This document shows positions 1 through 64,000 of a stretch of DNA of 64,000 nucleotides, in pieces; the first letter of the stretch is position 1, and every line of letters begins with the position of its first letter. The notes under the pieces are model-generated. The model did no database searches. It saw only the letters and a program-made list of their open reading frames with translations, and was not told the DNA's origin. The position numbers and the translations under genes are program-made. This DNA is from an uncultured Bacteroidales bacterium (lineage in GTDB: Bacteria; Bacteroidota; Bacteroidia; Bacteroidales; UBA932). Location: positions 1 through 64,000 of the forward strand of contig CALUST010000015.1 of assembly GCA_944323505.1 (NCBI GenBank). Reading direction: 5' to 3'.

Positions 1-82
1 CAACACGAAGCTGAGATTTATGCTTTGTCCATTTTTCAGACAAAGGACCCTCAGGAATCTTAGAAATTAGTTTTTCGGCCAT
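1..82 (-). CDS. frdA: Fumarate reductase / succinate dehydrogenase flavoprotein subunit, N-terminus only
   Basis: Only the first 27 codons are inside the window; the gene continues beyond the left edge. The translation from the ATG at 80-82 reads MAEKLISKIPEG, then PLSEKW. This matches the characteristic pre-FAD leader of Bacteroidetes FrdA/SdhA proteins (KIPEGPxxEKW), which precedes the FAD-binding domain. In the family this subunit carries covalent FAD and reduces fumarate (or oxidises succinate) on the cytoplasmic face of the membrane. The leader before the ATG is A-rich (gatataaa), as usual in this phylum. In Bacteroides a cytochrome b gene (frdC) normally lies directly upstream, but here the upstream gene is an unrelated hydrolase. 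The identification rests on a short but distinctive leader. Confidence 0.75.
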   Translation of the reverse strand, partial: MAEKLISKIPEGPLSEKWTKHKSQLRV

Positions 83-109
83 TTTATATCGATTAATGAA
101 ATTTCGGCA

Positions 110-140
110 CAATTTTAATCAATTTTAAGCGAATTAACAA
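110..140 (-). promoter_or_regulatory. Possible Bacteroidetes-type promoter for frdA
   Basis: On the minus strand TTG (138-140) is followed after 20 bases by TAAAATTG (110-117), one mismatch from TAnnTTTG. A second TAAAATTG copy lies at 120-127. The predicted transcription start would be about 20 bases before the ATG. The AT-rich setting makes chance matches likely. Confidence 0.35.
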
Positions 141-179
141 TTAATTCGGGCATTATCAATACAATCTTGCATCCTTATA

Positions 180-1418
180 TCAATCAGTATGAAGATAATT
201 TTCAAATGAATCGGTATATATCCCGAAAAATGACGAAGAGACAATGTCATATTCATCCATATACTCCTCCTTTGAGATCCGGCCTGAAAGATAGGATGAA
301 TATAGAGGCAGGAAAATGTCCCTTATCCTCTTTTCCGCTTCTCTCGCACAGTCCATAAGAGAGCCGTCACTCCTCAGGACATGTTTCAGACAGACATAAC
401 GGGACATGCTGCTTATGTCAGGAAAGAAGACATACTTCCATTTCAGGTACGACGACACTCCGCAGAAAGTGTCTTCTCCGGAAACAGGATATGACGAAAG
501 TTCCTCGGGGATGTGACATGAACCGGATACAGGTACGGGTACTGTGACAGATGTGGCAGGATAGCCGAGCGCGGCCCATATCACAGCCCGGGATGGCTCC
601 TCTCCGATGCCGACACCATGGATGACTACTGACGCAGATGTGGACCTGCGGGGTATGAAATCAAGGTCGGCAGCCAGCCCGCTGGTCCCGGAAAGAAATT
701 CATCAGCGTCCCTTACAAGGTCAATACCGAGCATGTCCTGCCTGTATGAGCGGGACAGGCTGTCAATTATGTCACAAGGTCTTATGCGGGAAAGGAACCC
801 GTTGTCCCTCATACGGTTGAATATGCCTTGGGCAGTGATATGCCTCTCTATTCCTTTCCATCTGTCCTTATCCCCGGATACAGAGAAATTGGTGACCACA
901 TAGAAACCGTCATGACATTCATTCACATCAATCTTGGTATATGAGAAGTTGCCAGTCTCGTACCATGCTGCACCTCCGTGAGCATCTATGCAGCCGAAAT
1001 TGGCCTCAACGCCCATAGGGCGGGAAAGAGTGTCGAGGAAATTCTCGAAATCATCGAGGCTTGCACAGATCTCAAGCGCCCTGTACATGAGAATCCCCTC
1101 CCTGTCCATCATGGAGGAAGGAACATCGTCATTCTTCAGACAGTATGAAGCAGTATTCATCACCGCAAAGCCGGCAGTATTGATACCTATCCACACCTCA
1201 CCTCCTTCAGAATCGGAATTGACCAGACCAGTGAATGAATATCTCTCACCCCTGAAATGCCTCAGACTGTTGTCAAGATGGTCCGTATCACGGTTTTTCC
1301 ACATCAGAGGCCGTCCGTCGGCAGTCACTTTCCCTGAAATTATCACGGATGTACAGCACTCGGACCTGAGCGGAAATGAAAGGAGCGCAAGCAATAGTAA
1401 CACATACCTGAATGCCAT
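180..1418 (-). CDS. Secreted Ntn-hydrolase of the C45 / linear-amide C-N hydrolase type
   Basis: A 412-residue protein with a signal peptide (hydrophobic residues 5-17) ending at a Cys-Cys pair, C21-C22. Signal cleavage would expose a cysteine followed by Thr-Ser. That is the arrangement of the self-activating N-terminal nucleophile in acyl-CoA:6-aminopenicillanate acyltransferase-like (C45) and choloylglycine-hydrolase-like enzymes. The motif WKNRDTD at 40-46 gives the Arg and Asp that follow the nucleophile in this fold, and WIGINTAGFAVMN is the next conserved strand. Such enzymes cleave or form linear amide bonds (bile-salt amides, N-acyl amino acids, penicillins); the substrate here cannot be read. 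The gene starts 40 bases downstream of ruvB on the same strand and may be co-transcribed with it. Family membership is fairly secure, specificity is unknown. Confidence 0.75.
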   Translation of the reverse strand: MAFRYVLLLLALLSFPLRSECCTSVIISGKVTADGRPLMWKNRDTDHLDNSLRHFRGERYSFTGLVNSDSEGGEVWIGINTAGFAVMNTASYCLKNDDVPSSMMDREGILMYRALEICASLDDFENFLDTLSRPMGVEANFGCIDAHGGAAWYETGNFSYTKIDVNECHDGFYVVTNFSVSGDKDRWKGIERHITAQGIFNRMRDNGFLSRIRPCDIIDSLSRSYRQDMLGIDLVRDADEFLSGTSGLAADLDFIPRRSTSASVVIHGVGIGEEPSRAVIWAALGYPATSVTVPVPVSGSCHIPEELSSYPVSGEDTFCGVSSYLKWKYVFFPDISSMSRYVCLKHVLRSDGSLMDCAREAEKRIRDIFLPLYSSYLSGRISKEEYMDEYDIVSSSFFGIYTDSFENYLHTD

Positions 1419-1458
1419 ATCGCTATTCTTTTAATTGACTATCCGCAGATATACCAGT

Positions 1459-2490
1459 TCAGAACAGTCTCGCATCATCCTCATCTGACGCTGTCTCCTT
1501 CTCATAGCCGAGATGACTGTATGCCAGTCCGGTAGCCTCCCTGCCTCTCGGAGTACGTATGATGAAGCCCTCCTTTATGAGGAAAGGCTCATACACCTCC
1601 TCCAGAGTCCCCTGGTCCTCGCCTATCGCAGTGGCTATCGTATTTGCCCCGACTGGCCCGCCCTTGAACTTGGTGATGATTGTCCTGAGTATCTTGTTGT
1701 CGATGGCGTCGAGTCCCCTCTTGTCTATATTGAGGGCATCAAGGGCATATCTTGCGATATTCAGATCAATATGGCCGTTGCCTATGACCTGTGCGAAGTC
1801 CCTGACCCTCCTCAAAAGCGAGTTGGCTATTCTCGGGGTACCACGGCTCCTCAACGCTATCTCATAGGCGGCATCATTCTCTATCCCTATCTTCAATATC
1901 GACGCACTTCTCTTCACAATATGCACAAGAGTCGACGTATCATAATATTCGAGGGCGCATGTGATGCCGAACCTTGCCCTGAGAGGCGATGTGAGGAGCC
2001 CGCTCCTGGTGGTGGCTCCGACAAGGGTAAACGGATTGAGAGATATCCTGACACTGCGGGCACCCGGACCCTTGTCTATGACAAGGTCGATGACAAAGTC
2101 CTCCATAGCGGAATAGAGATACTCCTCCACCACAGGTGAAAGCCTGTGAATCTCGTCTATGAACAGCACATCCCCCTCCTCGAGTGAAGTCAGAAGCCCG
2201 GCAAGGTCTCCCGGCTTGTCAAGGACAGGACCCGAAGTCACTTTCAGATTTACCCCGAGCTCGTTTGCTATGATATGTGCAAGGGTGGTCTTCCCGAGTC
2301 CGGGAGGACCATGGAAAAGGACATGGTCGAGAGACTCCCCTCTCAGTCTTGCGGCCTTGATGAACACCTTCAGGTTGGCCACGATCTTGTCCTGCCCAGT
2401 GAAATCTTCAAGATCCTGAGGCCTTATAATTCCGTCAAAATCCTTATCTTTGTCCGAATTGACATCATGTGGGTCGAAATGTCCGTTCAT
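1459..2490 (-). CDS. ruvB: Holliday junction branch migration ATPase RuvB
   Basis: A 343-residue AAA+ helicase subunit, the usual length. Walker A is GPPGLGKTT at 61-69, Walker B contains the DEIHRL box, sensor 1 is GATTRSG, and LRARFG supplies the arginine finger. The C-terminal winged-helix domain follows, with a short acidic tail. RuvB hexamers drive branch migration of Holliday junctions together with RuvA; neither ruvA nor ruvC is in the window. A perfect -7 element (TATATTTG, minus strand, 2546-2553) lies about 60 bases upstream of the ATG, inside the divergent region shared with mfd. Identification is secure. Confidence 0.97.
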
Positions 2491-2818
2491 CTTGTCAGAA
2501 GTATCTTAGGGTCCGGTCGCACGGCGACATCATCATAAAAACATACAAATATAATTCTTTTTATATTTCTTCTGATGATGTTTATACTTCTGTTGAAATG
2601 TTGACAAATCATGCAAATCATTATGAGTCAATTAATATTATATGTGTAAAATTGTTGATAACCATGATGTGAACTTTTTCTGAACTTTTCTTGTCCAGGC
2701 TTTGATATTAATTTCAGGTTCCGTATATATTTTTTCAGTTTCTGGCATAATTTACTTTTCACGATTTATCATCAGGCTTGTCAACAGGTTTTTAACAAGT
2801 TTTCAACATAGATTTCAA
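2491..2818. other. AT-rich divergent intergenic region with a DnaA-box-like cluster; candidate oriC or DnaA-binding region
   Basis: No gene is seen in these 328 bases between divergent ruvB and mfd. The region contains a 37-base, almost G-free AT-rich core (2536-2572) flanked by a perfect 9-bp inverted repeat, ACATCATCA (2527-2535) and TGATGATGT (2573-2581). To its right lie TGTGTAAAA (2643-2651), which fits the relaxed E. coli DnaA box TGTGNAWAA exactly, and TGTTGATAA (2653-2661), one base from TGTGGATAA. Weaker relatives are TGTTGAAAT (2591) and TGTTGACAA (2599). Three 9-mers of the opposite orientation, TTGTCAACA (2778), TTTTTAACA (2789) and TTTTCAACA (2800), are spaced exactly 11 bp apart. 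Box cluster plus AT-rich segment is the layout of a bacterial origin; promoter function for the flanking genes is also certain to be here. Confidence 0.45.
2701..2733 (+). promoter_or_regulatory. Possible promoter for mfd
   Basis: TTTG at 2701-2704, a 21-base spacer, then TATATTTT at 2726-2733, one mismatch from TAnnTTTG. Transcription would begin near 2740 and the leader of about 80 bases would include the three 11-bp-phased repeats. The AT-rich setting lowers confidence. Confidence 0.35.
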
Positions 2819-5800
2819 ATGGTGACCATAAGTTCCGACAAATCATCAGTACTTTCAGGCAGACTTGCTTCTGAAAATGAGATATACTGCTCAGGACTCA
2901 TACTTTCCGCACGATGGTTCGTGGTGTCCCGTGTCGCTGTGAAAGGCGTCAATGTGATAGTGATGCCTGACAAGGAAAGCGCAGAGTATTGTGCATCCGA
3001 CCTCTACAATCTCATAGAAGGCGACAGGGTGTTCTTCATGCCTGACTCCGGCAGGAATCTCGAGAAAAGCAACTACAAGTCGTCACTCGGCGTGCAGAGG
3101 ACTTCCGCCATCGGGAGCATTGCCGGACATAAGGACGGGGAACTTGTGTTCATAGTCACTTATCCCTCCGCACTCGAGGAGCCTGTACCTGATACAGGGA
3201 TGATAAGAGAGTCGGTAATATCATTGTCTGTCGGTCAGGAGACTGCGCATGATGATCTCATAGCAAGACTTGCCGGGCTCGGATTTGAAAGGGTGGATTT
3301 CGTTTCATCCCCTGGCCAGTTTGCCGTAAGGGGCGGGATAGTTGACATCTTCTCATATTCATACAACAATCCTTACAGGATAGGGTTTTTCGGAGACGAG
3401 ATAGAAAGCATAAACATATTTGACTGCAATACGCAATTGTCCGTGCAGAAGACAGACTCTGCGGATATATTCCCTGATTTTTCAGAAGGTCTTTCAGAGG
3501 GGATGACTTTCATATATGACAGGCTTCCCGAGGATTCGGTGGTATGGCTCGACTCTTCCGACATGTACAGGGACCGTCCTTTCTTCAGCCGTCTTACTGC
3601 CTTCAGGCATGTGTTCATTGACACTCCCCTTTCATACAGGGGAAATGATGTCGTAAATTTCAGCATTTCCCCCCAGCCGGTATTCAACAAGAATTTCGAA
3701 CTCCTTACATCTGACATAAGGAAGAACATAGAGAACGGATATAAGGTATTCATATTCGGGGAGAAGGAGTCCCAGCTCGAAAGGCTCAGGTCAATACTTG
3801 TTGAAAACGGAGGGATACAGCCTGAGTTCCGTCCGGGGAAGAATATCCACAACGGCTTCATTGATAATGATGACAGGATATGCTGTTATTCCGACCACGA
3901 GATATTCGACAGGTTCCACAGGGTGAGCATAAGAAGGACTGTTGAAAAGAGCGAGCAGCTCACAATCAACGATCTGACGTCGTTCAATATAGGCGACTAT
4001 GTTGTCCATATAGACTATGGAATAGGTATTTTCGGCGGCCTTGTCAGGATGAGGGACGACAAGGGAAGGGTACATGAGGTGGTCAAGCTCACCTACAAGG
4101 ACAATGATACGGTATTTGTCTCCGTACATGCACTCCACAAGATATCAAGATACAAGTCAAAGGATTCAGAGCCTCCAAAAATCAATAAGCTTGGCTCCAA
4201 GACATGGCAGAACCTGAAAAGCAGCACCAAATCCAAGGTCAAGGATATAGCAAAGGAACTCATTCAGTTGTATGCCAGGAGAAAGGCAGCCAAAGGATTC
4301 GCGTTCTCCTCTGACTCTTATCTGCAGCAGGAACTGGAGTCCTCATTCATGTATGAGGACACTCCTGATCAGGAGAAGGCTGTGAAAGCCGTGAAGAGGG
4401 ATATGGAGGACAACTGTCCTATGGACAGGCTGATATGCGGTGATGTTGGTTTCGGCAAGACGGAAGTGGCAGTGAGGGCTGCATTCAAGGCTGTAGCTGA
4501 CAGCAAGCAGGTGGCTGTGCTTGTCCCTACAACGATACTCGCACTCCAGCACTATAACACATTTGCAGGCAGACTGAAGGATTTTCCTTGCAGCATAGAC
4601 TATGTCAGCCGTCTCAGGACTGCAAAGGAGGTCTCCGACATACAGCAGAGACTCAAGAACGGTACTCTCGATATAGTCATAGGTACGCATAAGCTTCTCG
4701 GCAAAGGGTTTGAATTCAAGGATCTCGGACTGCTGGTGATAGATGAGGAGCAGAAATTCGGAGTAAGTGCAAAGGAAAAGCTCAAGCAGATGAAACTGTC
4801 TGTTGACACGCTCACATTGACGGCCACACCTATTCCGAGGACATTGCAGTTTTCTCTTCTAGGCGCAAGGGACCTCTCTATCATCAACACGCCTCCTCCT
4901 AACAGGATACCTGTACAGACTGAGATAATGCTCTTTGAAAATGATGAGATCAAAAGCATAATAAACTATGAACTGAACAGGGGAGGCCAGGTATTCTTCG
5001 TACATAACAGGGTGGAGGAACTTGATTCCGTGAGAGATATATTGCAAAGGCTCGTCCCTGACATGAAAATATGTGTCGCTCACGGGCAGATGGAGCCTAA
5101 GGTGCTGGAGAACAAGATACTTGACTTCATGGCAGGAGACTATGACCTTCTCCTGTGCACCACAATCATAGAGAACGGTCTTGACATACCGAATGCCAAT
5201 ACCATCATCATCAACCAGGCGCAGAATATAGGTCTCAGCGACCTCCATCAGTTGAGAGGGCGTGTGGGAAGGTCCAACAAGAAGGCATTCTGCTACCTTA
5301 TAGTGCCGCCTCTTACATCCATTACAGATGATGCAAGGCGGAGGCTCAAGGCCATAGAGGCGTTTTCAGACCTCGGCAGCGGGTTCAATATCGCAATGCA
5401 GGATCTTGACATTAGGGGAGCCGGGAATCTTCTCGGTGCGGAACAGAGCGGGTTCATCTCCGATATGGGACTTGAGACCTATCAGAAGATACTTGCCGAA
5501 GCCATGGAGGAACTCGGTGTGGAGACAGGCATGTCTTCAGGAAGGACCGAGGACCAGACTGTGTCCGACTGTTCTATAGAGACCGACCAGGAGGCTCTTA
5601 TCCCTGACAGTTATATAGGAATCACTGCAGAGAAGATAAGGATATACAAGGAACTGGACTCATTGTCTGATGACAGGCAGATAGACGGCATGAGAAAGAA
5701 ACTTGCCGACAGGTTCGGAAATATCCCTGAGGAGACCGAGAGACTGTTTGATATAGTGAGGATAAGACATCTTGGGGAAAGGCTCGGATTCGAGAAGATA

Positions 5801-6007
5801 ATAATAAAGAACGGGCTGCTGATAGCGTTCTTCATATCCAATCCGATGTCCAGGTACTACAGGTCAAGGAAATTTGCAGATATACTTGACGGCATCAACA
5901 GGAATGCGCCTCTGTTTGAACTCAAGCAGAACGATGACAAGTTGAGGATAATAGTCAGGAACATATCTACTATCAATAAAGCATATTCTGTTTTGAAGAA
6001 ATTATAG
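2819..6007 (+). CDS. mfd: Transcription-repair coupling factor Mfd
   Basis: A protein of 1062 residues from the ATG at 2819. The frame stays open to a TTG at 2702, but the added 39 residues are unlike Mfd and overlap the predicted promoter, so I use the ATG. The order is: N-terminal UvrB-like module; RNA-polymerase-interacting domain (GDYVVHIDYGIGIF); SF2 translocase with Walker A GDVGFGKTE, DEEQ box, the TATPIPRT motif and the QLRGRVGR motif; and a C-terminal TRCF domain. Mfd removes RNA polymerase stalled at lesions and recruits UvrA. It opens a plus-strand run continuing into coaX 40 bases downstream. Identification is secure. Confidence 0.96.
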   Translation: MVTISSDKSSVLSGRLASENEIYCSGLILSARWFVVSRVAVKGVNVIVMPDKESAEYCASDLYNLIEGDRVFFMPDSGRNLEKSNYKSSLGVQRTSAIGSIAGHKDGELVFIVTYPSALEEPVPDTGMIRESVISLSVGQETAHDDLIARLAGLGFERVDFVSSPGQFAVRGGIVDIFSYSYNNPYRIGFFGDEIESINIFDCNTQLSVQKTDSADIFPDFSEGLSEGMTFIYDRLPEDSVVWLDSSDMYRDRPFFSRLTAFRHVFIDTPLSYRGNDVVNFSISPQPVFNKNFELLTSDIRKNIENGYKVFIFGEKESQLERLRSILVENGGIQPEFRPGKNIHNGFIDNDDRICCYSDHEIFDRFHRVSIRRTVEKSEQLTINDLTSFNIGDYVVHIDYGIGIFGGLVRMRDDKGRVHEVVKLTYKDNDTVFVSVHALHKISRYKSKDSEPPKINKLGSKTWQNLKSSTKSKVKDIAKELIQLYARRKAAKGFAFSSDSYLQQELESSFMYEDTPDQEKAVKAVKRDMEDNCPMDRLICGDVGFGKTEVAVRAAFKAVADSKQVAVLVPTTILALQHYNTFAGRLKDFPCSIDYVSRLRTAKEVSDIQQRLKNGTLDIVIGTHKLLGKGFEFKDLGLLVIDEEQKFGVSAKEKLKQMKLSVDTLTLTATPIPRTLQFSLLGARDLSIINTPPPNRIPVQTEIMLFENDEIKSIINYELNRGGQVFFVHNRVEELDSVRDILQRLVPDMKICVAHGQMEPKVLENKILDFMAGDYDLLLCTTIIENGLDIPNANTIIINQAQNIGLSDLHQLRGRVGRSNKKAFCYLIVPPLTSITDDARRRLKAIEAFSDLGSGFNIAMQDLDIRGAGNLLGAEQSGFISDMGLETYQKILAEAMEELGVETGMSSGRTEDQTVSDCSIETDQEALIPDSYIGITAEKIRIYKELDSLSDDRQIDGMRKKLADRFGNIPEETERLFDIVRIRHLGERLGFEKIIIKNGLLIAFFISNPMSRYYRSRKFADILDGINRNAPLFELKQNDDKLRIIVRNISTINKAYSVLKKL

Positions 6008-6047
6008 ATAATATTATTAACTTTGAAAGTTTGAATGATAATACAAA

Positions 6048-6773
6048 GTGGCCAATCTTGTTATTGACATAGGTAATACTGCCCTGAAAGCGTCATGGTC
6101 CGATGGTGTCACACTCGGGAAGACATTCAGGTATCAGGGAGAGAAGATGCCTGACTTCATCATGTCTCTTATATCGAAGGACAGGCCGGATGTGATGGTG
6201 ATATCTTCAGTACGCGAGATCTCACGACAGAATGAGGAGAATTTCAGAAAAAGGTGCGGACATCTTGTATTGCTTGATCCGGCTCACAGGGAATATCTCA
6301 CAGAAAGAGGTATTCCTGACTATCTTTCATCAGACAGGGCAGCCTCGATAATTGCCTCAAGATACCTCTTCAGAGGAAGAGGATGTTCCATATTCGACTT
6401 CGGCACCACGCTTACAATTGATTTCACCGGTCCTGACGGCAGTTACAAGGGAGGGAATATCTCTCCCGGTTGCAGGACGAGATTCAAGGCTCTGAACAGG
6501 TATGCCAGGTCCCTTCCCCTGCTCGATACACCTGAGAAAACAGAAATTACGGGAAATGACATGGTTTCATCCATAGAATCAGGGGTCATATCAGGCATGG
6601 AATTTGAGATACAAGGCTATCTGTGTCAATTTCCTGACAATATTGTGGTTTTTACTGGGGGTGATGCAAATTATTTTGCAAAAAGAATGAAAAACCCCAT
6701 CTTTGTAGTTTGTAACCTTGTTTTAATGGGTCTGGCTCTAATGGCTGAAGATTATGTCGAAGAAGATTTGTAG
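6048..6773 (+). CDS. coaX: Type III pantothenate kinase
   Basis: A 241-residue protein from a GTG start at 6048; no ATG precedes the first motif. It phosphorylates pantothenate, the first step of CoA synthesis, and is cytoplasmic. Type III signatures are present: DIGNTALK near the N-terminus (phosphate binding), SSDRAA, FDFGTTLTID and GGNISPG. Its 3' end overlaps the next gene by 20 bases, so the two are probably translated together. The pairing of CoaX with an outer-membrane protein, a TPR protein and LptC is a recurring gene order in Bacteroidetes, as far as I recall. Confidence 0.93.
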   Translation: MANLVIDIGNTALKASWSDGVTLGKTFRYQGEKMPDFIMSLISKDRPDVMVISSVREISRQNEENFRKRCGHLVLLDPAHREYLTERGIPDYLSSDRAASIIASRYLFRGRGCSIFDFGTTLTIDFTGPDGSYKGGNISPGCRTRFKALNRYARSLPLLDTPEKTEITGNDMVSSIESGVISGMEFEIQGYLCQFPDNIVVFTGGDANYFAKRMKNPIFVVCNLVLMGLALMAEDYVEEDL

Positions 6774-8085
6774 CATACTTTCATTTTGCCTCTGCCTTTT
6801 TTGCGGGATTGTGGCGTATGGGCAGGATAATGGTGCATACGGGTCGTTTTCCCCGTATTCCATATATGGTATAGGCAATATAGCCAAGGAAGGTACTGCA
6901 TATAACAGGAGCATGGGAGGCGTCGGGATAGCCAACAGGAACAGGAGATTCATAAACATACTCAATCCTGCATCGGTTACTGCAAGGGACTCGCTGTCGT
7001 TCATGGCTGATTTCGGACTTTCCGAGAGCAATACGGTGTACAGGCAGAACATGGGAGGCAACAGGCTGGTTTCCGCCAACAACACTTTCAACATACATGA
7101 CTTTGTGATAAGTTTCCCTATATACAAGTCATCTGCATTCATGATAGGTATAACCCCTTTCAGCGATGTCGGTTACGAGTTCTCTTCTGATGTGACGGAT
7201 GGGAGCATCATAGGGAACACAGGCAACATCACATACAGCAATTACGGGGAAGGAAGCATATACCAGGTCTTTGCCGGTGGTGCCGCCACATTCTGGAGAC
7301 GTTTTTCGGTAGGCGCGCAGCTGATATATTATTTCGGGTCACTGGACAAGGTATATGACATGAACTACTATGACTCGTCTTTCAGATCTGTGAACAACGG
7401 GTATAATCTTCTGCTGAGAGGAGTCACAGGCAAGTTCGGGGTACAGTATGAACAGCCTCTGGGAAACAATCTTACATTGACTGCAGGTGCCACTTACAGG
7501 CTGAGGACTAATGTGAAAGGGGAAGTCACCGACTATAGTTATGCCACCACTTCAGAGACCACTGATACATTGCGAAACAATGTGACTGCCCTCGGAAATG
7601 TCAATCATTTAAGATTCGGTGATGAATTGGGTGTAGGAGTGGCTTTGAGAAGCGGAGAGGACTGGAGTGTGGAGGTCGACTATCTCATGTCTGACTGGAG
7701 GTCATCCGGAATGGACGTCACTGACGGGTTTGCTGCAAGGGGAAGTTCCGTGTTTACGGCTTCGGTGTCCCATTCCGTAAGGGCGGGGTTCGAGATAGTC
7801 CCGAACAGAAACGACATAAGGTACTATCTGAAACGATGTGCATACAGGGCAGGAGCGTACTATGATACCTCCTATTACCTTTTTGACGGGAACAAGGTGA
7901 ATTCGTTCGGTATAACTCTCGGTGTCACCCTCCCGGTATTCAGATTGTATAACGGAATCTCTCTCGGAGTGGATTTCGGCCAGCGCGGAAGTATGAGGAA
8001 CAATATGGTCAGGGAAAGATACGTATCGTTCGCGGTAGGATTCAATATCCATGACCTGTGGTTCATCAAACATAGATATGATTGA
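6754..8085 (+). CDS. Outer-membrane beta-barrel protein (OmpP1/FadL-like)
   Basis: A 443-residue protein with a clear signal peptide (hydrophobic residues 6-21, cleavage after AYG). The mature protein opens with SPYSIYGIG and GGVGIA, followed by a long series of alternating polar/aromatic beta strands up to FNIHDLWFIKHRYD. This pattern fits the family of Bacteroidetes barrels annotated as OmpP1/FadL-like transport proteins. The substrate is not known; FadL itself takes up hydrophobic molecules, but that function should not be transferred. It starts inside the end of coaX and is followed 15 bases later by a TPR gene, so it belongs to the envelope operon ending at 12231. Confidence 0.75.
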   Translation: MSKKICSILSFCLCLFCGIVAYGQDNGAYGSFSPYSIYGIGNIAKEGTAYNRSMGGVGIANRNRRFINILNPASVTARDSLSFMADFGLSESNTVYRQNMGGNRLVSANNTFNIHDFVISFPIYKSSAFMIGITPFSDVGYEFSSDVTDGSIIGNTGNITYSNYGEGSIYQVFAGGAATFWRRFSVGAQLIYYFGSLDKVYDMNYYDSSFRSVNNGYNLLLRGVTGKFGVQYEQPLGNNLTLTAGATYRLRTNVKGEVTDYSYATTSETTDTLRNNVTALGNVNHLRFGDELGVGVALRSGEDWSVEVDYLMSDWRSSGMDVTDGFAARGSSVFTASVSHSVRAGFEIVPNRNDIRYYLKRCAYRAGAYYDTSYYLFDGNKVNSFGITLGVTLPVFRLYNGISLGVDFGQRGSMRNNMVRERYVSFAVGFNIHDLWFIKHRYD

Positions 8086-8100
8086 TTAAAACTATAAATT

Positions 8101-9423
8101 ATGAAGAAATTACTGCTTTCTTTGCTTGCCGTATTCATGATCGGCGGAACAGCTGCATTCGCACAGGGAAAATATGGTCCTGACAGTGCTGAATGTATCA
8201 AATATCTTTCCTATTACAAGGAATACTTCAAACAGAAGAGTTATGATCTTGCCCTTCCTAACTGGAGGCAGGCATACAAGATCTGCCCTCCGACAGCAAA
8301 CCAGACCATGCTTATTGACGGTACTTCCCTCATGAGGTATCTCATAGGCAAGAACAGCAAGAATACCATCTACAAGGATGCTCTTGTGGACACTCTTCTC
8401 ACAATCCATGAGACACGTGCACAGTATTATCCGAAATATGCCGTGACTGCGATGAACAATATGGGTCTTGATATGATCAATTATGTGAAGAATGATCCTC
8501 AGAGACTCTATGAAGGTTTCAAGAAGGTGATAGAGGCAAACCAGGAGAATACCAAGCCTCAGATTTTCCTCTTCAACATCAACACTGCCGTGGAACTCTA
8601 CCAGAGCGGTGTGCTTGATGCAGAGACTGTGATGGAAGACTATGAGGAGGCTCTTTCCATGCTTTCAAAGATGCAGCCTAAGAACGATGTCGAGAAACAG
8701 CAGAATGACAAGATAAAGACTGATATAGAAAGTCTTTTCATCGCCAGCAAGATAGCAAGCTGCGACAATCTCATCGCCCTGTTCTCCCCGAGATTCGAGG
8801 CTAATCCGAACGACCTTGAGACAGTCAGCACAATCGTGATGATGATGGGTTCTACAGAGGGATGTACTGACAATGAGCTTTTCCTCAATGCCATCACCAA
8901 GATGCATGAACTTGACCCTTCATACAACACTGCATATTTCCTCTACAAACTCTACAATTCAAGAGGCGACATAGACAGTGCAATCAAGTATATGGAGGAG
9001 GCAATCGCATACCCTGAGTCTGACAGTCTGCAGGATGCCGCATACTATTATGAGCTTGCAGCCGCATGCTACAAGGCAGGAAGAAATTCAAAGGCATTCG
9101 AGGCTGCACTTGATGCAATCGATCTTGACTCTTCGTATGCAGGCAAGTCCTACCTTCTCATCGGTACCATCTGGGGCTCACAGGTATGTCCTGGCAACGA
9201 GATTGAGAAGAGGGCACCGTACTGGGTTGCAGTCGACTATCTTGTGAAGGCAAGGAATGCCGACCCTACTCTCGCAGAGGAGGCAAACAGGCTCATCTCA
9301 CAGTACAGCACATATTTCCCTCAGACTGCTGAGGCATTCATGTACAACATCACCAACGGGGATTCATATACTGTATCCTGCGGCGGTATGAGGGCGCTTA
9401 CTACAGTAAGGACACAGGACTGA
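8101..9423 (+). CDS. Exported tetratricopeptide-repeat protein
   Basis: A 440-residue protein with a typical signal peptide (MKKLLLSLL start, cleavage after AFA). The rest is rich in helical-pair repeats of about 34 residues; the best seen are around 285-375 (for example DIDSAIKYMEEAIAY and NSKAFEAALDAIDLD). TPR arrays are protein-binding scaffolds, and this one should sit in the periplasm. It lies between an outer-membrane barrel gene and lptC, separated by 15 and 4 bases. Such a protein is commonly found at this place in Bacteroidetes genomes, but I know of no established molecular role. The envelope context suggests a part in outer-membrane assembly. Confidence 0.75.
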   Translation: MKKLLLSLLAVFMIGGTAAFAQGKYGPDSAECIKYLSYYKEYFKQKSYDLALPNWRQAYKICPPTANQTMLIDGTSLMRYLIGKNSKNTIYKDALVDTLLTIHETRAQYYPKYAVTAMNNMGLDMINYVKNDPQRLYEGFKKVIEANQENTKPQIFLFNINTAVELYQSGVLDAETVMEDYEEALSMLSKMQPKNDVEKQQNDKIKTDIESLFIASKIASCDNLIALFSPRFEANPNDLETVSTIVMMMGSTEGCTDNELFLNAITKMHELDPSYNTAYFLYKLYNSRGDIDSAIKYMEEAIAYPESDSLQDAAYYYELAAACYKAGRNSKAFEAALDAIDLDSSYAGKSYLLIGTIWGSQVCPGNEIEKRAPYWVAVDYLVKARNADPTLAEEANRLISQYSTYFPQTAEAFMYNITNGDSYTVSCGGMRALTTVRTQD

Positions 9424-9427
9424 TACT

Positions 9428-10060
9428 TTGATACGCAGATCAAATAATGTTTTCAGGATGGTGGCAACCGCGATTGCGGTTGCTACCGTCGTTTATTCAT
9501 GCAAGAGCAATCTTGGCATAGCCGATTCCCTGAATCTTGACGAGACGCCTGTGCAGACTGTGGACAATATGTTTGTGGTACAGTCGGAAAACGGGATTCT
9601 GCAGATGAGGATGGAGGCTGACCTCATGGAGAGATATGACAGGGATACATTGTCATACGAACTCTTCCCTGAGGGTTTTGCAGTGTACGGCTATAACGAT
9701 GAGGGGCTTCTTGAGACCGAGATAACATCGGACAACGCCAGGCATGAGAAATACAAGGAGGGTGATAGGGAGTCCTGGCAGGCATTCGGCAATGTGGTCG
9801 TCAAGAATATCATCAACAAGGAAGTGATGGAGACGGATACCCTGTACTGGGACAGGAAGAACGGGAAGATATATACGGATTGCTATGTAAAGATGTATTC
9901 TCCCGACGGCTTTATCCAGGGGTACGGGATGGAGTCTGACGAGAGGGCGAGGAACACCATTATACTCAAACCTTTCGACAATTATGCCTTTGTGGTGCAG
10001 GACAGCACCGAGACAGTCGTCGATTCTGTCAATTTTATAGGGCCACTTCTAAAAAAATAG
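9428..10060 (+). CDS. lptC: LPS export protein LptC, lipoprotein form
   Basis: A 210-residue protein starting at TTG 9428, four bases after the TPR gene. An ATG at 9458 is possible but would remove the Arg-rich start of the signal peptide. The N-terminus has a hydrophobic segment ending in VVYSC, a lipoprotein box. The remainder is a string of beta strands of the LptA/LptC jelly-roll type (DUF1239), such as ESWQAFGNVVVKN and DTLYWDRKNGKIYTD. LptC links the LptB2FG ABC transporter in the inner membrane to LptA in the periplasmic bridge that carries lipopolysaccharide. Downstream is a SurA/PpiD-type chaperone. The assignment is by fold-like features and gene order. Confidence 0.8.
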   Translation: MIRRSNNVFRMVATAIAVATVVYSCKSNLGIADSLNLDETPVQTVDNMFVVQSENGILQMRMEADLMERYDRDTLSYELFPEGFAVYGYNDEGLLETEITSDNARHEKYKEGDRESWQAFGNVVVKNIINKEVMETDTLYWDRKNGKIYTDCYVKMYSPDGFIQGYGMESDERARNTIILKPFDNYAFVVQDSTETVVDSVNFIGPLLKK

Positions 10061-10134
10061 TGAGGATTTGCAGGAAAATTATTATCTTCGCAGCCCATAT
10101 TGAACCAGTAAAAAATTTAAAATCACATAAAAAG

Positions 10135-12231
10135 ATGGCGGTTCTTGAAAAAATTCGCGTAAAGTTGGGTGTATTCATAACCATTGTCATTGCATTGGCA
10201 TTGTTGTCATTCATAATCGACCCGACAACTCTTCAGGCTGTTTCCAACTCGATGTCATCAAAATATGACGTCGGTGAGATAGACGGCAAGGACATTTCAT
10301 ATCAGGATTTCGAGAAAGATGTGGAGTATTTCACCACTCTCAGCGAGATAACCACAGGCTCTTCAGCGCAGAACGAGCAGCAGATTGAAGCCATAAGGAA
10401 TGCCGCATGGCAGTCTCTTATAGACAAGTATCTTGTGCTCAAGAACGCGAAGGCTGCAGGTCTTGTAGTGGGAGAGTCCGAGATGGTGGAACTTACTACA
10501 GGGGATATGGTATCACCTGTGATTGCACAGGATCCTGTTTTCTTTGACGAGACAGGCAGTTTTTCAAAGGACAGGCTCATCCAGTTCGTGCAGAATACCC
10601 ACAATGATCCTTCTGGCAATATCAAGATGTATTGGGACTATCTTCAGAACAGCATCTATACCCAGCAGTATTATGCCAAATACGGCTCTCTTTTCTCCCA
10701 GAGCAATCTGACCAACCCTCTCATGCTGGCAAAGGAGATTGACTGGAACAACAACACTGTGGATGTGGAGTTCGTGATGGTTCCTTTCGGATATGCTACA
10801 GATACCACAATCACAGTGTCTGACAGCGAGATAAGGGAATATTACAAGGCTCACAAGGAGCAGTACAGGCAACAGGCAAGCCGCGACATTGAATATGTTG
10901 TGTTTGAAGTGGTGCCTTCTGAAGAGGATATCACGGCAGCAAACCAGCAGGTCCTCGATCTGTATGATGAATTTGCAGCGACAGACAAGGCTGACATGAA
11001 GAGTTTCCTCCTCAGAAACTCTGACAGGCCTTATTCTGAATACTATTACGGAAGCGGTGAACTCAATACTGTATCAAAGGATGTGAACGATTTCGTTTTC
11101 AATGACGGCAAGGGAGCATCCAAGGTATTCACCAAGGGGAATACATTCTATGTGGCCAAGGTTATGGACAGCAGGATGGTTCCTGACTCTGTCTTTGTGA
11201 AGCACATTCTGCTTCAGGGAGAGCAGGAGGCACTTGCAGACAGCCTCGTAGGTGTGCTCAACAGCGGCAAGGAGACTTTTGCCAATGTGGCAGCCCTCTA
11301 TTCCGCAGACCAGAATCCTAATGTGGCAGAAAGGGGAGATATAGGCTGGATGACACAGACTTATATGATTCCGGGAATGGAGTCGGTGATGACAGCCTCC
11401 CTTAACAAGATAATGGTCATTGACACACAGTATGGAAAACATATAGTGAAAGTTACTGACAGGACCGAGCCGAGACTCAAGAAGCAGGTAGCAATTCTCG
11501 AGAAGACCGCTCTTGCAAGCAAGGAGACTTTCAACAAGTACTATTCACAGGCCAACGAAGTAGCAGCCAAGGCCGCAGGCAAGTATGAAGGCTTCAGGCA
11601 GGCTGTAGAAGAGGGCGGGTTATATGCTCACCCTGTGAACAGGATGCTTGAGAGCAATGACAGACTCGGTGCGATAGATGATACCAAGGAAGTGACGAGA
11701 TGGGCTTTCGGGGCAAAGAAGGGCAAGGTTTCCGACATCATCACAGTCAACAACAACTATTTCTTCGTAGTTGCCCTCAAGGATATCCACAAAGAGGGAT
11801 ATGCTACAGTTGAGGAAGTCGCTTCCGGCATAAGGAATATCATCTACAGGCAGAAACTCGGAGAAAAGAAAGTGGCTGAAGTGTCAGAGAAGATAAAGGG
11901 ACTGACAGATATGCAGACCATAGCGGATACGCTGAAGTCTTCTGTCAGCACTAAAGAGAATATTGCCTTTGCCTCTCTTGCTTCGCAGGGACTTGACCCT
12001 AAGTTCATAGGTGCTGCATCAGTAGGGGAGACAGGAAAGATTGCAGCCCCTGTGGCAGGCAACATCGGAGTCTATGTCTACAAGGTGACAGGACATGATA
12101 CCGGCTCATTCTTCACAGAGGATGACGCAAAGGCAAATGATGCCAGGAAGACGCAGTACAGCCTCCAGATGCTTGTACCTGTAATGATGCAGGATGCAGA
12201 TGTAAAGGACAACAGGGCAAGATTCTATTAG
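10135..12231 (+). CDS. Membrane-anchored SurA/PpiD-type peptidylprolyl isomerase
   Basis: A 698-residue protein from the ATG at 10135 (MAVLEKIRVKLG). The frame is open to a GTG at 10060, but those 25 codons precede the natural start and lack family character. One transmembrane segment at about 15-35 (ITIVIALALLSFII) is followed by a SurA_N-like region. A parvulin rotamase domain around residues 340-440 has the hallmark VKHILLQG and the RGDIGWM motif. A second, degenerate region follows towards the C-terminus. The layout matches PpiD, which is anchored in the inner membrane and helps folding of exported and outer-membrane proteins. A strong terminator lies 25 bases after the stop. Confidence 0.88.
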   Translation: MAVLEKIRVKLGVFITIVIALALLSFIIDPTTLQAVSNSMSSKYDVGEIDGKDISYQDFEKDVEYFTTLSEITTGSSAQNEQQIEAIRNAAWQSLIDKYLVLKNAKAAGLVVGESEMVELTTGDMVSPVIAQDPVFFDETGSFSKDRLIQFVQNTHNDPSGNIKMYWDYLQNSIYTQQYYAKYGSLFSQSNLTNPLMLAKEIDWNNNTVDVEFVMVPFGYATDTTITVSDSEIREYYKAHKEQYRQQASRDIEYVVFEVVPSEEDITAANQQVLDLYDEFAATDKADMKSFLLRNSDRPYSEYYYGSGELNTVSKDVNDFVFNDGKGASKVFTKGNTFYVAKVMDSRMVPDSVFVKHILLQGEQEALADSLVGVLNSGKETFANVAALYSADQNPNVAERGDIGWMTQTYMIPGMESVMTASLNKIMVIDTQYGKHIVKVTDRTEPRLKKQVAILEKTALASKETFNKYYSQANEVAAKAAGKYEGFRQAVEEGGLYAHPVNRMLESNDRLGAIDDTKEVTRWAFGAKKGKVSDIITVNNNYFFVVALKDIHKEGYATVEEVASGIRNIIYRQKLGEKKVAEVSEKIKGLTDMQTIADTLKSSVSTKENIAFASLASQGLDPKFIGAASVGETGKIAAPVAGNIGVYVYKVTGHDTGSFFTEDDAKANDARKTQYSLQMLVPVMMQDADVKDNRARFY

Positions 12232-12255
12232 AATCACAATCCTGTACAGATAACA

Positions 12256-12288
12256 AAAATCTCCGCCTGTCCAGGGCGGAGATTTTTT
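12256..12288. terminator. Bidirectional intrinsic terminator between ppiD-like gene and ychF
   Basis: Perfect stem AATCTCCGCC (12258-12267) / GGCGGAGATT (12275-12284) with a 7-base loop. It is flanked by A's on the left and a T-run on the right, so it can stop transcription from either side between the convergent genes. Confidence 0.88.
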
Positions 12289-12329
12289 ATTGTGCCATGC
12301 AGCCGGCTGGCATGCAACCGTGCCGGAAG

Positions 12330-13433
12330 TCAGACATTGAACAGGAAGTGCATTATGTCCCCGTCCTGTACGACATAGTCCTTGCCTTCTATACCGAGTT
12401 TCCCTGCGGCGCGGCAGGCGGCTTCTGACTTGAGTTCAACGAAATCATCGTATTTGATGACCTCTGCCCGTATGAATCCCTTTTCAAAGTCCGTATGGAT
12501 GACTCCGGCAGCCTTCGGTGCCTTGTCTCCTTTATTTATGGTCCAGGCGCGGCATTCGTCGGCACCTGCGGTGAAGAATGTCTGAAGATTGAGCAGCGAA
12601 TATGCCTTCTGTATGAGTCTTACCACTCCGGACTCTTCAAGTCCCATTTCTTCAAGGAACATCTGCCTTTCGTCGTAGGTCTCAAGTTCAGCAATATCAG
12701 ATTCTATCTTGGCTGCGATTGTCAGGATTTCCGCATTCTCATCCCTGACAGCCTCGCGTACCTTTTCCACATATCCGTTTCCTGTTGCAGCAGAGGCTTC
12801 ATCCACATTGCAGACATACATTACAGGCTTGTTGGTGAGGAGGAAGAGGTCTTTTGCGAGAGATTCCTCTTCCGGAGTTTCAAGCTGTACAGTACGGCAT
12901 GATTTCCCGGCAAGAAGGGCCTCCTTGTATCGGAGAAGGAGTTCGCAAAGTTTCTTCGCGCTCTTGTCCCCTCCGGCCTGTGCCTGTTTCTGTACTTTTG
13001 ACAGCCTGTTTTCAACAGTCTCCAGGTCTTTCATCTGGAGTTCAAGGTCGATGACCTCCTTGTCTCTGACCGGGTCTACACTTCCGTCCACATGAACGAT
13101 GTTCGGATCGTCAAAGCACCTCAGGACATGGAGGATGGCATCTGTCTCACGGATATTTGCCAGGAACTGGTTTCCGAGGCCTTCTCCCTTGCTTGCCCCT
13201 TTTACAAGACCTGCAATGTCCACAATCTCTACAGTGGCCGGGACGACGCGTTTCGGGTTGCACAGGCTTTCAAGCACCTCAAGACGCTTGTCCGGTACAA
13301 TGGTCGAACCGATGTTAGGCTCTATGGTACAGAAAGGGAAGTTTGCACTCTGCGCCTTTCCGGAACTTATACAATTGAAAAGAGTTGATTTCCCCACATT
13401 CGGGAGACCTACGATTCCGCATTTCAATGACAT
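12330..13433 (-). CDS. ychF: Redox-/ribosome-associated ATPase YchF (Obg family)
   Basis: A 367-residue Obg-like P-loop protein. G1 is GLPNVGKST at 9-17, then the DIAGLVKGAS switch-II segment and NVDE in place of the NKxD base-recognition motif, which explains the ATP preference reported for this family. A helical/coiled-coil insert (about 130-200) and the C-terminal TGS domain (ending FLFNV) follow. YchF/OLA1 proteins bind the ribosome and are linked to stress and redox responses. The leader contains a perfect -7 element (TAACTTTG on the minus strand) and a small hairpin with GTCCTG/CAGGAC arms at 13458-13475. Confidence 0.96.
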   Translation of the reverse strand: MSLKCGIVGLPNVGKSTLFNCISSGKAQSANFPFCTIEPNIGSTIVPDKRLEVLESLCNPKRVVPATVEIVDIAGLVKGASKGEGLGNQFLANIRETDAILHVLRCFDDPNIVHVDGSVDPVRDKEVIDLELQMKDLETVENRLSKVQKQAQAGGDKSAKKLCELLLRYKEALLAGKSCRTVQLETPEEESLAKDLFLLTNKPVMYVCNVDEASAATGNGYVEKVREAVRDENAEILTIAAKIESDIAELETYDERQMFLEEMGLEESGVVRLIQKAYSLLNLQTFFTAGADECRAWTINKGDKAPKAAGVIHTDFEKGFIRAEVIKYDDFVELKSEAACRAAGKLGIEGKDYVVQDGDIMHFLFNV

Positions 13434-13542
13434 GATTCAGAATATTTTTAGTTACCGGTCCTGAAAATACAGGACTTTATGCAATTCCGCGCAAAGTTAA
13501 TACAAAAGAAGAAATAAAGTTTCACCACATTTTTCTGTTTTT

Positions 13543-13568
13543 GGACATTTTTTCTTTTTCGAATGTCC
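13543..13568. repeat. Inverted repeat upstream of the exported nuclease gene
   Basis: GGACATT (13543-13549) and AATGTCC (13562-13568) form a perfect 7-bp inverted repeat with a 12-base gap, 17 bases before the ATG at 13586. It could be an operator with half-sites about two helical turns apart, or a hairpin in the leader. Nothing decides between these. Confidence 0.4.
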
Positions 13569-13585
13569 ATTTTTGTCCGAAACAG

Positions 13586-14590
13586 ATGACACGCATGAGA
13601 AGACTGGTATATCTTATTCTGACAATGTTGCTTGTGGGCTGCCCTTGCACGTCATGGGCAGGGGAGAGGGTGGATACTCTTTCGGTGATGTTCTGGAATC
13701 TTGAGAATTTCTTTGACTACAGGGACGGCGGCACGAGCGTTTCGGACAGGGAGTTCTCTTCTTTCGGAGAAAGGCATTGGACAAAGTCAAGGTTCTATGC
13801 CAAATGCAATGCAGTTGCGAAAGCGATATTGTGGGCAGGCTCTGAATACGGCAGGATGCCGGATGTAATAGGGTTTGCTGAAGTGGAAAACCGTTTCGTG
13901 GTCTCTTCGGTGGTTGGTGCGACATTGCTACGCAAGTATGACTACGGCATAGTACATTATGACTCTTCTGATCCGAGAGGGATTGATGTGGCATTGATAT
14001 ACAGGAAATCAGTATTCGGCAGCCATACCTCCAAGCCTATGAGGATAAAGGAGTTCAGGACGCGCGACATATTGTATGTGAGACTGGAGTATGCGGAAGG
14101 CGGGCGTGGGGAAGAGGATGGAGACGGCTGTCTGCATTTTCTTGTCAATCACCATCCGTCGAAATTCGGCGGGGCGGCAATCTCAGCCCCCAGGCGGAAG
14201 GTGGCCATGAGGACGATGCTGGAAGTATGCGATTCCATACGGAAGAGTGAGCCGGGGGCAAAGATAATCTGCATGGGAGATTTCAATGACGTTCCTGACA
14301 ATCCTCTGTTTGACTTTTCCGGCACCGGGATGGTCAATATTGCCGGGCCTCTGGCAGAAAAAGGGGAGGGGACCATCAGGTATCAGGGGAAGAGGGATAT
14401 GATAGACATGTTCATTGTGTCGCGATGTATTGCGAAGCATGCAGAGATGGAAGTATGCAGGATTCCCTTCCTTACCGTATGGGACAGCACATATTCCGGG
14501 GAAAAGCCTTTCAGGACATATTCAGGTCCGAGGTATATAGGAGGAGTGAGTGACCATTGTCCTATATGGATGGAACTTGCAATGCAATGA
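13586..14590 (+). CDS. Exported endonuclease/exonuclease/phosphatase family protein
   Basis: A 334-residue protein taken from the ATG at 13586; the frame is open to a TTG at 13541 but that part is AT-rich leader. An alternative ATG lies three codons further. Residues 4-23 form a signal peptide ending near SWAG. The DNase I-like fold is shown in order by WNLENFFD, GFAEVEN (metal-binding Glu), VNHHPSK, MGDFNDVPD and the terminal SDHCPI. These are the metal, histidine and aspartate positions of the endonuclease/exonuclease/phosphatase superfamily. Substrates range from DNA to phosphoinositides and phospholipids, so the exact reaction is open; export suggests scavenging. The gene stands alone before galK. 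Confidence 0.85.
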   Translation: MTRMRRLVYLILTMLLVGCPCTSWAGERVDTLSVMFWNLENFFDYRDGGTSVSDREFSSFGERHWTKSRFYAKCNAVAKAILWAGSEYGRMPDVIGFAEVENRFVVSSVVGATLLRKYDYGIVHYDSSDPRGIDVALIYRKSVFGSHTSKPMRIKEFRTRDILYVRLEYAEGGRGEEDGDGCLHFLVNHHPSKFGGAAISAPRRKVAMRTMLEVCDSIRKSEPGAKIICMGDFNDVPDNPLFDFSGTGMVNIAGPLAEKGEGTIRYQGKRDMIDMFIVSRCIAKHAEMEVCRIPFLTVWDSTYSGEKPFRTYSGPRYIGGVSDHCPIWMELAMQ

Positions 14591-14604
14591 ACGCCGAAAT
14601 AAAA

Positions 14605-14634
14605 TTGTTTTATCGCAGGATATTGGTATCTTTG
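14605..14634 (+). promoter_or_regulatory. Promoter of galK
   Basis: TTG (14605-14607), a 19-base spacer and TATCTTTG (14627-14634), a perfect -7 element of the Bacteroidetes primary sigma factor. The start of transcription would be about 14640, giving a leader of about 40 bases to the ATG at 14683. This is the best-formed promoter in the window. Confidence 0.7.
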
Positions 14635-14682
14635 AAAGATGAATCACATGATAATGACAAAACTATATAAACCAATATCAAG

Positions 14683-15828
14683 ATGAAATCAAGAATATCT
14701 GAAAAATTCAAGACTCTTTTCGGAAAGGAAGGGGAATTCTTTGCCTCTGCAGGTCGAATCAATCTTATCGGGGAACATACTGACTATAACGGAGGCTATG
14801 TCTTCCCGGGAGCCATTGACAAAGGCATGATGGCGGAGATTCTCCTCAACGGGACCAACAAAGTATGCGCCTATGCCCTTGACCTTGACGAATATGTCGA
14901 ATTCGGTCTTGAGGAGGAGGATGCACCTGCACAGAGTTGGGCAAGGTATATTTTCGGCGTATGCCGTGAAGTCATCAAGAGAGGAGGAAAGATAGGAGGA
15001 TTCAATACCGTGTTTGCCGGGGATGTCCCTCTCGGGGCAGGAATGTCATCATCTGCCGCCCTCGAAAGTACATTCGCATTTGCGCTGAACTATCTTTTCA
15101 ATCTCGGTATCGACAAATTCGAACTTGCCCGTATCGGACAGTCGACAGAGCATAACTATTGCGGCGTGAAGTGCGGTATCATGGATCAGTTCGCCTCTGT
15201 CTTCGGCAAGAAAGGCAATCTCATGAGACTTGACTGCAAGACTATGGAGTACAAGTATTATCCGTTCAATCCTGAGGGATACAGGCTTGTCCTGCTTGAT
15301 TCGGTAGTCAAGCACGAACTTGCATCATCTGCATATAACAAGAGGAGAGAGTCCTGCGAAAGGGCTGCCGCAGCCATCAGGAAGAACCATCCTGAAGTGG
15401 AGTTCCTCCGGGATGCCCGCATGGAATGGCTTGACGAGGTGAAAGATGTCATTTCGGAAGAGGACTACAAGAGGGCCGAATATGTCATCGGGGAAGTGCA
15501 GCGGGTGCTTGATGTCTGCGATGCTCTTGAAAGGGCGGATTATGAGACTGTAGGCAAGAAGATGTATGAGACTCATGACGGCATGAGCAGACTGTATGAG
15601 GTAAGCTGCGAGGAGCTCGATTTCCTCAATGACATAGCCAAGGAATGCGGAGTAACGGGCTCACGTGTGATGGGAGGCGGTTTCGGAGGCTGTACCATCA
15701 ATCTCGTGAAGAACGAACTTTATGACAAGTTCATAGAGACTGCCAAGGCTGCATTCAAGGAGAAATTCGGACATGAGCCGAAAGTTTACGATGTGGTCAT
15801 CAGCGACGGGGCGCGCAAACTTGAATAG
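14683..15828 (+). CDS. galK: Galactokinase
   Basis: A 381-residue GHMP kinase that phosphorylates galactose at C1 at the entry to the Leloir pathway. The galactokinase signature GRINLIGEHTDYNGG lies near residues 25-40. The GHMP ATP-binding motif is PLGAGMSSSAALE near 113, and the C-terminal motif MGGGFGGCTIN is complete. The gene has its own promoter and is followed by a convergent gene eight bases away, so it is monocistronic. galM is 5 kb downstream in a separate unit; galT and galE are not in the window. Confidence 0.96.
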   Translation: MKSRISEKFKTLFGKEGEFFASAGRINLIGEHTDYNGGYVFPGAIDKGMMAEILLNGTNKVCAYALDLDEYVEFGLEEEDAPAQSWARYIFGVCREVIKRGGKIGGFNTVFAGDVPLGAGMSSSAALESTFAFALNYLFNLGIDKFELARIGQSTEHNYCGVKCGIMDQFASVFGKKGNLMRLDCKTMEYKYYPFNPEGYRLVLLDSVVKHELASSAYNKRRESCERAAAAIRKNHPEVEFLRDARMEWLDEVKDVISEEDYKRAEYVIGEVQRVLDVCDALERADYETVGKKMYETHDGMSRLYEVSCEELDFLNDIAKECGVTGSRVMGGGFGGCTINLVKNELYDKFIETAKAAFKEKFGHEPKVYDVVISDGARKLE

Positions 15829-15836
15829 GCTGTCCG

Positions 15837-16502
15837 TTATCTGATATGTGATTCAAGCCAGGCGGAGTCGATCTGTACGAAACCCTCCCCTGGCTTTATC
15901 TTTGGATTCCGCTGAATGATGCCGGCGCAGTCCTCATAGACGTTATATCCGATATTCACGCCTGTCATCCTGCCGTCATCCGGATACATAAGGGTTAAAG
16001 ACCTGTCTCCGTCTTCCCCCTGGAGCGAATAGAACCTGAATGCTGCCCCTGCGATTCTTGCGGCCTTCTCCTTGTCGGGAGTCCCGGATACAATCTCCAT
16101 TTTAGTTACATACTTGCACATTTCCACGACTGCATCGTCAAGTCCTGCCTTGAAGATAAGGACTTTCTCCATCAGCGAACCGGTGTCGCTGACCTTGCGC
16201 AGTGTGTAGTTGCCTATCGCCTTTGCATGAAGGGTGATTGAATTCATCTGGGCTTCAGACATCTCAAGCCCTTCAGGGAGCAGCCATATCATGACCTTTC
16301 CGGCCGGGTCATGGTACAATGTCTCATATTTGACAAGATTGGTCTGTCCGCATGACGGGCATTTCCACAGGAAGAGAGAGCCGTTCATGACTTTCTGCTC
16401 CAGTTCAGGATTCTCAGCCGTGTTAATGCTTCTGTATATGGTGATTTCGTTCTTCTGTCCGCATTTTGTGCAGGCGGACTCCGCTTTTCTTATGATTGAC
16501 AT
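15837..16502 (-). CDS. CpXC-domain zinc-binding protein
   Basis: A 221-residue protein whose first 60 residues form a CpXC domain: CTKCGQ near residue 11 and CPSCGQ near residue 50, likely holding one zinc ion. The remaining 160 residues show no motif I recognise and no membrane segment, so it is probably cytoplasmic. The biochemical role of CpXC proteins is not established. A perfect -7 element (TACCTTTG, minus strand, 16531-16538) lies just before the gene, implying its own promoter. The palindromic element at 16583-16688 lies upstream of that promoter. Confidence 0.75.
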   Translation of the reverse strand: MSIIRKAESACTKCGQKNEITIYRSINTAENPELEQKVMNGSLFLWKCPSCGQTNLVKYETLYHDPAGKVMIWLLPEGLEMSEAQMNSITLHAKAIGNYTLRKVSDTGSLMEKVLIFKAGLDDAVVEMCKYVTKMEIVSGTPDKEKAARIAGAAFRFYSLQGEDGDRSLTLMYPDDGRMTGVNIGYNVYEDCAGIIQRNPKIKPGEGFVQIDSAWLESHIR

Positions 16503-16582
16503 CTTCCTAATATTAAAATTATCCGAGTTGCAAAGGTACTCATTTAATTATTGACTATCTGCAAAAAATCCCCTTTGTTTAA

Positions 16583-16688
16583 GCAGGCCGTAAATGTTCG
16601 GGCCGGTAAATCCCTCCCATACTTTGTATGGGTCCCTCCCGTTCACGAGGCCACGGGCGGCCACGCCGTCCGAAATTTCACGGCCTGC
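16583..16688. repeat. 106-base GC-rich imperfect palindrome (REP/MITE-like or large terminator hairpin)
   Basis: The ends are a perfect inverted repeat, GCAGGCCGT (16583-16591) and ACGGCCTGC (16680-16688). With a few bulges the pairing extends to about 22 bases per arm (16583-16606 with 16666-16688). Inside is a second perfect hairpin, CCCATAC (16616-16622) / GTATGGG (16626-16632), itself bracketed by two TCCCTCCC copies (16611-16618 and 16633-16640). The element is much richer in GC than other gaps in the window. It lies 38 bases after the stop of the minus-strand gene that ends at 16727, and GATTTTTTGC follows it in that direction. No target-site duplication was seen. Confidence 0.6.
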
Positions 16689-16726
16689 GATATTTTCAGG
16701 GGTAATAATGCAGGTGCATTACAAGT

Positions 16727-19700
16727 TTACGGCAGGCTGAAACTTATGGCGGGCCCTATGTAATGCCTGTTCATGTCCATGCCGTCTGCAGCAAGGGCAT
16801 TGAATGAAGGTCCGCCGTTATAGGACCAGGTGACACCTATACTTATGGGAGCGCCTATCCAGAAGAAGCAACCGAATTCGATCTGTGCCGTAAGACCGGC
16901 AGAAAACAGCCCTCCTCCATTGAAGAAAGAATAGTCAAAATGCGGGGTCACGAGGGCACGCTTGCCATAGAATACCGAGCCTATGCTGAAATCCCCCACA
17001 TAGACAGGGATAGCGTAGTCCGCAGATATTTTCAGACTGGACTGCTGCTGTATCAGCAGGTCGTTGAGCGGGCTGTTGCCCGAGAACCCTCTCGGCAGGG
17101 TATTTATGACTCCTGTATGCAATATCGCCTGCTTGTCCAGAGCAAACTGGGCTGTGGCAGAAAGACGCAGTCCCTGGGTCTTCGTGATACCCGGCAAGTA
17201 GCCGTACAGGTAGGCATAGGCCGCAGGGGACACCCAGTCTGTCATGCCGGGGCTGAAGACCGCGCCAGCCTCGATGCCTACACCCAGGTCCGGATAGATT
17301 TCAGAGCCGGCTGCCGGTCTCATGGAGTATGCCCTGACTGATGCTCCCAGACTCTGTCTTACCATCTTGCGTCCCAGGGTGTATCCGAGCAGTTCCGGAG
17401 CAGCGTCATCTTCTTCTGTCTCCTGATGTGCAGCCAGCCTGTAATAATTGATGCCTGTGTCAATGATATCGTTTGAGACAGAATATGAAATCTGCGGGAT
17501 GATGCCTCTTGACCAGCCTCCTGACGTAAGGTTGAACGGGATATATGCAGAAATGCTGCCTTGCACATAAGGGCTTCGTGATGCCGTCCCTGACATGGAG
17601 AGCATATAAGACTGCATGTCAGGCAGGACATAGCCGTTGAATCCGTAGTATCGTGCCGCCCTGTCATTGAAGTCTACAGAGGCCTCAAGGACAGGATACA
17701 GTCCGGAATACGTGAATTCGGCATGTGCAGAGTGCCTCCAGTGGCCTGCGTCATAGGGATCCTTGTGCGCTGAATATCCGACGCTTCCGGACATGGTGCC
17801 CAGTCGGTTCTGCATGAGGATTATCGCTCCGGGCGAGGCCAGTTCGTAGAACCGGTCATAGCTCATTGACATTATTTTGTCAACATTGAAATAGAACGGC
17901 GCCCAGGAATGTATGTTGAAAAGATGGGGGAATTTCCGGTATCTCTTAGGAGACGAGAATACGGCCGGGTCAGGGGCAGGCCTGTCTGCCGCTATCATCT
18001 TTTCCTGCCTTGACAGTTCGTCGGCAATGACATGTCTGTGGATGTCCCCGAATGAAGTCTCCTTGTTGAGAAGATCTGATACCCGGGTTCTGAATATTTC
18101 TTTGCCTTCAGTCCCTACAGAGGCATAATAGAGCATGGAGCCGTCCTCACTGAACCTGAAATCATCCGCCCCGTACGGAGTCGAAGTCATCATATACAGT
18201 CTTCCCGATATGGGGTCAAACCTGTACAGTTCATTTACCCCGTTCTTGTCAGAGACAAGATACAGACTGCCTCCGGACGATTCGAGCCGCGAGATTCTTA
18301 CTGGCTGCGGATTGAGGGAGACGGACCATGAGTCCCCTTCTTCCTGTCCGATATTGTAGAGCCCGTATCCTCTCCCTGAGATTGCTGCAGCGAATATCTT
18401 TCCGTCATGCCATACCGCTTCCGTCAGTTGGAGAGAGTCGGGAGCCTGGATTGAATATTTGCATTCACCGGTTGAGGAGTCAAGTATTTCGAGCATGGAG
18501 CCTCCTGATACCGGATAGCAGACAGTGAGCAGTTCTGTCCCTGACGGGGAGGGGACGGGATTGAATCTTTTGCCGTCCTTTACGAGTGTCACCTTCCGTT
18601 TCCTTTCAAGGTCATATCCCCGGATTGCGGAATTTATCTTCAGAGACCATCTCTTGTCCGGGAGATATTCGCTCCACCATATCATTTTCGAAGTATCGGA
18701 ATAGTGTACAGGACCTGAAATGTTCCCGAATGATGTCAGGCGGTGTTCTTTCCCATCCTTGTCGATTTTGATCAGAGAGCAGGATTCTGCGATTCCTTCC
18801 TTCAGGGCGTGGATCTCCCCGGATATGTCCATCAGTTCTGAATATCCGGTATAGAGTCTGTGGCTGCCTGAAACATTCTCGGCCGGGATGAACGGCTTAC
18901 GCAACTCTCTCTCCTGTTTCCAGATGTCATGGTATATGTGCATGGTCTCCTGAAAAGCCTTCCTGAACCCTTTGCCCGTGAGTTCCCTGCTCATGTCATA
19001 GAAAGCGAGGACGTCGTATGGTCTTCTGGCGACATGGTGCAGGTAGTCACCGGTGAAATACGGGTTGCCGGACCTGTATCTCAGCCCGCTTATTGCCATG
19101 TAGCCGACAGCATAATGATCCGGGGTATAATATCTGTACGAGCCGTACCTCCATCTGTTCCAGTTTCTGAAATCTCCGCTGTCGAAAGCGGCCATGAAAT
19201 AGTTGAGGAAGTCGGCCGACCGTCCCCTTCCGGCATCTGTCAAGGCTGTCTCGGCTATGACGGCATCCCCTTCCATCATCCATTTGCAGGGATAAAGCCC
19301 TGACATGGCTCCGGGGAACATCTCACCGAAAATACGGTAGAATGGCCGGAAGACGTGGCTCATGCCGAACTGGACCTGTGCCACATGGCGGGATTCGTGG
19401 ATTGCGAGCATCTGCTCCCACGGCATGGCTTCGGCTCCGGATGCTTCTGGAGAGGAGAATATGTCCATTCTGGAAGGAGCCAGGGCCACCGAGCCGTTCG
19501 ACATGGCATTGTACGGATGGATGACTACAGGGAACTTGCCTGCGCCCATCTCTCCAGGGACATAGCCTGCGCTATAGGATACCGGCATACGGTATTGTTC
19601 GAGGAGTCTTCCGTAGACTCTTGCAAGAGAGTCGAGTCCATCGGGATAGATGAGCCTGTACCCCTGCGTCTCTATGCTGTACCATTTGAGTCTTCCCGGA

Positions 19701-19786
19701 TCGTCCCCAAGGGAATAGAACTGTGCGGCGGACTTCAGCGTGGCAGTCAGCAGCAACAGTACGGTCAGGAATCTCAAAAGTCTCAT
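16727..19786 (-). CDS. Large surface protein: HExxH metallopeptidase-like domain, beta-propeller repeats and C-terminal barrel
   Basis: A 1019-residue protein from the ATG at 19786, which gives a good signal peptide (MRLLRFLTVLLLL, cleavage near SAAQ). The frame runs 44 codons further upstream without such a start. A gluzincin-like zinc site is visible: HESRH at 130-134 and EGDAVIAE at 172-179, where a third ligand is expected. Residues of about 330-640 contain TolB/WD40-like strands, for example FRFSEDGSMLYYAS. The last 350 residues are amphipathic strands ending in AISFSLP, like an outer-membrane barrel. I do not know an exact relative. A cell-surface or periplasm-facing peptidase anchored in the outer membrane is an inference; the barrel could also be a secretion-type anchor. 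Confidence 0.65.
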   Translation of the reverse strand: MRLLRFLTVLLLLTATLKSAAQFYSLGDDPGRLKWYSIETQGYRLIYPDGLDSLARVYGRLLEQYRMPVSYSAGYVPGEMGAGKFPVVIHPYNAMSNGSVALAPSRMDIFSSPEASGAEAMPWEQMLAIHESRHVAQVQFGMSHVFRPFYRIFGEMFPGAMSGLYPCKWMMEGDAVIAETALTDAGRGRSADFLNYFMAAFDSGDFRNWNRWRYGSYRYYTPDHYAVGYMAISGLRYRSGNPYFTGDYLHHVARRPYDVLAFYDMSRELTGKGFRKAFQETMHIYHDIWKQERELRKPFIPAENVSGSHRLYTGYSELMDISGEIHALKEGIAESCSLIKIDKDGKEHRLTSFGNISGPVHYSDTSKMIWWSEYLPDKRWSLKINSAIRGYDLERKRKVTLVKDGKRFNPVPSPSGTELLTVCYPVSGGSMLEILDSSTGECKYSIQAPDSLQLTEAVWHDGKIFAAAISGRGYGLYNIGQEEGDSWSVSLNPQPVRISRLESSGGSLYLVSDKNGVNELYRFDPISGRLYMMTSTPYGADDFRFSEDGSMLYYASVGTEGKEIFRTRVSDLLNKETSFGDIHRHVIADELSRQEKMIAADRPAPDPAVFSSPKRYRKFPHLFNIHSWAPFYFNVDKIMSMSYDRFYELASPGAIILMQNRLGTMSGSVGYSAHKDPYDAGHWRHSAHAEFTYSGLYPVLEASVDFNDRAARYYGFNGYVLPDMQSYMLSMSGTASRSPYVQGSISAYIPFNLTSGGWSRGIIPQISYSVSNDIIDTGINYYRLAAHQETEEDDAAPELLGYTLGRKMVRQSLGASVRAYSMRPAAGSEIYPDLGVGIEAGAVFSPGMTDWVSPAAYAYLYGYLPGITKTQGLRLSATAQFALDKQAILHTGVINTLPRGFSGNSPLNDLLIQQQSSLKISADYAIPVYVGDFSIGSVFYGKRALVTPHFDYSFFNGGGLFSAGLTAQIEFGCFFWIGAPISIGVTWSYNGGPSFNALAADGMDMNRHYIGPAISFSLP

Positions 19787-19903
19787 TATATCGTCAGGTT
19801 TGTACAGGATGCAAAAATAGTCACAAAAAATCTTTATCATGCACAGGAAAGTCTTTTTGTCGGTGAATTTGTATAATTTTGCCATGACCAAACTGACGCA
19901 GAG

Positions 19904-20884
19904 ATGAACCGTAGGCACCGGATGTTTTTAATGGCAGGGATTCTCCTGTGCTGGATTGCAGGGGTATGCAGCTGCCGCACATCAGCAGAGGAAGCGGATA
20001 TACGGCCGTTTCCTGCAGTACAGGTGCCGCGCATGGTCTCAGGACGGGATGATGCGGCGGACTACCTCGCGGAGCATTTCTGGGACAGGTTTCTTGATAC
20101 ATCAGAGGTATACAGATGCGATTCCTTATATGTCAACGGAGTGTCGGACGAAGACTTGGAGCAGGCATTTGCCGACTATACTGGCATCCTGCGTGTGACC
20201 GGGGCTGAGAAGGCGGGCTTTTCCGTACAGAGACTGTATGATGCTGCGCAATCTTTCGACAGGCATGACTCCTTGTCCAATGTCCTGGATGCGGTTGCGG
20301 GACTCGCAAGGAAGTATTTCTACGACCCGAATTCCCCGTTCAGGAACGAAGACCTGTATCTGATATTTGCCGACGGCCTGTCCCGGTATGAAGGCACCGC
20401 ACCGTCGCTCAGGCAGATATACTGTCATGATGCGGCTATGTGCTCACTCAACAGGCCGGGCACAACTGCCAATGACTTCAGTTTTTCAGACAGGTACGGG
20501 AATGTCCGTTCGTTGCACGGGATAAATGCCGACTATACCCTGCTGTTCTTTTCCAATCCGGGATGCGAGTCCTGCAGGGCCATAGTCAGGGAGATGAGGA
20601 CCGACCCGGTCCTGAGCGGTCAGGTGCGTTCTGGGAAAGTGGCTGTGGTCAACATCTATATCGATGAAGATGTCAGGTCATGGTATGAATATCCCGATGA
20701 ATATCCGGAGGATTGGTACAACGGCTATGACCACAACCATGTCATCAGGGACGATGTCCTGTATGATGTCCGCGCAACCCCGTCCCTTTATGTGCTTGAC
20801 AGGGACAAGACCGTCATTCTCAAGGATGCCCCGGAAAAGACTGTCTTCGCCTTTCTGAGAAATCAGGAGGCAGGAAATCCATGA
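19904..20884 (+). CDS. Lipoprotein with C-terminal thioredoxin-like domain (DUF5106-type)
   Basis: A 326-residue protein with a signal peptide whose hydrophobic core ends in GVCSC, a lipoprotein box. Residues 35-180 are helical and resemble the DUF5106 region found before thioredoxin domains in Bacteroidetes. Residues 185-320 are a TlpA/thioredoxin-like fold with the active-site pair CESC at 221-224 and a cis-proline in ATPSLYVLD. It is likely a periplasmic disulfide reductase or isomerase on a lipid anchor. A -7-like TAATTTTG sits at 19874-19881, about 20 bases before the ATG; no matching upstream element was found. The gene is divergent from the large surface protein. Confidence 0.8.
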   Translation: MNRRHRMFLMAGILLCWIAGVCSCRTSAEEADIRPFPAVQVPRMVSGRDDAADYLAEHFWDRFLDTSEVYRCDSLYVNGVSDEDLEQAFADYTGILRVTGAEKAGFSVQRLYDAAQSFDRHDSLSNVLDAVAGLARKYFYDPNSPFRNEDLYLIFADGLSRYEGTAPSLRQIYCHDAAMCSLNRPGTTANDFSFSDRYGNVRSLHGINADYTLLFFSNPGCESCRAIVREMRTDPVLSGQVRSGKVAVVNIYIDEDVRSWYEYPDEYPEDWYNGYDHNHVIRDDVLYDVRATPSLYVLDRDKTVILKDAPEKTVFAFLRNQEAGNP

Positions 20885-20895
20885 CAGCAGAAAGA

Positions 20896-20927
20896 TTTGC
20901 CTGACGGGAAATTTGTCATTATCTTTA
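20896..20927 (+). promoter_or_regulatory. Promoter of the galM-thyA-trmB unit
   Basis: TTTG (20896-20899), a 20-base spacer and TATCTTTA (20920-20927), one mismatch from TAnnTTTG. Transcription would start near 20933, about 40 bases before the ATG at 20972. Confidence 0.6.
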
Positions 20928-20971
20928 AAGGCTGTATCTGAAATCCCTAATTGAAATTAAACATATCAGTC

Positions 20972-22024
20972 ATGAATATCAGCAAGGAACTCTGGGGAAA
21001 GACCCCTGACGGCAAGGAGATTTACCGCTATACTCTTACAAATGAAAGCGGGGCATATATCCAGGTGGCGAGTGTCGGAGCGGCTCTGGTGGCCGCTGTC
21101 GTGCCTGACAAGGACGGACGGCTTGCAGACGTGGTGCTCGGATACAAGGACCCGATGAGTTATTTCGGAGACGGCCCTTGTGCCGGCAAGATTCCGGGAC
21201 GCTATGCCAACAGGATAGCAAAAGGCCGGTTCTCCCTTGACGGCAAGGAGTATGAACTGCCTGTAAACAATGGTCCGAACCATCTTCACGGAGGCCCTGA
21301 AGGTTTCCAGAACAAGGTATGGGACAGCCGTATCGAGAAAGGCGGAGTGGAGTTCATGTACTATTCGGAAGACGGGGAAATGGGTTATCCCGGAGCGCTC
21401 AAGGTAGTTGCCAGATATGACTGGAGCGAGGAGAACGAGTTGCGGCTGACTCTCACTGCTGAATGCGACGCCCCGACGGTAGTCAATCTCACCAACCACA
21501 CATATTTCAACCTCAACGGGGAAGGGAGCGGCAGTGTCCTCGGGCATCAGCTCAGGCTCAATGCTTCCGAATACTTGCCTACCGATGAGACTCTCATTCC
21601 TGTCGGCGAAAGCGAGCCTGTCGCGGGGACACCGATGGATTTCGTGTCGGCCAAGCCGCTCGGAAGGGACATCAATGAGGATTTCCCTGCTTTGAAATAC
21701 GGCAAGGGATATGACAATTGCTGGGTGATTGACGGTTATGAGCCGGGACAGATACAGTCGGCTGCAGAGCTCTGTTCTCCCGAAAGCGGCAGGATGGTGG
21801 AAGTGCTTACCACCCAGCCTGGAGTGCAGGTGTACACCGGCAACTGGCTTGCAGGATGCCCGGAGGGCAAATGCGGCAGGTCCTACAATGACTATGACGG
21901 GGTGGCCATAGAGTGCCAGCACTATCCGGACTCTCCGAACAAGCAGGAATACCCGTCAACTGTATTGCGTCCGGGAGAAGTGTTTGAAGAGGCTATAATC
22001 TTTGCGTTCAAGGTTGTGAGATGA
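20972..22024 (+). CDS. galM: Aldose 1-epimerase (mutarotase)
   Basis: A 350-residue protein from the ATG at 20972. A TTG at 20951 would add seven residues, but lies just after the predicted promoter and is less likely. It interconverts alpha and beta anomers of galactose and glucose. Family motifs are [10 protein letters not shown] (substrate histidine), [12 protein letters not shown] (catalytic histidine region), GYDNCWVI and the catalytic glutamate in [12 protein letters not shown]. There is no signal peptide, so it is cytoplasmic, unlike some Bacteroidetes homologues. Its TGA overlaps the ATG of thyA (ATGA), so the two are translationally coupled, although their pathways are unrelated. Confidence 0.95.
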
Positions 22025-22815
22025 GACAGTATCTTGATCTGTTGAGGCATATCCGCGAGCACGGCGTGATGAAGGAGGACAGGACGGGGGTAGGGACCCA
22101 GAGCGTGTTCGGCTATCAGATGAGATTCAATCTTGCTGACGGCTTCCCCTTGCTGACTACCAAGAAAGTGCATCTGAAATCGATAATTTATGAACTTCTG
22201 TGGTTCATCGCAGGAGATACTAACATAAGATACCTCAAGGAGCATGGGGTGTCCATCTGGGATGAGTGGGCAGATGAGAACGGGGACCTCGGCCCTGTGT
22301 ACGGGCATCAGTGGCGCAGCTGGCCTGCTCCTGACGGACGTACCATAGACCAGTTGTCAGGAGTGATAGAGATGATCCGAAGTCATCCTGACTCAAGAAG
22401 GATGATTGTGTCGGCGTGGAATCCTGCAGAAGTGGACAAGATGGCCCTGCCTCCGTGCCATACGTTGTTCCAGTTCTATGTTGCGGAGGGGAGACTGTCC
22501 TGCCAGCTTTATCAGAGAAGTGCGGATGTCTTCCTCGGTGTGCCGTTCAATATCGCATCCTATGCTCTCCTGACAATGATGATTGCCCAGGTCTGCGGGC
22601 TTGAGCCGGGAGACTTTGTCCACACTACCGGGGATACGCATATTTATCGCAATCATTTTGACCAGGTCGCATTACAGCTTTCAAGAGAGCCGAGGGCCCT
22701 CCCTGTAATGAAACTCAATCCGGATGTGAAGAATATTCTTGACTTCAGGTATGAGGATTTCACACTTGAAGGATATGACCCGTGGCCGGCAATAAAGGCT
22801 CCGGTAGCAGTATAA
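22021..22815 (+). CDS. thyA: Thymidylate synthase (ThyA type)
   Basis: A 264-residue protein, exactly the usual length of bacterial ThyA. It methylates dUMP to dTMP with methylene-tetrahydrofolate and leaves dihydrofolate. Visible motifs are [12 protein letters not shown] (phosphate-binding Arg), PPCHTLFQF with the catalytic cysteine, [14 protein letters not shown] and GDTHIYRNH. It overlaps galM by four bases and is followed by trmB after seven bases. folA, which regenerates the folate, is in the window at 33.8-34.4 kb but in another operon. Confidence 0.97.
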
Positions 22816-22822
22816 TCTTGTT

Positions 22823-23677
22823 ATGGGAAAGGACAAAATCAGAAAATTCAAGGAGAATGAGACATTCTCCTGTCTTATACAGCCCCGGACAGACGAGGTC
22901 TTCGGGAAAGACCACCCCCTGAAAGGACATTGGGGGGACAAGGTGTTCGGGAATGACAGGCCGATAGTCGTCGAACTGGGATGCGGCAAGGGGGAATATA
23001 CGATTGACCTGGCTTTGCGCAATCCCGGCTGCAATTATATCGGAGTGGACATCAAGGGGGCTCGCCTGTGGAAAGGGGCCAAGTATGCCCATGAACACCA
23101 ATTGCCGAATGTCGCATTTCTCAGGACGAGAATAGAGTTCATAGGCTCTCTTTTCGGTCCCGGGGAAATCTCGGAGATATGGATTACTTTCGCCGATCCG
23201 CAGATAGGACGTGAGAAGAAACGTCTGACATCCCCTCTTTTCCTGTCAAGATACAGGTGTTTTCTGAAAAGGGAAGGGATTGTGCATCTGAAGACAGACA
23301 GCAGGTATCTGCATGAATATACCCATGAGATAGCCAGGCAGAACGGACTGGAGATACTGGCTTGCTCTACAGATATTTACGGAAAGGCAGCCGCCAAGGT
23401 GCTTGCCGGTAGTTTCTTTGAGAACGGGGCCGTGCCTGCCATGGCTGACGGGCTTGAGGATTCAGGTGCATACAGGCATCTGCTCTCTTCCCCGCTGGCC
23501 TCAGTGTGCGGCAAGGATGCTGTGGATGCCCTGTTTCAGGTACAGACTTTCTATGAGTCACAGTATCTTGCCCAGGGAATCCCGATTACATATCTTGCAT
23601 TCCGCATTGATCATGACGGGGAATACATCTGCCCTGACTGGGAGCCTGACAGATGGCTTCCTGCAGGAAATCAGTAG
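22823..23677 (+). CDS. trmB: tRNA (guanine-N7-)-methyltransferase
   Basis: A 284-residue SAM-dependent methyltransferase that modifies G46 in the variable loop of tRNAs. The SAM site is VVELGCGKGEY near residue 51, followed by NYIGVDIKG. The TrmB signature IWITFADPQ appears near 120, with TSPLFLSRYRCFLK after it. It is longer at the C-terminus than E. coli TrmB (239 residues); the extra part (about 210-284) contains no motif I know, a pattern I believe common in Bacteroidetes. The stop overlaps the stop of the convergent YfhO gene by seven bases. Confidence 0.92.
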   Translation: MGKDKIRKFKENETFSCLIQPRTDEVFGKDHPLKGHWGDKVFGNDRPIVVELGCGKGEYTIDLALRNPGCNYIGVDIKGARLWKGAKYAHEHQLPNVAFLRTRIEFIGSLFGPGEISEIWITFADPQIGREKKRLTSPLFLSRYRCFLKREGIVHLKTDSRYLHEYTHEIARQNGLEILACSTDIYGKAAAKVLAGSFFENGAVPAMADGLEDSGAYRHLLSSPLASVCGKDAVDALFQVQTFYESQYLAQGIPITYLAFRIDHDGEYICPDWEPDRWLPAGNQ

Positions 23678-26280
23678 TCTTTCTTTCTCCCGAGCACGGC
23701 GGCGCCTGTACCGGACAGCAGCAGGAGAATGATGAGTGTGACTGATGATGCCCTTGAAAGCCGTTCTCCGGTGATATACGACTGAGGTTCGAACCTCATT
23801 GTGATCTCATGTTCTCCGGCAGGGATGAATGCCCCACGGAGAATCCAGTCGGCGCGGAAGAGCTCAGCAGGTTTTCCGTCAATGCTCAGATGCCATCCTT
23901 CAGGATAATAGATCTCGCTGAAGATGACGGCTCTTTCGGCAGAAGTCCTGGAGGTGTATCTCAGTTCTTTCGGGGAATAGGATGTCATCCATATCGAATC
24001 TGCCGGTGCCGTGTCGTGGTGCGCGAGAGTTCCGAGAGAGTCGATACGTTCTCTCGCCCATGAGAAGTCATCCCCGATGACTGCCGATTGTCTCAGGTCG
24101 GTATCGCGCAGGAGGGCAATCTCATCATCAGGTGTAGCCGCGCGGACAGCGGAGTCCACAAACCAGCAATTTCCGAAAGCCTCGCTGTTGACCACCGGAG
24201 GATATTCCCCGCCGATGATTATGTATCGTCCGTTCAGCATGGAAGTGACTGGGATTTCCGGGAGGGAAGCCTCCACATCCTGTATGGTGGCCGATGAGTT
24301 CACGGTATTTATTATGCTGTTGATTTCGCCTGTAAGGTATTGCTCTATGAGATCCTGGTATCTCTGCAGTTTTGCCGGGCTGTATCCTCCGATGGACTTG
24401 TGCCAGTAACTCGGGTGCGAGTCATTGAATGTGTTCACGCTTATGTCCAGTACACGGTAGTCGAGGTCCGGGTCGGAAAGTATCATCTTGTCCACAGGAC
24501 GTTGTGTGAACTGCCCTGTAAATTCCCTTCTTGATACGAAATGATCCTTGTTGAGGTATCTTTTCCCGACAGGGAAGAGGTCTATGACCATAAGCAGGGC
24601 CATTGCCGCTCCTGCAAGGGCTATGTTCCGTGATGAGACTGTCTGTGCGCCGTTCTTTTTTCCGCGGACAGATGCCCAATATATGAGGGCTGCCGATACG
24701 GCGATCAGGAAGAAACTTCTTCTCGCATCATGGGCAAGCATTGTCCTGCGGTCATCGGCAAGGGTATCGGCAAGAATGTCAGGCAGTCCGGCATCGGATG
24801 CCCCGACAAATGTCCCTGCCAGACCCGGGAACAGCCAGAACAGCAGGCAGAACCCCCCTGTGACAGCGGCAGATACCGCTATCCCTCTTGTGACCTTGTC
24901 ATGTGCATAATCCCCTTTCAGTATCCTGTCCAGTACCATGAATCCGAGTATCGGCAATGTCACCTGAAGGATGACAAGAGCCATAGAGACAGTCCTGAAC
25001 TTGTTGTACAGAGGGGCGTATTCGAACCAAAGTCTCGTGAACCACATGAAATGACTGCCCCAGGCAAGGAATATCGCCAGGACCGTGGCAATTGCCAGCC
25101 ACCACTTCTCTTTCCTGTCATAGAGGCACAACCCCAGGACGAAAAGGAAGACAGTGACGGCTCCCATATACATCGGGCCTGCCGTGAACGGCTGCGGACC
25201 CCAATACAGAGGCAGGCTCTGCATTATCATGTCGACATTGGGCTGTCCGGCCTCTCTGAGCAGGGACTCTGTCTCGGAACCGGCGAAGCGTATCGCTCCG
25301 GAAGATGCTCCTCCGTTGAAGTCGGGAATCAGCAGGTTCGGAGTCTCCTCAATACCGTATGACCATGCAGTGGCATAGTCGAGGTCAAGTCCCTTGTCAT
25401 TCTCCATCTCATGTGAAGGAGTCAGTTCGGAACCTCCGCGCATGGTATATTTGGCATAGTTCATCGTCGGGATGAGCTTGTTGAGGTTTGTCGCTATCCC
25501 GACACCCCCTATGACCAGCAGCAGTGCCGATGCGGCAAGGAATCTTGGAATACCTTTGCGATGACTCTTGCTGACAAGCAGCCGGACAAGACATACTATC
25601 GCATATATGAAAATGATGATGGCGAGATAATATGTTATCTGCGGATGATTGGCCTTTATCTGGAAACTGAGGGCAAAAGCGAATAGTGTGGCCCCGAGTA
25701 CGGTGCCCGGAAGCCAGGTCTTCCATGAGCCAGTGCCGTCTTTCCCGTCTTCCCTGAATCCTTTCATCGCCTGTCTGTAAGTATACACCATCCCGGCGAG
25801 TACCCATGGCATGAATGCAATCGCCTGCATCTTTGTGTTGTGCCCCACCTGGATAATCTGCATATTGTATGAGCAGAATGCAATGGCTATGGCTCCAGCT
25901 ATAGCAAGGAACGGGCTTATCCCTAATGAGAGCATGAGCAGGAAGCCTCCAAGCAGAGCCACGAAGATGTACGATGCCGGTCTTGCCCCTGTGAGCAGGA
26001 AATCATATATCACATCAGTCCAGTCCCCGTCGAAATCGTCATACATGGTGACTGTCGGCATTCCCCCGAACATTGAATTGGTCCATGCTGTCTTGTCGTC
26101 AGGATGGGCCTGATTGTATTCCAGGGCTTCATGAGCCATTCCGTGCCATCCTGAGATGTCTGACTGGTTCACTATCTTGCCGCTCAGGACTTCCGGGACG
26201 AATGCATAAGATATGACTATGAATAAGACGACTGTTCCCAGGAATGCCCCAATCCTGACTGCCAAAGATCTTCTGTCCAT
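23671..26280 (-). CDS. YfhO-family integral membrane protein
   Basis: An 869-residue protein from the ATG at 26280. The open frame continues upstream into the preceding gene but lacks a sensible start there. It has a first transmembrane segment at 12-32, a large extracytoplasmic loop, then many segments to about residue 580. A long soluble C-terminal region (ending with beta-rich segments such as GAFIPAGEHEITMRFEP) and one last segment with GRKKDY complete it. This is the layout of YfhO proteins, which resemble GT-C glycosyltransferases and are linked in Gram-positives to lipoteichoic-acid or lipid glycosylation. Start and upstream stop share one base (TAATG), so it is coupled to the glycosyltransferase gene. 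Confidence 0.83.
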   Translation of the reverse strand: MDRRSLAVRIGAFLGTVVLFIVISYAFVPEVLSGKIVNQSDISGWHGMAHEALEYNQAHPDDKTAWTNSMFGGMPTVTMYDDFDGDWTDVIYDFLLTGARPASYIFVALLGGFLLMLSLGISPFLAIAGAIAIAFCSYNMQIIQVGHNTKMQAIAFMPWVLAGMVYTYRQAMKGFREDGKDGTGSWKTWLPGTVLGATLFAFALSFQIKANHPQITYYLAIIIFIYAIVCLVRLLVSKSHRKGIPRFLAASALLLVIGGVGIATNLNKLIPTMNYAKYTMRGGSELTPSHEMENDKGLDLDYATAWSYGIEETPNLLIPDFNGGASSGAIRFAGSETESLLREAGQPNVDMIMQSLPLYWGPQPFTAGPMYMGAVTVFLFVLGLCLYDRKEKWWLAIATVLAIFLAWGSHFMWFTRLWFEYAPLYNKFRTVSMALVILQVTLPILGFMVLDRILKGDYAHDKVTRGIAVSAAVTGGFCLLFWLFPGLAGTFVGASDAGLPDILADTLADDRRTMLAHDARRSFFLIAVSAALIYWASVRGKKNGAQTVSSRNIALAGAAMALLMVIDLFPVGKRYLNKDHFVSRREFTGQFTQRPVDKMILSDPDLDYRVLDISVNTFNDSHPSYWHKSIGGYSPAKLQRYQDLIEQYLTGEINSIINTVNSSATIQDVEASLPEIPVTSMLNGRYIIIGGEYPPVVNSEAFGNCWFVDSAVRAATPDDEIALLRDTDLRQSAVIGDDFSWARERIDSLGTLAHHDTAPADSIWMTSYSPKELRYTSRTSAERAVIFSEIYYPEGWHLSIDGKPAELFRADWILRGAFIPAGEHEITMRFEPQSYITGERLSRASSVTLIILLLLSGTGAAVLGRKKDY

Positions 26281-27587
26281 TATTTCTGAAAATTTCGTTC
26301 TATGAGTGATTCCATCAGTCCCGCCATCTTCCTGGTCAGTGACTTTCTGGAATATTGTTCTATATTCTCTGCCGGTATCTCCGGGGCACCGGTACGGAAC
26401 TCCGCCCAGCACTTGTCCATATAGGAGGCGATGCCCATGCTGTCATTCCAGTCGAATACTGTCCCGGCCCCGGTCTCATGCAATATCGTTGCCATAGCCC
26501 CGTCTGTCTGCCCGATGCCGAGCACAGGCCTGCATGATGCCAGATATTCAAAGAGCTTGCCCGGGAGCACGGCCTTGTACTCAGGCTCTTTCCTGAGCGG
26601 GAGGAGGAGCAGCGAAGCCCCTTTCTGTTCCCTGACCGCTGTCTGATGGGACTGGTATCCCAGATCAAGCAGATTCTCCCCCAGGCCATATCCCATGATG
26701 GAGTCTGTTATGGTCCTGTCGGTCTTCCCTGCCAGGCGTATCCTGAGCATCTTCTTGAATGTCATGTCTTCCCTGCATTTCTCCGACAGCACTTTCCACA
26801 GCACTTCAGGATTGCCGTCAGAGGCGAACAGGCCGGTATGCACAATATTGAAATATCCGTCAGGTTCGACGACCTGTTCGAAATCGCTCTCGTCATAGCC
26901 GTTCGTTATGAGTTCGACAGGGGTATCTGTCATCTTCCTGAAGTCGTCCCGTACCAGCGGGGATACGGCCACGATGACAGATGCATCGTCAAGGACCTGC
27001 TTTTCCAGCCTTATATGTCTTGCCTCAGCCCTTTTCCCGAGATGCAGATGCTTGAAATAGAACATCTTCGTCCACGGGTCACGGAAGTCCGCAATCCACG
27101 GTGTCCCTGTCGCCAGTGCGACCTGCCGTGCTATCAGATGCATTGAGTGCGGAGGCCCGGTGCTGACTATCACATCTACCGGATGTTCCTTGAGGTATTT
27201 TTTCAGGAATCTTACGGACGGTCTTATCCACAGGCATCTCGGGTCTGGTATGAAGAAATTGCCTCTGACGTACATCGACAGCCTCTGCATCAGACTCTTC
27301 TTCTGCCCGTTGATGGGATTTACCTCCTCTTGTGAGGCCTCTGACCTGCCGCACAGCCTTCTGTAGATGCCGTAAGGTTCAATGATAGGCCTTCTGATGA
27401 TTTCCGCGCATTCCGGAATCTCCTCCTCGAGGGTCTTGTCTTTCAGTGCGAGATCAGGATTCTCTGGGGTGAAAATGACGGGCTGCCATCCGTTTTCCGG
27501 CAGGAATTTGGAGAATTTCACCCATCTCTGTACCCCGGAGCCTCCCGATGGCGGCCAGTAATATGTTATGACAAGCACCCGTTTCAT
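26280..27587 (-). CDS. Glycosyltransferase, GT4/GT1-type fold
   Basis: A 435-residue protein from the ATG at 27587 (MKRVLVITYYWPPSGGSG). The frame is open 36 codons further upstream into the promoter region of mutS, which I discount. The N-terminal Rossmann half carries the glycine-rich acceptor loop PPSGGSGVQRW. The C-terminal half holds LFEYLASCRPVLGIG, the region that contacts the sugar nucleotide in GT-B enzymes. Donor and acceptor cannot be told. The stop codon overlaps the start of the YfhO gene by one base, suggesting a common glycan or glycolipid task. Confidence 0.85.
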   Translation of the reverse strand: MKRVLVITYYWPPSGGSGVQRWVKFSKFLPENGWQPVIFTPENPDLALKDKTLEEEIPECAEIIRRPIIEPYGIYRRLCGRSEASQEEVNPINGQKKSLMQRLSMYVRGNFFIPDPRCLWIRPSVRFLKKYLKEHPVDVIVSTGPPHSMHLIARQVALATGTPWIADFRDPWTKMFYFKHLHLGKRAEARHIRLEKQVLDDASVIVAVSPLVRDDFRKMTDTPVELITNGYDESDFEQVVEPDGYFNIVHTGLFASDGNPEVLWKVLSEKCREDMTFKKMLRIRLAGKTDRTITDSIMGYGLGENLLDLGYQSHQTAVREQKGASLLLLPLRKEPEYKAVLPGKLFEYLASCRPVLGIGQTDGAMATILHETGAGTVFDWNDSMGIASYMDKCWAEFRTGAPEIPAENIEQYSRKSLTRKMAGLMESLIERNFQK

Positions 27588-27688
27588 AAATCTCACAAAG
27601 ATATATAATTTTTTTTGCAGGGGACGTCCCGGACTTGCTGAATAAGTTGTAAATTTGTTGTTTTCCGATTTTATAACAGAAATAGAAG

Positions 27689-30352
27689 ATGACACAGGAA
27701 AAGATAGTCGAGACTCCGTTGATGAAACAATATTTCAAGGTGAAGGCAGAGCATCCGGAAGCCGTCCTGCTGTTCAGGGTAGGGGATTTCTACGAGACTT
27801 TTGCCGATGATGCGCTCATTGCCAGCAAGGTCCTCGGAATCGTGCTCACCAAGAGGGCCAACGGCTCGGCTTCGTCCGTTCCTCTTGCGGGTTTCCCCCA
27901 TCACTCATTGGATATCTATCTTCCGAAACTGGTACGGGCAGGATACAAGGTGGCTGTGTGCGACCAGCTCGAGGACCCCAAACTCACAAAAAAGATAGTA
28001 AAGAGGGGAGTGACGGAACTTGTCACTCCCGGTATAGCGTTCAGCGACCAGCTCCTCGAACAGAAGGAGCATAACTATCTCGCCGGACTTACGTTTGAGA
28101 AGGACAGATGCGGTGTGGCATTTCTGGATGTCTCCACAGGCACGTTCCAGGTGGCCGAGGGAAGTCTGGAATATATCGCGACGCTGCTCTCTTCATTTGC
28201 ACCGAAGGAACTCCTTGTGCCGAGGAGTTGTGCCAAGGGAGTCAGGGAGAGGTTCGGTGACGGATACTATATATCCACACTTGACGAGTGGGCGTTTGTC
28301 TATGAGGCGTCAGTAGAGAAGTTGAAGAAACAGTTCGGTGTGGACTCTCTTAAAGGTTTTGCAATCAGTCAGTTCCCTCTCGGTGTGACATCTGCCGGGG
28401 CATTGCTGGTATATCTGGAGCAGACACAGCATACCGGTCTGAAGAACATCTGCTCCATTTCAAGGATTGACGAGACGGGCTTCGTATGGATGGACAGGTT
28501 CACTTTCCGCAATCTGGAGGTGTTCTCGTCCGCCGCAGGGGGCGAGGGAGTATCACTTGTGTCGGTGATTGACAGATGTTCGTCCCCGATGGGGGCAAGG
28601 CTTCTCCGCTCCTGGCTTGCCATGCCTGTCATGGACCTTGCTGAACTGGGCTCCAGATATGATGTGGTTGGACATTTCGTGAGTCACGGTGAAGACCTGC
28701 AGCATCTGCAGGAACTCATCGGGAATATCGGAGACCTTGAGAGGATCATTTCAAGGGCTGCCGCAGGCAAGATATCGCCTCGTGAGGTGATGCAACTGAA
28801 GCGCGGACTGGAGCAGACAGCCCCGATAGTGTCGATATGCAAGGGGCGCAATGTGGCTCCGCTGGACAAGATGATGGAGGCACTGGGGGACTGTTCCTCC
28901 CTTCTTGATGATCTGACCAGGACCATGATGCCTGACCCTGCTGCCGCTATCGGCAAGGGGGACGTGATTGCGGCGGGGGTTGACAGCGAACTGGACAATC
29001 TGCGCAATCTTGCCCGGCACAGCAAGGACATACTGCTGCAGATACAGCAGCGCGAAATGGAGAGGACGGGCATCACCTCCCTGAAAATCAATTACAATTC
29101 GGTCTTCGGCTATTATCTGGAAGTCCGCAATTCGCACAAGGACAAGGTTCCTGAGGACTGGATCAGGAAACAGACCCTCGTCAACGCGGAGAGATACATC
29201 ACTGCCGAACTCAAGGAATACGAAGAGAAAATACTCGGGGCGGAGGAGCGTATCTATATGCTTGAATCCAGGATCTATGCCGGACTCGTGGCCAGGATAC
29301 AGGACAGCATACCTGTGATACAGAACAATTGCCGCATCATTGCCAGACTCGATGTGCTTGCAGGCTTTGCCGAACTCGCCGTGACCAACAGGTACTGCCG
29401 TCCGGAGATGAATGACGGGCATGCGATAGACATCAGGGCAGGAAGGCATCCTGTGATAGAGACATTGATGCCGGCGGGAGAGGAGTTCGTGCCGAATGAC
29501 ATCTATCTTGACGACAAGACACAGCAGATAATCATCCTTACCGGTCCCAATATGGCGGGTAAGTCCGCGCTTCTGCGCCAGACCGCGCTGATAGTGCTGC
29601 TTGCGCAGATAGGTTCCTATGTGCCGGCCGCGTCGGCTTCCATCGGATATTGCGACAAGCTGTTCACGAGAGTAGGGGCTTCGGACAACATTTCGAGAGG
29701 GGAATCGACGTTTATGGTCGAGATGCTTGAGACGTCCATGATTCTTCACAACCTCTCATCCAGGTCTCTTGTACTGCTTGATGAGATCGGACGCGGCACA
29801 TCCACCTATGACGGCATGTCGATAGCCCGTGCGATTGTCGAGTACATTCATGAGTACGGACACGGGGCGAAGACCCTTTTTGCCACTCATTATCATGAAC
29901 TGAACGACCTTGAGGGGATTTATCCGAGAGTCAGGAATTTCCATATCGCCGTGAAGGAGGTGGGCAGGAACGTCATTTTCCTCCGCAAACTCAAAGAAGG
30001 CGGTGTCGCCCACAGTTTCGGTATCCATGTGGCGAGACTGGCCGGTATGCCGCGCCAGGTGATTGATTCTGCGGAAAGGACATTGGCCGCACTGGAAAGC
30101 CAGGAGAACAGGGAGTCCAAGGAGGGGACATCCACCGGTCCCGCCAGGAAAGTACGGGCGCACAATATCAGAGAGGGGCGTATTGAGAGTGACGGGTCTC
30201 TGCAGCTGTCTTTCTTCCAGCTGGAGGACCCTCTGCTGATGTCACTCCGGGACGACCTCAATGCGGCGGACCTCAATAATATGACCCCGTTGCAGGCATT
30301 TGACCTGCTGAGGGAAATGAAGGAAAAGATGGGGCTTCCTGCAAAAGATTGA
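27689..30352 (+). CDS. mutS: DNA mismatch repair protein MutS
   Basis: An 887-residue MutS. The mismatch-recognition domain has the Phe-x-Glu motif within GDFYETF at about residues 32-38. The connector, lever and clamp domains follow, then the ABC-type ATPase with Walker A GPNMAGKSA, the signature around SRGESTFMVEM and Walker B LVLLDEIGRGTST. The C-terminal helix-turn-helix with LREMKEKMG is intact. MutS recognises mispairs and recruits MutL. A perfect -7 element (TAAATTTG, 27650-27657) lies about 30 bases before the ATG without a clear partner. The gene is monocistronic. Confidence 0.97.
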   Translation: MTQEKIVETPLMKQYFKVKAEHPEAVLLFRVGDFYETFADDALIASKVLGIVLTKRANGSASSVPLAGFPHHSLDIYLPKLVRAGYKVAVCDQLEDPKLTKKIVKRGVTELVTPGIAFSDQLLEQKEHNYLAGLTFEKDRCGVAFLDVSTGTFQVAEGSLEYIATLLSSFAPKELLVPRSCAKGVRERFGDGYYISTLDEWAFVYEASVEKLKKQFGVDSLKGFAISQFPLGVTSAGALLVYLEQTQHTGLKNICSISRIDETGFVWMDRFTFRNLEVFSSAAGGEGVSLVSVIDRCSSPMGARLLRSWLAMPVMDLAELGSRYDVVGHFVSHGEDLQHLQELIGNIGDLERIISRAAAGKISPREVMQLKRGLEQTAPIVSICKGRNVAPLDKMMEALGDCSSLLDDLTRTMMPDPAAAIGKGDVIAAGVDSELDNLRNLARHSKDILLQIQQREMERTGITSLKINYNSVFGYYLEVRNSHKDKVPEDWIRKQTLVNAERYITAELKEYEEKILGAEERIYMLESRIYAGLVARIQDSIPVIQNNCRIIARLDVLAGFAELAVTNRYCRPEMNDGHAIDIRAGRHPVIETLMPAGEEFVPNDIYLDDKTQQIIILTGPNMAGKSALLRQTALIVLLAQIGSYVPAASASIGYCDKLFTRVGASDNISRGESTFMVEMLETSMILHNLSSRSLVLLDEIGRGTSTYDGMSIARAIVEYIHEYGHGAKTLFATHYHELNDLEGIYPRVRNFHIAVKEVGRNVIFLRKLKEGGVAHSFGIHVARLAGMPRQVIDSAERTLAALESQENRESKEGTSTGPARKVRAHNIREGRIESDGSLQLSFFQLEDPLLMSLRDDLNAADLNNMTPLQAFDLLREMKEKMGLPAKD

Positions 30353-30423
30353 GCGGAAAATATCATTTCGTCGCCCTAAATTTGATTATGTTTGTCAGAT
30401 AAACCGAATAATTGATAACAGAT

Positions 30424-32463
30424 ATGAAACTTCGATTGCTTACAGGTGCACTTCATGTGGCGGTGCTCATGTCATTCCTGTCTGTCTTGCCTCTCTCTGC
30501 CGCCGGGAGCCGGGATGTCAGAAAATTCGTCCTCGACTCTCCTGACGGAAGGCTGAAAGCCGAGATTAATGTGGGGGACAAGGTCTTCTGGACTGTCGGA
30601 TATGACGGGGAGACCATTCTGGATGACTCGTATATTTCAATGACACTTTCCGACGGGACAGTCTATGGAGAAGGCTCCGGATTCCTGAAATCAGTCTCAG
30701 GAAGCGAGGATTCGGACATTGAGGCCCTTTTCTACAAGAAGGACATAGTCACAGACAGGTATAATTTCCTTACATTGAAGTTCAAGGGTTTTGACCTTAT
30801 GTTCAGGGCCTATGACGACGGAGTGGCATACCGTTTCGTGTCAAAGTCCCGCAAGCCGTTCAAGGTGCTCTCCGAAAGGGCGGAATTTGCATTCCCTGAT
30901 GACTGGAATGCATATATCCCTTATGTGAGGGACTTTACGGACGATTTCGGGAGCCAGTTCTTCAATTCATTCGAGAATACTTACGCGCACACGAGGCTGA
31001 GCGGATGGGATGCAAGGCGACTGGCTTTCCTGCCGATAGTCATAGAAGCCCCGGAAGGGAAGAAGATATGCATCACAGAATCTGACCTTGTGGATTATCC
31101 CGGGATGTATCTGCACAATGCCGACGGCTCTTCTGTCCTGAAAGGAGTGTTTGCAGGTTATCCTGATGAAATAGTCCAGGGCGGTCACAATATGCTCCAG
31201 GGAGTCGTCAAGACCCGCAAGGAGTACATTGCCCGGTATGAGAAAGGCACGTCGTTCCCGTGGAGGATATTGATTGTGGCCGATGAGGACAGGAAGCTTG
31301 CGGACAGCGACATGGTCTACCGTCTCGCCGCCCCTGCCGATCCTGATGCCGACTACAGTTGGGTGCGTCCCGGCAAGGTGGCATGGGAATGGTGGAACGA
31401 CTGGAATCTCTACGATGTAAGTTTCAAGACAGGCATCAACAACGAGACCTACGAGTATTATATTGATTTCGCGGCAGACCACGGGATAGAATATGTCATC
31501 CTCGATGAGGGATGGTCTGTAAAAGGCAAGGCTGATCTTCTGCAGGTAATACCGGGACTTGATCTTCAGGCTTTGGCTGACTATGCGGCCGGGAAAAATG
31601 TCGGTCTTATCCTTTGGGCGGGCTACTATGCGTTCGACAAGGATATGGAAGAGGTCTGCAGGCATTATTCCGATATGGGGATAAAGGGCTTCAAGATCGA
31701 TTTCATGGACAGGGATGACCAGGCGGCTGTCGATTTCCACCGCAGGGCTGCCGAGACAGCTGCGCGTTACGGGCTTATGGTCGACTTCCATGGCACATAC
31801 AAGCCTGTCGGGCTGAACAGGACATACCCGAATGTGATTAACTATGAAGGAGTGCACGGTCTGGAGCAGATGAAATGGTCAGGACCCGAGACAGATCAGG
31901 TGACATACGATGTCACTGTCCCTTTCATAAGGATGGTGGCAGGTCCTCTTGACTATACACAGGGGGCGATGAGAAACGCCTCAAAAGGAAATTACCGGCC
32001 TGTCAATTCTGAGCCGATGAGCCAGGGGACCCGCTGCCGCCAACTGGCCGAGTATGTGGTGTTCGAGTCTCCACTTACCATGATGTGCGACTCCCCGTCC
32101 AATTATATGCGTGAGCAGGAATGTATGGAGTTCATCTCCGCCATCCCTACTGTGTGGGATGAGACAGTCGCCATGGACGGCAGGATTGCCGAATATATTG
32201 CCATGGCCCGCCGTAGCGGAGACGAATGGTATGTGGGAGCGATGACAGACTGGACTGCAAGGGACATCACACTTGACCTTTCCTTCCTTCCTGAAGGGGA
32301 TTATACGATGACTGTCTATAAGGACGGGGCAAATGCGGACAAGGCTGCCAGGGACTATGTCATGGAAAGCATGCCTGTGCCTCAGTCCCGCAGCATGACA
32401 GTCCACATGGCTCCTGGAGGAGGCTTTGCCGCCAGGATATCCCCTACAGCAGGTTCGAAATGA
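30424..32463 (+). CDS. Glycoside hydrolase family 97 enzyme
   Basis: A 679-residue exported enzyme from the ATG at 30424; a TTG twelve bases earlier is less likely. Signal peptide residues 5-27 end near LSAAG. The N-terminal beta-sandwich typical of GH97 is followed by the (beta/alpha)8 barrel, with KVAWEWWNDWN and YVILDEGW, and by a C-terminal beta domain. The barrel has FKIDFMDRDDQ with Asp426, where retaining GH97 alpha-galactosidases have their nucleophile, and later NYEGVHGLEQ with acidic candidates. GH97 enzymes cleave alpha-glucosides or alpha-galactosides in the periplasm. A perfect -7 element (TATGTTTG, 30387-30394) precedes it. No SusC/SusD pair is nearby, so it is not in a visible polysaccharide utilisation locus. 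Confidence 0.88.
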   Translation: MKLRLLTGALHVAVLMSFLSVLPLSAAGSRDVRKFVLDSPDGRLKAEINVGDKVFWTVGYDGETILDDSYISMTLSDGTVYGEGSGFLKSVSGSEDSDIEALFYKKDIVTDRYNFLTLKFKGFDLMFRAYDDGVAYRFVSKSRKPFKVLSERAEFAFPDDWNAYIPYVRDFTDDFGSQFFNSFENTYAHTRLSGWDARRLAFLPIVIEAPEGKKICITESDLVDYPGMYLHNADGSSVLKGVFAGYPDEIVQGGHNMLQGVVKTRKEYIARYEKGTSFPWRILIVADEDRKLADSDMVYRLAAPADPDADYSWVRPGKVAWEWWNDWNLYDVSFKTGINNETYEYYIDFAADHGIEYVILDEGWSVKGKADLLQVIPGLDLQALADYAAGKNVGLILWAGYYAFDKDMEEVCRHYSDMGIKGFKIDFMDRDDQAAVDFHRRAAETAARYGLMVDFHGTYKPVGLNRTYPNVINYEGVHGLEQMKWSGPETDQVTYDVTVPFIRMVAGPLDYTQGAMRNASKGNYRPVNSEPMSQGTRCRQLAEYVVFESPLTMMCDSPSNYMREQECMEFISAIPTVWDETVAMDGRIAEYIAMARRSGDEWYVGAMTDWTARDITLDLSFLPEGDYTMTVYKDGANADKAARDYVMESMPVPQSRSMTVHMAPGGGFAARISPTAGSK

Positions 32464-33787
32464 AAATGATGACTATTACCGGCGGAGCGACATATCGGAT
32501 GAGGAAATACACGATGCCGGAAATGCGCCGGTTTCCTGCCAATGTCCCTCCGTTGGTGAATTCGTCAATCACATCCGGCTTTTTCATCTTCCATCCTGTG
32601 AAAATCACTATCAGTAATGCCCCGAGCGGCATCAGATAGTTGGCAGACATCTTGTCGAAGAAATTGAATATGGTGTTCCCGAGGATGTCTATCCCGGAGA
32701 GCAGGCCGAATGACAGCGAACAGAAGATACCGAGTATCCATGTGACAGCGAATACGATGCACACGGATACTCTTCTTGTAAGATGTCTCTCTTCAACAAG
32801 ATAAGCCACTCCGACCTCGAAAAGAGACACAGAGGATGTGAGAGCCGCCACGAGGAGGGCCAGGAAGAACAGTATGGCGATGATATCCCCTGCCGGCATG
32901 TTGGCAAAGATGAACGGGAGTGTCTCGAACACAAGCCCGGGACCTTCCTGCGGGTCGAGTCCGAAAGCGAATACCGCCGGCATTATCGCGCAGCTGGCAA
33001 TCAGTGCAAAGAGCAGGTCGGCAACAGCCGTCAAGGTGGAATATGATGCTATATTCTCGTCTTTCCTCGTGTATGAGCCGTATGTCAGCATTATGCCGAA
33101 TCCTACAGAGAGGGAGAAGAATCCCTGCCCGAGGGCGGCCGCGCACACAGAAGCATCTATTTTCGAAAAATCTGGTCTGAAAAGATACGCAAGACCTTCC
33201 TGTGCCCCCGGCAATGTGACCGAACGTATGGCGATGGCTATCACCGTGAGGAACAGTACCGGCATCATCACCTTGCCGAACTTCTCGATTCCCTTGTTGA
33301 CCCCGCCGAGGACTACCGCCGCCGTCAGCAGCATGAACACGGTATGCCATATTATGGGCATCCATGTGGATGTGATAAAATCGTTGAATATGGCTCCGAG
33401 TTCGGTCCGGCTTGCCCCGTGAGTGAAATTGAATGTACAGGACTTTGCCAGGTACTCCAGAGACCAGCCGCCTATGACACTGTAGTACGACACGACAAGT
33501 ATCGGAGTCGCGACCATCAGGACTCCGGCCCATTTCCAGCGGCTGCCCGGTGCGAGTCTCCCGAATGCTGAAAAGGCGTTTGTATGGCTTCTCCTGCCGA
33601 CAATCACTTCGGAAAAGAGAATCGGCAGACAGAGCAGGAATACAAGGATGATATAAACGAAAATGAATGCGGCTCCGCCGTATACGCCCACCATATACGG
33701 GAATCTCCACAGATTGCCGAGTCCTATGGCAGAGCCTGCCATGGCCATAAGCACACCGAACGTGCTCTTGAAATGTTCTCTCTCCAT
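32444..33787 (-). CDS. Neurotransmitter:sodium symporter (NSS) family transporter
   Basis: A 447-residue polytopic protein with about 11-12 membrane segments. The first segment carries the NSS sodium/substrate signature GSAIGLGNLWRFPY at about 18-31. These transporters couple sodium entry to uptake of amino acids or related amines, as in LeuT and MhsT. The substrate cannot be told from sequence. The 3' end overlaps the 3' end of the convergent GH97 gene by 20 bases. It is the last gene of the minus-strand run, 49 bases after folA. Confidence 0.93.
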   Translation of the reverse strand: MEREHFKSTFGVLMAMAGSAIGLGNLWRFPYMVGVYGGAAFIFVYIILVFLLCLPILFSEVIVGRRSHTNAFSAFGRLAPGSRWKWAGVLMVATPILVVSYYSVIGGWSLEYLAKSCTFNFTHGASRTELGAIFNDFITSTWMPIIWHTVFMLLTAAVVLGGVNKGIEKFGKVMMPVLFLTVIAIAIRSVTLPGAQEGLAYLFRPDFSKIDASVCAAALGQGFFSLSVGFGIMLTYGSYTRKDENIASYSTLTAVADLLFALIASCAIMPAVFAFGLDPQEGPGLVFETLPFIFANMPAGDIIAILFFLALLVAALTSSVSLFEVGVAYLVEERHLTRRVSVCIVFAVTWILGIFCSLSFGLLSGIDILGNTIFNFFDKMSANYLMPLGALLIVIFTGWKMKKPDVIDEFTNGGTLAGNRRISGIVYFLIRYVAPPVIVIIFISNLL

Positions 33788-33836
33788 TGTCAGATCTTGT
33801 TTCAGCCGGACAGGGGGCAGCCGCGCTCCGGCATGG

Positions 33837-34352
33837 TTATCGTTGTCTGCGTCTGTATGTCACGAATTCGTAAGAGTATCCGCTCTCCGCATCAGTAAAT
33901 GTCTCCGAGCACTCTGTCATCTCCCATATCCGCGAGTCGATTTCCGGGAAGAAAGTGTCGGCATCATCAATGGTTGCCTTTACATGGGTGATGAGCAATG
34001 TATCCGCATATTCCATCGCATCCCTGTATATCTGCCCGCCTCCGATTATGAAGCATTTCCCGTCACTCATCCCTTGCTCCGAGAAATATTTCCCGGCAAT
34101 GGAGAATGCTTCTTCAAGCGAGCCGGCCGTCACCGTCCCTTCTGCTCTGAAATCATGAGAGACAACGATGTTCAGCCTGTGCGGCAGAGGTCTTCCTATC
34201 GACTCGAATGTCCTCCTGCCCATGATGACAGGGTATCCTGATGTTGTCCGCTTGAAGAATTTCAGGTCTTCTGAAAGATGCCAGAGCAGGGAATTGTCCC
34301 TGCCTATTGCCAGGTTGTCTGCGACAGCCGCTATGATTGTCTTTTCCATCAT
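33837..34352 (-). CDS. folA: Dihydrofolate reductase
   Basis: A 171-residue classical DHFR that reduces dihydrofolate with NADPH. Family motifs are IAAVADNLAIGRDN, LLWHLSEDLKFFK with the acidic active-site residue, IMGRRTFESIGRPLPHR and CFIIGGGQIY. Two consecutive ATG codons are available; either may be used. It overlaps the end of gldH by four bases, so translation is coupled. It complements ThyA, whose reaction produces dihydrofolate, although the two genes are 11 kb apart. Confidence 0.96.
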   Translation of the reverse strand: MMEKTIIAAVADNLAIGRDNSLLWHLSEDLKFFKRTTSGYPVIMGRRTFESIGRPLPHRLNIVVSHDFRAEGTVTAGSLEEAFSIAGKYFSEQGMSDGKCFIIGGGQIYRDAMEYADTLLITHVKATIDDADTFFPEIDSRIWEMTECSETFTDAESGYSYEFVTYRRRQR

Positions 34353-34834
34353 CTTGTCCGGTTTTTTCTGGTGACTCGTATCCCGAAGCCCCGGAGACCC
34401 TCTATGCCTGCCTCCTCGGGAATGTCGATGGACATGGACCAGTCCCCGTATTCAACCGGAATCAGTCCCTGCCTGAACGGGAGTCTGTATTCATAAGAGA
34501 AATGCGATGCCCTGCTCCATCCGTTCTTCGGAATGCCCGCCTCTTCGTAATATCCTGTCCCTGAGGGAGAAGTGTATGTGATATTGAGAGGAATGACCTC
34601 CGGCAATGCAGCGAATGCCGCGTCGGATATGTCAAGCCTTGTGAACAGTTCGATGTCATATATAGCCAGGCTGTCAGACATCTTCAAGGGGAAAATATAT
34701 TCCGACCTGTCCCCGTCCCCGGTATTCTTCACGAACATCTCCCAGGTGTCGGGTGCCGAGCAGCAGACAAGACACATGACCAGCAGCAGTGCCGGCCCTG
34801 CGGATAAGATGCGATATGCCCTGACTGCATTCAT
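34349..34834 (-). CDS. gldH: GldH-family lipoprotein
   Basis: A 161-residue protein from the ATG at 34834. The open frame extends 34 codons upstream into ricT, but this ATG gives a proper signal peptide (hydrophobic to LVMCLVCCS) with a lipoprotein box. The mature part, with DTWEMFVKN at its start and a beta-rich remainder ending in FGIRVTRKN, fits the GldH family. GldH is required for gliding in Flavobacterium, yet homologues occur in many non-gliding Bacteroidetes, where their function is unknown. It sits one base after ricT and overlaps folA, a gene order I recall as common in the phylum. Confidence 0.82.
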   Translation of the reverse strand: MNAVRAYRILSAGPALLLVMCLVCCSAPDTWEMFVKNTGDGDRSEYIFPLKMSDSLAIYDIELFTRLDISDAAFAALPEVIPLNITYTSPSGTGYYEEAGIPKNGWSRASHFSYEYRLPFRQGLIPVEYGDWSMSIDIPEEAGIEGLRGFGIRVTRKNRTR

Positions 34835-34835
34835 G

Positions 34836-35999
34836 TCAGGACTCCTGTTTGCCCTTGTTGTTCCTCTGGTGGTTTCTGCGTTTCTGGTTATTGCGCCTCT
34901 TCTTCCTTGTGTCGTCGAATCTTGTGATGCTGTCATCTCCGACGGCGGAAATGAATTCAGGGGCGGAAGGAGCGGGCTCAGTCTTGAGCGATTCCGGTTT
35001 CTCCCCGTTGCGGTTCATGCGGATGACCTCCCTTACTTCCGAGGCGGAGAGCGGGTACAGGTTGGCGAATGAGCCTTGCTCATAGGAGAAATACATCACC
35101 TCTTTCAGGATGTCGGTCTTCATCAGATATGCGAGTCCGTCCTGGAATTCAAGCGGTCCAGACACCTTCGGGATTCTGCTCTGTGCATCTATATATGCCG
35201 CAGTCTCATAGTTGAGGCAGCATTTTAGCTTGCCGCATTGGCCGGCAAGTTTCTGCGGATTCAAAGAAAGGTCCTGGCATCTGGCGGCGGATGTGGTGAT
35301 GGACTGGAAACTGCTGATGTAGTTGGAGCAGCACAATTCCCTGCCGCATACTCCGAGACCTCCGATAAGCCCGGCTTCCTGCCTTGCCCCGATCTGCTTC
35401 ATCTCGATGCGTATCCGGAATTCTTCCGCAAAGACCTTTATCAGTTGCCTGAAATCCACGCGTCCGTCAGCGATATAATAGAAAATCGCCTTTGTCCCGT
35501 CACCCTGGAACTCCACATCCCCGATTTTCATCTCCAGACCGAGTTCTTCGGCAATCTGCCTGGCCCTGATCATCGTCTCATGTTCCCTTGCAATCGCCTC
35601 CTGCCATTTCTCTATGTCAAACATCTTGGCCTTGCGGTATATCTTCTTGAACTCGGCTGTCGTCCTGTCGATTCTCTTGCATTCCATCTGCTTGGACACG
35701 ATCGGTCCTTCAAGGGTCACAATCCCGAGGTCGTGCCCGTTGGCGGCCTCCACAATCACAAGGTCACCGGTCATTATGCTCTGGCCGGAGGCATTCACGT
35801 ATATGCCTTTCCTCGTATTTTTGAACCGGACCTCGTAATAGTCCTTGAACTGTTCCTGACGGATGCCCGAAAGCCAGTTATATACCTCCTGCTTGCAGCA
35901 TCCCTGCCGGTATGTGCAGATCAGTTCCCCTTCATCGGTACGCTCGACCACACATCCTCTTGAACAGTCAAATCTTTTAGCCTCGTTATCTGTATTCAT
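34836..35999 (-). CDS. ricT: RicT-like PSP1-domain protein
   Basis: A 387-residue protein with the PSP1 domain spanning roughly residues 50-290. Cysteine clusters CGRELCCSNY and CGKLKCCLNYE match the iron-sulfur-binding region of Bacillus RicT (YaaT). The C-terminal 30 residues are strongly basic and Asn/Lys/Arg rich, suggesting RNA or DNA contact. In Bacillus RicT works with RicA and RicF in RNA maturation through RNase Y; those partners are not visible here. Next to holB, as in many bacteria. It starts four bases after holB and abuts gldH. Confidence 0.88.
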   Translation of the reverse strand: MNTDNEAKRFDCSRGCVVERTDEGELICTYRQGCCKQEVYNWLSGIRQEQFKDYYEVRFKNTRKGIYVNASGQSIMTGDLVIVEAANGHDLGIVTLEGPIVSKQMECKRIDRTTAEFKKIYRKAKMFDIEKWQEAIAREHETMIRARQIAEELGLEMKIGDVEFQGDGTKAIFYYIADGRVDFRQLIKVFAEEFRIRIEMKQIGARQEAGLIGGLGVCGRELCCSNYISSFQSITTSAARCQDLSLNPQKLAGQCGKLKCCLNYETAAYIDAQSRIPKVSGPLEFQDGLAYLMKTDILKEVMYFSYEQGSFANLYPLSASEVREVIRMNRNGEKPESLKTEPAPSAPEFISAVGDDSITRFDDTRKKRRNNQKRRNHQRNNKGKQES

Positions 36000-36002
36000 A
36001 TT

Positions 36003-37133
36003 CTATACACTTAAAAAAATTCGGTTGACAAGGTCGCAGAATACGATTTTTGCATTCACGTTCCTGTCTATGAGCAATGTCGCCTTGTCAATGAAGCCTA
36101 AAGCCTTCTGGCAGAAGGACGGTCTGACTTTCCTTGCCGTCTCCGAAAAAAATGCAGTTTCCTGCGGGGAGACGCATGCTATCTGTCCCATGTCGTTCTG
36201 CATCATGAAGATCTTTCTGACGCATTCGCCTGCAAAGTTACAAAAAGCTTTCTGTTTTTCTCTCGAATCCAGTGCCGCCATCTGTTCTCCCGATTCAATC
36301 GCCGAAAGGAGATCCCTGGACAGCGAAGCCCGCATCAGGTCGGAGAATATGTCCAGGAATCCGGTTTCATCCTCCCTGCCTCTGAGAGCGGACAGGGCCT
36401 TGCCGATGCTCCCTCCGCTGAGCCCTGCAATTGTCCCGGCCTCTGCCTCGCCTGTGCCTGTCATTTTCATGAGAGCGGCAGCCACCTCCTCTTTCGTCTG
36501 CGGCGGAATCCTCAGGCTCTGGCATCTGGAGAAGATTGTCTGGAGCACTTTTTCCGGAGCATGGGTGATGAAGATGAAGATGGTCTTCTCCGGCGGTTCC
36601 TCTACGATTTTCAGCAGCCTGTTGGCCGCCTCTGCATTCATTTTCTCAGGCAGCCAGATTATGAAGGACCTGTAGCCGTCCTCGACCGTGCTGAAAGAGA
36701 GTTTCTCAAGTATTGACTTGGCTTCCGCCACAGCGATATTGCCTGATTTCCCTTCTATCCCGAGGGCTTTGAAGAGGTCGGACTCCAGGAAATACGGGTT
36801 CTGCATCGCCAGTTCTCTCCAGTGTCTGACATAACTGTCGGATGTCGGCTTGGATGTCGCGTCGGCTTTTGCTCCGGAAGTCACCGGGAACACGAAGTGC
36901 ATGTCCGGATGTATCAGTTTTGATACCTTGTGGCAGCTTGTGCATTCTCCGCAGGAATCCCCGTCATGATGCTCCTTGCAATTGAGGTATTGGACGAATG
37001 CAACTGCAAGTGACAATGCCCCGCATCCTTCATTTTCGTAGAAAAGCATGGCATGAGGGACTCTACCGCTGTCTGCCATAGAGACCAGGACTTTCTTGAT
37101 GTCCTCATGACCGGTGATTTCCGAGAATTTCAT
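36003..37133 (-). CDS. holB: DNA polymerase III delta-prime subunit
   Basis: A 376-residue clamp-loader AAA+ protein. It begins with the typical ITGHEDIKKVL. The P-loop position reads YENEGCGALSLA and lacks the lysine, as is normal for delta-prime, which does not hydrolyse ATP. Four cysteines between about 52 and 68 (CKEH to CGECTSC) form the zinc module. The SRC segment (FSRCQSLRIP) is present. The protein helps open the sliding clamp during replisome assembly. It is followed directly by ricT and preceded by the polyprenyl synthase gene 11 bases away. Confidence 0.93.
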   Translation of the reverse strand: MKFSEITGHEDIKKVLVSMADSGRVPHAMLFYENEGCGALSLAVAFVQYLNCKEHHDGDSCGECTSCHKVSKLIHPDMHFVFPVTSGAKADATSKPTSDSYVRHWRELAMQNPYFLESDLFKALGIEGKSGNIAVAEAKSILEKLSFSTVEDGYRSFIIWLPEKMNAEAANRLLKIVEEPPEKTIFIFITHAPEKVLQTIFSRCQSLRIPPQTKEEVAAALMKMTGTGEAEAGTIAGLSGGSIGKALSALRGREDETGFLDIFSDLMRASLSRDLLSAIESGEQMAALDSREKQKAFCNFAGECVRKIFMMQNDMGQIACVSPQETAFFSETARKVRPSFCQKALGFIDKATLLIDRNVNAKIVFCDLVNRIFLSV

Positions 37134-37144
37134 GATTGCGACAT

Positions 37145-38131
37145 TCAGGAGTTCCTTTTTGCGACAAAGTAGGCAAGAGCCTCAAGATATTGTCTTTCAG
37201 CCGAATCCTCCAGCACTGCAATGGCGGCGACAGCCTTGTCGATATATTGCCTGAGAACCTGTCCGGCATACTCTATCCCGTTGTACTCTCTTACGAAATC
37301 CAGGATTTCCGCCTGGTATTTCTCCGGATTGTCGGAAATCCCCTTGATTTTCTCACGGATTGCCTGTTCCTTCTCTTTTCCCGCATTGGCGAATGCCCCG
37401 AGGAGAGGCATCGTGATTTTCTGCTCCAGGATATCGATACCGGCAGGCTTGCCTGTGTCCATCTCAGGGGAATAGTCGAAGATGTCATCCCTTATCTGGA
37501 ACGCAAGCCCCAAGGATACGGCATAGTCCCTTACTGCATTTTCCGTGGCGGTGTCTGCCCCGACGGAAATGGCTGCAGAGACGGCTGCTGCCTCAAAAAG
37601 GGACGCCGTCTTGTTGAATATTATCCTCAGATAGTCATTCTCGTCCGTGTCTCCGCTTTGGGCTTTCTGCAACTGGAGGAGTTCCCCCTCGGCAAGGTCG
37701 CTCAATGTCTTTGAGAACAGGCGGATGACCCTGTTGACCCCGGCATGGCATTCGAGAATGATATCCACGGCCTTGACGAGCCAGTAGTCTCCTATCAGCA
37801 CCGATACAGACGGACCCATCATCGACCTGATGGTCGGCTTGCCCCGTCTCTGGTCGCTCACATCAGCGACATCATCGTGGAGGAGAGTGGCGTTGTGGAG
37901 AAGTTCTGTCCCCGCTGCATATCTGAAACTGTCTTCGGTCGCCTTTCCCTTTGAGCAGGCTCTTGCCACCAGGAGGGAAAGCATTGGTCTGAGCTGCTTC
38001 CCGGAATTAGACAAAATCATCCTGTTGGTAGAGTCCAACAGGGTGATGTCGCTTTTGAGAGACTGCTCTATATGATATTGGGTCCTTTCCCAGTCTGTAC
38101 CAAGAAATCTTTTTATTTCGTTGAGGTCCAT
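37145..38131 (-). CDS. Polyprenyl diphosphate synthase (octaprenyl/heptaprenyl type)
   Basis: A 328-residue protein from the ATG at 38131; the frame is open to a TTG at 38161 that would overlap the previous gene. The first aspartate-rich motif is LLHDDVADVSDQRRG near residue 78 and the second is QIRDDIFDYS near 205. Small residues before the first motif favour a long-chain product. Such enzymes make the side chain of menaquinone or related lipids from IPP. The exact chain length needs an assay or structural alignment. It lies between a PorT-like barrel gene and holB. Confidence 0.92.
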   Translation of the reverse strand: MDLNEIKRFLGTDWERTQYHIEQSLKSDITLLDSTNRMILSNSGKQLRPMLSLLVARACSKGKATEDSFRYAAGTELLHNATLLHDDVADVSDQRRGKPTIRSMMGPSVSVLIGDYWLVKAVDIILECHAGVNRVIRLFSKTLSDLAEGELLQLQKAQSGDTDENDYLRIIFNKTASLFEAAAVSAAISVGADTATENAVRDYAVSLGLAFQIRDDIFDYSPEMDTGKPAGIDILEQKITMPLLGAFANAGKEKEQAIREKIKGISDNPEKYQAEILDFVREYNGIEYAGQVLRQYIDKAVAAIAVLEDSAERQYLEALAYFVAKRNS

Positions 38132-38157
38132 ATAAGGCGATTTTTCGGCAGCCCTTG

Positions 38158-38817
38158 TCAAAACAGGAATGCCAGCGAGAGCGTCAGTGCCCGGAAATTC
38201 CCTCCGTTACCGAGTGCTCCGTCAAGAAACCATTGTTCTGCGGTGTTGTCTGCCGCTCCTCCTTTGTACAGAGGCCCGAAGTTCCAGTTGTATCTTCCGA
38301 TTACCTGGAATCTCCATACTTCAATGCCGACTCCAAGCCCCAGACCGTATTCCATTCTTGCAATCCCGTTCCTGCCCCACAGATTCCTCTCGTCCAGGAG
38401 AGTCTTGCCTGTCGCGCTTCCGCTGATATGGTTGTTGATCCCCACCCCGATGAAAGGGGTCACATCGAGGAACGGTCTGAACAGCAGGAGATCCGGTCCC
38501 CATTGGAACGATACTGGGAGTTCAAGATAACCTGCCGTGATGTCCATATTGACACCGGGCTCTCCTTGTATTTCACCGGGTCTTGTCCCCTTTACATGAT
38601 AGATGAGAGACGGCTGTACTGAAAATCCCAGCGGCAGTTTCAACTGGTAGGTGACACCGGCGCTGTACTTTGTCATCGAGCCTCTGTTGTTTATGTCGGA
38701 CGCATGAGAGAACGAGAAGCCGCCGATGACTCCATACCTGCTCTGCGCATCTGCCTTTGCGGCGGATACGGACAGTATGATGAGCATCACTGCTGTCAGG
38801 AGAAATGATTTTTTCAT
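38158..38817 (-). CDS. PorT-family outer-membrane barrel protein (first copy)
   Basis: A 219-residue protein from the ATG at 38817; sixteen extra upstream codons do not encode a signal peptide start. MKKSFLLTAVMLII leads to cleavage near ADAQ. The mature protein is a small barrel of about eight strands, with GVIGGFSFS, QPSLIYHVKG, GYLELPVSFQWGP and RYNWNFG, ending in the aromatic SLAFLF. PorT-like (OMP_b-brl_2) proteins are abundant in Bacteroidetes; the named PorT is a secretion component, but most paralogues are uncharacterised. It is clearly related to the protein at 39205-39804; trxA lies between them. Confidence 0.82.
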   Translation of the reverse strand: MKKSFLLTAVMLIILSVSAAKADAQSRYGVIGGFSFSHASDINNRGSMTKYSAGVTYQLKLPLGFSVQPSLIYHVKGTRPGEIQGEPGVNMDITAGYLELPVSFQWGPDLLLFRPFLDVTPFIGVGINNHISGSATGKTLLDERNLWGRNGIARMEYGLGLGVGIEVWRFQVIGRYNWNFGPLYKGGAADNTAEQWFLDGALGNGGNFRALTLSLAFLF

Positions 38818-38851
38818 GATGGGATGGCCGGTTTTGAGTCTGTTATCTGTA

Positions 38852-39166
38852 TCAGAGCAGAGCATCGATTTTCTTCGCGATTTCCGATTTCGGGGCAGCG
38901 CCTACGAGTTTGTCGACAAGTTCCCTGTTCTTGAAGAAAAGGAGAGTCGGGATGTTGCGGATGCCGAATCTCATCGGTACCTGCTCGCATTCGTCAACAT
39001 TGCATTTGGCGATGACTGCCTTGCCCTCGTATTCCCCGGCAAGTTCTTCCACCACCGGGGCGATTGCCCGGCACGGACCGCACCATGTGGCCCAGAAGTC
39101 TATCATCACAGGTTTGTCAGTATTCAGGATCTCCTCAAGATTGGTGTCAGTGACTTTCATTTCCAT
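38852..39166 (-). CDS. trxA: Thioredoxin
   Basis: A 104-residue thioredoxin of standard length with the redox motif WCGPC and the cis-proline in RNIPTLLFF. There is no signal peptide, so it acts in the cytoplasm as a general disulfide reductase. The start could be this ATG or the one two codons later. It is flanked on both sides, on the same strand, by two paralogous PorT-type barrel genes. The gap to each is only 34-38 bases, so a common transcript is likely. Confidence 0.95.
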   Translation of the reverse strand: MEMKVTDTNLEEILNTDKPVMIDFWATWCGPCRAIAPVVEELAGEYEGKAVIAKCNVDECEQVPMRFGIRNIPTLLFFKNRELVDKLVGAAPKSEIAKKIDALL

Positions 39167-39204
39167 GATATATGATATTAACTGGTTAATAAAATGCCTG
39201 CCGC

Positions 39205-39804
39205 TCAGAAGAGTATGGCAAGCGATATTGTGTATCCTCCGAAGTTGGATTTGGAGAAAATCTCCTTGAATCCGTTTTCCGCCTTCTCCAGATTGGTGAG
39301 CCTGCCGAGGCTCCAGTTATATTGCCCTGTAATCTGGAAATGCCACAACTGGACGCCGAGACCTGCCCCGACCCCGTATTCGAACCGGTTGATGTTCTTC
39401 CAGTCATACTGGTTCCCGTCGGCATCCTTCATGTCCTTGGATATGGCATAGCCTATGAAAGGCGTGCCCTGTACGAATACGCGGATGTCCCCGTCCTTGA
39501 ACCGTGGACCCCATTGTATGTTTACAGGTACTTCCAGATAACCGAGCCCGAAAGCCCCCGATGAGAGACCTTCGATTCTTGCCCCTTTGACATGGAACAT
39601 GAGTTCCGGCTGGACTGCAAACCACAACGGGAGGTCTATCTGGTATGTAAGTCCGGCCTGGTAGCCGAGATTGTCTTTTGCCTGGGAATTGTTTATGCTG
39701 GAGAAGTTGACTCCTCCTTTTATCCCGAACCTTTGGGCATCGGCAATGAAAGGGACCACAAAAAGCAGACTGGCGATGATGGCTGTTTTGATAATCCTGT
39801 TCAT
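39205..39804 (-). CDS. PorT-family outer-membrane barrel protein (second copy)
   Basis: A 199-residue exported barrel with signal peptide MNRIIKTAIIASLLFVV and cleavage near ADAQ. Strand motifs parallel those of the first copy: GIKGGVNFS, VQPELMFHVKG, GYLEVPVNIQWGP and QYNWSLG, with the final SLAILF. The two proteins are therefore paralogues that have diverged well beyond recent duplication. Strand order and terminal phenylalanine point to insertion by the BAM machinery. Function unknown. It is transcribed just before trxA. Confidence 0.82.
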   Translation of the reverse strand: MNRIIKTAIIASLLFVVPFIADAQRFGIKGGVNFSSINNSQAKDNLGYQAGLTYQIDLPLWFAVQPELMFHVKGARIEGLSSGAFGLGYLEVPVNIQWGPRFKDGDIRVFVQGTPFIGYAISKDMKDADGNQYDWKNINRFEYGVGAGLGVQLWHFQITGQYNWSLGRLTNLEKAENGFKEIFSKSNFGGYTISLAILF

Positions 39805-39826
39805 AATGATTCCAATTTAAAACCGA

Positions 39827-40441
39827 TTACAAATATAAGAAATTTTCCAGCCATTCATATTCCCCTCCCCAGATTTCCAGGAATCGCATGAAATCTTTAT
39901 TGCTGATTACGACTCCTGAGGTGTTCTCGCATGGATGGAAACTCAGTCTGTCGGCATTTTTAAGGTCGCTGTCGAGGAACAGTCTGACCCTGTGCCCGTT
40001 TTCAAACAGTTCTTTCGGGTCGGCAGCCGCTGATATGCCGATGTCGTTCATCAGTCCCAGAGGAGAGACTGAACCCGGCTTGAGCCCGAGACATCGCAGC
40101 ATCCTCTCTTCCGAGGCGAATGAGAGTTTCCCTTGATGCAGCAGATGCTCCAGACTGTGGATGTCGAGGTCCTTGTGACATTCGAGCACGACAAGATAGT
40201 GTCTGTTGCCCTTATGGTTGCGGAAGAACAGGTTCTTGCAATGCGTGGCATCCACGTCTTTCCAATATTCCAGAGCCTCTTTTACCGTAGGCAGCGGGGG
40301 ATGCGTGAACAATTCATACCTTATGCCGTGGGCCGAGAGGAAGTCCAGGGTCTTCTGTCTTCTTGCAAGTCTCTCCTGCCTGTCCTTGTCGGCTGCTTCA
40401 TCTGCCGGCATCGGCCTGTGTGCTGTCTCCTGCCCGGTCAT
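39827..40441 (-). CDS. Prolyl-tRNA deacylase-like protein (YbaK/ProX, PrdX type)
   Basis: A 204-residue protein with the editing-domain fold. Motifs are THPPLPTVKEA, CKNLFFRNHKGNRHYLVVL with the conserved lysine, and GSVSPLGLMND. In the family these stand-alone domains hydrolyse mischarged Ala-tRNA(Pro) or related products in the cytoplasm. The first ten residues may not be translated, as a second ATG lies at codon 11. The start overlaps the stop of lgt by four bases (ATGA), so the two are coupled despite unrelated roles. Confidence 0.88.
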   Translation of the reverse strand: MTGQETAHRPMPADEAADKDRQERLARRQKTLDFLSAHGIRYELFTHPPLPTVKEALEYWKDVDATHCKNLFFRNHKGNRHYLVVLECHKDLDIHSLEHLLHQGKLSFASEERMLRCLGLKPGSVSPLGLMNDIGISAAADPKELFENGHRVRLFLDSDLKNADRLSFHPCENTSGVVISNKDFMRFLEIWGGEYEWLENFLYL

Positions 40442-41319
40442 CTGGCAAGGCTTTTTGCGTAATGTGTCGGCTTCTGTTCAGTTTTCTGCGGATGCTGTAT
40501 CATTGCCGGCTTCCCCCATCCGAGGCTATAGATGACGAGACCTATGCCTATGAGGATGAACGGGATGCTTAGGATCTGTCCCATATTGAGAACCATACCT
40601 TCTTCGAAGCCGACCTGGGGCTCCTTGATGAATTCGATAAGGAAGCGCATGCCGAAGAGAACTATGAAGAATATGCCGAGCAGAGTGCCTCTCTTGAGTT
40701 TTTCAAGACGGTATCTGTACAGTGCAAGCAGAGCGAATCCGAGAATTATGTAGCTCAGGGCCTCATAGATTTGTGTCGGATGTTTTGGCTCCGTCTCTCC
40801 ACGGAGTTCGAATATGAATCCCCACGGCAGGTCTGTCACGTCCCCGTATATTTCAGAGTTGAACAGATTGCCGAAACGGATGAGTGCGCCGGCGAAGCAC
40901 ACCGTGATGCAGAGCCTGTCAAGAATCCAGAGCAGGTCGAAATCATATTTGCGCCCGTAGTGATGAGAGAACCACCACATCGCCAGGATAAGGGCGATTG
41001 TGCCGCCGTGGCTTGCCAGACCACCTTTCCATACCATGAAGATTTCCAGGAACCCTTTCCAGGAGCCGAAATAGTAGTCCGGCTGGTAGAATATGCAGTG
41101 TCCGAGCCTTGCCCCTACGATGGTGCCTATCAGCAGGGTGTAGAGCAGAGGGTCAAGAAGGGTGACAGGGACGCCTTCCCTCTTGAAGAACCATTTGAAG
41201 ATGAACCACCCTATGAAGAACCCGGATATGAACAGCAGGCTGTACCACCTTATCGACAGCGGTCCGATATGGAATATCTCCGGATTTACATTCCAGTTTA
41301 CGAACAGAAGATCAAACAT
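40438..41319 (-). CDS. lgt: Prolipoprotein diacylglyceryl transferase
   Basis: A 293-residue inner-membrane enzyme with about seven membrane segments. It attaches diacylglycerol to the lipobox cysteine of prolipoproteins. The catalytic histidine region is SHGGTIALI, the signature is RFGNLFNSEIYG, and GMRFLIEFIKEPQ supplies a later conserved arginine. The positively charged C-terminus is cytoplasmic. Several likely substrates are in this window (LptC, GldH, the thioredoxin lipoprotein). A perfect -7 element (TATCTTTG, minus strand, 41427-41434) lies about 110 bases upstream. Confidence 0.96.
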   Translation of the reverse strand: MFDLLFVNWNVNPEIFHIGPLSIRWYSLLFISGFFIGWFIFKWFFKREGVPVTLLDPLLYTLLIGTIVGARLGHCIFYQPDYYFGSWKGFLEIFMVWKGGLASHGGTIALILAMWWFSHHYGRKYDFDLLWILDRLCITVCFAGALIRFGNLFNSEIYGDVTDLPWGFIFELRGETEPKHPTQIYEALSYIILGFALLALYRYRLEKLKRGTLLGIFFIVLFGMRFLIEFIKEPQVGFEEGMVLNMGQILSIPFILIGIGLVIYSLGWGKPAMIQHPQKTEQKPTHYAKSLAR

Positions 41320-41339
41320 TGCATTTCATTATTTCAGAC

Positions 41340-41363
41340 CCCGTCCCGGGTTTTCAGGACGGG
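41340..41363 (-). other. Stem-loop in the leader of lgt
   Basis: CCCGTCC (41340-41346) and GGACGGG (41357-41363) form a perfect 7-bp GC-rich stem with a 10-base loop, 20 bases before the lgt start. There is no T-run after it in the minus direction, so it is more likely a leader structure or weak processing site than a terminator. Confidence 0.4.
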
Positions 41364-41475
41364 ACCGATTTTTACCTTTTACTGTTTCCTGCTTCAGGCA
41401 AATATGCCATCGGCAGGCCATTCTTGCAAAGATATGTATTTTCCCGCAATTATATGAACAGCCTGACGGTTATTG

Positions 41476-42069
41476 TCAATCATCTGCTTCCCAACTACGG
41501 CTTCCCATGCCTCTGCGGCTGTAGGTCTTGCCGTCGTTCCCGAAGAATGTTTCTCCGTCAACGGACGACCGTCCGCCGATTTTGCGGCCGCTGCCCAATT
41601 CGATTTCCTCTCCGTTGCTATTGTCTCCCGAACTGCCGGACGAAGACCAGCCACCCTTTGACGACAATGCACCCGAAACGGCACCGGATACCAAGGTCAG
41701 GATGACCCAGATGGCAATTATGACCAGAACTATTATTGCCAGCAGGTAACTGACAGCGAAACTGATTGCCATGAACAGAAGTATCACAAACGGTCTGAGC
41801 ACAGCAACAGAAATCCTGTCAGTTGCCATTATGGACTCTGCGACATTGAGTCCCCAGACGAGTATAAGTGCGCCTCCCATGGCTGCCATATTCATGGAAA
41901 TACTCCAGCCAAACCACGAATCGAGGGTATTCCCGCCTCCGCACAATGCTCCTGACAGGGCCGTAAGTATAAGAGACAGTGTGGCAAAATAGCGGTTGGG
42001 GTTGATTTTGTCTCCCCACGCCGATTTGTCGAAATCATACATCCATGTAATCTTGTCGGTTATTTTCAT
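41476..42069 (-). CDS. Unrecognised membrane protein with Ser/Gly-rich tail
   Basis: A 197-residue protein I cannot assign. About four membrane segments are visible: residues 27-47, 56-76, and two between 88 and 132. The last 60 residues are soluble and rich in Ser and Gly (GGWSSSGSSGDN), ending acidic. There is no cleavable signal peptide and no catalytic motif. It lies 11 bases downstream of another unassigned multi-pass protein and is likely co-transcribed with it. The topology resembles small stress-membrane or YIP1-like proteins only in general terms. Confidence 0.6.
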   Translation of the reverse strand: MKITDKITWMYDFDKSAWGDKINPNRYFATLSLILTALSGALCGGGNTLDSWFGWSISMNMAAMGGALILVWGLNVAESIMATDRISVAVLRPFVILLFMAISFAVSYLLAIIVLVIIAIWVILTLVSGAVSGALSSKGGWSSSGSSGDNSNGEEIELGSGRKIGGRSSVDGETFFGNDGKTYSRRGMGSRSWEADD

Positions 42070-42080
42070 GGTCTTATCTT

Positions 42081-42929
42081 TTAGAACAGGTTATTGATAT
42101 GGCTCGCGGCGAAACTGTAATAAACCCAAACGGCGGTAACAGAGACTGCAGTTGCGATGAGTATTCCTGCCACATATCTGTTGAGCGGGGAGTATGGTCT
42201 TGCTGCCGGTTCATAGTGTTTTTCCGAGAAGGTGCCGGACATCGCAAGTTTCACGTATGCAATAGTTCTTAATATAGTCATAATGAGCAACAATATGCTA
42301 TAAATAGTGGATGCATAGAAACTATCTTCGGGGTTTCCCGTCCAACAGAAACCGAATATGTTGATAATCTCAAGACTCCATGTCAAGGAGTTGAAAACGG
42401 CCAGCATTGTGATCCATGATTTTTCATTTTCCGAAGTCATGCAGTTGCGGATTATGAGAGGGATGCTGTACATATAGCCGATTATCGCTATCAAATGTAT
42501 CGCAAACGCGACTACGGACATGACTGACAGGAAGCCGGAAACTTTGTCCGGCATCATGGCAACGCCTGTCACGGTCATTATGGCATTTCCGATAGTATAC
42601 AGTAATGTTATTGCCGCCAATATCATTACAGCAGTCTTGCATGGTCTGTTTGCTGCGCATCTTATGAGAAGCAGATATCCCGTCAGCATAAGCAGGTTGG
42701 GGAACAGGTCAATGACCGAAACAGATATCACGTGCGCCATTCCTCCTCCCAAATATCCTTTGGAATAGAAGTATTCGAGAAAAAACTGATCGACCCAAGG
42801 AATGGAAGTCAAGATATAAGGAATCGCCACAGATGCCGCAAGCAGGATTGCAGCAGTGGATTTGCGTCTGCACACTTGCCTGTAATCCAGACATCCGGTG
42901 GCAGCCGACGTGTCATAGGTTGTGTTCAT
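42081..42929 (-). CDS. Unrecognised multi-pass membrane protein
   Basis: A 282-residue protein from the ATG at 42929. An earlier in-frame start at 42995 would lie within the pgk terminator and encodes no plausible N-terminus. About seven membrane segments cover most of the chain from residue 27 to 275. No family motif is recognised. The gene is separated from pgk by a strong hairpin terminator, leaving little room for a separate promoter. Either a promoter overlaps the hairpin or the gene depends on read-through. It precedes the four-segment protein by 11 bases. Confidence 0.6.
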   Translation of the reverse strand: MNTTYDTSAATGCLDYRQVCRRKSTAAILLAASVAIPYILTSIPWVDQFFLEYFYSKGYLGGGMAHVISVSVIDLFPNLLMLTGYLLLIRCAANRPCKTAVMILAAITLLYTIGNAIMTVTGVAMMPDKVSGFLSVMSVVAFAIHLIAIIGYMYSIPLIIRNCMTSENEKSWITMLAVFNSLTWSLEIINIFGFCWTGNPEDSFYASTIYSILLLIMTILRTIAYVKLAMSGTFSEKHYEPAARPYSPLNRYVAGILIATAVSVTAVWVYYSFAASHINNLF

Positions 42930-42946
42930 TGTATAGTTTCTTGTTG

Positions 42947-42985
42947 AAAAAAAATGAGGGTGACCGGAATTTCTGGCCACCCTCA
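42947..42985 (-). terminator. Intrinsic terminator downstream of pgk
   Basis: On the minus strand TGAGGGTG (42978-42985 side) pairs with CACCCTCA, extended by inner CC/GG pairs, and is followed by eight T's (42947-42954). It lies 56 bases after the pgk stop and 18 bases before the start of the next minus-strand gene. Confidence 0.85.
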
Positions 42986-43040
42986 GACGTTGCAAATTTT
43001 CTGTACAGGGGATTATACCCCTATGTCGCAGCGGGTGCGG

Positions 43041-44294
43041 TTATTCTCTGACTGCAGCAATGCCCGGAAGGACTTTTCCTTCGAGGTATTCGAGCATTGC
43101 GCCGCCGCCGGTAGACACATAGCTTACTTTCTTGGCGTAGCCCATCTGTGTGACAGCAGCCACTGAGTCACCGCCGCCTACAAGGGTGAATGCCCCGTTT
43201 TCTGTTGCTTTTGCAAGCATCTCGGCCACCCTGTTGGTACCTTTGGCGAAAGACGGGATCTCGAATACTCCGACAGGCCCGTTCCAGAGGATTGTCTTTG
43301 ACTTCATGATGACATCCTCCCACTCGGCCAGAGTGCTCGGAGCTGCGTCAACACCCTCCCATCCGTCAGGAATCTCTGTGTTGTGGCAGATCTTGGTGTT
43401 GGCTCCCTCGGCGAAAGCGTCGGCGATGACCACTTCCTTTGAAAGATAGAGTTTCACTCCCTTCTCCTCGGCTTTCTTCAGCGTGTCGAGAGCGAGCTGC
43501 ATCTGGTCATCCTCGCAGAGAGAGTTTCCGATTTTTCCTCCCTGCGCCTTGACGAATGTATAGACCATGCCGCCTCCGATGATCATGTTGTCCACTACAT
43601 CGAAGAGATGCTCGATGATGCCGATTTTGGATGATACCTTCGCTCCTCCGATGATGGCGGTCACAGGACGCTCAGGGTTGTTGACAACTCTTTCGAGAGC
43701 CTTGATTTCGCCTTCCATGAGGTAGCCGAACATCTTGTCGTTAGGGAAATACTTGGCGATGAGGGCTGTAGAGGCGTGTGCCCTGTGGGCTGTGCCGAAT
43801 GCGTCGTTCACGTAGCAATCACCGTATGAGGCAAGTTTCTCGACGAACTTCTTCTGGCTTTCCTTGACGGCTGCCTTTGCGGCTTTCTTCTCCTCGTCTG
43901 TGGCATCTTCTGCGAGGCCTCTCGGCTTGCCCTCCTCTTCTGCGTAGAAACGGAGGTTCTCAAGCACAAGCACTTCGCCTGACTTGAGGGCGGCAACCTG
44001 CTCCTCGGCCTTCATGCAGTCCTCAGCGAACTTTACAGGTACTCCGAGGAGTTCCTCCACGCGTCCGAGAATATGTCTGAGGGAGAATTTGTCTGTTACT
44101 CCCTTTGGACGTCCGAGATGTGACATGATGATGACAGAGCCTCCCTTTTCAAGGATTTTCTTGAGTGTAGGCACGGCTGCTCTGATGCGGGTGTCGTCAG
44201 TTATCTCAAAATTCTCATTGAGAGGAACGTTGAAATCGACCCTGACAAGGGCTTTCTTGCCGGAGAAATCGTAAGTATCAATACTTTGTTGCAT
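43041..44294 (-). CDS. pgk: Phosphoglycerate kinase
   Basis: A 417-residue glycolytic enzyme that makes ATP from 1,3-bisphosphoglycerate. It starts with the signature [13 protein letters not shown]. The SHLGRPKG segment, the GGAKVSSKI hinge region and the nucleotide-binding GGGDSVAAV near the C-terminus are intact. An insertion of charged residues (about 120-145, rich in Glu/Lys/Ala) lies in the N-terminal domain, as in other Bacteroidetes. Own promoter about 90 bases upstream and own terminator; monocistronic. Codon use looks adapted to high expression, with AAG and CTC preferred. Confidence 0.97.
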
Positions 44295-44379
44295 AACGTT
44301 ATTTGATTAAAAGTTCTTTGTCTTCCTGTAGTCGCAGGCACAGGCTGTAAGCGGATGCCTGTCCGTCATCTACAATCTG

Positions 44380-44408
44380 CAAATATAGGAAAATAAACTG
44401 AATATCAA
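44380..44408 (-). promoter_or_regulatory. Promoter of pgk
   Basis: On the minus strand TTG (44406-44408), an 18-base spacer and TATATTTG (44380-44387), a perfect -7 element. The leader to the ATG at 44294 would be about 80 bases. Confidence 0.55.
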
Positions 44409-44478
44409 GATTCCCGAGAAATATAAAAATTCGGCGAAGATGTGTAAATTTGTGTGTTTTGAAATGAGACATTTGAAT

Positions 44479-45453
44479 ATGACAATAGAGACACCTGAAA
44501 AGTCCTGGAAGGACTATGAACTTATAGATTGCGGCAATTTCGAGAAACTTGAGAGATTCGGAGGCTACTGCCTTGTCCGTCCTGAGCCCAAGGCATTGTG
44601 GGACAAGTCGATGTCTGAGGCCGAGTGGGACAGGATGGCGGATATCAGATTCAAGCCGGGTGCCGGATTCGGCAAAGCCGGGAAAGAGGACAGCGGCACA
44701 TGGGAGAGATACCGTAAGACTCCGGATCAGTGGCAGATAAGATATGCCGGAGCCCAGGACGGTCTCGGGTTTTCCCTGCGGCTGGGGATGACGGCCTTCA
44801 AGCACGTCGGGGTCTTTCCGGAGCAGTCTCCGAACTGGGAGTTCATTTACCGGAACACAAAGTCTCTGGTGGAGTCTGCCGCCAGAGAGGGCCGTCCGAA
44901 GCCGAAAGTCCTGAATCTCTTTGCATATACCGGGGCTGCTTCCCTTGCTGCGAGACGGGCCGGGGCGGATGTCACTCATCTCGACTCGGTGAGGCAGGTG
45001 GTGACCTGGGCCAGGAACAATATGGAGATAAGCGGGATGGACAATATCCGATGGGTGGTGGAGGATGCGCTGAAGTTCGCAAAGAGGGAGGCCAGGAGAG
45101 GGAATGTCTACCAGGGTATAATTCTTGACCCTCCGGCATACGGGCACGGGCCTGACGGAGAGAAATGGAAACTTGACGAATGTCTTTATGAGATGATGGG
45201 GAATGTGGCAGCGATTCTCGCCCCGAAGGACAGTTTCATGGTGCTGAACCTGTATTCCAACGGCTTTTCGGCAGTCCTCGGAGAGACGGTCGTGAGGCAG
45301 GCGTTCGCGGCAGGAGGCCGGCCGGCATCCTGCCCCGTGCATGGTGAGGCCATCCTGTCACCCGAGGCGGAAATCACTTCAGGGGAACTTGTGCTTGAAG
45401 ACCGTTTCGGGAAAAAACTCCCGTTGAGCATCTTCGTGAGGCTCCGGAGATGA
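44479..45453 (+). CDS. Class I SAM-dependent rRNA methyltransferase (RlmI/RlmK-like)
   Basis: A 324-residue protein from the ATG at 44479. The frame opens at 44440, but a perfect -7 element (TAAATTTG, 44445-44452) lies after that point, so the start must be at 44464 or 44479. The SAM-binding motif is NLFAYTGAAS near 150, then a THLDSV acidic loop and the catalytic-type ILDPPAYGHGP. The architecture resembles the RlmI family that methylates cytosine C5 in 23S rRNA, but without an evident N-terminal PUA domain. The RNA position is not known. Confidence 0.82.
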   Translation: MTIETPEKSWKDYELIDCGNFEKLERFGGYCLVRPEPKALWDKSMSEAEWDRMADIRFKPGAGFGKAGKEDSGTWERYRKTPDQWQIRYAGAQDGLGFSLRLGMTAFKHVGVFPEQSPNWEFIYRNTKSLVESAAREGRPKPKVLNLFAYTGAASLAARRAGADVTHLDSVRQVVTWARNNMEISGMDNIRWVVEDALKFAKREARRGNVYQGIILDPPAYGHGPDGEKWKLDECLYEMMGNVAAILAPKDSFMVLNLYSNGFSAVLGETVVRQAFAAGGRPASCPVHGEAILSPEAEITSGELVLEDRFGKKLPLSIFVRLRR

Positions 45454-45471
45454 TGCAGTTTCACAAAAGAT

Positions 45472-45501
45472 TTTGATATTCAATAAGAATCACTATCTTT
45501 A
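45472..45501 (+). promoter_or_regulatory. Promoter of the DUF4234 gene
   Basis: TTTG (45472-45475), an 18-base spacer and TATCTTTA (45494-45501), one mismatch from TAnnTTTG; about 35 bases before the ATG at 45537. Confidence 0.5.
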
Positions 45502-45536
45502 TACAAATTATTGTTTAACCTGTAAAATTTAATTCT

Positions 45537-45938
45537 ATGTTAAGTACGAACAGAGGGATGCTCAAATTCTTCCTCCTCTCACTGATCACATTCAACATTT
45601 ATGGCATCGTTGTCCTGACGAAGGTGTCGATGGAAATCAATGACATCGCATCAAAGAGAGACGGCAAGCACACTATGAACTACTGTCTCATCTATTTCCT
45701 CTTCAGTTGGCTGACCCTTGGTATCGTGCCTCTCGTATGGTATCACAGGCTCTGTGCCAGGATGGGCGATGAACTGCGCGCAAGAAGCATCCCGTATGCT
45801 TTCGGCGCCGGAGATTTCTGGGGATGGGGATTTTTCGGAGCATTGATTATCGTCGGTCCGTTCATCTTCTATCACAAGTTCTTCAAGGCGATGAACTATC
45901 TCTGTGAAAGTTACAATGCCGAGACGGTGGCAAGGTAG
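45537..45938 (+). CDS. DUF4234 membrane protein
   Basis: A 133-residue protein with about three membrane segments (8-28, 50-68, 90-112). It fits the DUF4234 family: a short N-terminus (NRGMLKFFLLSLITFNIYGI), a Trp-Tyr-His pair at the end of the second segment, and a last helix with FYHKFFKAMNYLCESYN. The family has no known function and often occurs singly, as here. It has its own promoter and a strong bidirectional terminator. Confidence 0.8.
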   Translation: MLSTNRGMLKFFLLSLITFNIYGIVVLTKVSMEINDIASKRDGKHTMNYCLIYFLFSWLTLGIVPLVWYHRLCARMGDELRARSIPYAFGAGDFWGWGFFGALIIVGPFIFYHKFFKAMNYLCESYNAETVAR

Positions 45939-45956
45939 AAACATCTGCAAGATGAG

Positions 45957-46002
45957 AAAAACAATGAGGAAGACCCGATTCAAGGTCTTCCTCATTGTTT
46001 TT
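45957..46002. terminator. Bidirectional terminator between the DUF4234 gene and mrp
   Basis: A perfect 19-bp stem: 45957-45975 pairs with 45984-46002 around an 8-base loop. The arms begin with AAAAA and end with TTTTT, so it works for both convergent genes. Confidence 0.93.
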
Positions 46003-46017
46003 AATATGTGTTCTGCA

Positions 46018-47103
46018 TTATTCTTTCGGAGCGGAGTCCTCGGATGACGAGACAGCATCGGCGAGTTTGCCTGCAAGTTGTACGAACGCGAGGCCGTCAG
46101 GCCTGTCTGAAAGTGCCGCAGGCTCCCCTTCGTCTCCGCATTCCCGGATGCTCTGTACGATAGGAATCTGTCCGAGAAGCGGGATGCCGTATCTGGCTGC
46201 CATCTCTGCGCCGCCGTTCTTGCCGAAAATATAGTATCTGTTCTCCGGGAGTTCGGCAGGAGTGAACCATGCCATATTCTCCACAAGTCCGAAGATTGGC
46301 TTTCTGATACTCTCGTTGCGGAACATGTTTACGCCTTTCTCCACATCGGCAAGAGCCACCGCCTGGGGAGTGGTGACAATGACTGCTCCTGTCAAAGGTA
46401 TGTCATGCACCAGGCTGATGTGTATGTCTCCCGTCCCCGGAGGCATGTCTATCAGCAGAAAGTCCAGTTCGCCCCATCTGACCTGGAGAATCATCTGCTT
46501 CAATGCGTTGCAGGCCATGGGACCTCTCCATATCAGGGCCTGTTCCGGCTTGGCGAAATATCCTATCGACATCCATTTCACCCCGTATTTCTCCAGAGGC
46601 ATGATAACCTCTTTCTCCCCGTCAAGAAAGGCCTGGGGAGTCTCTGTCTCAGTCCCTGTCATCTTGGGTACGGACGGTCCGTAGACATCGGCGTCGGCAA
46701 GCCCGACCTTGTATCCGAGCCTTGCCAGGGCGACTGCGAGGTTTACGGCTACAGTGGACTTGCCGACGCCTCCCTTGCCGGATGCGACTCCGATTATGTG
46801 CCTCACCTGTGACAGTTCCTCAGTCCCGAGGTTCAGTCCTGCCGGTTTCTTCTTTGCTTCTTCCCTGATGACAGTGCGGACTTCCACTTCAGTTCCCGGG
46901 GAGTGGCGGATGATTGCCGCCTTCGTGCTGCCTATGAGATATTCGGCAAGCGGGTCCCGGTGCTTCGGAAAAGCCAGTGTGACTGTCACTTTATTGCCGT
47001 CGCACTCGACTTTGTCTACCATCCCGAGTTCAACGATGTTCCTGTCTCCTTTTGCAGGATGCTGGACATCGAAGAGCATCTTCATTATTTCATTCTGTTT
47101 CAT
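46018..47103 (-). CDS. mrp: Mrp/NBP35-type iron-sulfur cluster carrier ATPase
   Basis: A 361-residue protein. Residues 1-85 are a MIP18/DUF59 domain. The rest is a deviant Walker-A ATPase: GVASGKGGVGKST at about 103-115, ADADVYGPS and MPPGTGD. Mrp (ApbC) proteins carry and transfer [4Fe-4S] clusters; the CxxC pair of some members is not seen here, as in other members with this domain order. It lies 34 bases downstream of the S46 peptidase gene and may share its transcript. Cytoplasmic. Confidence 0.93.
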   Translation of the reverse strand: MKQNEIMKMLFDVQHPAKGDRNIVELGMVDKVECDGNKVTVTLAFPKHRDPLAEYLIGSTKAAIIRHSPGTEVEVRTVIREEAKKKPAGLNLGTEELSQVRHIIGVASGKGGVGKSTVAVNLAVALARLGYKVGLADADVYGPSVPKMTGTETETPQAFLDGEKEVIMPLEKYGVKWMSIGYFAKPEQALIWRGPMACNALKQMILQVRWGELDFLLIDMPPGTGDIHISLVHDIPLTGAVIVTTPQAVALADVEKGVNMFRNESIRKPIFGLVENMAWFTPAELPENRYYIFGKNGGAEMAARYGIPLLGQIPIVQSIRECGDEGEPAALSDRPDGLAFVQLAGKLADAVSSSEDSAPKE

Positions 47104-47137
47104 CGTATCAGAATCAATGGGGTCTTGTTGCAGCCCC

Positions 47138-49309
47138 TTATTTTACAATATCCATCTCGTCAAGGAGGTAGCCGGCTCCGCCGAACTTGTCCACTATGAA
47201 GAGCACGTATCTTATGTCAACGTTGATGCATCTCTGGAGATCCGGCTCGAACATTATGTCGCTGCTCATTGACTCCCAGTTGCCGTCGAAAGCCAGTCCG
47301 ATGAGCTGGCCGTCCGCGTTGAGGACAGGGCTGCCGGAGTTGCCCCCGGTTATGTCGTTGTTGGACAGGAAGGCTACCGGCATCTTTCCGTCCGGGAGGG
47401 CATATTCTCCGAAATCCCCGGCTTCCCAGAGGTTTTTCAGTTTCTCAGGCACCACGAATTCCCAATTGTCCGGGTCTTCCTTCTCCATCACGCCGTCAAG
47501 GGTGGTGTAATATTTATAGATGACGGCATCTTTCGGCGAATATCCTTTGATTGTGCCGTATGTGAGACGCATGGTGAAGTTGGCGTCAGGGTAGGTCGGC
47601 TCGCCCTTTTTCCATTCGAGCAGGCCTGCCGTATAGGTCTTTCTGCCGTCAGCGAGCATCTTGTCGCTTCTGTTGATGTCGTCATACAGAGGGAGCAGCA
47701 CTTCAGATGCCGCTATTGAAAGCCTTATTGCCGGGTCGGCAAATATTTCCGACGGAGACATGCTGCCTATTGCCTCCTGCAGCCTCTCTTCTGATGTGAA
47801 GACACTTGTCGCGAAAAGAGAATCCACATATCCGGGTATATCCATAGTCCCGAACTCCGGGTCAATCCCTGTCAGGAAACATGTCGAGTCCACATGGCTC
47901 CTGTAATATTCCAGAAGAGCCTTCGCCTCTTTGATGTCCGTGCCGGCAGAGTAGTCCTTGTAGAAGTCTCTTATGGATACCAGGGCGTCTTGGAAGGCCT
48001 TCAGTGTATCGGTCTCCTCCGATGCCGAAAGGGATGACCTCACTGCATTGTTGAATGCAGTCGCTACAGATTGGAGTTCAATCCGGTATACGGACTCGAT
48101 AAGAGTGCAGAATTTCTTCTGGGCGTCCTCCCCGATACGGACACCTTCCCTGATCCTGTCGAGGGCGTCTCCGTATGCCTTCTGCCTCTCGGGCTTGCTG
48201 TTTACCCATTCGGTAAACCCGGCCTCTTCCTGTTCGGCGCGGCCTATGACGTCCAGTTTGGCAAAAGCCTGTCTCATGCCTATCCATTTCTTCCAGCCGT
48301 TGGACGAAGAGGCGTATTTGCTGGCATACTGGATTTTCACCTTAGGGTCAGCAAGCATGTCCTCCATCATTATATCCTGGCGTATGGTCCTGGCTTCGAT
48401 TGCGATGGCCTGATAGTCAAGCAGGAATCTCAGTTCAGGTGAGGTGTAGAATCTGTTGGTCCTGCCGGGATACCCCATAATCATCGCATAGTCTCCCTCA
48501 TTATAGCCTGCAAGCGATATTGTGAGGTGGTTTTTCGGGACGTAAGGCACATTGTCCACGGAGTAGTCGGCAGGGTTGTTGTCCTTGTCGGCATAGACGC
48601 GGAACATGGAGAAGTCTCCGGTGTGGCGTGGCCACATCCAGTTGTCTGTGTCTGCCCCGAACTTTCCTATGGATGAAGGTGGAGCCCCGACGAAACGGAT
48701 GTCCCTGTATGTTTTATAGACGATGAGGTAGGTCACATTGTCATTGTAGAAAGACTGTGTCACCACCTTGCAGTACGGATTGCTTTCCTCTGCGCTTTTG
48801 GAAAGCTCGTCTTTTTTCTCTGTCACTGCGGCGTTGATCAGCGAGTCGAGTACTGCGTCAGACACTTTGCCGGCCCTGAGCCTGACCTGTCTCTCGGCCT
48901 TCTTCAATGCAGGGGTGATGTCGGTCATGCTCTCAAGGAATGTGACGGTAAGTCCCTCCACCGGGAGTTCCTCGTTCCGGTTCATCGCCCAATATCCGTT
49001 TGTGAGATAGTCGTGCTCCACAGAACTGAGTTTCTGGATGCTTGCATATCCGCAATGGTGGTTGGTCACGAGCAGTCCCTCGTCGGAAATGATTTCTCCC
49101 GTACATCCTCCGCCGAACTGCACTATGGCGTCTTTCAGCGATGAATTGTTGATGTCATAAATGTCTTTGGCTGAAAGGTGGCAGCCGAGCGCATCCATTG
49201 TCTTGATGTTCATTTTTTCAAGCAGCGGGAGCATCCACATCCCTTCATCGGCTCTCAATCCGGCGGAGAAAACCGCCAGGAAAGAGATGGCGCAAAGTAT
49301 CTTCTTCAT
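47138..49309 (-). CDS. S46-family dipeptidyl-peptidase, DPP7-like
   Basis: A 723-residue serine peptidase with signal peptide (cleavage near GLRA). The chymotrypsin-like triad is split by a helical domain: His in TNHHCGY near 85, Asp in the WPRHTGDFSMFR region, and Ser658 in GGNSGSPV. Counting from this serine as in Porphyromonas enzymes, Phe674 aligns with the conserved P2-site Phe and Gly676 with the residue that is Gly in DPP7 and Arg in DPP11. This predicts cleavage after hydrophobic rather than acidic residues. It releases dipeptides in the periplasm for peptide fermentation. A perfect -7 element (TATATTTG) lies at 49371-49378 on the minus strand. Confidence 0.9.
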   Translation of the reverse strand: MKKILCAISFLAVFSAGLRADEGMWMLPLLEKMNIKTMDALGCHLSAKDIYDINNSSLKDAIVQFGGGCTGEIISDEGLLVTNHHCGYASIQKLSSVEHDYLTNGYWAMNRNEELPVEGLTVTFLESMTDITPALKKAERQVRLRAGKVSDAVLDSLINAAVTEKKDELSKSAEESNPYCKVVTQSFYNDNVTYLIVYKTYRDIRFVGAPPSSIGKFGADTDNWMWPRHTGDFSMFRVYADKDNNPADYSVDNVPYVPKNHLTISLAGYNEGDYAMIMGYPGRTNRFYTSPELRFLLDYQAIAIEARTIRQDIMMEDMLADPKVKIQYASKYASSSNGWKKWIGMRQAFAKLDVIGRAEQEEAGFTEWVNSKPERQKAYGDALDRIREGVRIGEDAQKKFCTLIESVYRIELQSVATAFNNAVRSSLSASEETDTLKAFQDALVSIRDFYKDYSAGTDIKEAKALLEYYRSHVDSTCFLTGIDPEFGTMDIPGYVDSLFATSVFTSEERLQEAIGSMSPSEIFADPAIRLSIAASEVLLPLYDDINRSDKMLADGRKTYTAGLLEWKKGEPTYPDANFTMRLTYGTIKGYSPKDAVIYKYYTTLDGVMEKEDPDNWEFVVPEKLKNLWEAGDFGEYALPDGKMPVAFLSNNDITGGNSGSPVLNADGQLIGLAFDGNWESMSSDIMFEPDLQRCINVDIRYVLFIVDKFGGAGYLLDEMDIVK

Positions 49310-49386
49310 TTCTAATTATTTAAAATTGATTTACCGGCTGTCAGCAATACAGGTTTGCCGGAGCAGGATGCAAATATAGCATTTTT

Positions 49387-50124
49387 TCAGAACAGCGACG
49401 GTTCGAGTTCCTTCACATGGAAGCTTTTCCTGTGATGCGGGGTCAGCCCGAATCTGCGGATAGCCTCGATATGCTCCTTTGTGGGATAGCCCATGTTCCT
49501 GTCCCATCCGTATTGTGGATAATCGGCGGCAAGCCGTCTCATGTATTCGTCTCGCGCCGTCTTTGCCAGGACGGATGCGGCCGCGATGTCGGAGAATCGG
49601 GCATCACCTTTTATTATACATTCGTATGGCAGCCGGGCATAATCCTCCGCGCTCCCGGCAACCGCGGCGTACTGCCTTGCCGATGCTCCGCAGCTCCTCC
49701 CCTCGGATGAGATCCGGATGCTTTCCTCCGACAGCCCGTCAGCCGCAGGAATCTTTCCGTAGGGCTTGAACCTGTTGCCGTCTATTGCCAGGAACTGCGG
49801 CATTACCGGCAGATTCATCACAGCCCTCCACATCCCGGCAATCGAGGCATTCAGGATATTTATCCTGTCTATCTCTTCCGCAGTGACGGCCTCGACGGCA
49901 TAGGCGACGGCCTTTTCAATGATGATGTCCCGCAGGAGGCACCTGTCTTTTCCGCTCATTTTCTTGGAGTCGTCCAGCAGCGGGTGGCTGAACCCCGGAG
50001 GGAGTATGACGGCCGCAGCAAAGACCGGCCCTGCCAGCGGTCCTCTTCCAGCCTCGTCACATCCGGCCTCCAGCCTGTGCTCCGAGTACTTCTCTTCCAG
50101 ATGTATTTCTCTTGATACAGCCAT
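49387..50124 (-). CDS. rnhB: Ribonuclease HII with an internal insertion
   Basis: A 245-residue protein from the ATG at 50124. A TTG at 50148 is open but overlaps a perfect -7 element (TACATTTG, 50146-50153). RNase HII removes ribonucleotides from DNA. Catalytic residues are Asp23-Glu24 in CDEAGRG, Asp115 in AIDGNRF and Asp174 in IKGDARF. Between the last two the E. coli enzyme has 18 residues; here there are 59, through an extra segment of about 38 residues at 127-164, rich in Ser, Ala and Glu. The rest is normal. Confidence 0.93.
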   Translation of the reverse strand: MAVSREIHLEEKYSEHRLEAGCDEAGRGPLAGPVFAAAVILPPGFSHPLLDDSKKMSGKDRCLLRDIIIEKAVAYAVEAVTAEEIDRINILNASIAGMWRAVMNLPVMPQFLAIDGNRFKPYGKIPAADGLSEESIRISSEGRSCGASARQYAAVAGSAEDYARLPYECIIKGDARFSDIAAASVLAKTARDEYMRRLAADYPQYGWDRNMGYPTKEHIEAIRRFGLTPHHRKSFHVKELEPSLF

Positions 50125-50180
50125 GTCGTACAGTCTTGCAGGATGCAAATGTACGTAAAATATGAAGATTCTGCCGGGTA

Positions 50181-50606
50181 TTATCTGGTGTTTTGTCCCG
50201 CAATCCCTTTGCGCAGCATGCTGATGATCTCGTCTTTTGTCCTGAGATTCTCCTGGAGGGATGATACGAGTTCGGACATGAGCCCGATATGGGCCTTGAT
50301 TCTGTTCAGTTCATCGGCATGGCCGGATTCCAGTTCCCGGAGCCGCGAGCCGTACCTGACCTTCATCTCGCTGATCTCGTTGCTGACTTCTTTCTCCGGG
50401 ACATAGCCGAGCAGAATCTCTTCCGCAGACACTCCCAGTATCTCGGCGGCCTTGCCGATACTGTCGCTTATCAGGCGTGTCGGACCCTGTTCTATATTTC
50501 TGTATGCAGTCCGCGATATTCCCATTCTTTCCGCCATTTCTTCCTGGGAAAGCCCCTGTCTGCGGCGGATTCTCGAGATGTTTTCCTTGACAGATTTGTT
50601 GTCCAT
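50181..50606 (-). CDS. XRE-family transcriptional regulator with coiled-coil tail
   Basis: A 141-residue protein. Residues 5-65 are a Cro/CI-type helix-turn-helix (RRRQGLSQEEMAERMGISRT, then NIEQG). Residues 75-130 are a heptad-rich helix, probably a coiled coil for dimerisation, and the tail is basic. It is cytoplasmic and DNA-binding. The promoter has a perfect -7 element (TATTTTTG, minus strand, 50622-50629) overlapped by a 17-bp palindrome, consistent with autoregulation. Target genes are not evident; the nearest candidate is the divergent short gene at 50803. Confidence 0.85.
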   Translation of the reverse strand: MDNKSVKENISRIRRRQGLSQEEMAERMGISRTAYRNIEQGPTRLISDSIGKAAEILGVSAEEILLGYVPEKEVSNEISEMKVRYGSRLRELESGHADELNRIKAHIGLMSELVSSLQENLRTKDEIISMLRKGIAGQNTR

Positions 50607-50621
50607 GTTTTTAATTTTTCA

Positions 50622-50644
50622 CAAAAATATGCCATTGAGGCATA
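50622..50644 (-). promoter_or_regulatory. -7 element with overlapping palindrome, candidate operator
   Basis: CAAAAATA (50622-50629) is TATTTTTG on the minus strand. TATGCC (50628-50633) and GGCATA (50639-50644) form a perfect 6-bp inverted repeat around ATTGA, overlapping the -7 element by two bases. The position would allow repression by the encoded XRE protein. Confidence 0.45.
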
Positions 50645-50802
50645 GAAATATGATAATAAAATCTTGCCAATGTCAACAGTTCGTTTCCAAAAAGAGAAAA
50701 AAGTTCAAAAAAAAGAAAAATCTGATGCAAAAAAGATAAAAAATGACAACAGATACTTGCTGATAGGACTTTTAAATGTCAGTTTTGCAAACAAAAAAGA
50801 CC

Positions 50803-51042
50803 ATGGACAAGATGGAAATAATCAAAGGTTATGAGATTTTCGCCATGCTGATGGAGGAAGAGAAAGTGTACATGAACCCGCTGGTGACATTTGATACGGT
50901 CTGCTCCTGGATCGGTGTCAGCAGGCATGACCTTGACTGCTATATCAGGGCCCAGCTCGGGTGCGGGGGAACTGACATTATGAAAGCATACAGGGATTCG
51001 GTCCCTTCATATTTTCTTCAAAAGTACGGTATTTTGTTATAA
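50803..51042 (+). CDS. Short AraC-like helix-turn-helix protein
   Basis: A 79-residue protein from the ATG at 50803 (or the one three codons later). An earlier ATG at 50776 lies in the likely promoter. The text MLMEEEKVYMNPLVTFDTVCSWIGVSRHDLDCYI follows the pattern of the first helix-turn-helix of Bacteroidetes AraC-type regulators (Y-x-x-P-x-L-T then L-x-V-S-R). Only half of such a DNA-binding domain is present, with no sensor part. Similar orphan halves are known in the phylum, but their job is not. A 135-base A-rich tract precedes it. EF-G paralogue gene follows. Confidence 0.6.
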   Translation: MDKMEIIKGYEIFAMLMEEEKVYMNPLVTFDTVCSWIGVSRHDLDCYIRAQLGCGGTDIMKAYRDSVPSYFLQKYGILL

Positions 51043-51049
51043 ATCTCTA

Positions 51050-51080
51050 TTGATTTTGCTGTTTTATTTCTTTAAATTTG
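51050..51080 (+). promoter_or_regulatory. Promoter of the EF-G paralogue
   Basis: TTG (51050-51052), a 20-base spacer and TAAATTTG (51073-51080), a perfect -7 element. Just after the predicted start lie two copies of ATGCGCC (51086-51092 and 51099-51105), 13 bp apart. The leader is about 50 bases. Confidence 0.55.
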
Positions 51081-51138
51081 CAAGGATGCGCCGTTTGAAT
51101 GCGCCAATTGAAACAATAACCAATAACAGATAAGTAAA

Positions 51139-53292
51139 ATGAGAGCTTATTCAACACAGAACATCCGCAATGTGGTTCTTCTCGGAAGTACGAAGTCCGG
51201 CAAGACCACATTATCTGAAGCGATGCTTTTTGAAGGCAAGGTCATAGACAGGCGCGGGACCGTCGAGGCCAAGAATACCGTTTCGGACAATTCAGAAATC
51301 GAACAGATCAACCAGAGGTCAATATATGCGACTCCGCTCTATGCGGAATTCATGGACACGAAGTTCAATATCATCGACGCCCCGGGGGCCGATGACTTTG
51401 TCGGCGGGGCTGTGTCGGCTTTCAAGGTATGCGATACCGGGATACTTCTCGTGAATGCCCAGCAGGGAGTTGAGGTAGGGACAGAGATTTTTGCGAGATA
51501 TGCCGACAGGTACAATCTTCCTCTGATTATCGGAGTCAACCAGCTGGACGGGGAGAAGGCTTCCTGGGAGAATACATTGGAGACGATGAAGGAGGCGTTC
51601 GGCAACAAGCCGGTACTCATCCAGTATCCTGTCAATCCGGGTCCCGGATTCGACGGCTTCATCGATGTGCTGAAGATGAAGTACTATCATTTCACAGACG
51701 ATAACGGGACCAGGGAGGACCTGGAAATCCCGGCGCAGTATAAGGACGAGGCGGAAGAGCTCAGGTCGGCTCTCATCGAGAGGGCTGCCGAGTATGATGA
51801 CACCCTCATGGAGAAGTTCTTTGAGACAGGCGCTCTTACGGAGGATGAGATCAGGAAGGGCATAGGCTTGGGATGCCGTGCAGGTGAGGTATATCCTGTA
51901 TTCTGTCTCTCTGCCAGAAAGGATATCGGTGTCAAGCGTCTTATGGAGTTCACCATCAGGACTGCGGCATCTCCTGCAGAAAGGCCTGCCAGGACAGTTG
52001 ACGGAAATGAGATAGAGTGCAAGCAGGATGCTCCGACATCCCTGTTCATATATAAGACTGCCGTAGAACCGCATCTCGGTGAGGTCGCATATTTCAAGGT
52101 GATGTCCGGGGAACTCACGGAAGGCCAGGATCTTGAGAATCCTGATACAGGGGACAAGGAGCGCATCACTGCCATATATGCTGTGGCCGGCAAGAAAAAG
52201 GAGAAGGTGACGGACCTGTATGCCGGAGACATAGGATGTACAGTGAAGCTCCGCAATGCCAAGACCAATGTTACCCTTTCCCAGCCCGGGACAGAGATTG
52301 CCTATGAGCATATCGTATTCCCTGCCTCCAAGTTCCGCACAGCCATCAAGGCCAAGGAGCAGAAAGACGAGGAGAAGATGGGGGAGGCTCTCAACAGGAT
52401 GTCGGCAGAAGATCCGACAATTATCGTCGAATACTCCAAGGAACTCAAACAGACCATCCTGAAGGGTCAGGGAGAGCAGCATATCAACATCGTCAGATGG
52501 AGACTCAAGAATGAGAACAAGATAGAGATAGAGCTTTTCCCTCCGAAGATTTCCTATCGGGAGACCATCACAAAAGTCGCTACAGCCAACTACAGGCATA
52601 AGAAGCAGTCGGGAGGTGCCGGCCAGTTCGGTGAGGTGCATCTGCTTGTATGTCCGATTGTCGAGGGCGTTGAAGCCGGCAACAGGTTCAAGATTGACGG
52701 CAAGGAGATGGTGCTCAACATCAAGAGCAAGGAGTCTTTCGATCTCGAATGGGGCGGCAGGCTCGAATTCTACAACTGTATTGTAGGAGGTGCGATTGAT
52801 GCGCGCTTCATGCCTGCAATTCTCAAAGGTATCATGGACAAGATGAGCGAAGGCCCGCTCACCGGCTCTCTTGCAAGAGATATCAGAGTGTATGTCTATG
52901 ACGGCAAGATGCATCCGGTGGACTCCAATGAGATCTCTTTCGTCCTGGCAGCCCGCAACGCATTCAAAGAGGCGTTCCGCAATGCCGGGCCGAAGATCAT
53001 GGAGCCGATATACAATCTCGAAGTCATGACACCGTCCGAGTATATGGGAGCCTGCATGTCAGACCTCCAGAACCGCAGGGCATTGATAGAGGGGATGGGC
53101 AGCGAGAAAGGGTTCGACGTCATCAAGGCGAGGGTGCCGCTTGCCGAGTTGTACAAGTATTCGACCTCGCTCAGCTCGCTGACATCAGGAAGCGCCACAT
53201 TCACCATGCAGTTTGCTGATTATCAGCCGGTGCCTGGAGATGTCCAGGAGAAGTTGCTGAAAGCATATATGGAGCAGGATAAGGAAGAATAA
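51139..53292 (+). CDS. fusA2: Elongation factor G paralogue with altered GTPase motifs (EF-G2 type)
   Basis: A 717-residue protein with all five EF-G domains. The P-loop GSTKSGKTT (16-24) is intact. Switch I reads NQRSIYAT, with Tyr63 where EF-G has the magnesium-binding Thr. Switch II is DAPGADDF, with Ala84 in place of the catalytic His of DTPGH. The base-recognition motif is NQLD (134-137) instead of NKMD. I recall a Bacteroides EF-G paralogue (EF-G2) that supports translation without GTP hydrolysis under carbon limitation and in the gut; this protein fits that description. It stands alone, away from the str operon where housekeeping fusA lies. Confidence 0.85.
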   Translation: MRAYSTQNIRNVVLLGSTKSGKTTLSEAMLFEGKVIDRRGTVEAKNTVSDNSEIEQINQRSIYATPLYAEFMDTKFNIIDAPGADDFVGGAVSAFKVCDTGILLVNAQQGVEVGTEIFARYADRYNLPLIIGVNQLDGEKASWENTLETMKEAFGNKPVLIQYPVNPGPGFDGFIDVLKMKYYHFTDDNGTREDLEIPAQYKDEAEELRSALIERAAEYDDTLMEKFFETGALTEDEIRKGIGLGCRAGEVYPVFCLSARKDIGVKRLMEFTIRTAASPAERPARTVDGNEIECKQDAPTSLFIYKTAVEPHLGEVAYFKVMSGELTEGQDLENPDTGDKERITAIYAVAGKKKEKVTDLYAGDIGCTVKLRNAKTNVTLSQPGTEIAYEHIVFPASKFRTAIKAKEQKDEEKMGEALNRMSAEDPTIIVEYSKELKQTILKGQGEQHINIVRWRLKNENKIEIELFPPKISYRETITKVATANYRHKKQSGGAGQFGEVHLLVCPIVEGVEAGNRFKIDGKEMVLNIKSKESFDLEWGGRLEFYNCIVGGAIDARFMPAILKGIMDKMSEGPLTGSLARDIRVYVYDGKMHPVDSNEISFVLAARNAFKEAFRNAGPKIMEPIYNLEVMTPSEYMGACMSDLQNRRALIEGMGSEKGFDVIKARVPLAELYKYSTSLSSLTSGSATFTMQFADYQPVPGDVQEKLLKAYMEQDKEE

Positions 53293-53306
53293 TATAGGCG
53301 TCTGCA

Positions 53307-53370
53307 GAAAAGGGGGGCGACTGTAAAGGAGGGATTTCAATCCGGGATACTCCTTTCAGCCGCCCTTTTC
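53307..53370. terminator. Bidirectional terminator between the EF-G paralogue and the porin gene
   Basis: A long stem: CTGTAAAGGAG (53321-53331) pairs with CTCCTTTCAG (53350-53359) with one bulge, and GGGCG (53315-53319) with CGCCC (53361-53365). Flanking AAAA and TTTT runs support action in both directions. Confidence 0.75.
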
Positions 53371-53376
53371 GTCTTG

Positions 53377-54702
53377 CTACAGTCCGAGTTCCACCTGGAA
53401 TCTGAGCATCCACCGGTCATAGTCAGGGTTGACTGTGACTTCGCTGCGGTGATTATATGACAGATCAAGCTGGAATTTGAGGCTGTGCCCTATCAGATAG
53501 CGGGTCACGCCTATCGTGCTCTGGTTCCAGGTCCTGTATCCCACAAACGGCCTTGCCTCAGCATCAGGAAACATTGTGGAGTTGCGCAGGGCCACCTCCC
53601 ATTTCCCGTCGAACAGGTAACTTGTCTGGATATTGAGACCGTTCCCCGTGTACACAAATTCCCCGCTCTCGTCTATTACAGGCTGGGGCGTATGCCGTCC
53701 CATATAATCGGTCACAAATGCGAATCCTTTGTATTTCAATATGAAATCAGCATAGTATGAACCGATGTTCTTGGTGTCACCGGTAAACAGTCCGCCTTTC
53801 ATCCCCTGTGTCCTTTTGGCGTTGTTGTTGAATGTATATGCCCCCGCAAGCATCATTTTTACCTGCTGTTCTCCGTATACGTCGCCTTCAAGGAGTTCCC
53901 CGTTGGCATGGAATCTCCCGAACGGATATAGTTCGAGACGTCCCGTATATGCGAATCCGTCCACATCGGAAGTGTTGAAATTGCGGCCTTCGCCGAGGGT
54001 GACGGATGCCTTTGCGGCAAGGGCAAACGAGTCAAAGTCCCCGTAGTTGTACTCCGCAAAGAACCCGAAATCCCTGTCGCCTCCGAATTCGCTGTTGACA
54101 ATGCTCCTGTCCACGAACTGCAGGGCGCTGGAGGAGTTGACCCTTGCACGGTTCGCCTTGATTTTCGTTTGTCCGAAACCGATGTTCCATTTCGGGCTCG
54201 GAACATAGTAGACGATAGCGTCGCGGATAAGGTTCATGTTCACTCCTCCTTCTCCGTTAGGGACAGGCTCCGTGTCATAGCTGCTGAACCCCAGCTGGAT
54301 GGAATAGACTATCTTTGGGGAGAAGATATATCCGTCAAACCTGAGCCTCAGCCTTTTTATCTGTGCATCGGTCGAGGTAAGATTCATATTTCTGCTGAAT
54401 GAGAGGCCTATCATATTCTGCATGCGGAAACGCAGCGTCATTTCGTAGGAATTGTTCTTGGGCCTGAATGTGACACCTTTCCCGACTTCGATGTTAGGCA
54501 GATTCAGCAGACGTTCCATTATGTCTGTCCTGCCGTTGTCGAGCGAGTCTTCAACGAATGTCTGGAAATTGTCCAGGCCGGCAGCCTTTTCTGACGGGGA
54601 TCTTTTTTCGGCGGCATCTGTCTTCAAAGACGCGGCCGACATGGCGATACATATTATGACAAGGGCCGCATACGGCCTCATGAAACATGCAGTTGTCTTC
54701 AT
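53377..54702 (-). CDS. OprO/OprP-like porin
   Basis: A 441-residue protein from the ATG at 54702; the frame is open 37 codons further but those precede the signal peptide. The leader MKTTACFMRPYAALVIICIA ends near TDAAE. A helical stretch (about 30-60) is followed by a barrel of about sixteen strands, with FRMQNMIGLSFSRN, KRLRLRFDGYIF, WNIGFGQTKIKANR and a C-terminus ending in RFQVELGL. This pattern fits the phosphate-selective porin O/P family, whose Bacteroidetes members are mostly uncharacterised, so phosphate specificity is not implied. It faces a perfect -7 element at 54760-54767. Confidence 0.82.
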   Translation of the reverse strand: MKTTACFMRPYAALVIICIAMSAASLKTDAAEKRSPSEKAAGLDNFQTFVEDSLDNGRTDIMERLLNLPNIEVGKGVTFRPKNNSYEMTLRFRMQNMIGLSFSRNMNLTSTDAQIKRLRLRFDGYIFSPKIVYSIQLGFSSYDTEPVPNGEGGVNMNLIRDAIVYYVPSPKWNIGFGQTKIKANRARVNSSSALQFVDRSIVNSEFGGDRDFGFFAEYNYGDFDSFALAAKASVTLGEGRNFNTSDVDGFAYTGRLELYPFGRFHANGELLEGDVYGEQQVKMMLAGAYTFNNNAKRTQGMKGGLFTGDTKNIGSYYADFILKYKGFAFVTDYMGRHTPQPVIDESGEFVYTGNGLNIQTSYLFDGKWEVALRNSTMFPDAEARPFVGYRTWNQSTIGVTRYLIGHSLKFQLDLSYNHRSEVTVNPDYDRWMLRFQVELGL

Positions 54703-54759
54703 ACAAAACTGGTTGTCAGATTTTTGAATATCGTGCGCCGGCTGTCCCGGCACAAAGTA

Positions 54760-54773
54760 CAAAGGTATCTTTG
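54760..54773. promoter_or_regulatory. Overlapping divergent -7 elements
   Basis: CAAAGGTATCTTTG contains TACCTTTG on the minus strand (54760-54767, towards the porin) and TATCTTTG on the plus strand (54766-54773, towards the sigma-factor operon). Both match TAnnTTTG exactly. No convincing -33 partner was found for either. Confidence 0.4.
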
Positions 54774-54845
54774 AAAAATGTAAGGAATCTGAATTATGGA
54801 TTCCGTTCTGCAAAAATCGTTAATTTTGTTAAATGAATATTACAA

Positions 54846-54875
54846 TCTGCTGCAAAATGTCGGATTCTGCTGCAA
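54846..54875. repeat. Direct repeat TCTGCTGCAA upstream of the sigma-factor operon
   Basis: TCTGCTGCAA at 54846-54855 and again at 54866-54875, exactly 20 bp apart (two helical turns), followed by ATGTCGG and CATTTGTCCGG respectively. The distance to the first gene of the operon is about 50 bases. This could be a tandem regulator site. Confidence 0.4.
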
Positions 54876-54927
54876 CATTTGTCCGGGTTGCGGAGTCTGA
54901 CATGCAAAACAGATAATAAACAGTATT

Positions 54928-55401
54928 ATGGAAGACATTCTTATCCCTATCGCAGTTTGCGTAGTGTTGCCGGTCATGATAGTCTGGCTGGTGACAAGAT
55001 CCAAGAATCAGATTGTAAACAGGAAAATGGACGTGCTTATAAAGGCCATCGAGAACGGGCAGGACATAGACCCGGAACTCCTGTCGGATGCTGCAGGTCA
55101 CGATGCAAAAAAGAAATCCGTCAAGATGAGGCTGCTCAGGCAACTCTGTTGGGGAGTGATTCTCGTCATTGCCGGAGCCGGCATCCTTGCAGGAGCACCG
55201 TTTGCGGAGGATAGTCTGGATATGTTCATCTTCGGAGGCATACTTGCTGCAATCGGAGTGGCTCTGCTCGTGATGTTTCTGGTCGGCAGGAAATGGCTGG
55301 CGCCTGAGATAGAGGCAGAAGAGAAGAGGTCATTGCATGAGTCCGCAGGAGCGTCTGCCGGCTCGGCTGGCGATGATGAAAATGTCCAAACCGGCAGGTA
55401 A
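54928..55401 (+). CDS. Small membrane protein of the DUF6249 type
   Basis: A 157-residue protein with one N-terminal membrane segment (5-22), a helical cytoplasmic stretch with NRKMDVLIKAIENGQDIDPELL, and two further segments at about 70-90 and 97-118. The C-terminus is polar and Ala/Gly/Ser rich. The membrane helix followed by an IENGQDIDPELL-like stretch is how I recall DUF6249 proteins, which often precede ECF sigma genes in Bacteroidetes. It lies five bases before the sigma gene. A role in sensing or in holding the sigma factor at the membrane is only inferred. Confidence 0.7.
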   Translation: MEDILIPIAVCVVLPVMIVWLVTRSKNQIVNRKMDVLIKAIENGQDIDPELLSDAAGHDAKKKSVKMRLLRQLCWGVILVIAGAGILAGAPFAEDSLDMFIFGGILAAIGVALLVMFLVGRKWLAPEIEAEEKRSLHESAGASAGSAGDDENVQTGR

Positions 55402-55406
55402 GAGTT

Positions 55407-55901
55407 GTGGACAAAGCGCAATTCATAGAGCAGGTGTCGCGCGAGCAGGAATCTTTGCGGAGGTTTCTGTGCGCGCTGTGTAAGGGGGATGCGTTCAGGG
55501 CTGATGACATAGCACAGGAGGCTCTGCTGAAGGCATATCTTTCCTTTGAGCGGTTTGAGGGCCGGGCAAAGTTCTCGACATGGCTTTTCAGGATAGCCTA
55601 TAACTGTTTCTGTGACAACAGGTCAGCAAGTATGAAGGCGGAAGGGGAGCCGCTCTGCCCGGAGCATGAGAAACTGTCCGGTGACACAGGTCCGAATGTC
55701 CGCAGATTTGAATATCAGGGACTTTATCGGGCCATCGGCGGGCTGTCGGAAAAGGAGCAGGCTGTCATCCTGCTTTTCTACATGGAAGACAAGTCGATAA
55801 AGGAGATAGAGTCCATCACAGGGATGCCGTCAGGCACGGTTCGCTCACATCTTTCCAGAGCCAGGGAGCATCTGAGGACATATCTTCAAAATTACAGATG
55901 A
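55407..55901 (+). CDS. RNA polymerase sigma factor, sigma-70/ECF type
   Basis: A 164-residue protein from a GTG at 55407, five bases after the previous stop. Region 2 is seen in ADDIAQEALLKAYLSFERF, then KFSTWLFRIAYNCFCD. Region 4 is in LSEKEQAVILLFYMEDKSIKEI and GTVRSHLSRAREHL. There is no region 1 or 3, so it belongs to the ECF class. Its stop overlaps the start of the next gene by four bases. It should direct RNA polymerase to a small regulon, possibly including its own operon. Confidence 0.9.
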   Translation: MDKAQFIEQVSREQESLRRFLCALCKGDAFRADDIAQEALLKAYLSFERFEGRAKFSTWLFRIAYNCFCDNRSASMKAEGEPLCPEHEKLSGDTGPNVRRFEYQGLYRAIGGLSEKEQAVILLFYMEDKSIKEIESITGMPSGTVRSHLSRAREHLRTYLQNYR

Positions 55902-56329
55902 CAGAAAGGGAGAAAAATGCAAACAGACATCATAAAAGAACAATTATGGCAGGAGACAAGGAAATAAGGCAGTTCATAAAGGACAATGCACCACAGATAG
56001 TGGGTAATGAAAGGTTCATGGCGGAACTCGTCAGGCAGATTGAACTTCTTCCGGTCCCGGCGACCCTGTCGGGAAAGTCGGAAGAGGAGATCCGGTCGGC
56101 AAAGGCGCTGATTGTTGCGACTGCCCGTAAAATCAAGCGTCACAACCGTATAATGGCGGTGGCTGTCGCAATGGTATCCGTTGCGCTTCTGGGGGCGCTG
56201 CTTTCGCTCTATTATTTTTCTCCTGATGTCCGGACGTTTGTGCAGCAGTATTTTGTCTATGTGTCAACCGGATTCTCGGCTGTTGTACTTGCTGCAGCCT
56301 TGACAGTCTCCAGCCTCCGCAGGATCTGA
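55898..56329 (+). CDS. Putative membrane anti-sigma or accessory protein
   Basis: A 143-residue protein from the ATG that overlaps the sigma stop; a better N-terminus may be the ATG at 55946 (MAGDKEIRQFI). A soluble helical region of about 85 residues is followed by two membrane segments (88-108 and 118-138). The position directly after an ECF sigma gene, and a soluble N-terminal helical domain before membrane segments, is the layout of anti-sigma factors, but no zinc-binding motif is present. Resembles DUF5056-type proteins as I recall them. Function is inferred from context. Confidence 0.6.
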   Translation: MTEREKNANRHHKRTIMAGDKEIRQFIKDNAPQIVGNERFMAELVRQIELLPVPATLSGKSEEEIRSAKALIVATARKIKRHNRIMAVAVAMVSVALLGALLSLYYFSPDVRTFVQQYFVYVSTGFSAVVLAAALTVSSLRRI

Positions 56330-56332
56330 TTG

Positions 56333-57130
56333 TCAGAATTTCAGAGTAAGGGAGATGAAGTCCTCGACCCCGAGTCGTTCAGGCCGCAGGGCGAATACTG
56401 GATCCGAGACAAAGGCTTCTGTCTGTTCTGCAGACCATCCCTCTCTTGCCGCCTTGTCCAGTATGAGAGGCCTGAGGGAGTTGCGCATTGTCTTGCGTCT
56501 CTGGTTGAAGGCTGTCTTGACCACGGTCTTGAAGAGAGACTCGTCGCATCCGAGAGTCTTGCGGGAGTTGCGGGTGAGCCGTATGACGGCGGACTTCACT
56601 TTCGGTGGAGGATTGAATGCCCCCTCTCCCACCGTGAAAAGGTATTCTATGTCATACCACGCCTGGAGCAGGACAGAAAGGATGCCGTAGGTCTTTGTCC
56701 CGGGCTTCTCGGCGATACGTTCCGCCACTTCTTTCTGTATCATGCACACTACCTGGGGGACGGACTCCTTGTAGTCGAGTATCTTGAAGAAAATCTGTGA
56801 AGATATGTTATACGGGAAGTTCCCTATCACGCAGAAATCTTTTTTGAAGAAATTCTCCAGCCTGAGCCTCAGAAAGTCCGCCTCAATAAGACTTCCATTG
56901 ACCTGCGGGAAATGGGTCAGGAGATAATCCACTGATTCCCTGTCTATTTCCACCATTTTCAGGTTGATTTCGGGGCGTTGCAGCAGATACTGTGTCAGCA
57001 CTCCCATGCCGGGTCCGACTTCAAGGACGTCTGTCTTGTCTGTCACGAGCAGCGCATCCGCTATCTGCCTCGCGATGGACAGGTCGGTGAGGAAATGCTG
57101 CCCCAAGGATTTTTTTGCTCTTACTTCCAT
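56333..57130 (-). CDS. rsmA: 16S rRNA (adenine1518/1519-N6)-dimethyltransferase
   Basis: A 265-residue KsgA homologue that dimethylates two adjacent adenines at the 3' end of 16S rRNA. It opens with KKSLGQHFLTD. The SAM site is VLEVGPGMGVLT, and the catalytic motif is NFPYNISSQIF. The C-terminal helical domain carries FNQRRKTMRNSL. The 3' end lies 3 bases from the convergent sigma operon. A perfect -7 element (TATCTTTG, minus strand, 57158-57165) sits about 30 bases before the start. aspS is divergent. Confidence 0.96.
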   Translation of the reverse strand: MEVRAKKSLGQHFLTDLSIARQIADALLVTDKTDVLEVGPGMGVLTQYLLQRPEINLKMVEIDRESVDYLLTHFPQVNGSLIEADFLRLRLENFFKKDFCVIGNFPYNISSQIFFKILDYKESVPQVVCMIQKEVAERIAEKPGTKTYGILSVLLQAWYDIEYLFTVGEGAFNPPPKVKSAVIRLTRNSRKTLGCDESLFKTVVKTAFNQRRKTMRNSLRPLILDKAAREGWSAEQTEAFVSDPVFALRPERLGVEDFISLTLKF

Positions 57131-57232
57131 ATAGTCTTCTTTTCAGGCTCAGATGTGCAAAGATAAGAAGCCCTGCTGATTTTCATGAATAATTTTGTAT
57201 TTTTGCAGGTTGTTTAAACAAATCAAACAGTT

Positions 57233-59002
57233 ATGTACAGGACTCATACTTGCGGAGAACTCCGTATTTCTGACGTCGGGAAGACCGTCACTCTGGCCGG
57301 ATGGGTGCAGAGGACAAGGAAACTCGGCGGTATGACATTCATAGATCTGCGTGACAGATATGGCATTACGCAACTTGCAGTTGACGGGTCGGTGGCAGAG
57401 GACCTGTCTTCCACTGCCAATTCTCTCGGCCGCGAATATGTCATTCAGGCCAAAGGTGAGGTGATTGAGCGTCAGAGCAAGAACCCGAAGATGCCTACAG
57501 GAGATATCGAGATCAGGCTTGACAGCATAGACATACTCAACAAGGCACAGACACCTCCTTTCACCATCGAGGACGTGAGTGACGGTGGAGAGGAACTGAG
57601 AGCCAGGTACAGATACCTTGACCTGCGGAGGAATCCTCTCAGAAAGGCTCTTGAACTCAGGCACAGGCTTGCCCATGAGGTCAGGAACTATCTTGATGCC
57701 CAGGGATTCATGGAGATAGAGACTCCTTATCTCATCAAGTCCACCCCTGAGGGAGCACGCGATTTCGTGGTGCCGTCAAGAATGAATCCGGGACAGTTCT
57801 ATGCCCTGCCTCAGTCTCCGCAGACATTCAAGCAGCTGCTGATGGTGGCCGGATATGACAGGTATTTCCAGATTGTCCGCTGTTTCAGGGATGAGGATCT
57901 GCGTGCCGACCGTCAGCCGGAGTTCACCCAGATAGACTGCGAGATGTCATTTGTGGAGAGGGATGACGTGCTTGACACATTCGAGGGCATGATGCGCACA
58001 CTTTTCAAGAATGTGCTGGATGTGGACATCCCGAATCCGATTCCGCGTATGAGCTGGTTTGATGCTATGGACAGATACGGGTCTGACAAGCCGGACATCA
58101 GGTACGGCATGACCATCCATGAGATCACGGAGGATGTGCAGGGACATGGATTCTCCGTGTTCGATTCGGTGGAATATGTCGGTGCGATTGCCGTGGAAGG
58201 CATCGCAGGCTATACCAGAAAGCAGATAGACGAGCTCACCGAGTGGGTCAAGAGACCTCAGGTAGGAGCCAAGGGGCTTGTCTATATCAAGATAAATGAA
58301 GACGGCAGTATCAAGTCGTCCGTGGACAAGTTCTATACTCCGGAAGAGCTGAAGGCTGTGGCGGAAAAAGCCGGGGCAAAGGCGGGGGATATGGTTCTTG
58401 TTCTCTGCGGTCCTAAGAGAAAGACTCAGACTATGCTGGGAGTGCTCCGTATCGAGATGGGCAACAGGCTCGGTCTGCGTGACCCTCATGTCTTCGCCCC
58501 TCTGTGGGTTGTGGACTTCCCTCTGCTTGAATGGGATGACGAGACCGGCCGCTTCTATGCCATGCACCATCCGTTCACTGCTCCTAAGCCCGAGCACCTT
58601 GATCTTTTCTACAGCGACAGGAAGGAGGATCTGGAGCGTGTATGCGCAAATGCATACGATTTTGTGCTCAACGGCACGGAACTCGGCGGCGGCTCCATCA
58701 GGATACATGATTCGCAGGTGCAGCAGAGGATGTTCGAGGTGCTCGGATTCTCTGACGAGGATGCACAATACAAGTTCGGCTTCATCATCAACGCATTCAA
58801 GTTCGGTGCGCCGCCACATGGAGGACTTGCATTCGGCTTTGACCGTATGTGCGCACTCTTCGGCGGGCAGGAGACCATCAGGGACTTCATCGCATTCCCT
58901 AAGAACAACCAGGGCCGCGACGTGATGATTGACTCCCCGTCATATATTGACCAGGTGCAGATGGATGAACTCTTCCTGCAGTCAACGGCAGAGAAGGAAT
59001 AA
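57233..59002 (+). CDS. aspS: Aspartate-tRNA ligase
   Basis: A 589-residue class II aminoacyl-tRNA synthetase of the bacterial type. The N-terminal OB-fold binds the anticodon ([14 protein letters not shown]). Motif 2 lies in [23 protein letters not shown]-like sequence, here split as [15 protein letters not shown]. The GAD insertion domain follows. Motif 3 is GLAFGFDRM near residue 535. Whether it charges tRNA(Asp) only or also tRNA(Asn) cannot be told without the residues known to decide this. A perfect -7 element (TATTTTTG, 57198-57205) precedes it by 28 bases. Confidence 0.97.
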
Positions 59003-59049
59003 CGACAAGACAAGAAGAAGCGGAGACCTCGGCCCTGCCGGTGAGATGA

Positions 59050-62000
59050 TCACTCGGAAAGGCCGGGGTCTTCCATTTGCCACCCTCCGCCGAGAGCCTT
59101 GTACAAGTCTATCAGCGCGAGGTATTCGGCAGAGATTGCATTGCTCAGTTCCACCTGGGCATCGAAATAGCTTCGCTGGGCATCCAGCACATCAAGATAG
59201 TTCGTGACTCCGTTGATGTACTGGGAACTTGCAAGGGATACGTATTTGCGTGACGCTTCCTGCACGTCAAATTTCAGGTTGGTGTTCTCTTTGGCGGACC
59301 TGAATGTCACGATGGCATCGTACACTTCCTTGAAAGCCTGCATGACGTCTTTTTCGTATTGCAGCCTTGCCTGGTTGTATTCGGAGATTGCGGCCTTGAA
59401 TGCGGCCTTGCGTTTCCCGAATTCAAATATGGGCGAAGCCAGCGATGCTGACGCATAATAGAACGGGGACTTGAGTATGTTCAGGAATGAGTTGCTCTCA
59501 AGGCCTCCGGTAAGGTCTATCACAAAAGTAGGGAACCGTTCGGCCTGGGCTACGCCTACGGCGGCCTCTGCGGCTTTCAGCCTCTGATAGGAGTCCATGA
59601 GATCCGGGCGTCTTTCAAGAAGTTGTGACGGCACACCTGTCGGGAGGTCATTCCTGTATGAAAGTTCCAGTACCATGTGCGGTCTCTCAATCACTTTCGG
59701 ATAAGAGCCTGTAAGGAACGCAAGTTCACTCTCCTTGATTGCTATCTGTCTTTCGAGGTCAGGAATCAGAGATGCAGTGGTTGCGAACTCCACCAGAGCC
59801 TGTTGGTGAGGGATTTCTGATGTGAGGCCCCCGTCTGCACGCAATTTTGCCTGGGCAACGCCTTCCTGCCTTGTCTCAAGAGTCTTCTTGACAATCTCAA
59901 GCTCGTTGTCGAGCGAAAGCAGTTCGAAATATGCCCTTGCGACATCCGATACAAGTGTCATCTGTACGGCGCGCTGTGCCTCTATGCTTGACAGATATTC
60001 TGCCGCTTTCTCCTTGCTTGCCCATCTGAGATGACCCCACAGGTCGATTTCCCAACTGAGGGACAGTTTAGTCCCGTGTTCCGGGTCATTCGGGTCTGCG
60101 GCATTCCCTCCATAATTGTTGTACTCGTTGCTCGCGTAAGCCTCTGCGGACAATGATGGCCACAGGGCAGACCTCTGTATCCTGTATCTGTATTCGAGTT
60201 CCCTGACCCGTTCCACTGCTGTCAGCAGATCCTTGTTGTATTCCAGAGCCTGTCTGATGAGATTCTGCAAAGTTGTGTCAGTGTACAGTTCCCACCATTT
60301 CATATCGGCCAGAGTCAGGGAATCCGCAGCGGGCTCCGCTGTCATATACCGGTCCGGGAGGTCCAGTTCCGGAGCAGCGCAGTGCTTTGCAGGGGAACAC
60401 GACGAGATTGTTCCGCCGAGCATTATCAATGCGGCTATGACGGCTGCTCCTGCTCCTGTATTTTTGGCTTTTCCTGACATTTTATGCTTGAGTTTGTATA
60501 TCCATACGAAGAAGAACGGCACGAATGTGATACCGGCTGTGATGGCCACAATCATTCCGAAGAATACTCCCGTACCGATGTTCTGGCGGCTTGCCGAGCC
60601 AGGACCGGTCGCGAATACAAGAGGCAGCATTCCGAGGATGAATGCGAGGGACGTCATGACGATAGGCCGGAACCTCAGATGTGCAGCCGTTACAGCCGCC
60701 TCTTCTATCGGTTTCCCTTTTGCGACCTCTTCCTTGGCGAATTCCACAATCAGGATCGCATTCTTCGCCACAAGTCCTACCAGCATCACAAGCCCGATCT
60801 GGAAATAGACATTGCTTTCAAGGCCGACAAGCCAGATGCCCAGGTAGGCTCCGGCAATCGCAATCGGAAGTGACAGGATGACGGCAATCGGCACGGACCA
60901 GCTTTCATACTGGGCTGCCAGCACCAGGAATACGAACAGCAGGGCAAGACCGAGCACGAGCCCCGTCTGACCGCCTTCCTTTTTCTCCTGATATGACAGT
61001 CCGCTCCATTCTATGTCTATGTTTGAAGGAAGATGCTCGTCTGCGATTTCCTCAAGGATGTCCATCGCCTGTCCCGAACTGACTCCATGAGCCGCTTCTC
61101 CTGTGATGGTGGCAGAGTAGTACATATTGAACCTCTTGATGGTTCCCGGCCCGGTCGTATATTGGGTGGAGCCGAGGGCAGTGACCGGAATCATAGCCCC
61201 GCTGCTGCTCTTGACGAAGAAGAGGTTCAGATTGTCCTTATGTCCCCTGTAAGGGGCATCGGCCTGGATGTACACCCTGTACACCCTGTTGTACATGTTG
61301 AAGTCGTTCACATAGATGGAGCCGGTGAATGCCTTCAGCGTGGAGAATACGTCTGAAAGCGGCACTCCCAGCAACTGTATCTTGTCCCTGTCGGCATCGA
61401 AGTACAGTTGCGGTATGTTTTTCTGCATACCGGATGCAAGACCGGTCAGTTCCTTTCTCTGGGAGGCATAGTAGAGCAGGGTGTCTGCCGCCGCCTGCAG
61501 GTCGTCATAAGTGGCATCACCTCTGGCCTCAAGCACCATTGAGAATCCTCCTGACGTGCCGAGTCCCGGTATGACTGCCGGGCTGCTCAGGTATACCTTG
61601 CTCTCAGGATACAGGGACAGGGTGTCGCGCACTTTCTGCATCATCTTGTTGATGTCCCGTTCCTCCCGTTCTTCCCAAGGCTTCATGATGACAGTCAGCG
61701 TGCTGTTTGACTGGCTTGTCCCGATACGCGGACTTGAGCCGGTCACATTCAGCACATATTCTATGTCATGCTGCCTGAGCAGGAAGTCCATGGCCCGTTC
61801 GGTGACCGCCCTGGTTCTCTCGAGAGTCGCTCCCACCGGCAGTTCGAGTTCCACAGTGAAATATCCCTGGTCCTCCTGCGGCATGAAGCTCTTCGGCACA
61901 AGTTGTCCGAAAGCCCAGATGCAGATGATGGTCACGCCGAAAAGGGCAAACATCCTCGGGGAATGCCTGAGACTTGCATGGATTATCTTCTCGTATATTG

Positions 62001-63567
62001 AGTTGCCCTTCTCAAACCCTTCATTGATCTTGCGGAAAAGGAAGTTCTTCCTGGCGTTCGGGTCATGGGGCTTCAGGAGCCTTGAACACATGACAGGGCT
62101 GAGGGTGAGGGCTACGACTGTCGAAATGATGACAGATACGGCAATGGTGACGGTGAACTGCCTGAACAGCTGGCCGGTGATGCCGGAAAGGAAACTGACA
62201 GGGATGAACACGGCACAGAGCACGAGAGACATTGCGATAAGAGCACTCCCGATGCCGCTCATTGCCTTTTTCGTCGCTTCGTATGGAGGCAGATGCTCCT
62301 CCGCCATTATCCTGTCCACATTCTCCACCACGACAATGGCGTCATCCACCACTATACCGATGGCGAGAATGAGTCCGAGCAGGGTCATCATGTTGAGCGA
62401 GAATCCGAATATCAGCATCACCCCGAATGTTCCCACGAGGGAGATAGGGACTGCTATCGCAGGGATTATCGTCGCCCTCCAGCTCTGCAGGGAGAGGAAC
62501 ACGACAAGAATCACGAGAAACAGCGCCTCGAACAGGGTCTTGTACACATGATGTATGGACTCTGATATGTAGGTGGTCATGTCGAACGGGATGTCATAGG
62601 TGATGCCGTCCGGGAAATTCCTGCTGATTTCTTCCATCGTGGCCTTCACTTCCTCGGCGACTTTCATGGCATTTGCCCCCGGCAGGGTGTACACGTACAT
62701 CACTGCGGCATTGCCTCCGTTGATTCCGCTCTCGGTGTTGTAGGACTGGGCTTCAAGAGACACCCTTGCCACATCCTTTATCCTTATGATGGCCCCGTCA
62801 TCACCTGTCCTCACGACGATGTTCTCAAACTGGCTTACGGAAGACAGCCGGCCTGTGGCCGTGATAGGGATTGTGATATCGACTCCGCTTATCGGCTGCT
62901 GTCCGAGGACTCCGGCAGCAGATTCCCTGTTCTGGTCCTCAAGTGCGCTTCTCAGGTCATCCACAGTCAGCCCGAGGCTGGCAAGCTTGTCCGGCTGCAC
63001 CCATATCTGCATCCCGTAGTAGCGGCTTCCCACATTTGACACGCGGCCTACTCCCGGGACTCGGCGCAGCATGTCCAGCACATTCAGAGTGGTGTAGTAG
63101 CTGAGGTATATCTCGTCGAATTTCGGGTCATCTGAAAGGACCGTGATGGTCATAAGCCTGCTGGCGGCCTCCTTTTCCACAGAGATACCGTTCTGTACGA
63201 CCTCTGCAGGAAGTCTGGACTCTGCAAGTTTTACCCTGTTCTGCACTTCGACTGCCGCGAGATCAGGGTCACTGGAAATGTCGAATGTCAATGTTGCCGA
63301 GAAACTTCCGGAGTTGGTGTTGGTGGACTCCATGTAGAGCATTCCCGGAGTCCCGTTCAGCTCCTGTTCGATAGGTGTTGCCACGGCCTGTGCCACGGTC
63401 TGCGCGCTCGCTCCCGGATAGGATGCCGAGATTTTCACCACCGGCGGCACTATCTGGGGATATTGGTCGACAGGCAGCATCACCAGCCCGATAAGACCCA
63501 CGAGCACGATTATTATCGATATAACTATCGAGAATACGGGCCTGTCTATGAAGAAATCGGATTTCAT
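59050..63567 (-). CDS. RND efflux pump fused to a TolC-like outer-membrane channel
   Basis: A single frame of 1505 residues. Residues 1-1029 are an AcrB-type HAE1 pump: twelve membrane segments, the proton-relay pair Asp408-Asp409 in VVDDAIV, Lys935 in VAKNAIL, and two large periplasmic loops. Residues 1030-1505 are a complete OprM/NodT-type channel protein. The junction reads KLKHK then MSGKAKNTG, a hydrophobic stretch and a lipobox ending in Cys1057, that is, a full lipoprotein signal peptide kept inside the fusion. No stop codon separates the parts. The channel could be released by signal-peptide processing, or translated separately from Met1030, or remain joined. The adaptor gene precedes it by 17 bases. 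Confidence 0.85.
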   Translation of the reverse strand: MKSDFFIDRPVFSIVISIIIVLVGLIGLVMLPVDQYPQIVPPVVKISASYPGASAQTVAQAVATPIEQELNGTPGMLYMESTNTNSGSFSATLTFDISSDPDLAAVEVQNRVKLAESRLPAEVVQNGISVEKEAASRLMTITVLSDDPKFDEIYLSYYTTLNVLDMLRRVPGVGRVSNVGSRYYGMQIWVQPDKLASLGLTVDDLRSALEDQNRESAAGVLGQQPISGVDITIPITATGRLSSVSQFENIVVRTGDDGAIIRIKDVARVSLEAQSYNTESGINGGNAAVMYVYTLPGANAMKVAEEVKATMEEISRNFPDGITYDIPFDMTTYISESIHHVYKTLFEALFLVILVVFLSLQSWRATIIPAIAVPISLVGTFGVMLIFGFSLNMMTLLGLILAIGIVVDDAIVVVENVDRIMAEEHLPPYEATKKAMSGIGSALIAMSLVLCAVFIPVSFLSGITGQLFRQFTVTIAVSVIISTVVALTLSPVMCSRLLKPHDPNARKNFLFRKINEGFEKGNSIYEKIIHASLRHSPRMFALFGVTIICIWAFGQLVPKSFMPQEDQGYFTVELELPVGATLERTRAVTERAMDFLLRQHDIEYVLNVTGSSPRIGTSQSNSTLTVIMKPWEEREERDINKMMQKVRDTLSLYPESKVYLSSPAVIPGLGTSGGFSMVLEARGDATYDDLQAAADTLLYYASQRKELTGLASGMQKNIPQLYFDADRDKIQLLGVPLSDVFSTLKAFTGSIYVNDFNMYNRVYRVYIQADAPYRGHKDNLNLFFVKSSSGAMIPVTALGSTQYTTGPGTIKRFNMYYSATITGEAAHGVSSGQAMDILEEIADEHLPSNIDIEWSGLSYQEKKEGGQTGLVLGLALLFVFLVLAAQYESWSVPIAVILSLPIAIAGAYLGIWLVGLESNVYFQIGLVMLVGLVAKNAILIVEFAKEEVAKGKPIEEAAVTAAHLRFRPIVMTSLAFILGMLPLVFATGPGSASRQNIGTGVFFGMIVAITAGITFVPFFFVWIYKLKHKMSGKAKNTGAGAAVIAALIMLGGTISSCSPAKHCAAPELDLPDRYMTAEPAADSLTLADMKWWELYTDTTLQNLIRQALEYNKDLLTAVERVRELEYRYRIQRSALWPSLSAEAYASNEYNNYGGNAADPNDPEHGTKLSLSWEIDLWGHLRWASKEKAAEYLSSIEAQRAVQMTLVSDVARAYFELLSLDNELEIVKKTLETRQEGVAQAKLRADGGLTSEIPHQQALVEFATTASLIPDLERQIAIKESELAFLTGSYPKVIERPHMVLELSYRNDLPTGVPSQLLERRPDLMDSYQRLKAAEAAVGVAQAERFPTFVIDLTGGLESNSFLNILKSPFYYASASLASPIFEFGKRKAAFKAAISEYNQARLQYEKDVMQAFKEVYDAIVTFRSAKENTNLKFDVQEASRKYVSLASSQYINGVTNYLDVLDAQRSYFDAQVELSNAISAEYLALIDLYKALGGGWQMEDPGLSE

Positions 63568-63584
63568 CTCTACCTTTTTTAGTT

Positions 63585-64000
63585 TTAATTAGCCGGCTGC
63601 AGCTGGTCTGCACGTCTTGCCTTCATCCCGTGGGACAACTTGTGGAATCCTTCGGTCACAATCTGCTCTCCTGGCAGGAGTCCTCTTTCCACCACGACCT
63701 TGTTGCCGGTCTCCGGTCCCAGTTCGATGAATCTCCTCTCCACCACATTGTCATTTCTCAGGACGAAGATATATGAGCCGTCTTTTTCTATTTCCACCGC
63801 CTTGGTCGGCACTACGACAGCATCTTCCCTGACATCAAGGAGCAGCGTGACGTTGGTGAACTGTCCCGGCAGGAGTTCCCTGTCCGGATTCGGTATGTCC
63901 GCATGGACGGAGAATGTCCCGGACTTCGAATCCACCTGGGGATCGGCGAAGTCCACGAGTCCGCGGTATTTGTAGATTGATTTGTCAGCGAGGGTGATGG
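63585..64000 (-). CDS. RND periplasmic adaptor (membrane fusion protein), C-terminal part
   Basis: The last 138 or so codons; the gene continues beyond the right edge. The frame reads through the window end as TLADKSIYKYRGLVDF and on into GTFSVHADIPNP, LLPGQFTNVTL and the beta-barrel and membrane-proximal domains (VVPTKAVEIEKDGSYIFV, GLLPGEQIVTEG). These are typical of AcrA/MexA proteins, which link pump and channel in the periplasm. It is first in the transcript before the RND-channel fusion. The N-terminal lipoprotein signal and hairpin domain are outside the window. Confidence 0.9.
   Translation of the reverse strand, partial: ITLADKSIYKYRGLVDFADPQVDSKSGTFSVHADIPNPDRELLPGQFTNVTLLLDVREDAVVVPTKAVEIEKDGSYIFVLRNDNVVERRFIELGPETGNKVVVERGLLPGEQIVTEGFHKLSHGMKARRADQLQPAN

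Follow-up and report, generated by a model that had tools for sequence, protein, structure and literature searches.

A conserved array of DnaA-type boxes between ruvB and mfd as the probable chromosome replication origin of Cryptobacteroides-like bacteria

The intergenic gap between the divergently oriented genes ruvB and mfd is very probably the chromosome replication origin (oriC) of a Cryptobacteroides-like species. It carries two inward-facing arrays of a predicted DnaA box that is relaxed at its sixth base (TTWTCAACA, exchanged for TTWTCCACA in relatives), and in relatives it coincides with the apparent switch point of leading-strand composition. A preliminary description of this DNA had named the gap as a possible chromosome origin, which is now supported by the box array, its conservation, and the skew switch in relatives.

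The window, i.e. the whole stretch of DNA that was analysed, corresponds to the initial 64 kb of contig C15 in an assembly of 1.93 Mb (1,931,830 bp, 49 contigs). By inference from sequence, it is placed in the genus Cryptobacteroides. The nearest relative among the best 80 of 583 named loci is Candidatus Cryptobacteroides intestinigallinarum, with an Mfd protein that is 82% identical.

Box inventory and box density

The gap (2491–2818; 328 bp, 30% G+C) is flanked by ruvB on the minus strand (1459–2490), which has a leading-strand-like third-position composition, and by mfd on the plus strand (2819–6007), the start of which was assigned by its ATG and by homology. Seven DnaA-box-like 9-mers are found in the gap: four strict TTNTCAACA boxes, two boxes with one mismatch, and one relaxed classical box. 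The left array is located on the minus strand and contains the strict boxes TTGTCAACA (2599–2607) and TTATCAACA (2653–2661), the slots of which are both kept in relatives, as well as a weaker box with one mismatch (2591–2599; TGTTGAAAT on the plus strand) that overlaps the box at 2599 by one base. The right array is located on the plus strand and consists of the strict box TTGTCAACA (2778–2786), the weaker box TTTTTAACA with one mismatch (2789–2797), and the strict box TTTTCAACA (2800–2808), each 11 bp on from the preceding one; its end is separated from the mfd start codon by 10 bp. The coordinates confirm what the preliminary description had reported of this region, namely at least seven such 9-mers, a tandem arrangement of the boxes at 2778, 2789, and 2800 with a pitch of exactly 11 bp, and flanking genes that point away from the gap. 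It had also highlighted the relaxed classical DnaA box on the minus strand (2643–2651; TGTGTAAAA on the plus strand) next to the strict box at 2653–2661. This box is present, but it is not conserved in an alignment of 22 sequences from the window and its close relatives.

The strict TTNTCAACA box occurs 88 times in the 1,931,830-bp MAG, which corresponds to 0.015 expected copies per 328 bp, compared to the four seen in the gap. The Poisson probability of four boxes in 328 bp is about 2e-9, or about 1e-5 when corrected for every 328-bp window. A denser box cluster at another locus had been named as an observation that would speak against an origin at this place; the whole-MAG box list contains no second stretch with four strict boxes inside 328 bp. 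The runner-up in density comprises three strict boxes in 196 bp (17877–18072) and lies within a long open frame. G+C content is 46–49% in positions 1–16000 of the window and 48–54%, mostly above 50%, in positions 16000–64000, the origin-proximal DNA being AT-richer.

Conservation of the box arrays in relatives

Two partly overlapping sets of loci were compared. The same-genus set comprises loci from 30 of 37 genomes, the own genome included. In 27 of these 30 loci ruvB faces mfd; a ruvB match is absent from the stretch examined in the remaining three (L003, L013, L030), each of which stops at a contig end. The named set comprises 81 loci, i.e. the best 80 of 583 named loci and L001, and almost all of these named relatives are metagenome assemblies from animal guts. 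Six loci that lack the mfd start or a sufficient part of the gap (L109, L118, L168, L175, L176, L179) were dropped, leaving 75 gaps for analysis, among them one without ruvB in view (L143). L168 and L030 of the two sets are apparently one contig.

A lack of boxes at this place in close relatives had been named as an observation that would speak against an origin; at least one strict relaxed box is found in 73 of the 75 gaps, with none in L147 and L180. Together, these gaps contain 182 copies of TTNTCAACA versus 3.1 in dinucleotide shuffles, and 22 copies of the classical TTNTCCACA versus 1.2. Other variants are enriched as well, namely TTNTTAACA (34 versus 5.6), TTNTAAACA (24 versus 7.1), TTNTATACA (16 versus 3.2), and TTNTGAACA (13 versus 3.2). 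The enrichment of these four variants indicates that the bases at box positions 5 and 6 are favoured rather than fixed, and the box is thus not sharply defined there. In the 30 same-genus gaps, 76 strict boxes stand against 0.63 in mononucleotide shuffles.

The arrangement of the boxes also recurs. Orientation is mostly inward, with 83 of 84 boxes in the ruvB half on the minus strand and 86 of 98 boxes in the mfd half on the plus strand, and of the 53 intervals between successive plus-strand boxes near mfd, 44 measure 11, 12, or 23 bp (75 gaps). When the gap is aligned with those of 21 close relatives, conservation is seen, among other places, in the left boxes (TGTTGA-AA), in the right tandem array just ahead of mfd, and in a block TATACAAATATA near ruvB. 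At the weaker box of the left array (2591–2599), a block TGTtG-A-ATGTTGA-AA is conserved. Further conserved blocks precede the right array at 2749–2763 (AATTTA-TTTTcA) and 2720–2737 (around TATATACGGA) and perhaps belong to the mfd promoter. The predicted arrays of TTWTCAACA are conserved genus-wide and, in part, family-wide.

The probability that the boxes are chance 9-mers in AT-rich intergenic DNA is negligible. The gaps of the genus set are indeed poor in G+C (20–38%), and TTNTCAACA is over-represented across the whole 64-kb window, with 14 copies found versus 1.96 expected; yet the excess over dinucleotide shuffles, together with the recurring slots, strand, and pitch, is contrary to a chance origin of the arrays.

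Strand composition around the gap

Of six relatives examined, four have their minimum of cumulative GC skew inside the ruvB–mfd gap or at most 36 bp from it, the gap limits in these genomes being computed from protein matches. In G013, the minimum over 80 contiguous kb is at 418,065, about 36 bp from the end of the gap (approximately 417,784–418,029); stretches sampled left of the minimum are GC-negative in 12 of 12 cases and those right of it are positive in seven of seven cases, and third-position keto bias gives a best origin at 420 kb (t = 17.4). In G065, the minimum over 220 kb is at 185,773, within the gap (approximately 185,753–186,076). Third-position measures are best at 186–191 kb in this genome, and its raw keto curve is lowest at 195,296, about 9 kb from the gap.

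Another genus of the family contributes the last two of the four, both of them single-contig chromosomes. In G280 (2.66 Mb), the minimum of the first 60 kb is at 16,396, within a 482-bp gap (16,191–16,672), and in G346 (2.38 Mb; same genus as G280), the minimum within 60 kb is at 1,494,135, inside the gap (approximately 1,493,868–1,494,313). Two-parameter fits with 20 sampled stretches each, a 20-kb grid, and a terminus held 30–70% of the chromosome away placed the origin of G280 at about 20 kb and its terminus at about 1.38 Mb (t = 12.5), and the origin of G346 at about 1.50 Mb and its terminus at about 0.23 Mb (t = 7.7). Single sampled stretches contradict the fitted sign in both chromosomes.

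The remaining two relatives have weak skew. No GC-skew minimum is present at the gap of G016, where the best GC3 origin is at 650 kb (t = 2.4) and TA3 forms a broad plateau from 120 to 200 kb with its best value at 150 kb (t = 5.6), the gap being near 202 kb. In G033, the GC minimum (143,426) and the gap are about 16 kb apart. A skew minimum at this place, as anticipated in the preliminary description, is seen in four of the six relatives; in the remaining two, the signal is weak and imprecise. As a further test, GC skew was averaged over the surroundings of 43 named loci (within about 10 kb) and gave a positive right-left contrast in just 18 of 43; this test was rejected because gene orientation dominates the signal.

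In the window itself, third-codon bias flips at the gap. The two minus-strand ORFs on the left side, which amounts to 2.5 kb, have keto3 values of +0.067 and +0.086. To the right of the gap, all 25 minus-strand ORFs have values from −0.216 to +0.004, and the 19 plus-strand ORFs average +0.071. With two ORFs on its left side, this flip is consistent with a leading-strand switch, which predicts it.

The skew data bear on a second explanation, according to which the gap is a DnaA-titration site or a DnaA-regulated promoter and the true origin lies elsewhere, for example near dnaA. DnaA boxes at non-origin sites occur in known bacteria, and dnaA of the own MAG is encoded on contig C30, not beside the gap. 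This explanation is nevertheless very unlikely given the position of the skew minimum in the four relatives and the absence of a box group of equal density elsewhere in the MAG. Replication would instead start in the ruvB–mfd gap.

AT-rich core and ruvB promoter

Two candidate duplex-unwinding elements are predicted in the gap. Among all 37-bp sites of the 64-kb window, ranked by nearest-neighbour energies, the site at 2535–2571 is the second least stable and the site at 2616–2652, between two left boxes, is the sixth least stable. The preliminary description had proposed an unwinding element at 2536–2572, framed by an inverted repeat. The composition of this segment (15 A, 17 T, 5 C, 0 G) and the perfect 9-bp repeat, formed by ACATCATCA (2527–2535) and TGATGATGT (2573–2581), are exactly as described, but the repeat is not conserved in its left arm and the core overlaps a conserved promoter-like motif. 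This motif, TATATTTG on the minus strand (2546–2553), matches the Bacteroidetes −7 element, TAnnTTTG, and is presumably part of the ruvB promoter. It corresponds to the conserved block TATACAAATATA and is located about 55 bp before the ruvB start; an overlapping 9-mer, ACAAATATA, is found in 71 of the 75 gaps. This overlap probably makes at least part of the AT-rich core a promoter. Given its rank as second least stable site, the core may serve both as promoter and as unwinding element. A run of at least three DnaA-trios, searched for with the strict pattern [TA]A[GA], is absent from the gap of the window, the published rule being more permissive. DnaA-trios next to a box have been described as a basal unwinding system with a permissive NAN rule (PMC8287927).

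Recognition of the boxes by DnaA

The 22 classical TTNTCCACA boxes are spread over 14 of the 75 gaps. Of these boxes, 17 lie at most 1 bp from a same-strand slot that is occupied by relaxed boxes in other species, compared to 4.0 expected at random. In L030 (G031:C8), which is outside the 75 gaps, seven TTWTNCACA-type boxes are found upstream of mfd, five of which are identical to TTNTCCACA, and strict relaxed boxes are absent there. The occurrence of classical and relaxed boxes in common slots suggests that a single protein reads both. The classical form is known to be read by DnaA, which is thus the likely reader of the TTWTCAACA boxes as well. By this indirect evidence, the predicted boxes of the gap would represent an exchangeable variant of the classical DnaA box TTATCCACA.

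The same slots argue against a third explanation, in which the boxes are operators of a transcription factor, e.g. a damage-response repressor, that controls ruvB and mfd and has no relation to replication. Such an operator would fit the roles of both genes in DNA repair or recombination, the end of the right array shortly before the mfd start, and the conserved promoter-like motif in the gap. A regulator, however, would not place a skew minimum and a whole-chromosome strand switch here, nor is the occupation of its slots by classical DnaA boxes expected, and this explanation is highly improbable. DnaA bound at a replication origin is the preferred reading of the arrays.

Residue 435 of E. coli DnaA contacts a base according to PMC5043019. 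At the corresponding position, 47 of 50 DnaA proteins of the genus (from 77 above the cut-off) have the motif DHA and two have DHS, with one sequence unparsed. The serine proteins are encoded by G031, which has classical-type boxes, and by G065, which has relaxed boxes. At the level of the order, alanine is found in 12 of 13 parsed proteins (19 fetched above the cut-off) and threonine in one. The idea that residue 435 cleanly switches the box type was rejected: serine occurs with both box types and alanine is usual across the order, so that the change is not tied to this single residue. The wider proposal that TTWTCAACA is commonly the main box of Bacteroidales DnaA, which has alanine at the position of E. 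coli Thr435 in most of the genomes parsed, is evenly balanced between being right and wrong. If true, origin finders that rely on TTATCCACA would overlook many Bacteroidales origins or put them in the wrong place, and the box shift would be structurally solvable from a comparison of alanine, serine, and threonine variants of helix 5.

Distribution beyond the genus

One genome was sampled from each of 20 other genera in the family. Eight of these genomes have a divergent ruvB–mfd gap of 294–482 bp with at least one box in each, and in a ninth the gap measures 1,264 bp and lacks boxes. No ruvB was seen in the stretch taken from 11 of the 20, two of these stretches being short contig ends. Overall, the ruvB–mfd pair is either not found in the stretch taken or separated in 12 of the 20 other genera (L320, L322, L325–L334). 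The pair is also present in G239. In other families, none of 20 genomes examined (out of 24) has a credible ruvB match within 2.0–2.8 kb upstream of mfd.

A tandem-box pattern was tried as a genus-wide oriC finder and discarded as too strict, as it matches 55 of 121 genomes and misses the own genome. The classical tandem pattern is found in one of 20 other families.

Groups of boxes of the same type occur at other loci outside the family. In another Bacteroidales family, seven strict TTNTCAACA-type boxes, three of them in tandem at 12 bp, lie within 437 bp (L269:7597-8033; G249:C13). This group is a candidate origin that is not beside mfd, which is encoded on contig C45. Groups of three to six boxes are present in four further families at L267:5701-5776 (G058:C24), L271:8001-8177 (G195:C28), L268:8001-8031 (G198:C1), and L270:8001-8044 (G219:C110; inside an open frame). 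The box groups in other families may mark the origins of these bacteria.

Proposed mechanism and significance

We infer binding, unwinding, and initiation at the gap in the following way. DnaA-ATP would fill the left array (2591–2661) and the right tandem array (2778–2808), the 11-bp pitch of which would place the bound proteins on one helical face. DnaA would then oligomerise over the AT-rich DNA between or beside the arrays and melt it, the best candidates being 2535–2571 and 2616–2652. Helicase loading would lead to two outward forks, co-directional with the flanking genes ruvB and mfd. In addition, the transcription of mfd and ruvB may be influenced by this DnaA, since the right array ends so close to the mfd start codon.

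With a known origin position, read coverage could be converted into growth rate and the ordering of contigs would be helped. The gap also offers a defined substrate on which a DnaA that accepts TTWTCAACA could be tested, and the sharing of slots by relaxed and classical boxes opens the evolution of DnaA-box specificity to direct tests. By the features tested, the mode of action would be the known one of a DnaA-type oriC. The ruvB–mfd location was not found described: none of the literature matches listed (titles and abstract openings, with most subscription papers and the DoriC tables outside this scope) concerned a ruvB–mfd or Cryptobacteroides origin.

Comparison with known origins

Like DnaA-dependent bacterial origins, the gap is intergenic and AT-rich, contains several 9-bp boxes with an 11-bp tandem pitch in inverted arrays, is located at the cumulative GC-skew minimum of relatives, and has divergent flanking genes. 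Unlike a typical origin of this kind it does not adjoin dnaA, a position that is typical and not required. It further differs from origins in general in its main box, which is TTWTCAACA and not TTATCCACA, in having no clear DnaA-trio run, and in an unwinding element that is putative. The preliminary description had pointed out that origins of Bacteroidetes are often away from dnaA. This agrees with the location of dnaA on another contig and with PMC4755523, in which an oriC far from dnaA is described as common in the phylum.

A similar case is the oriC of chromosome I of Prevotella intermedia, another Bacteroidota origin derived from a GC-skew transition and DnaA boxes and located far from dnaA (PMC4755523). 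In contrast to the gap described here, it was predicted with the E. coli DnaA box, allowing one mismatch, and ruvB and mfd are not named in the corresponding part of that paper. The drift of the DnaA box at one position resembles epsilonproteobacterial origins, for which it is discussed (PMC5043019) together with changes in helix 5 of DnaA (E. coli residues 435 and 438–439). The two cases differ in the base concerned: the fifth base has changed to T in the epsilonproteobacterial boxes (PMC5043019), whereas the sixth base has changed to A in the boxes of the gap. Set beside these helix 5 changes, the alanine at position 435 of the genus DnaA is shared with most other Bacteroidales parsed.
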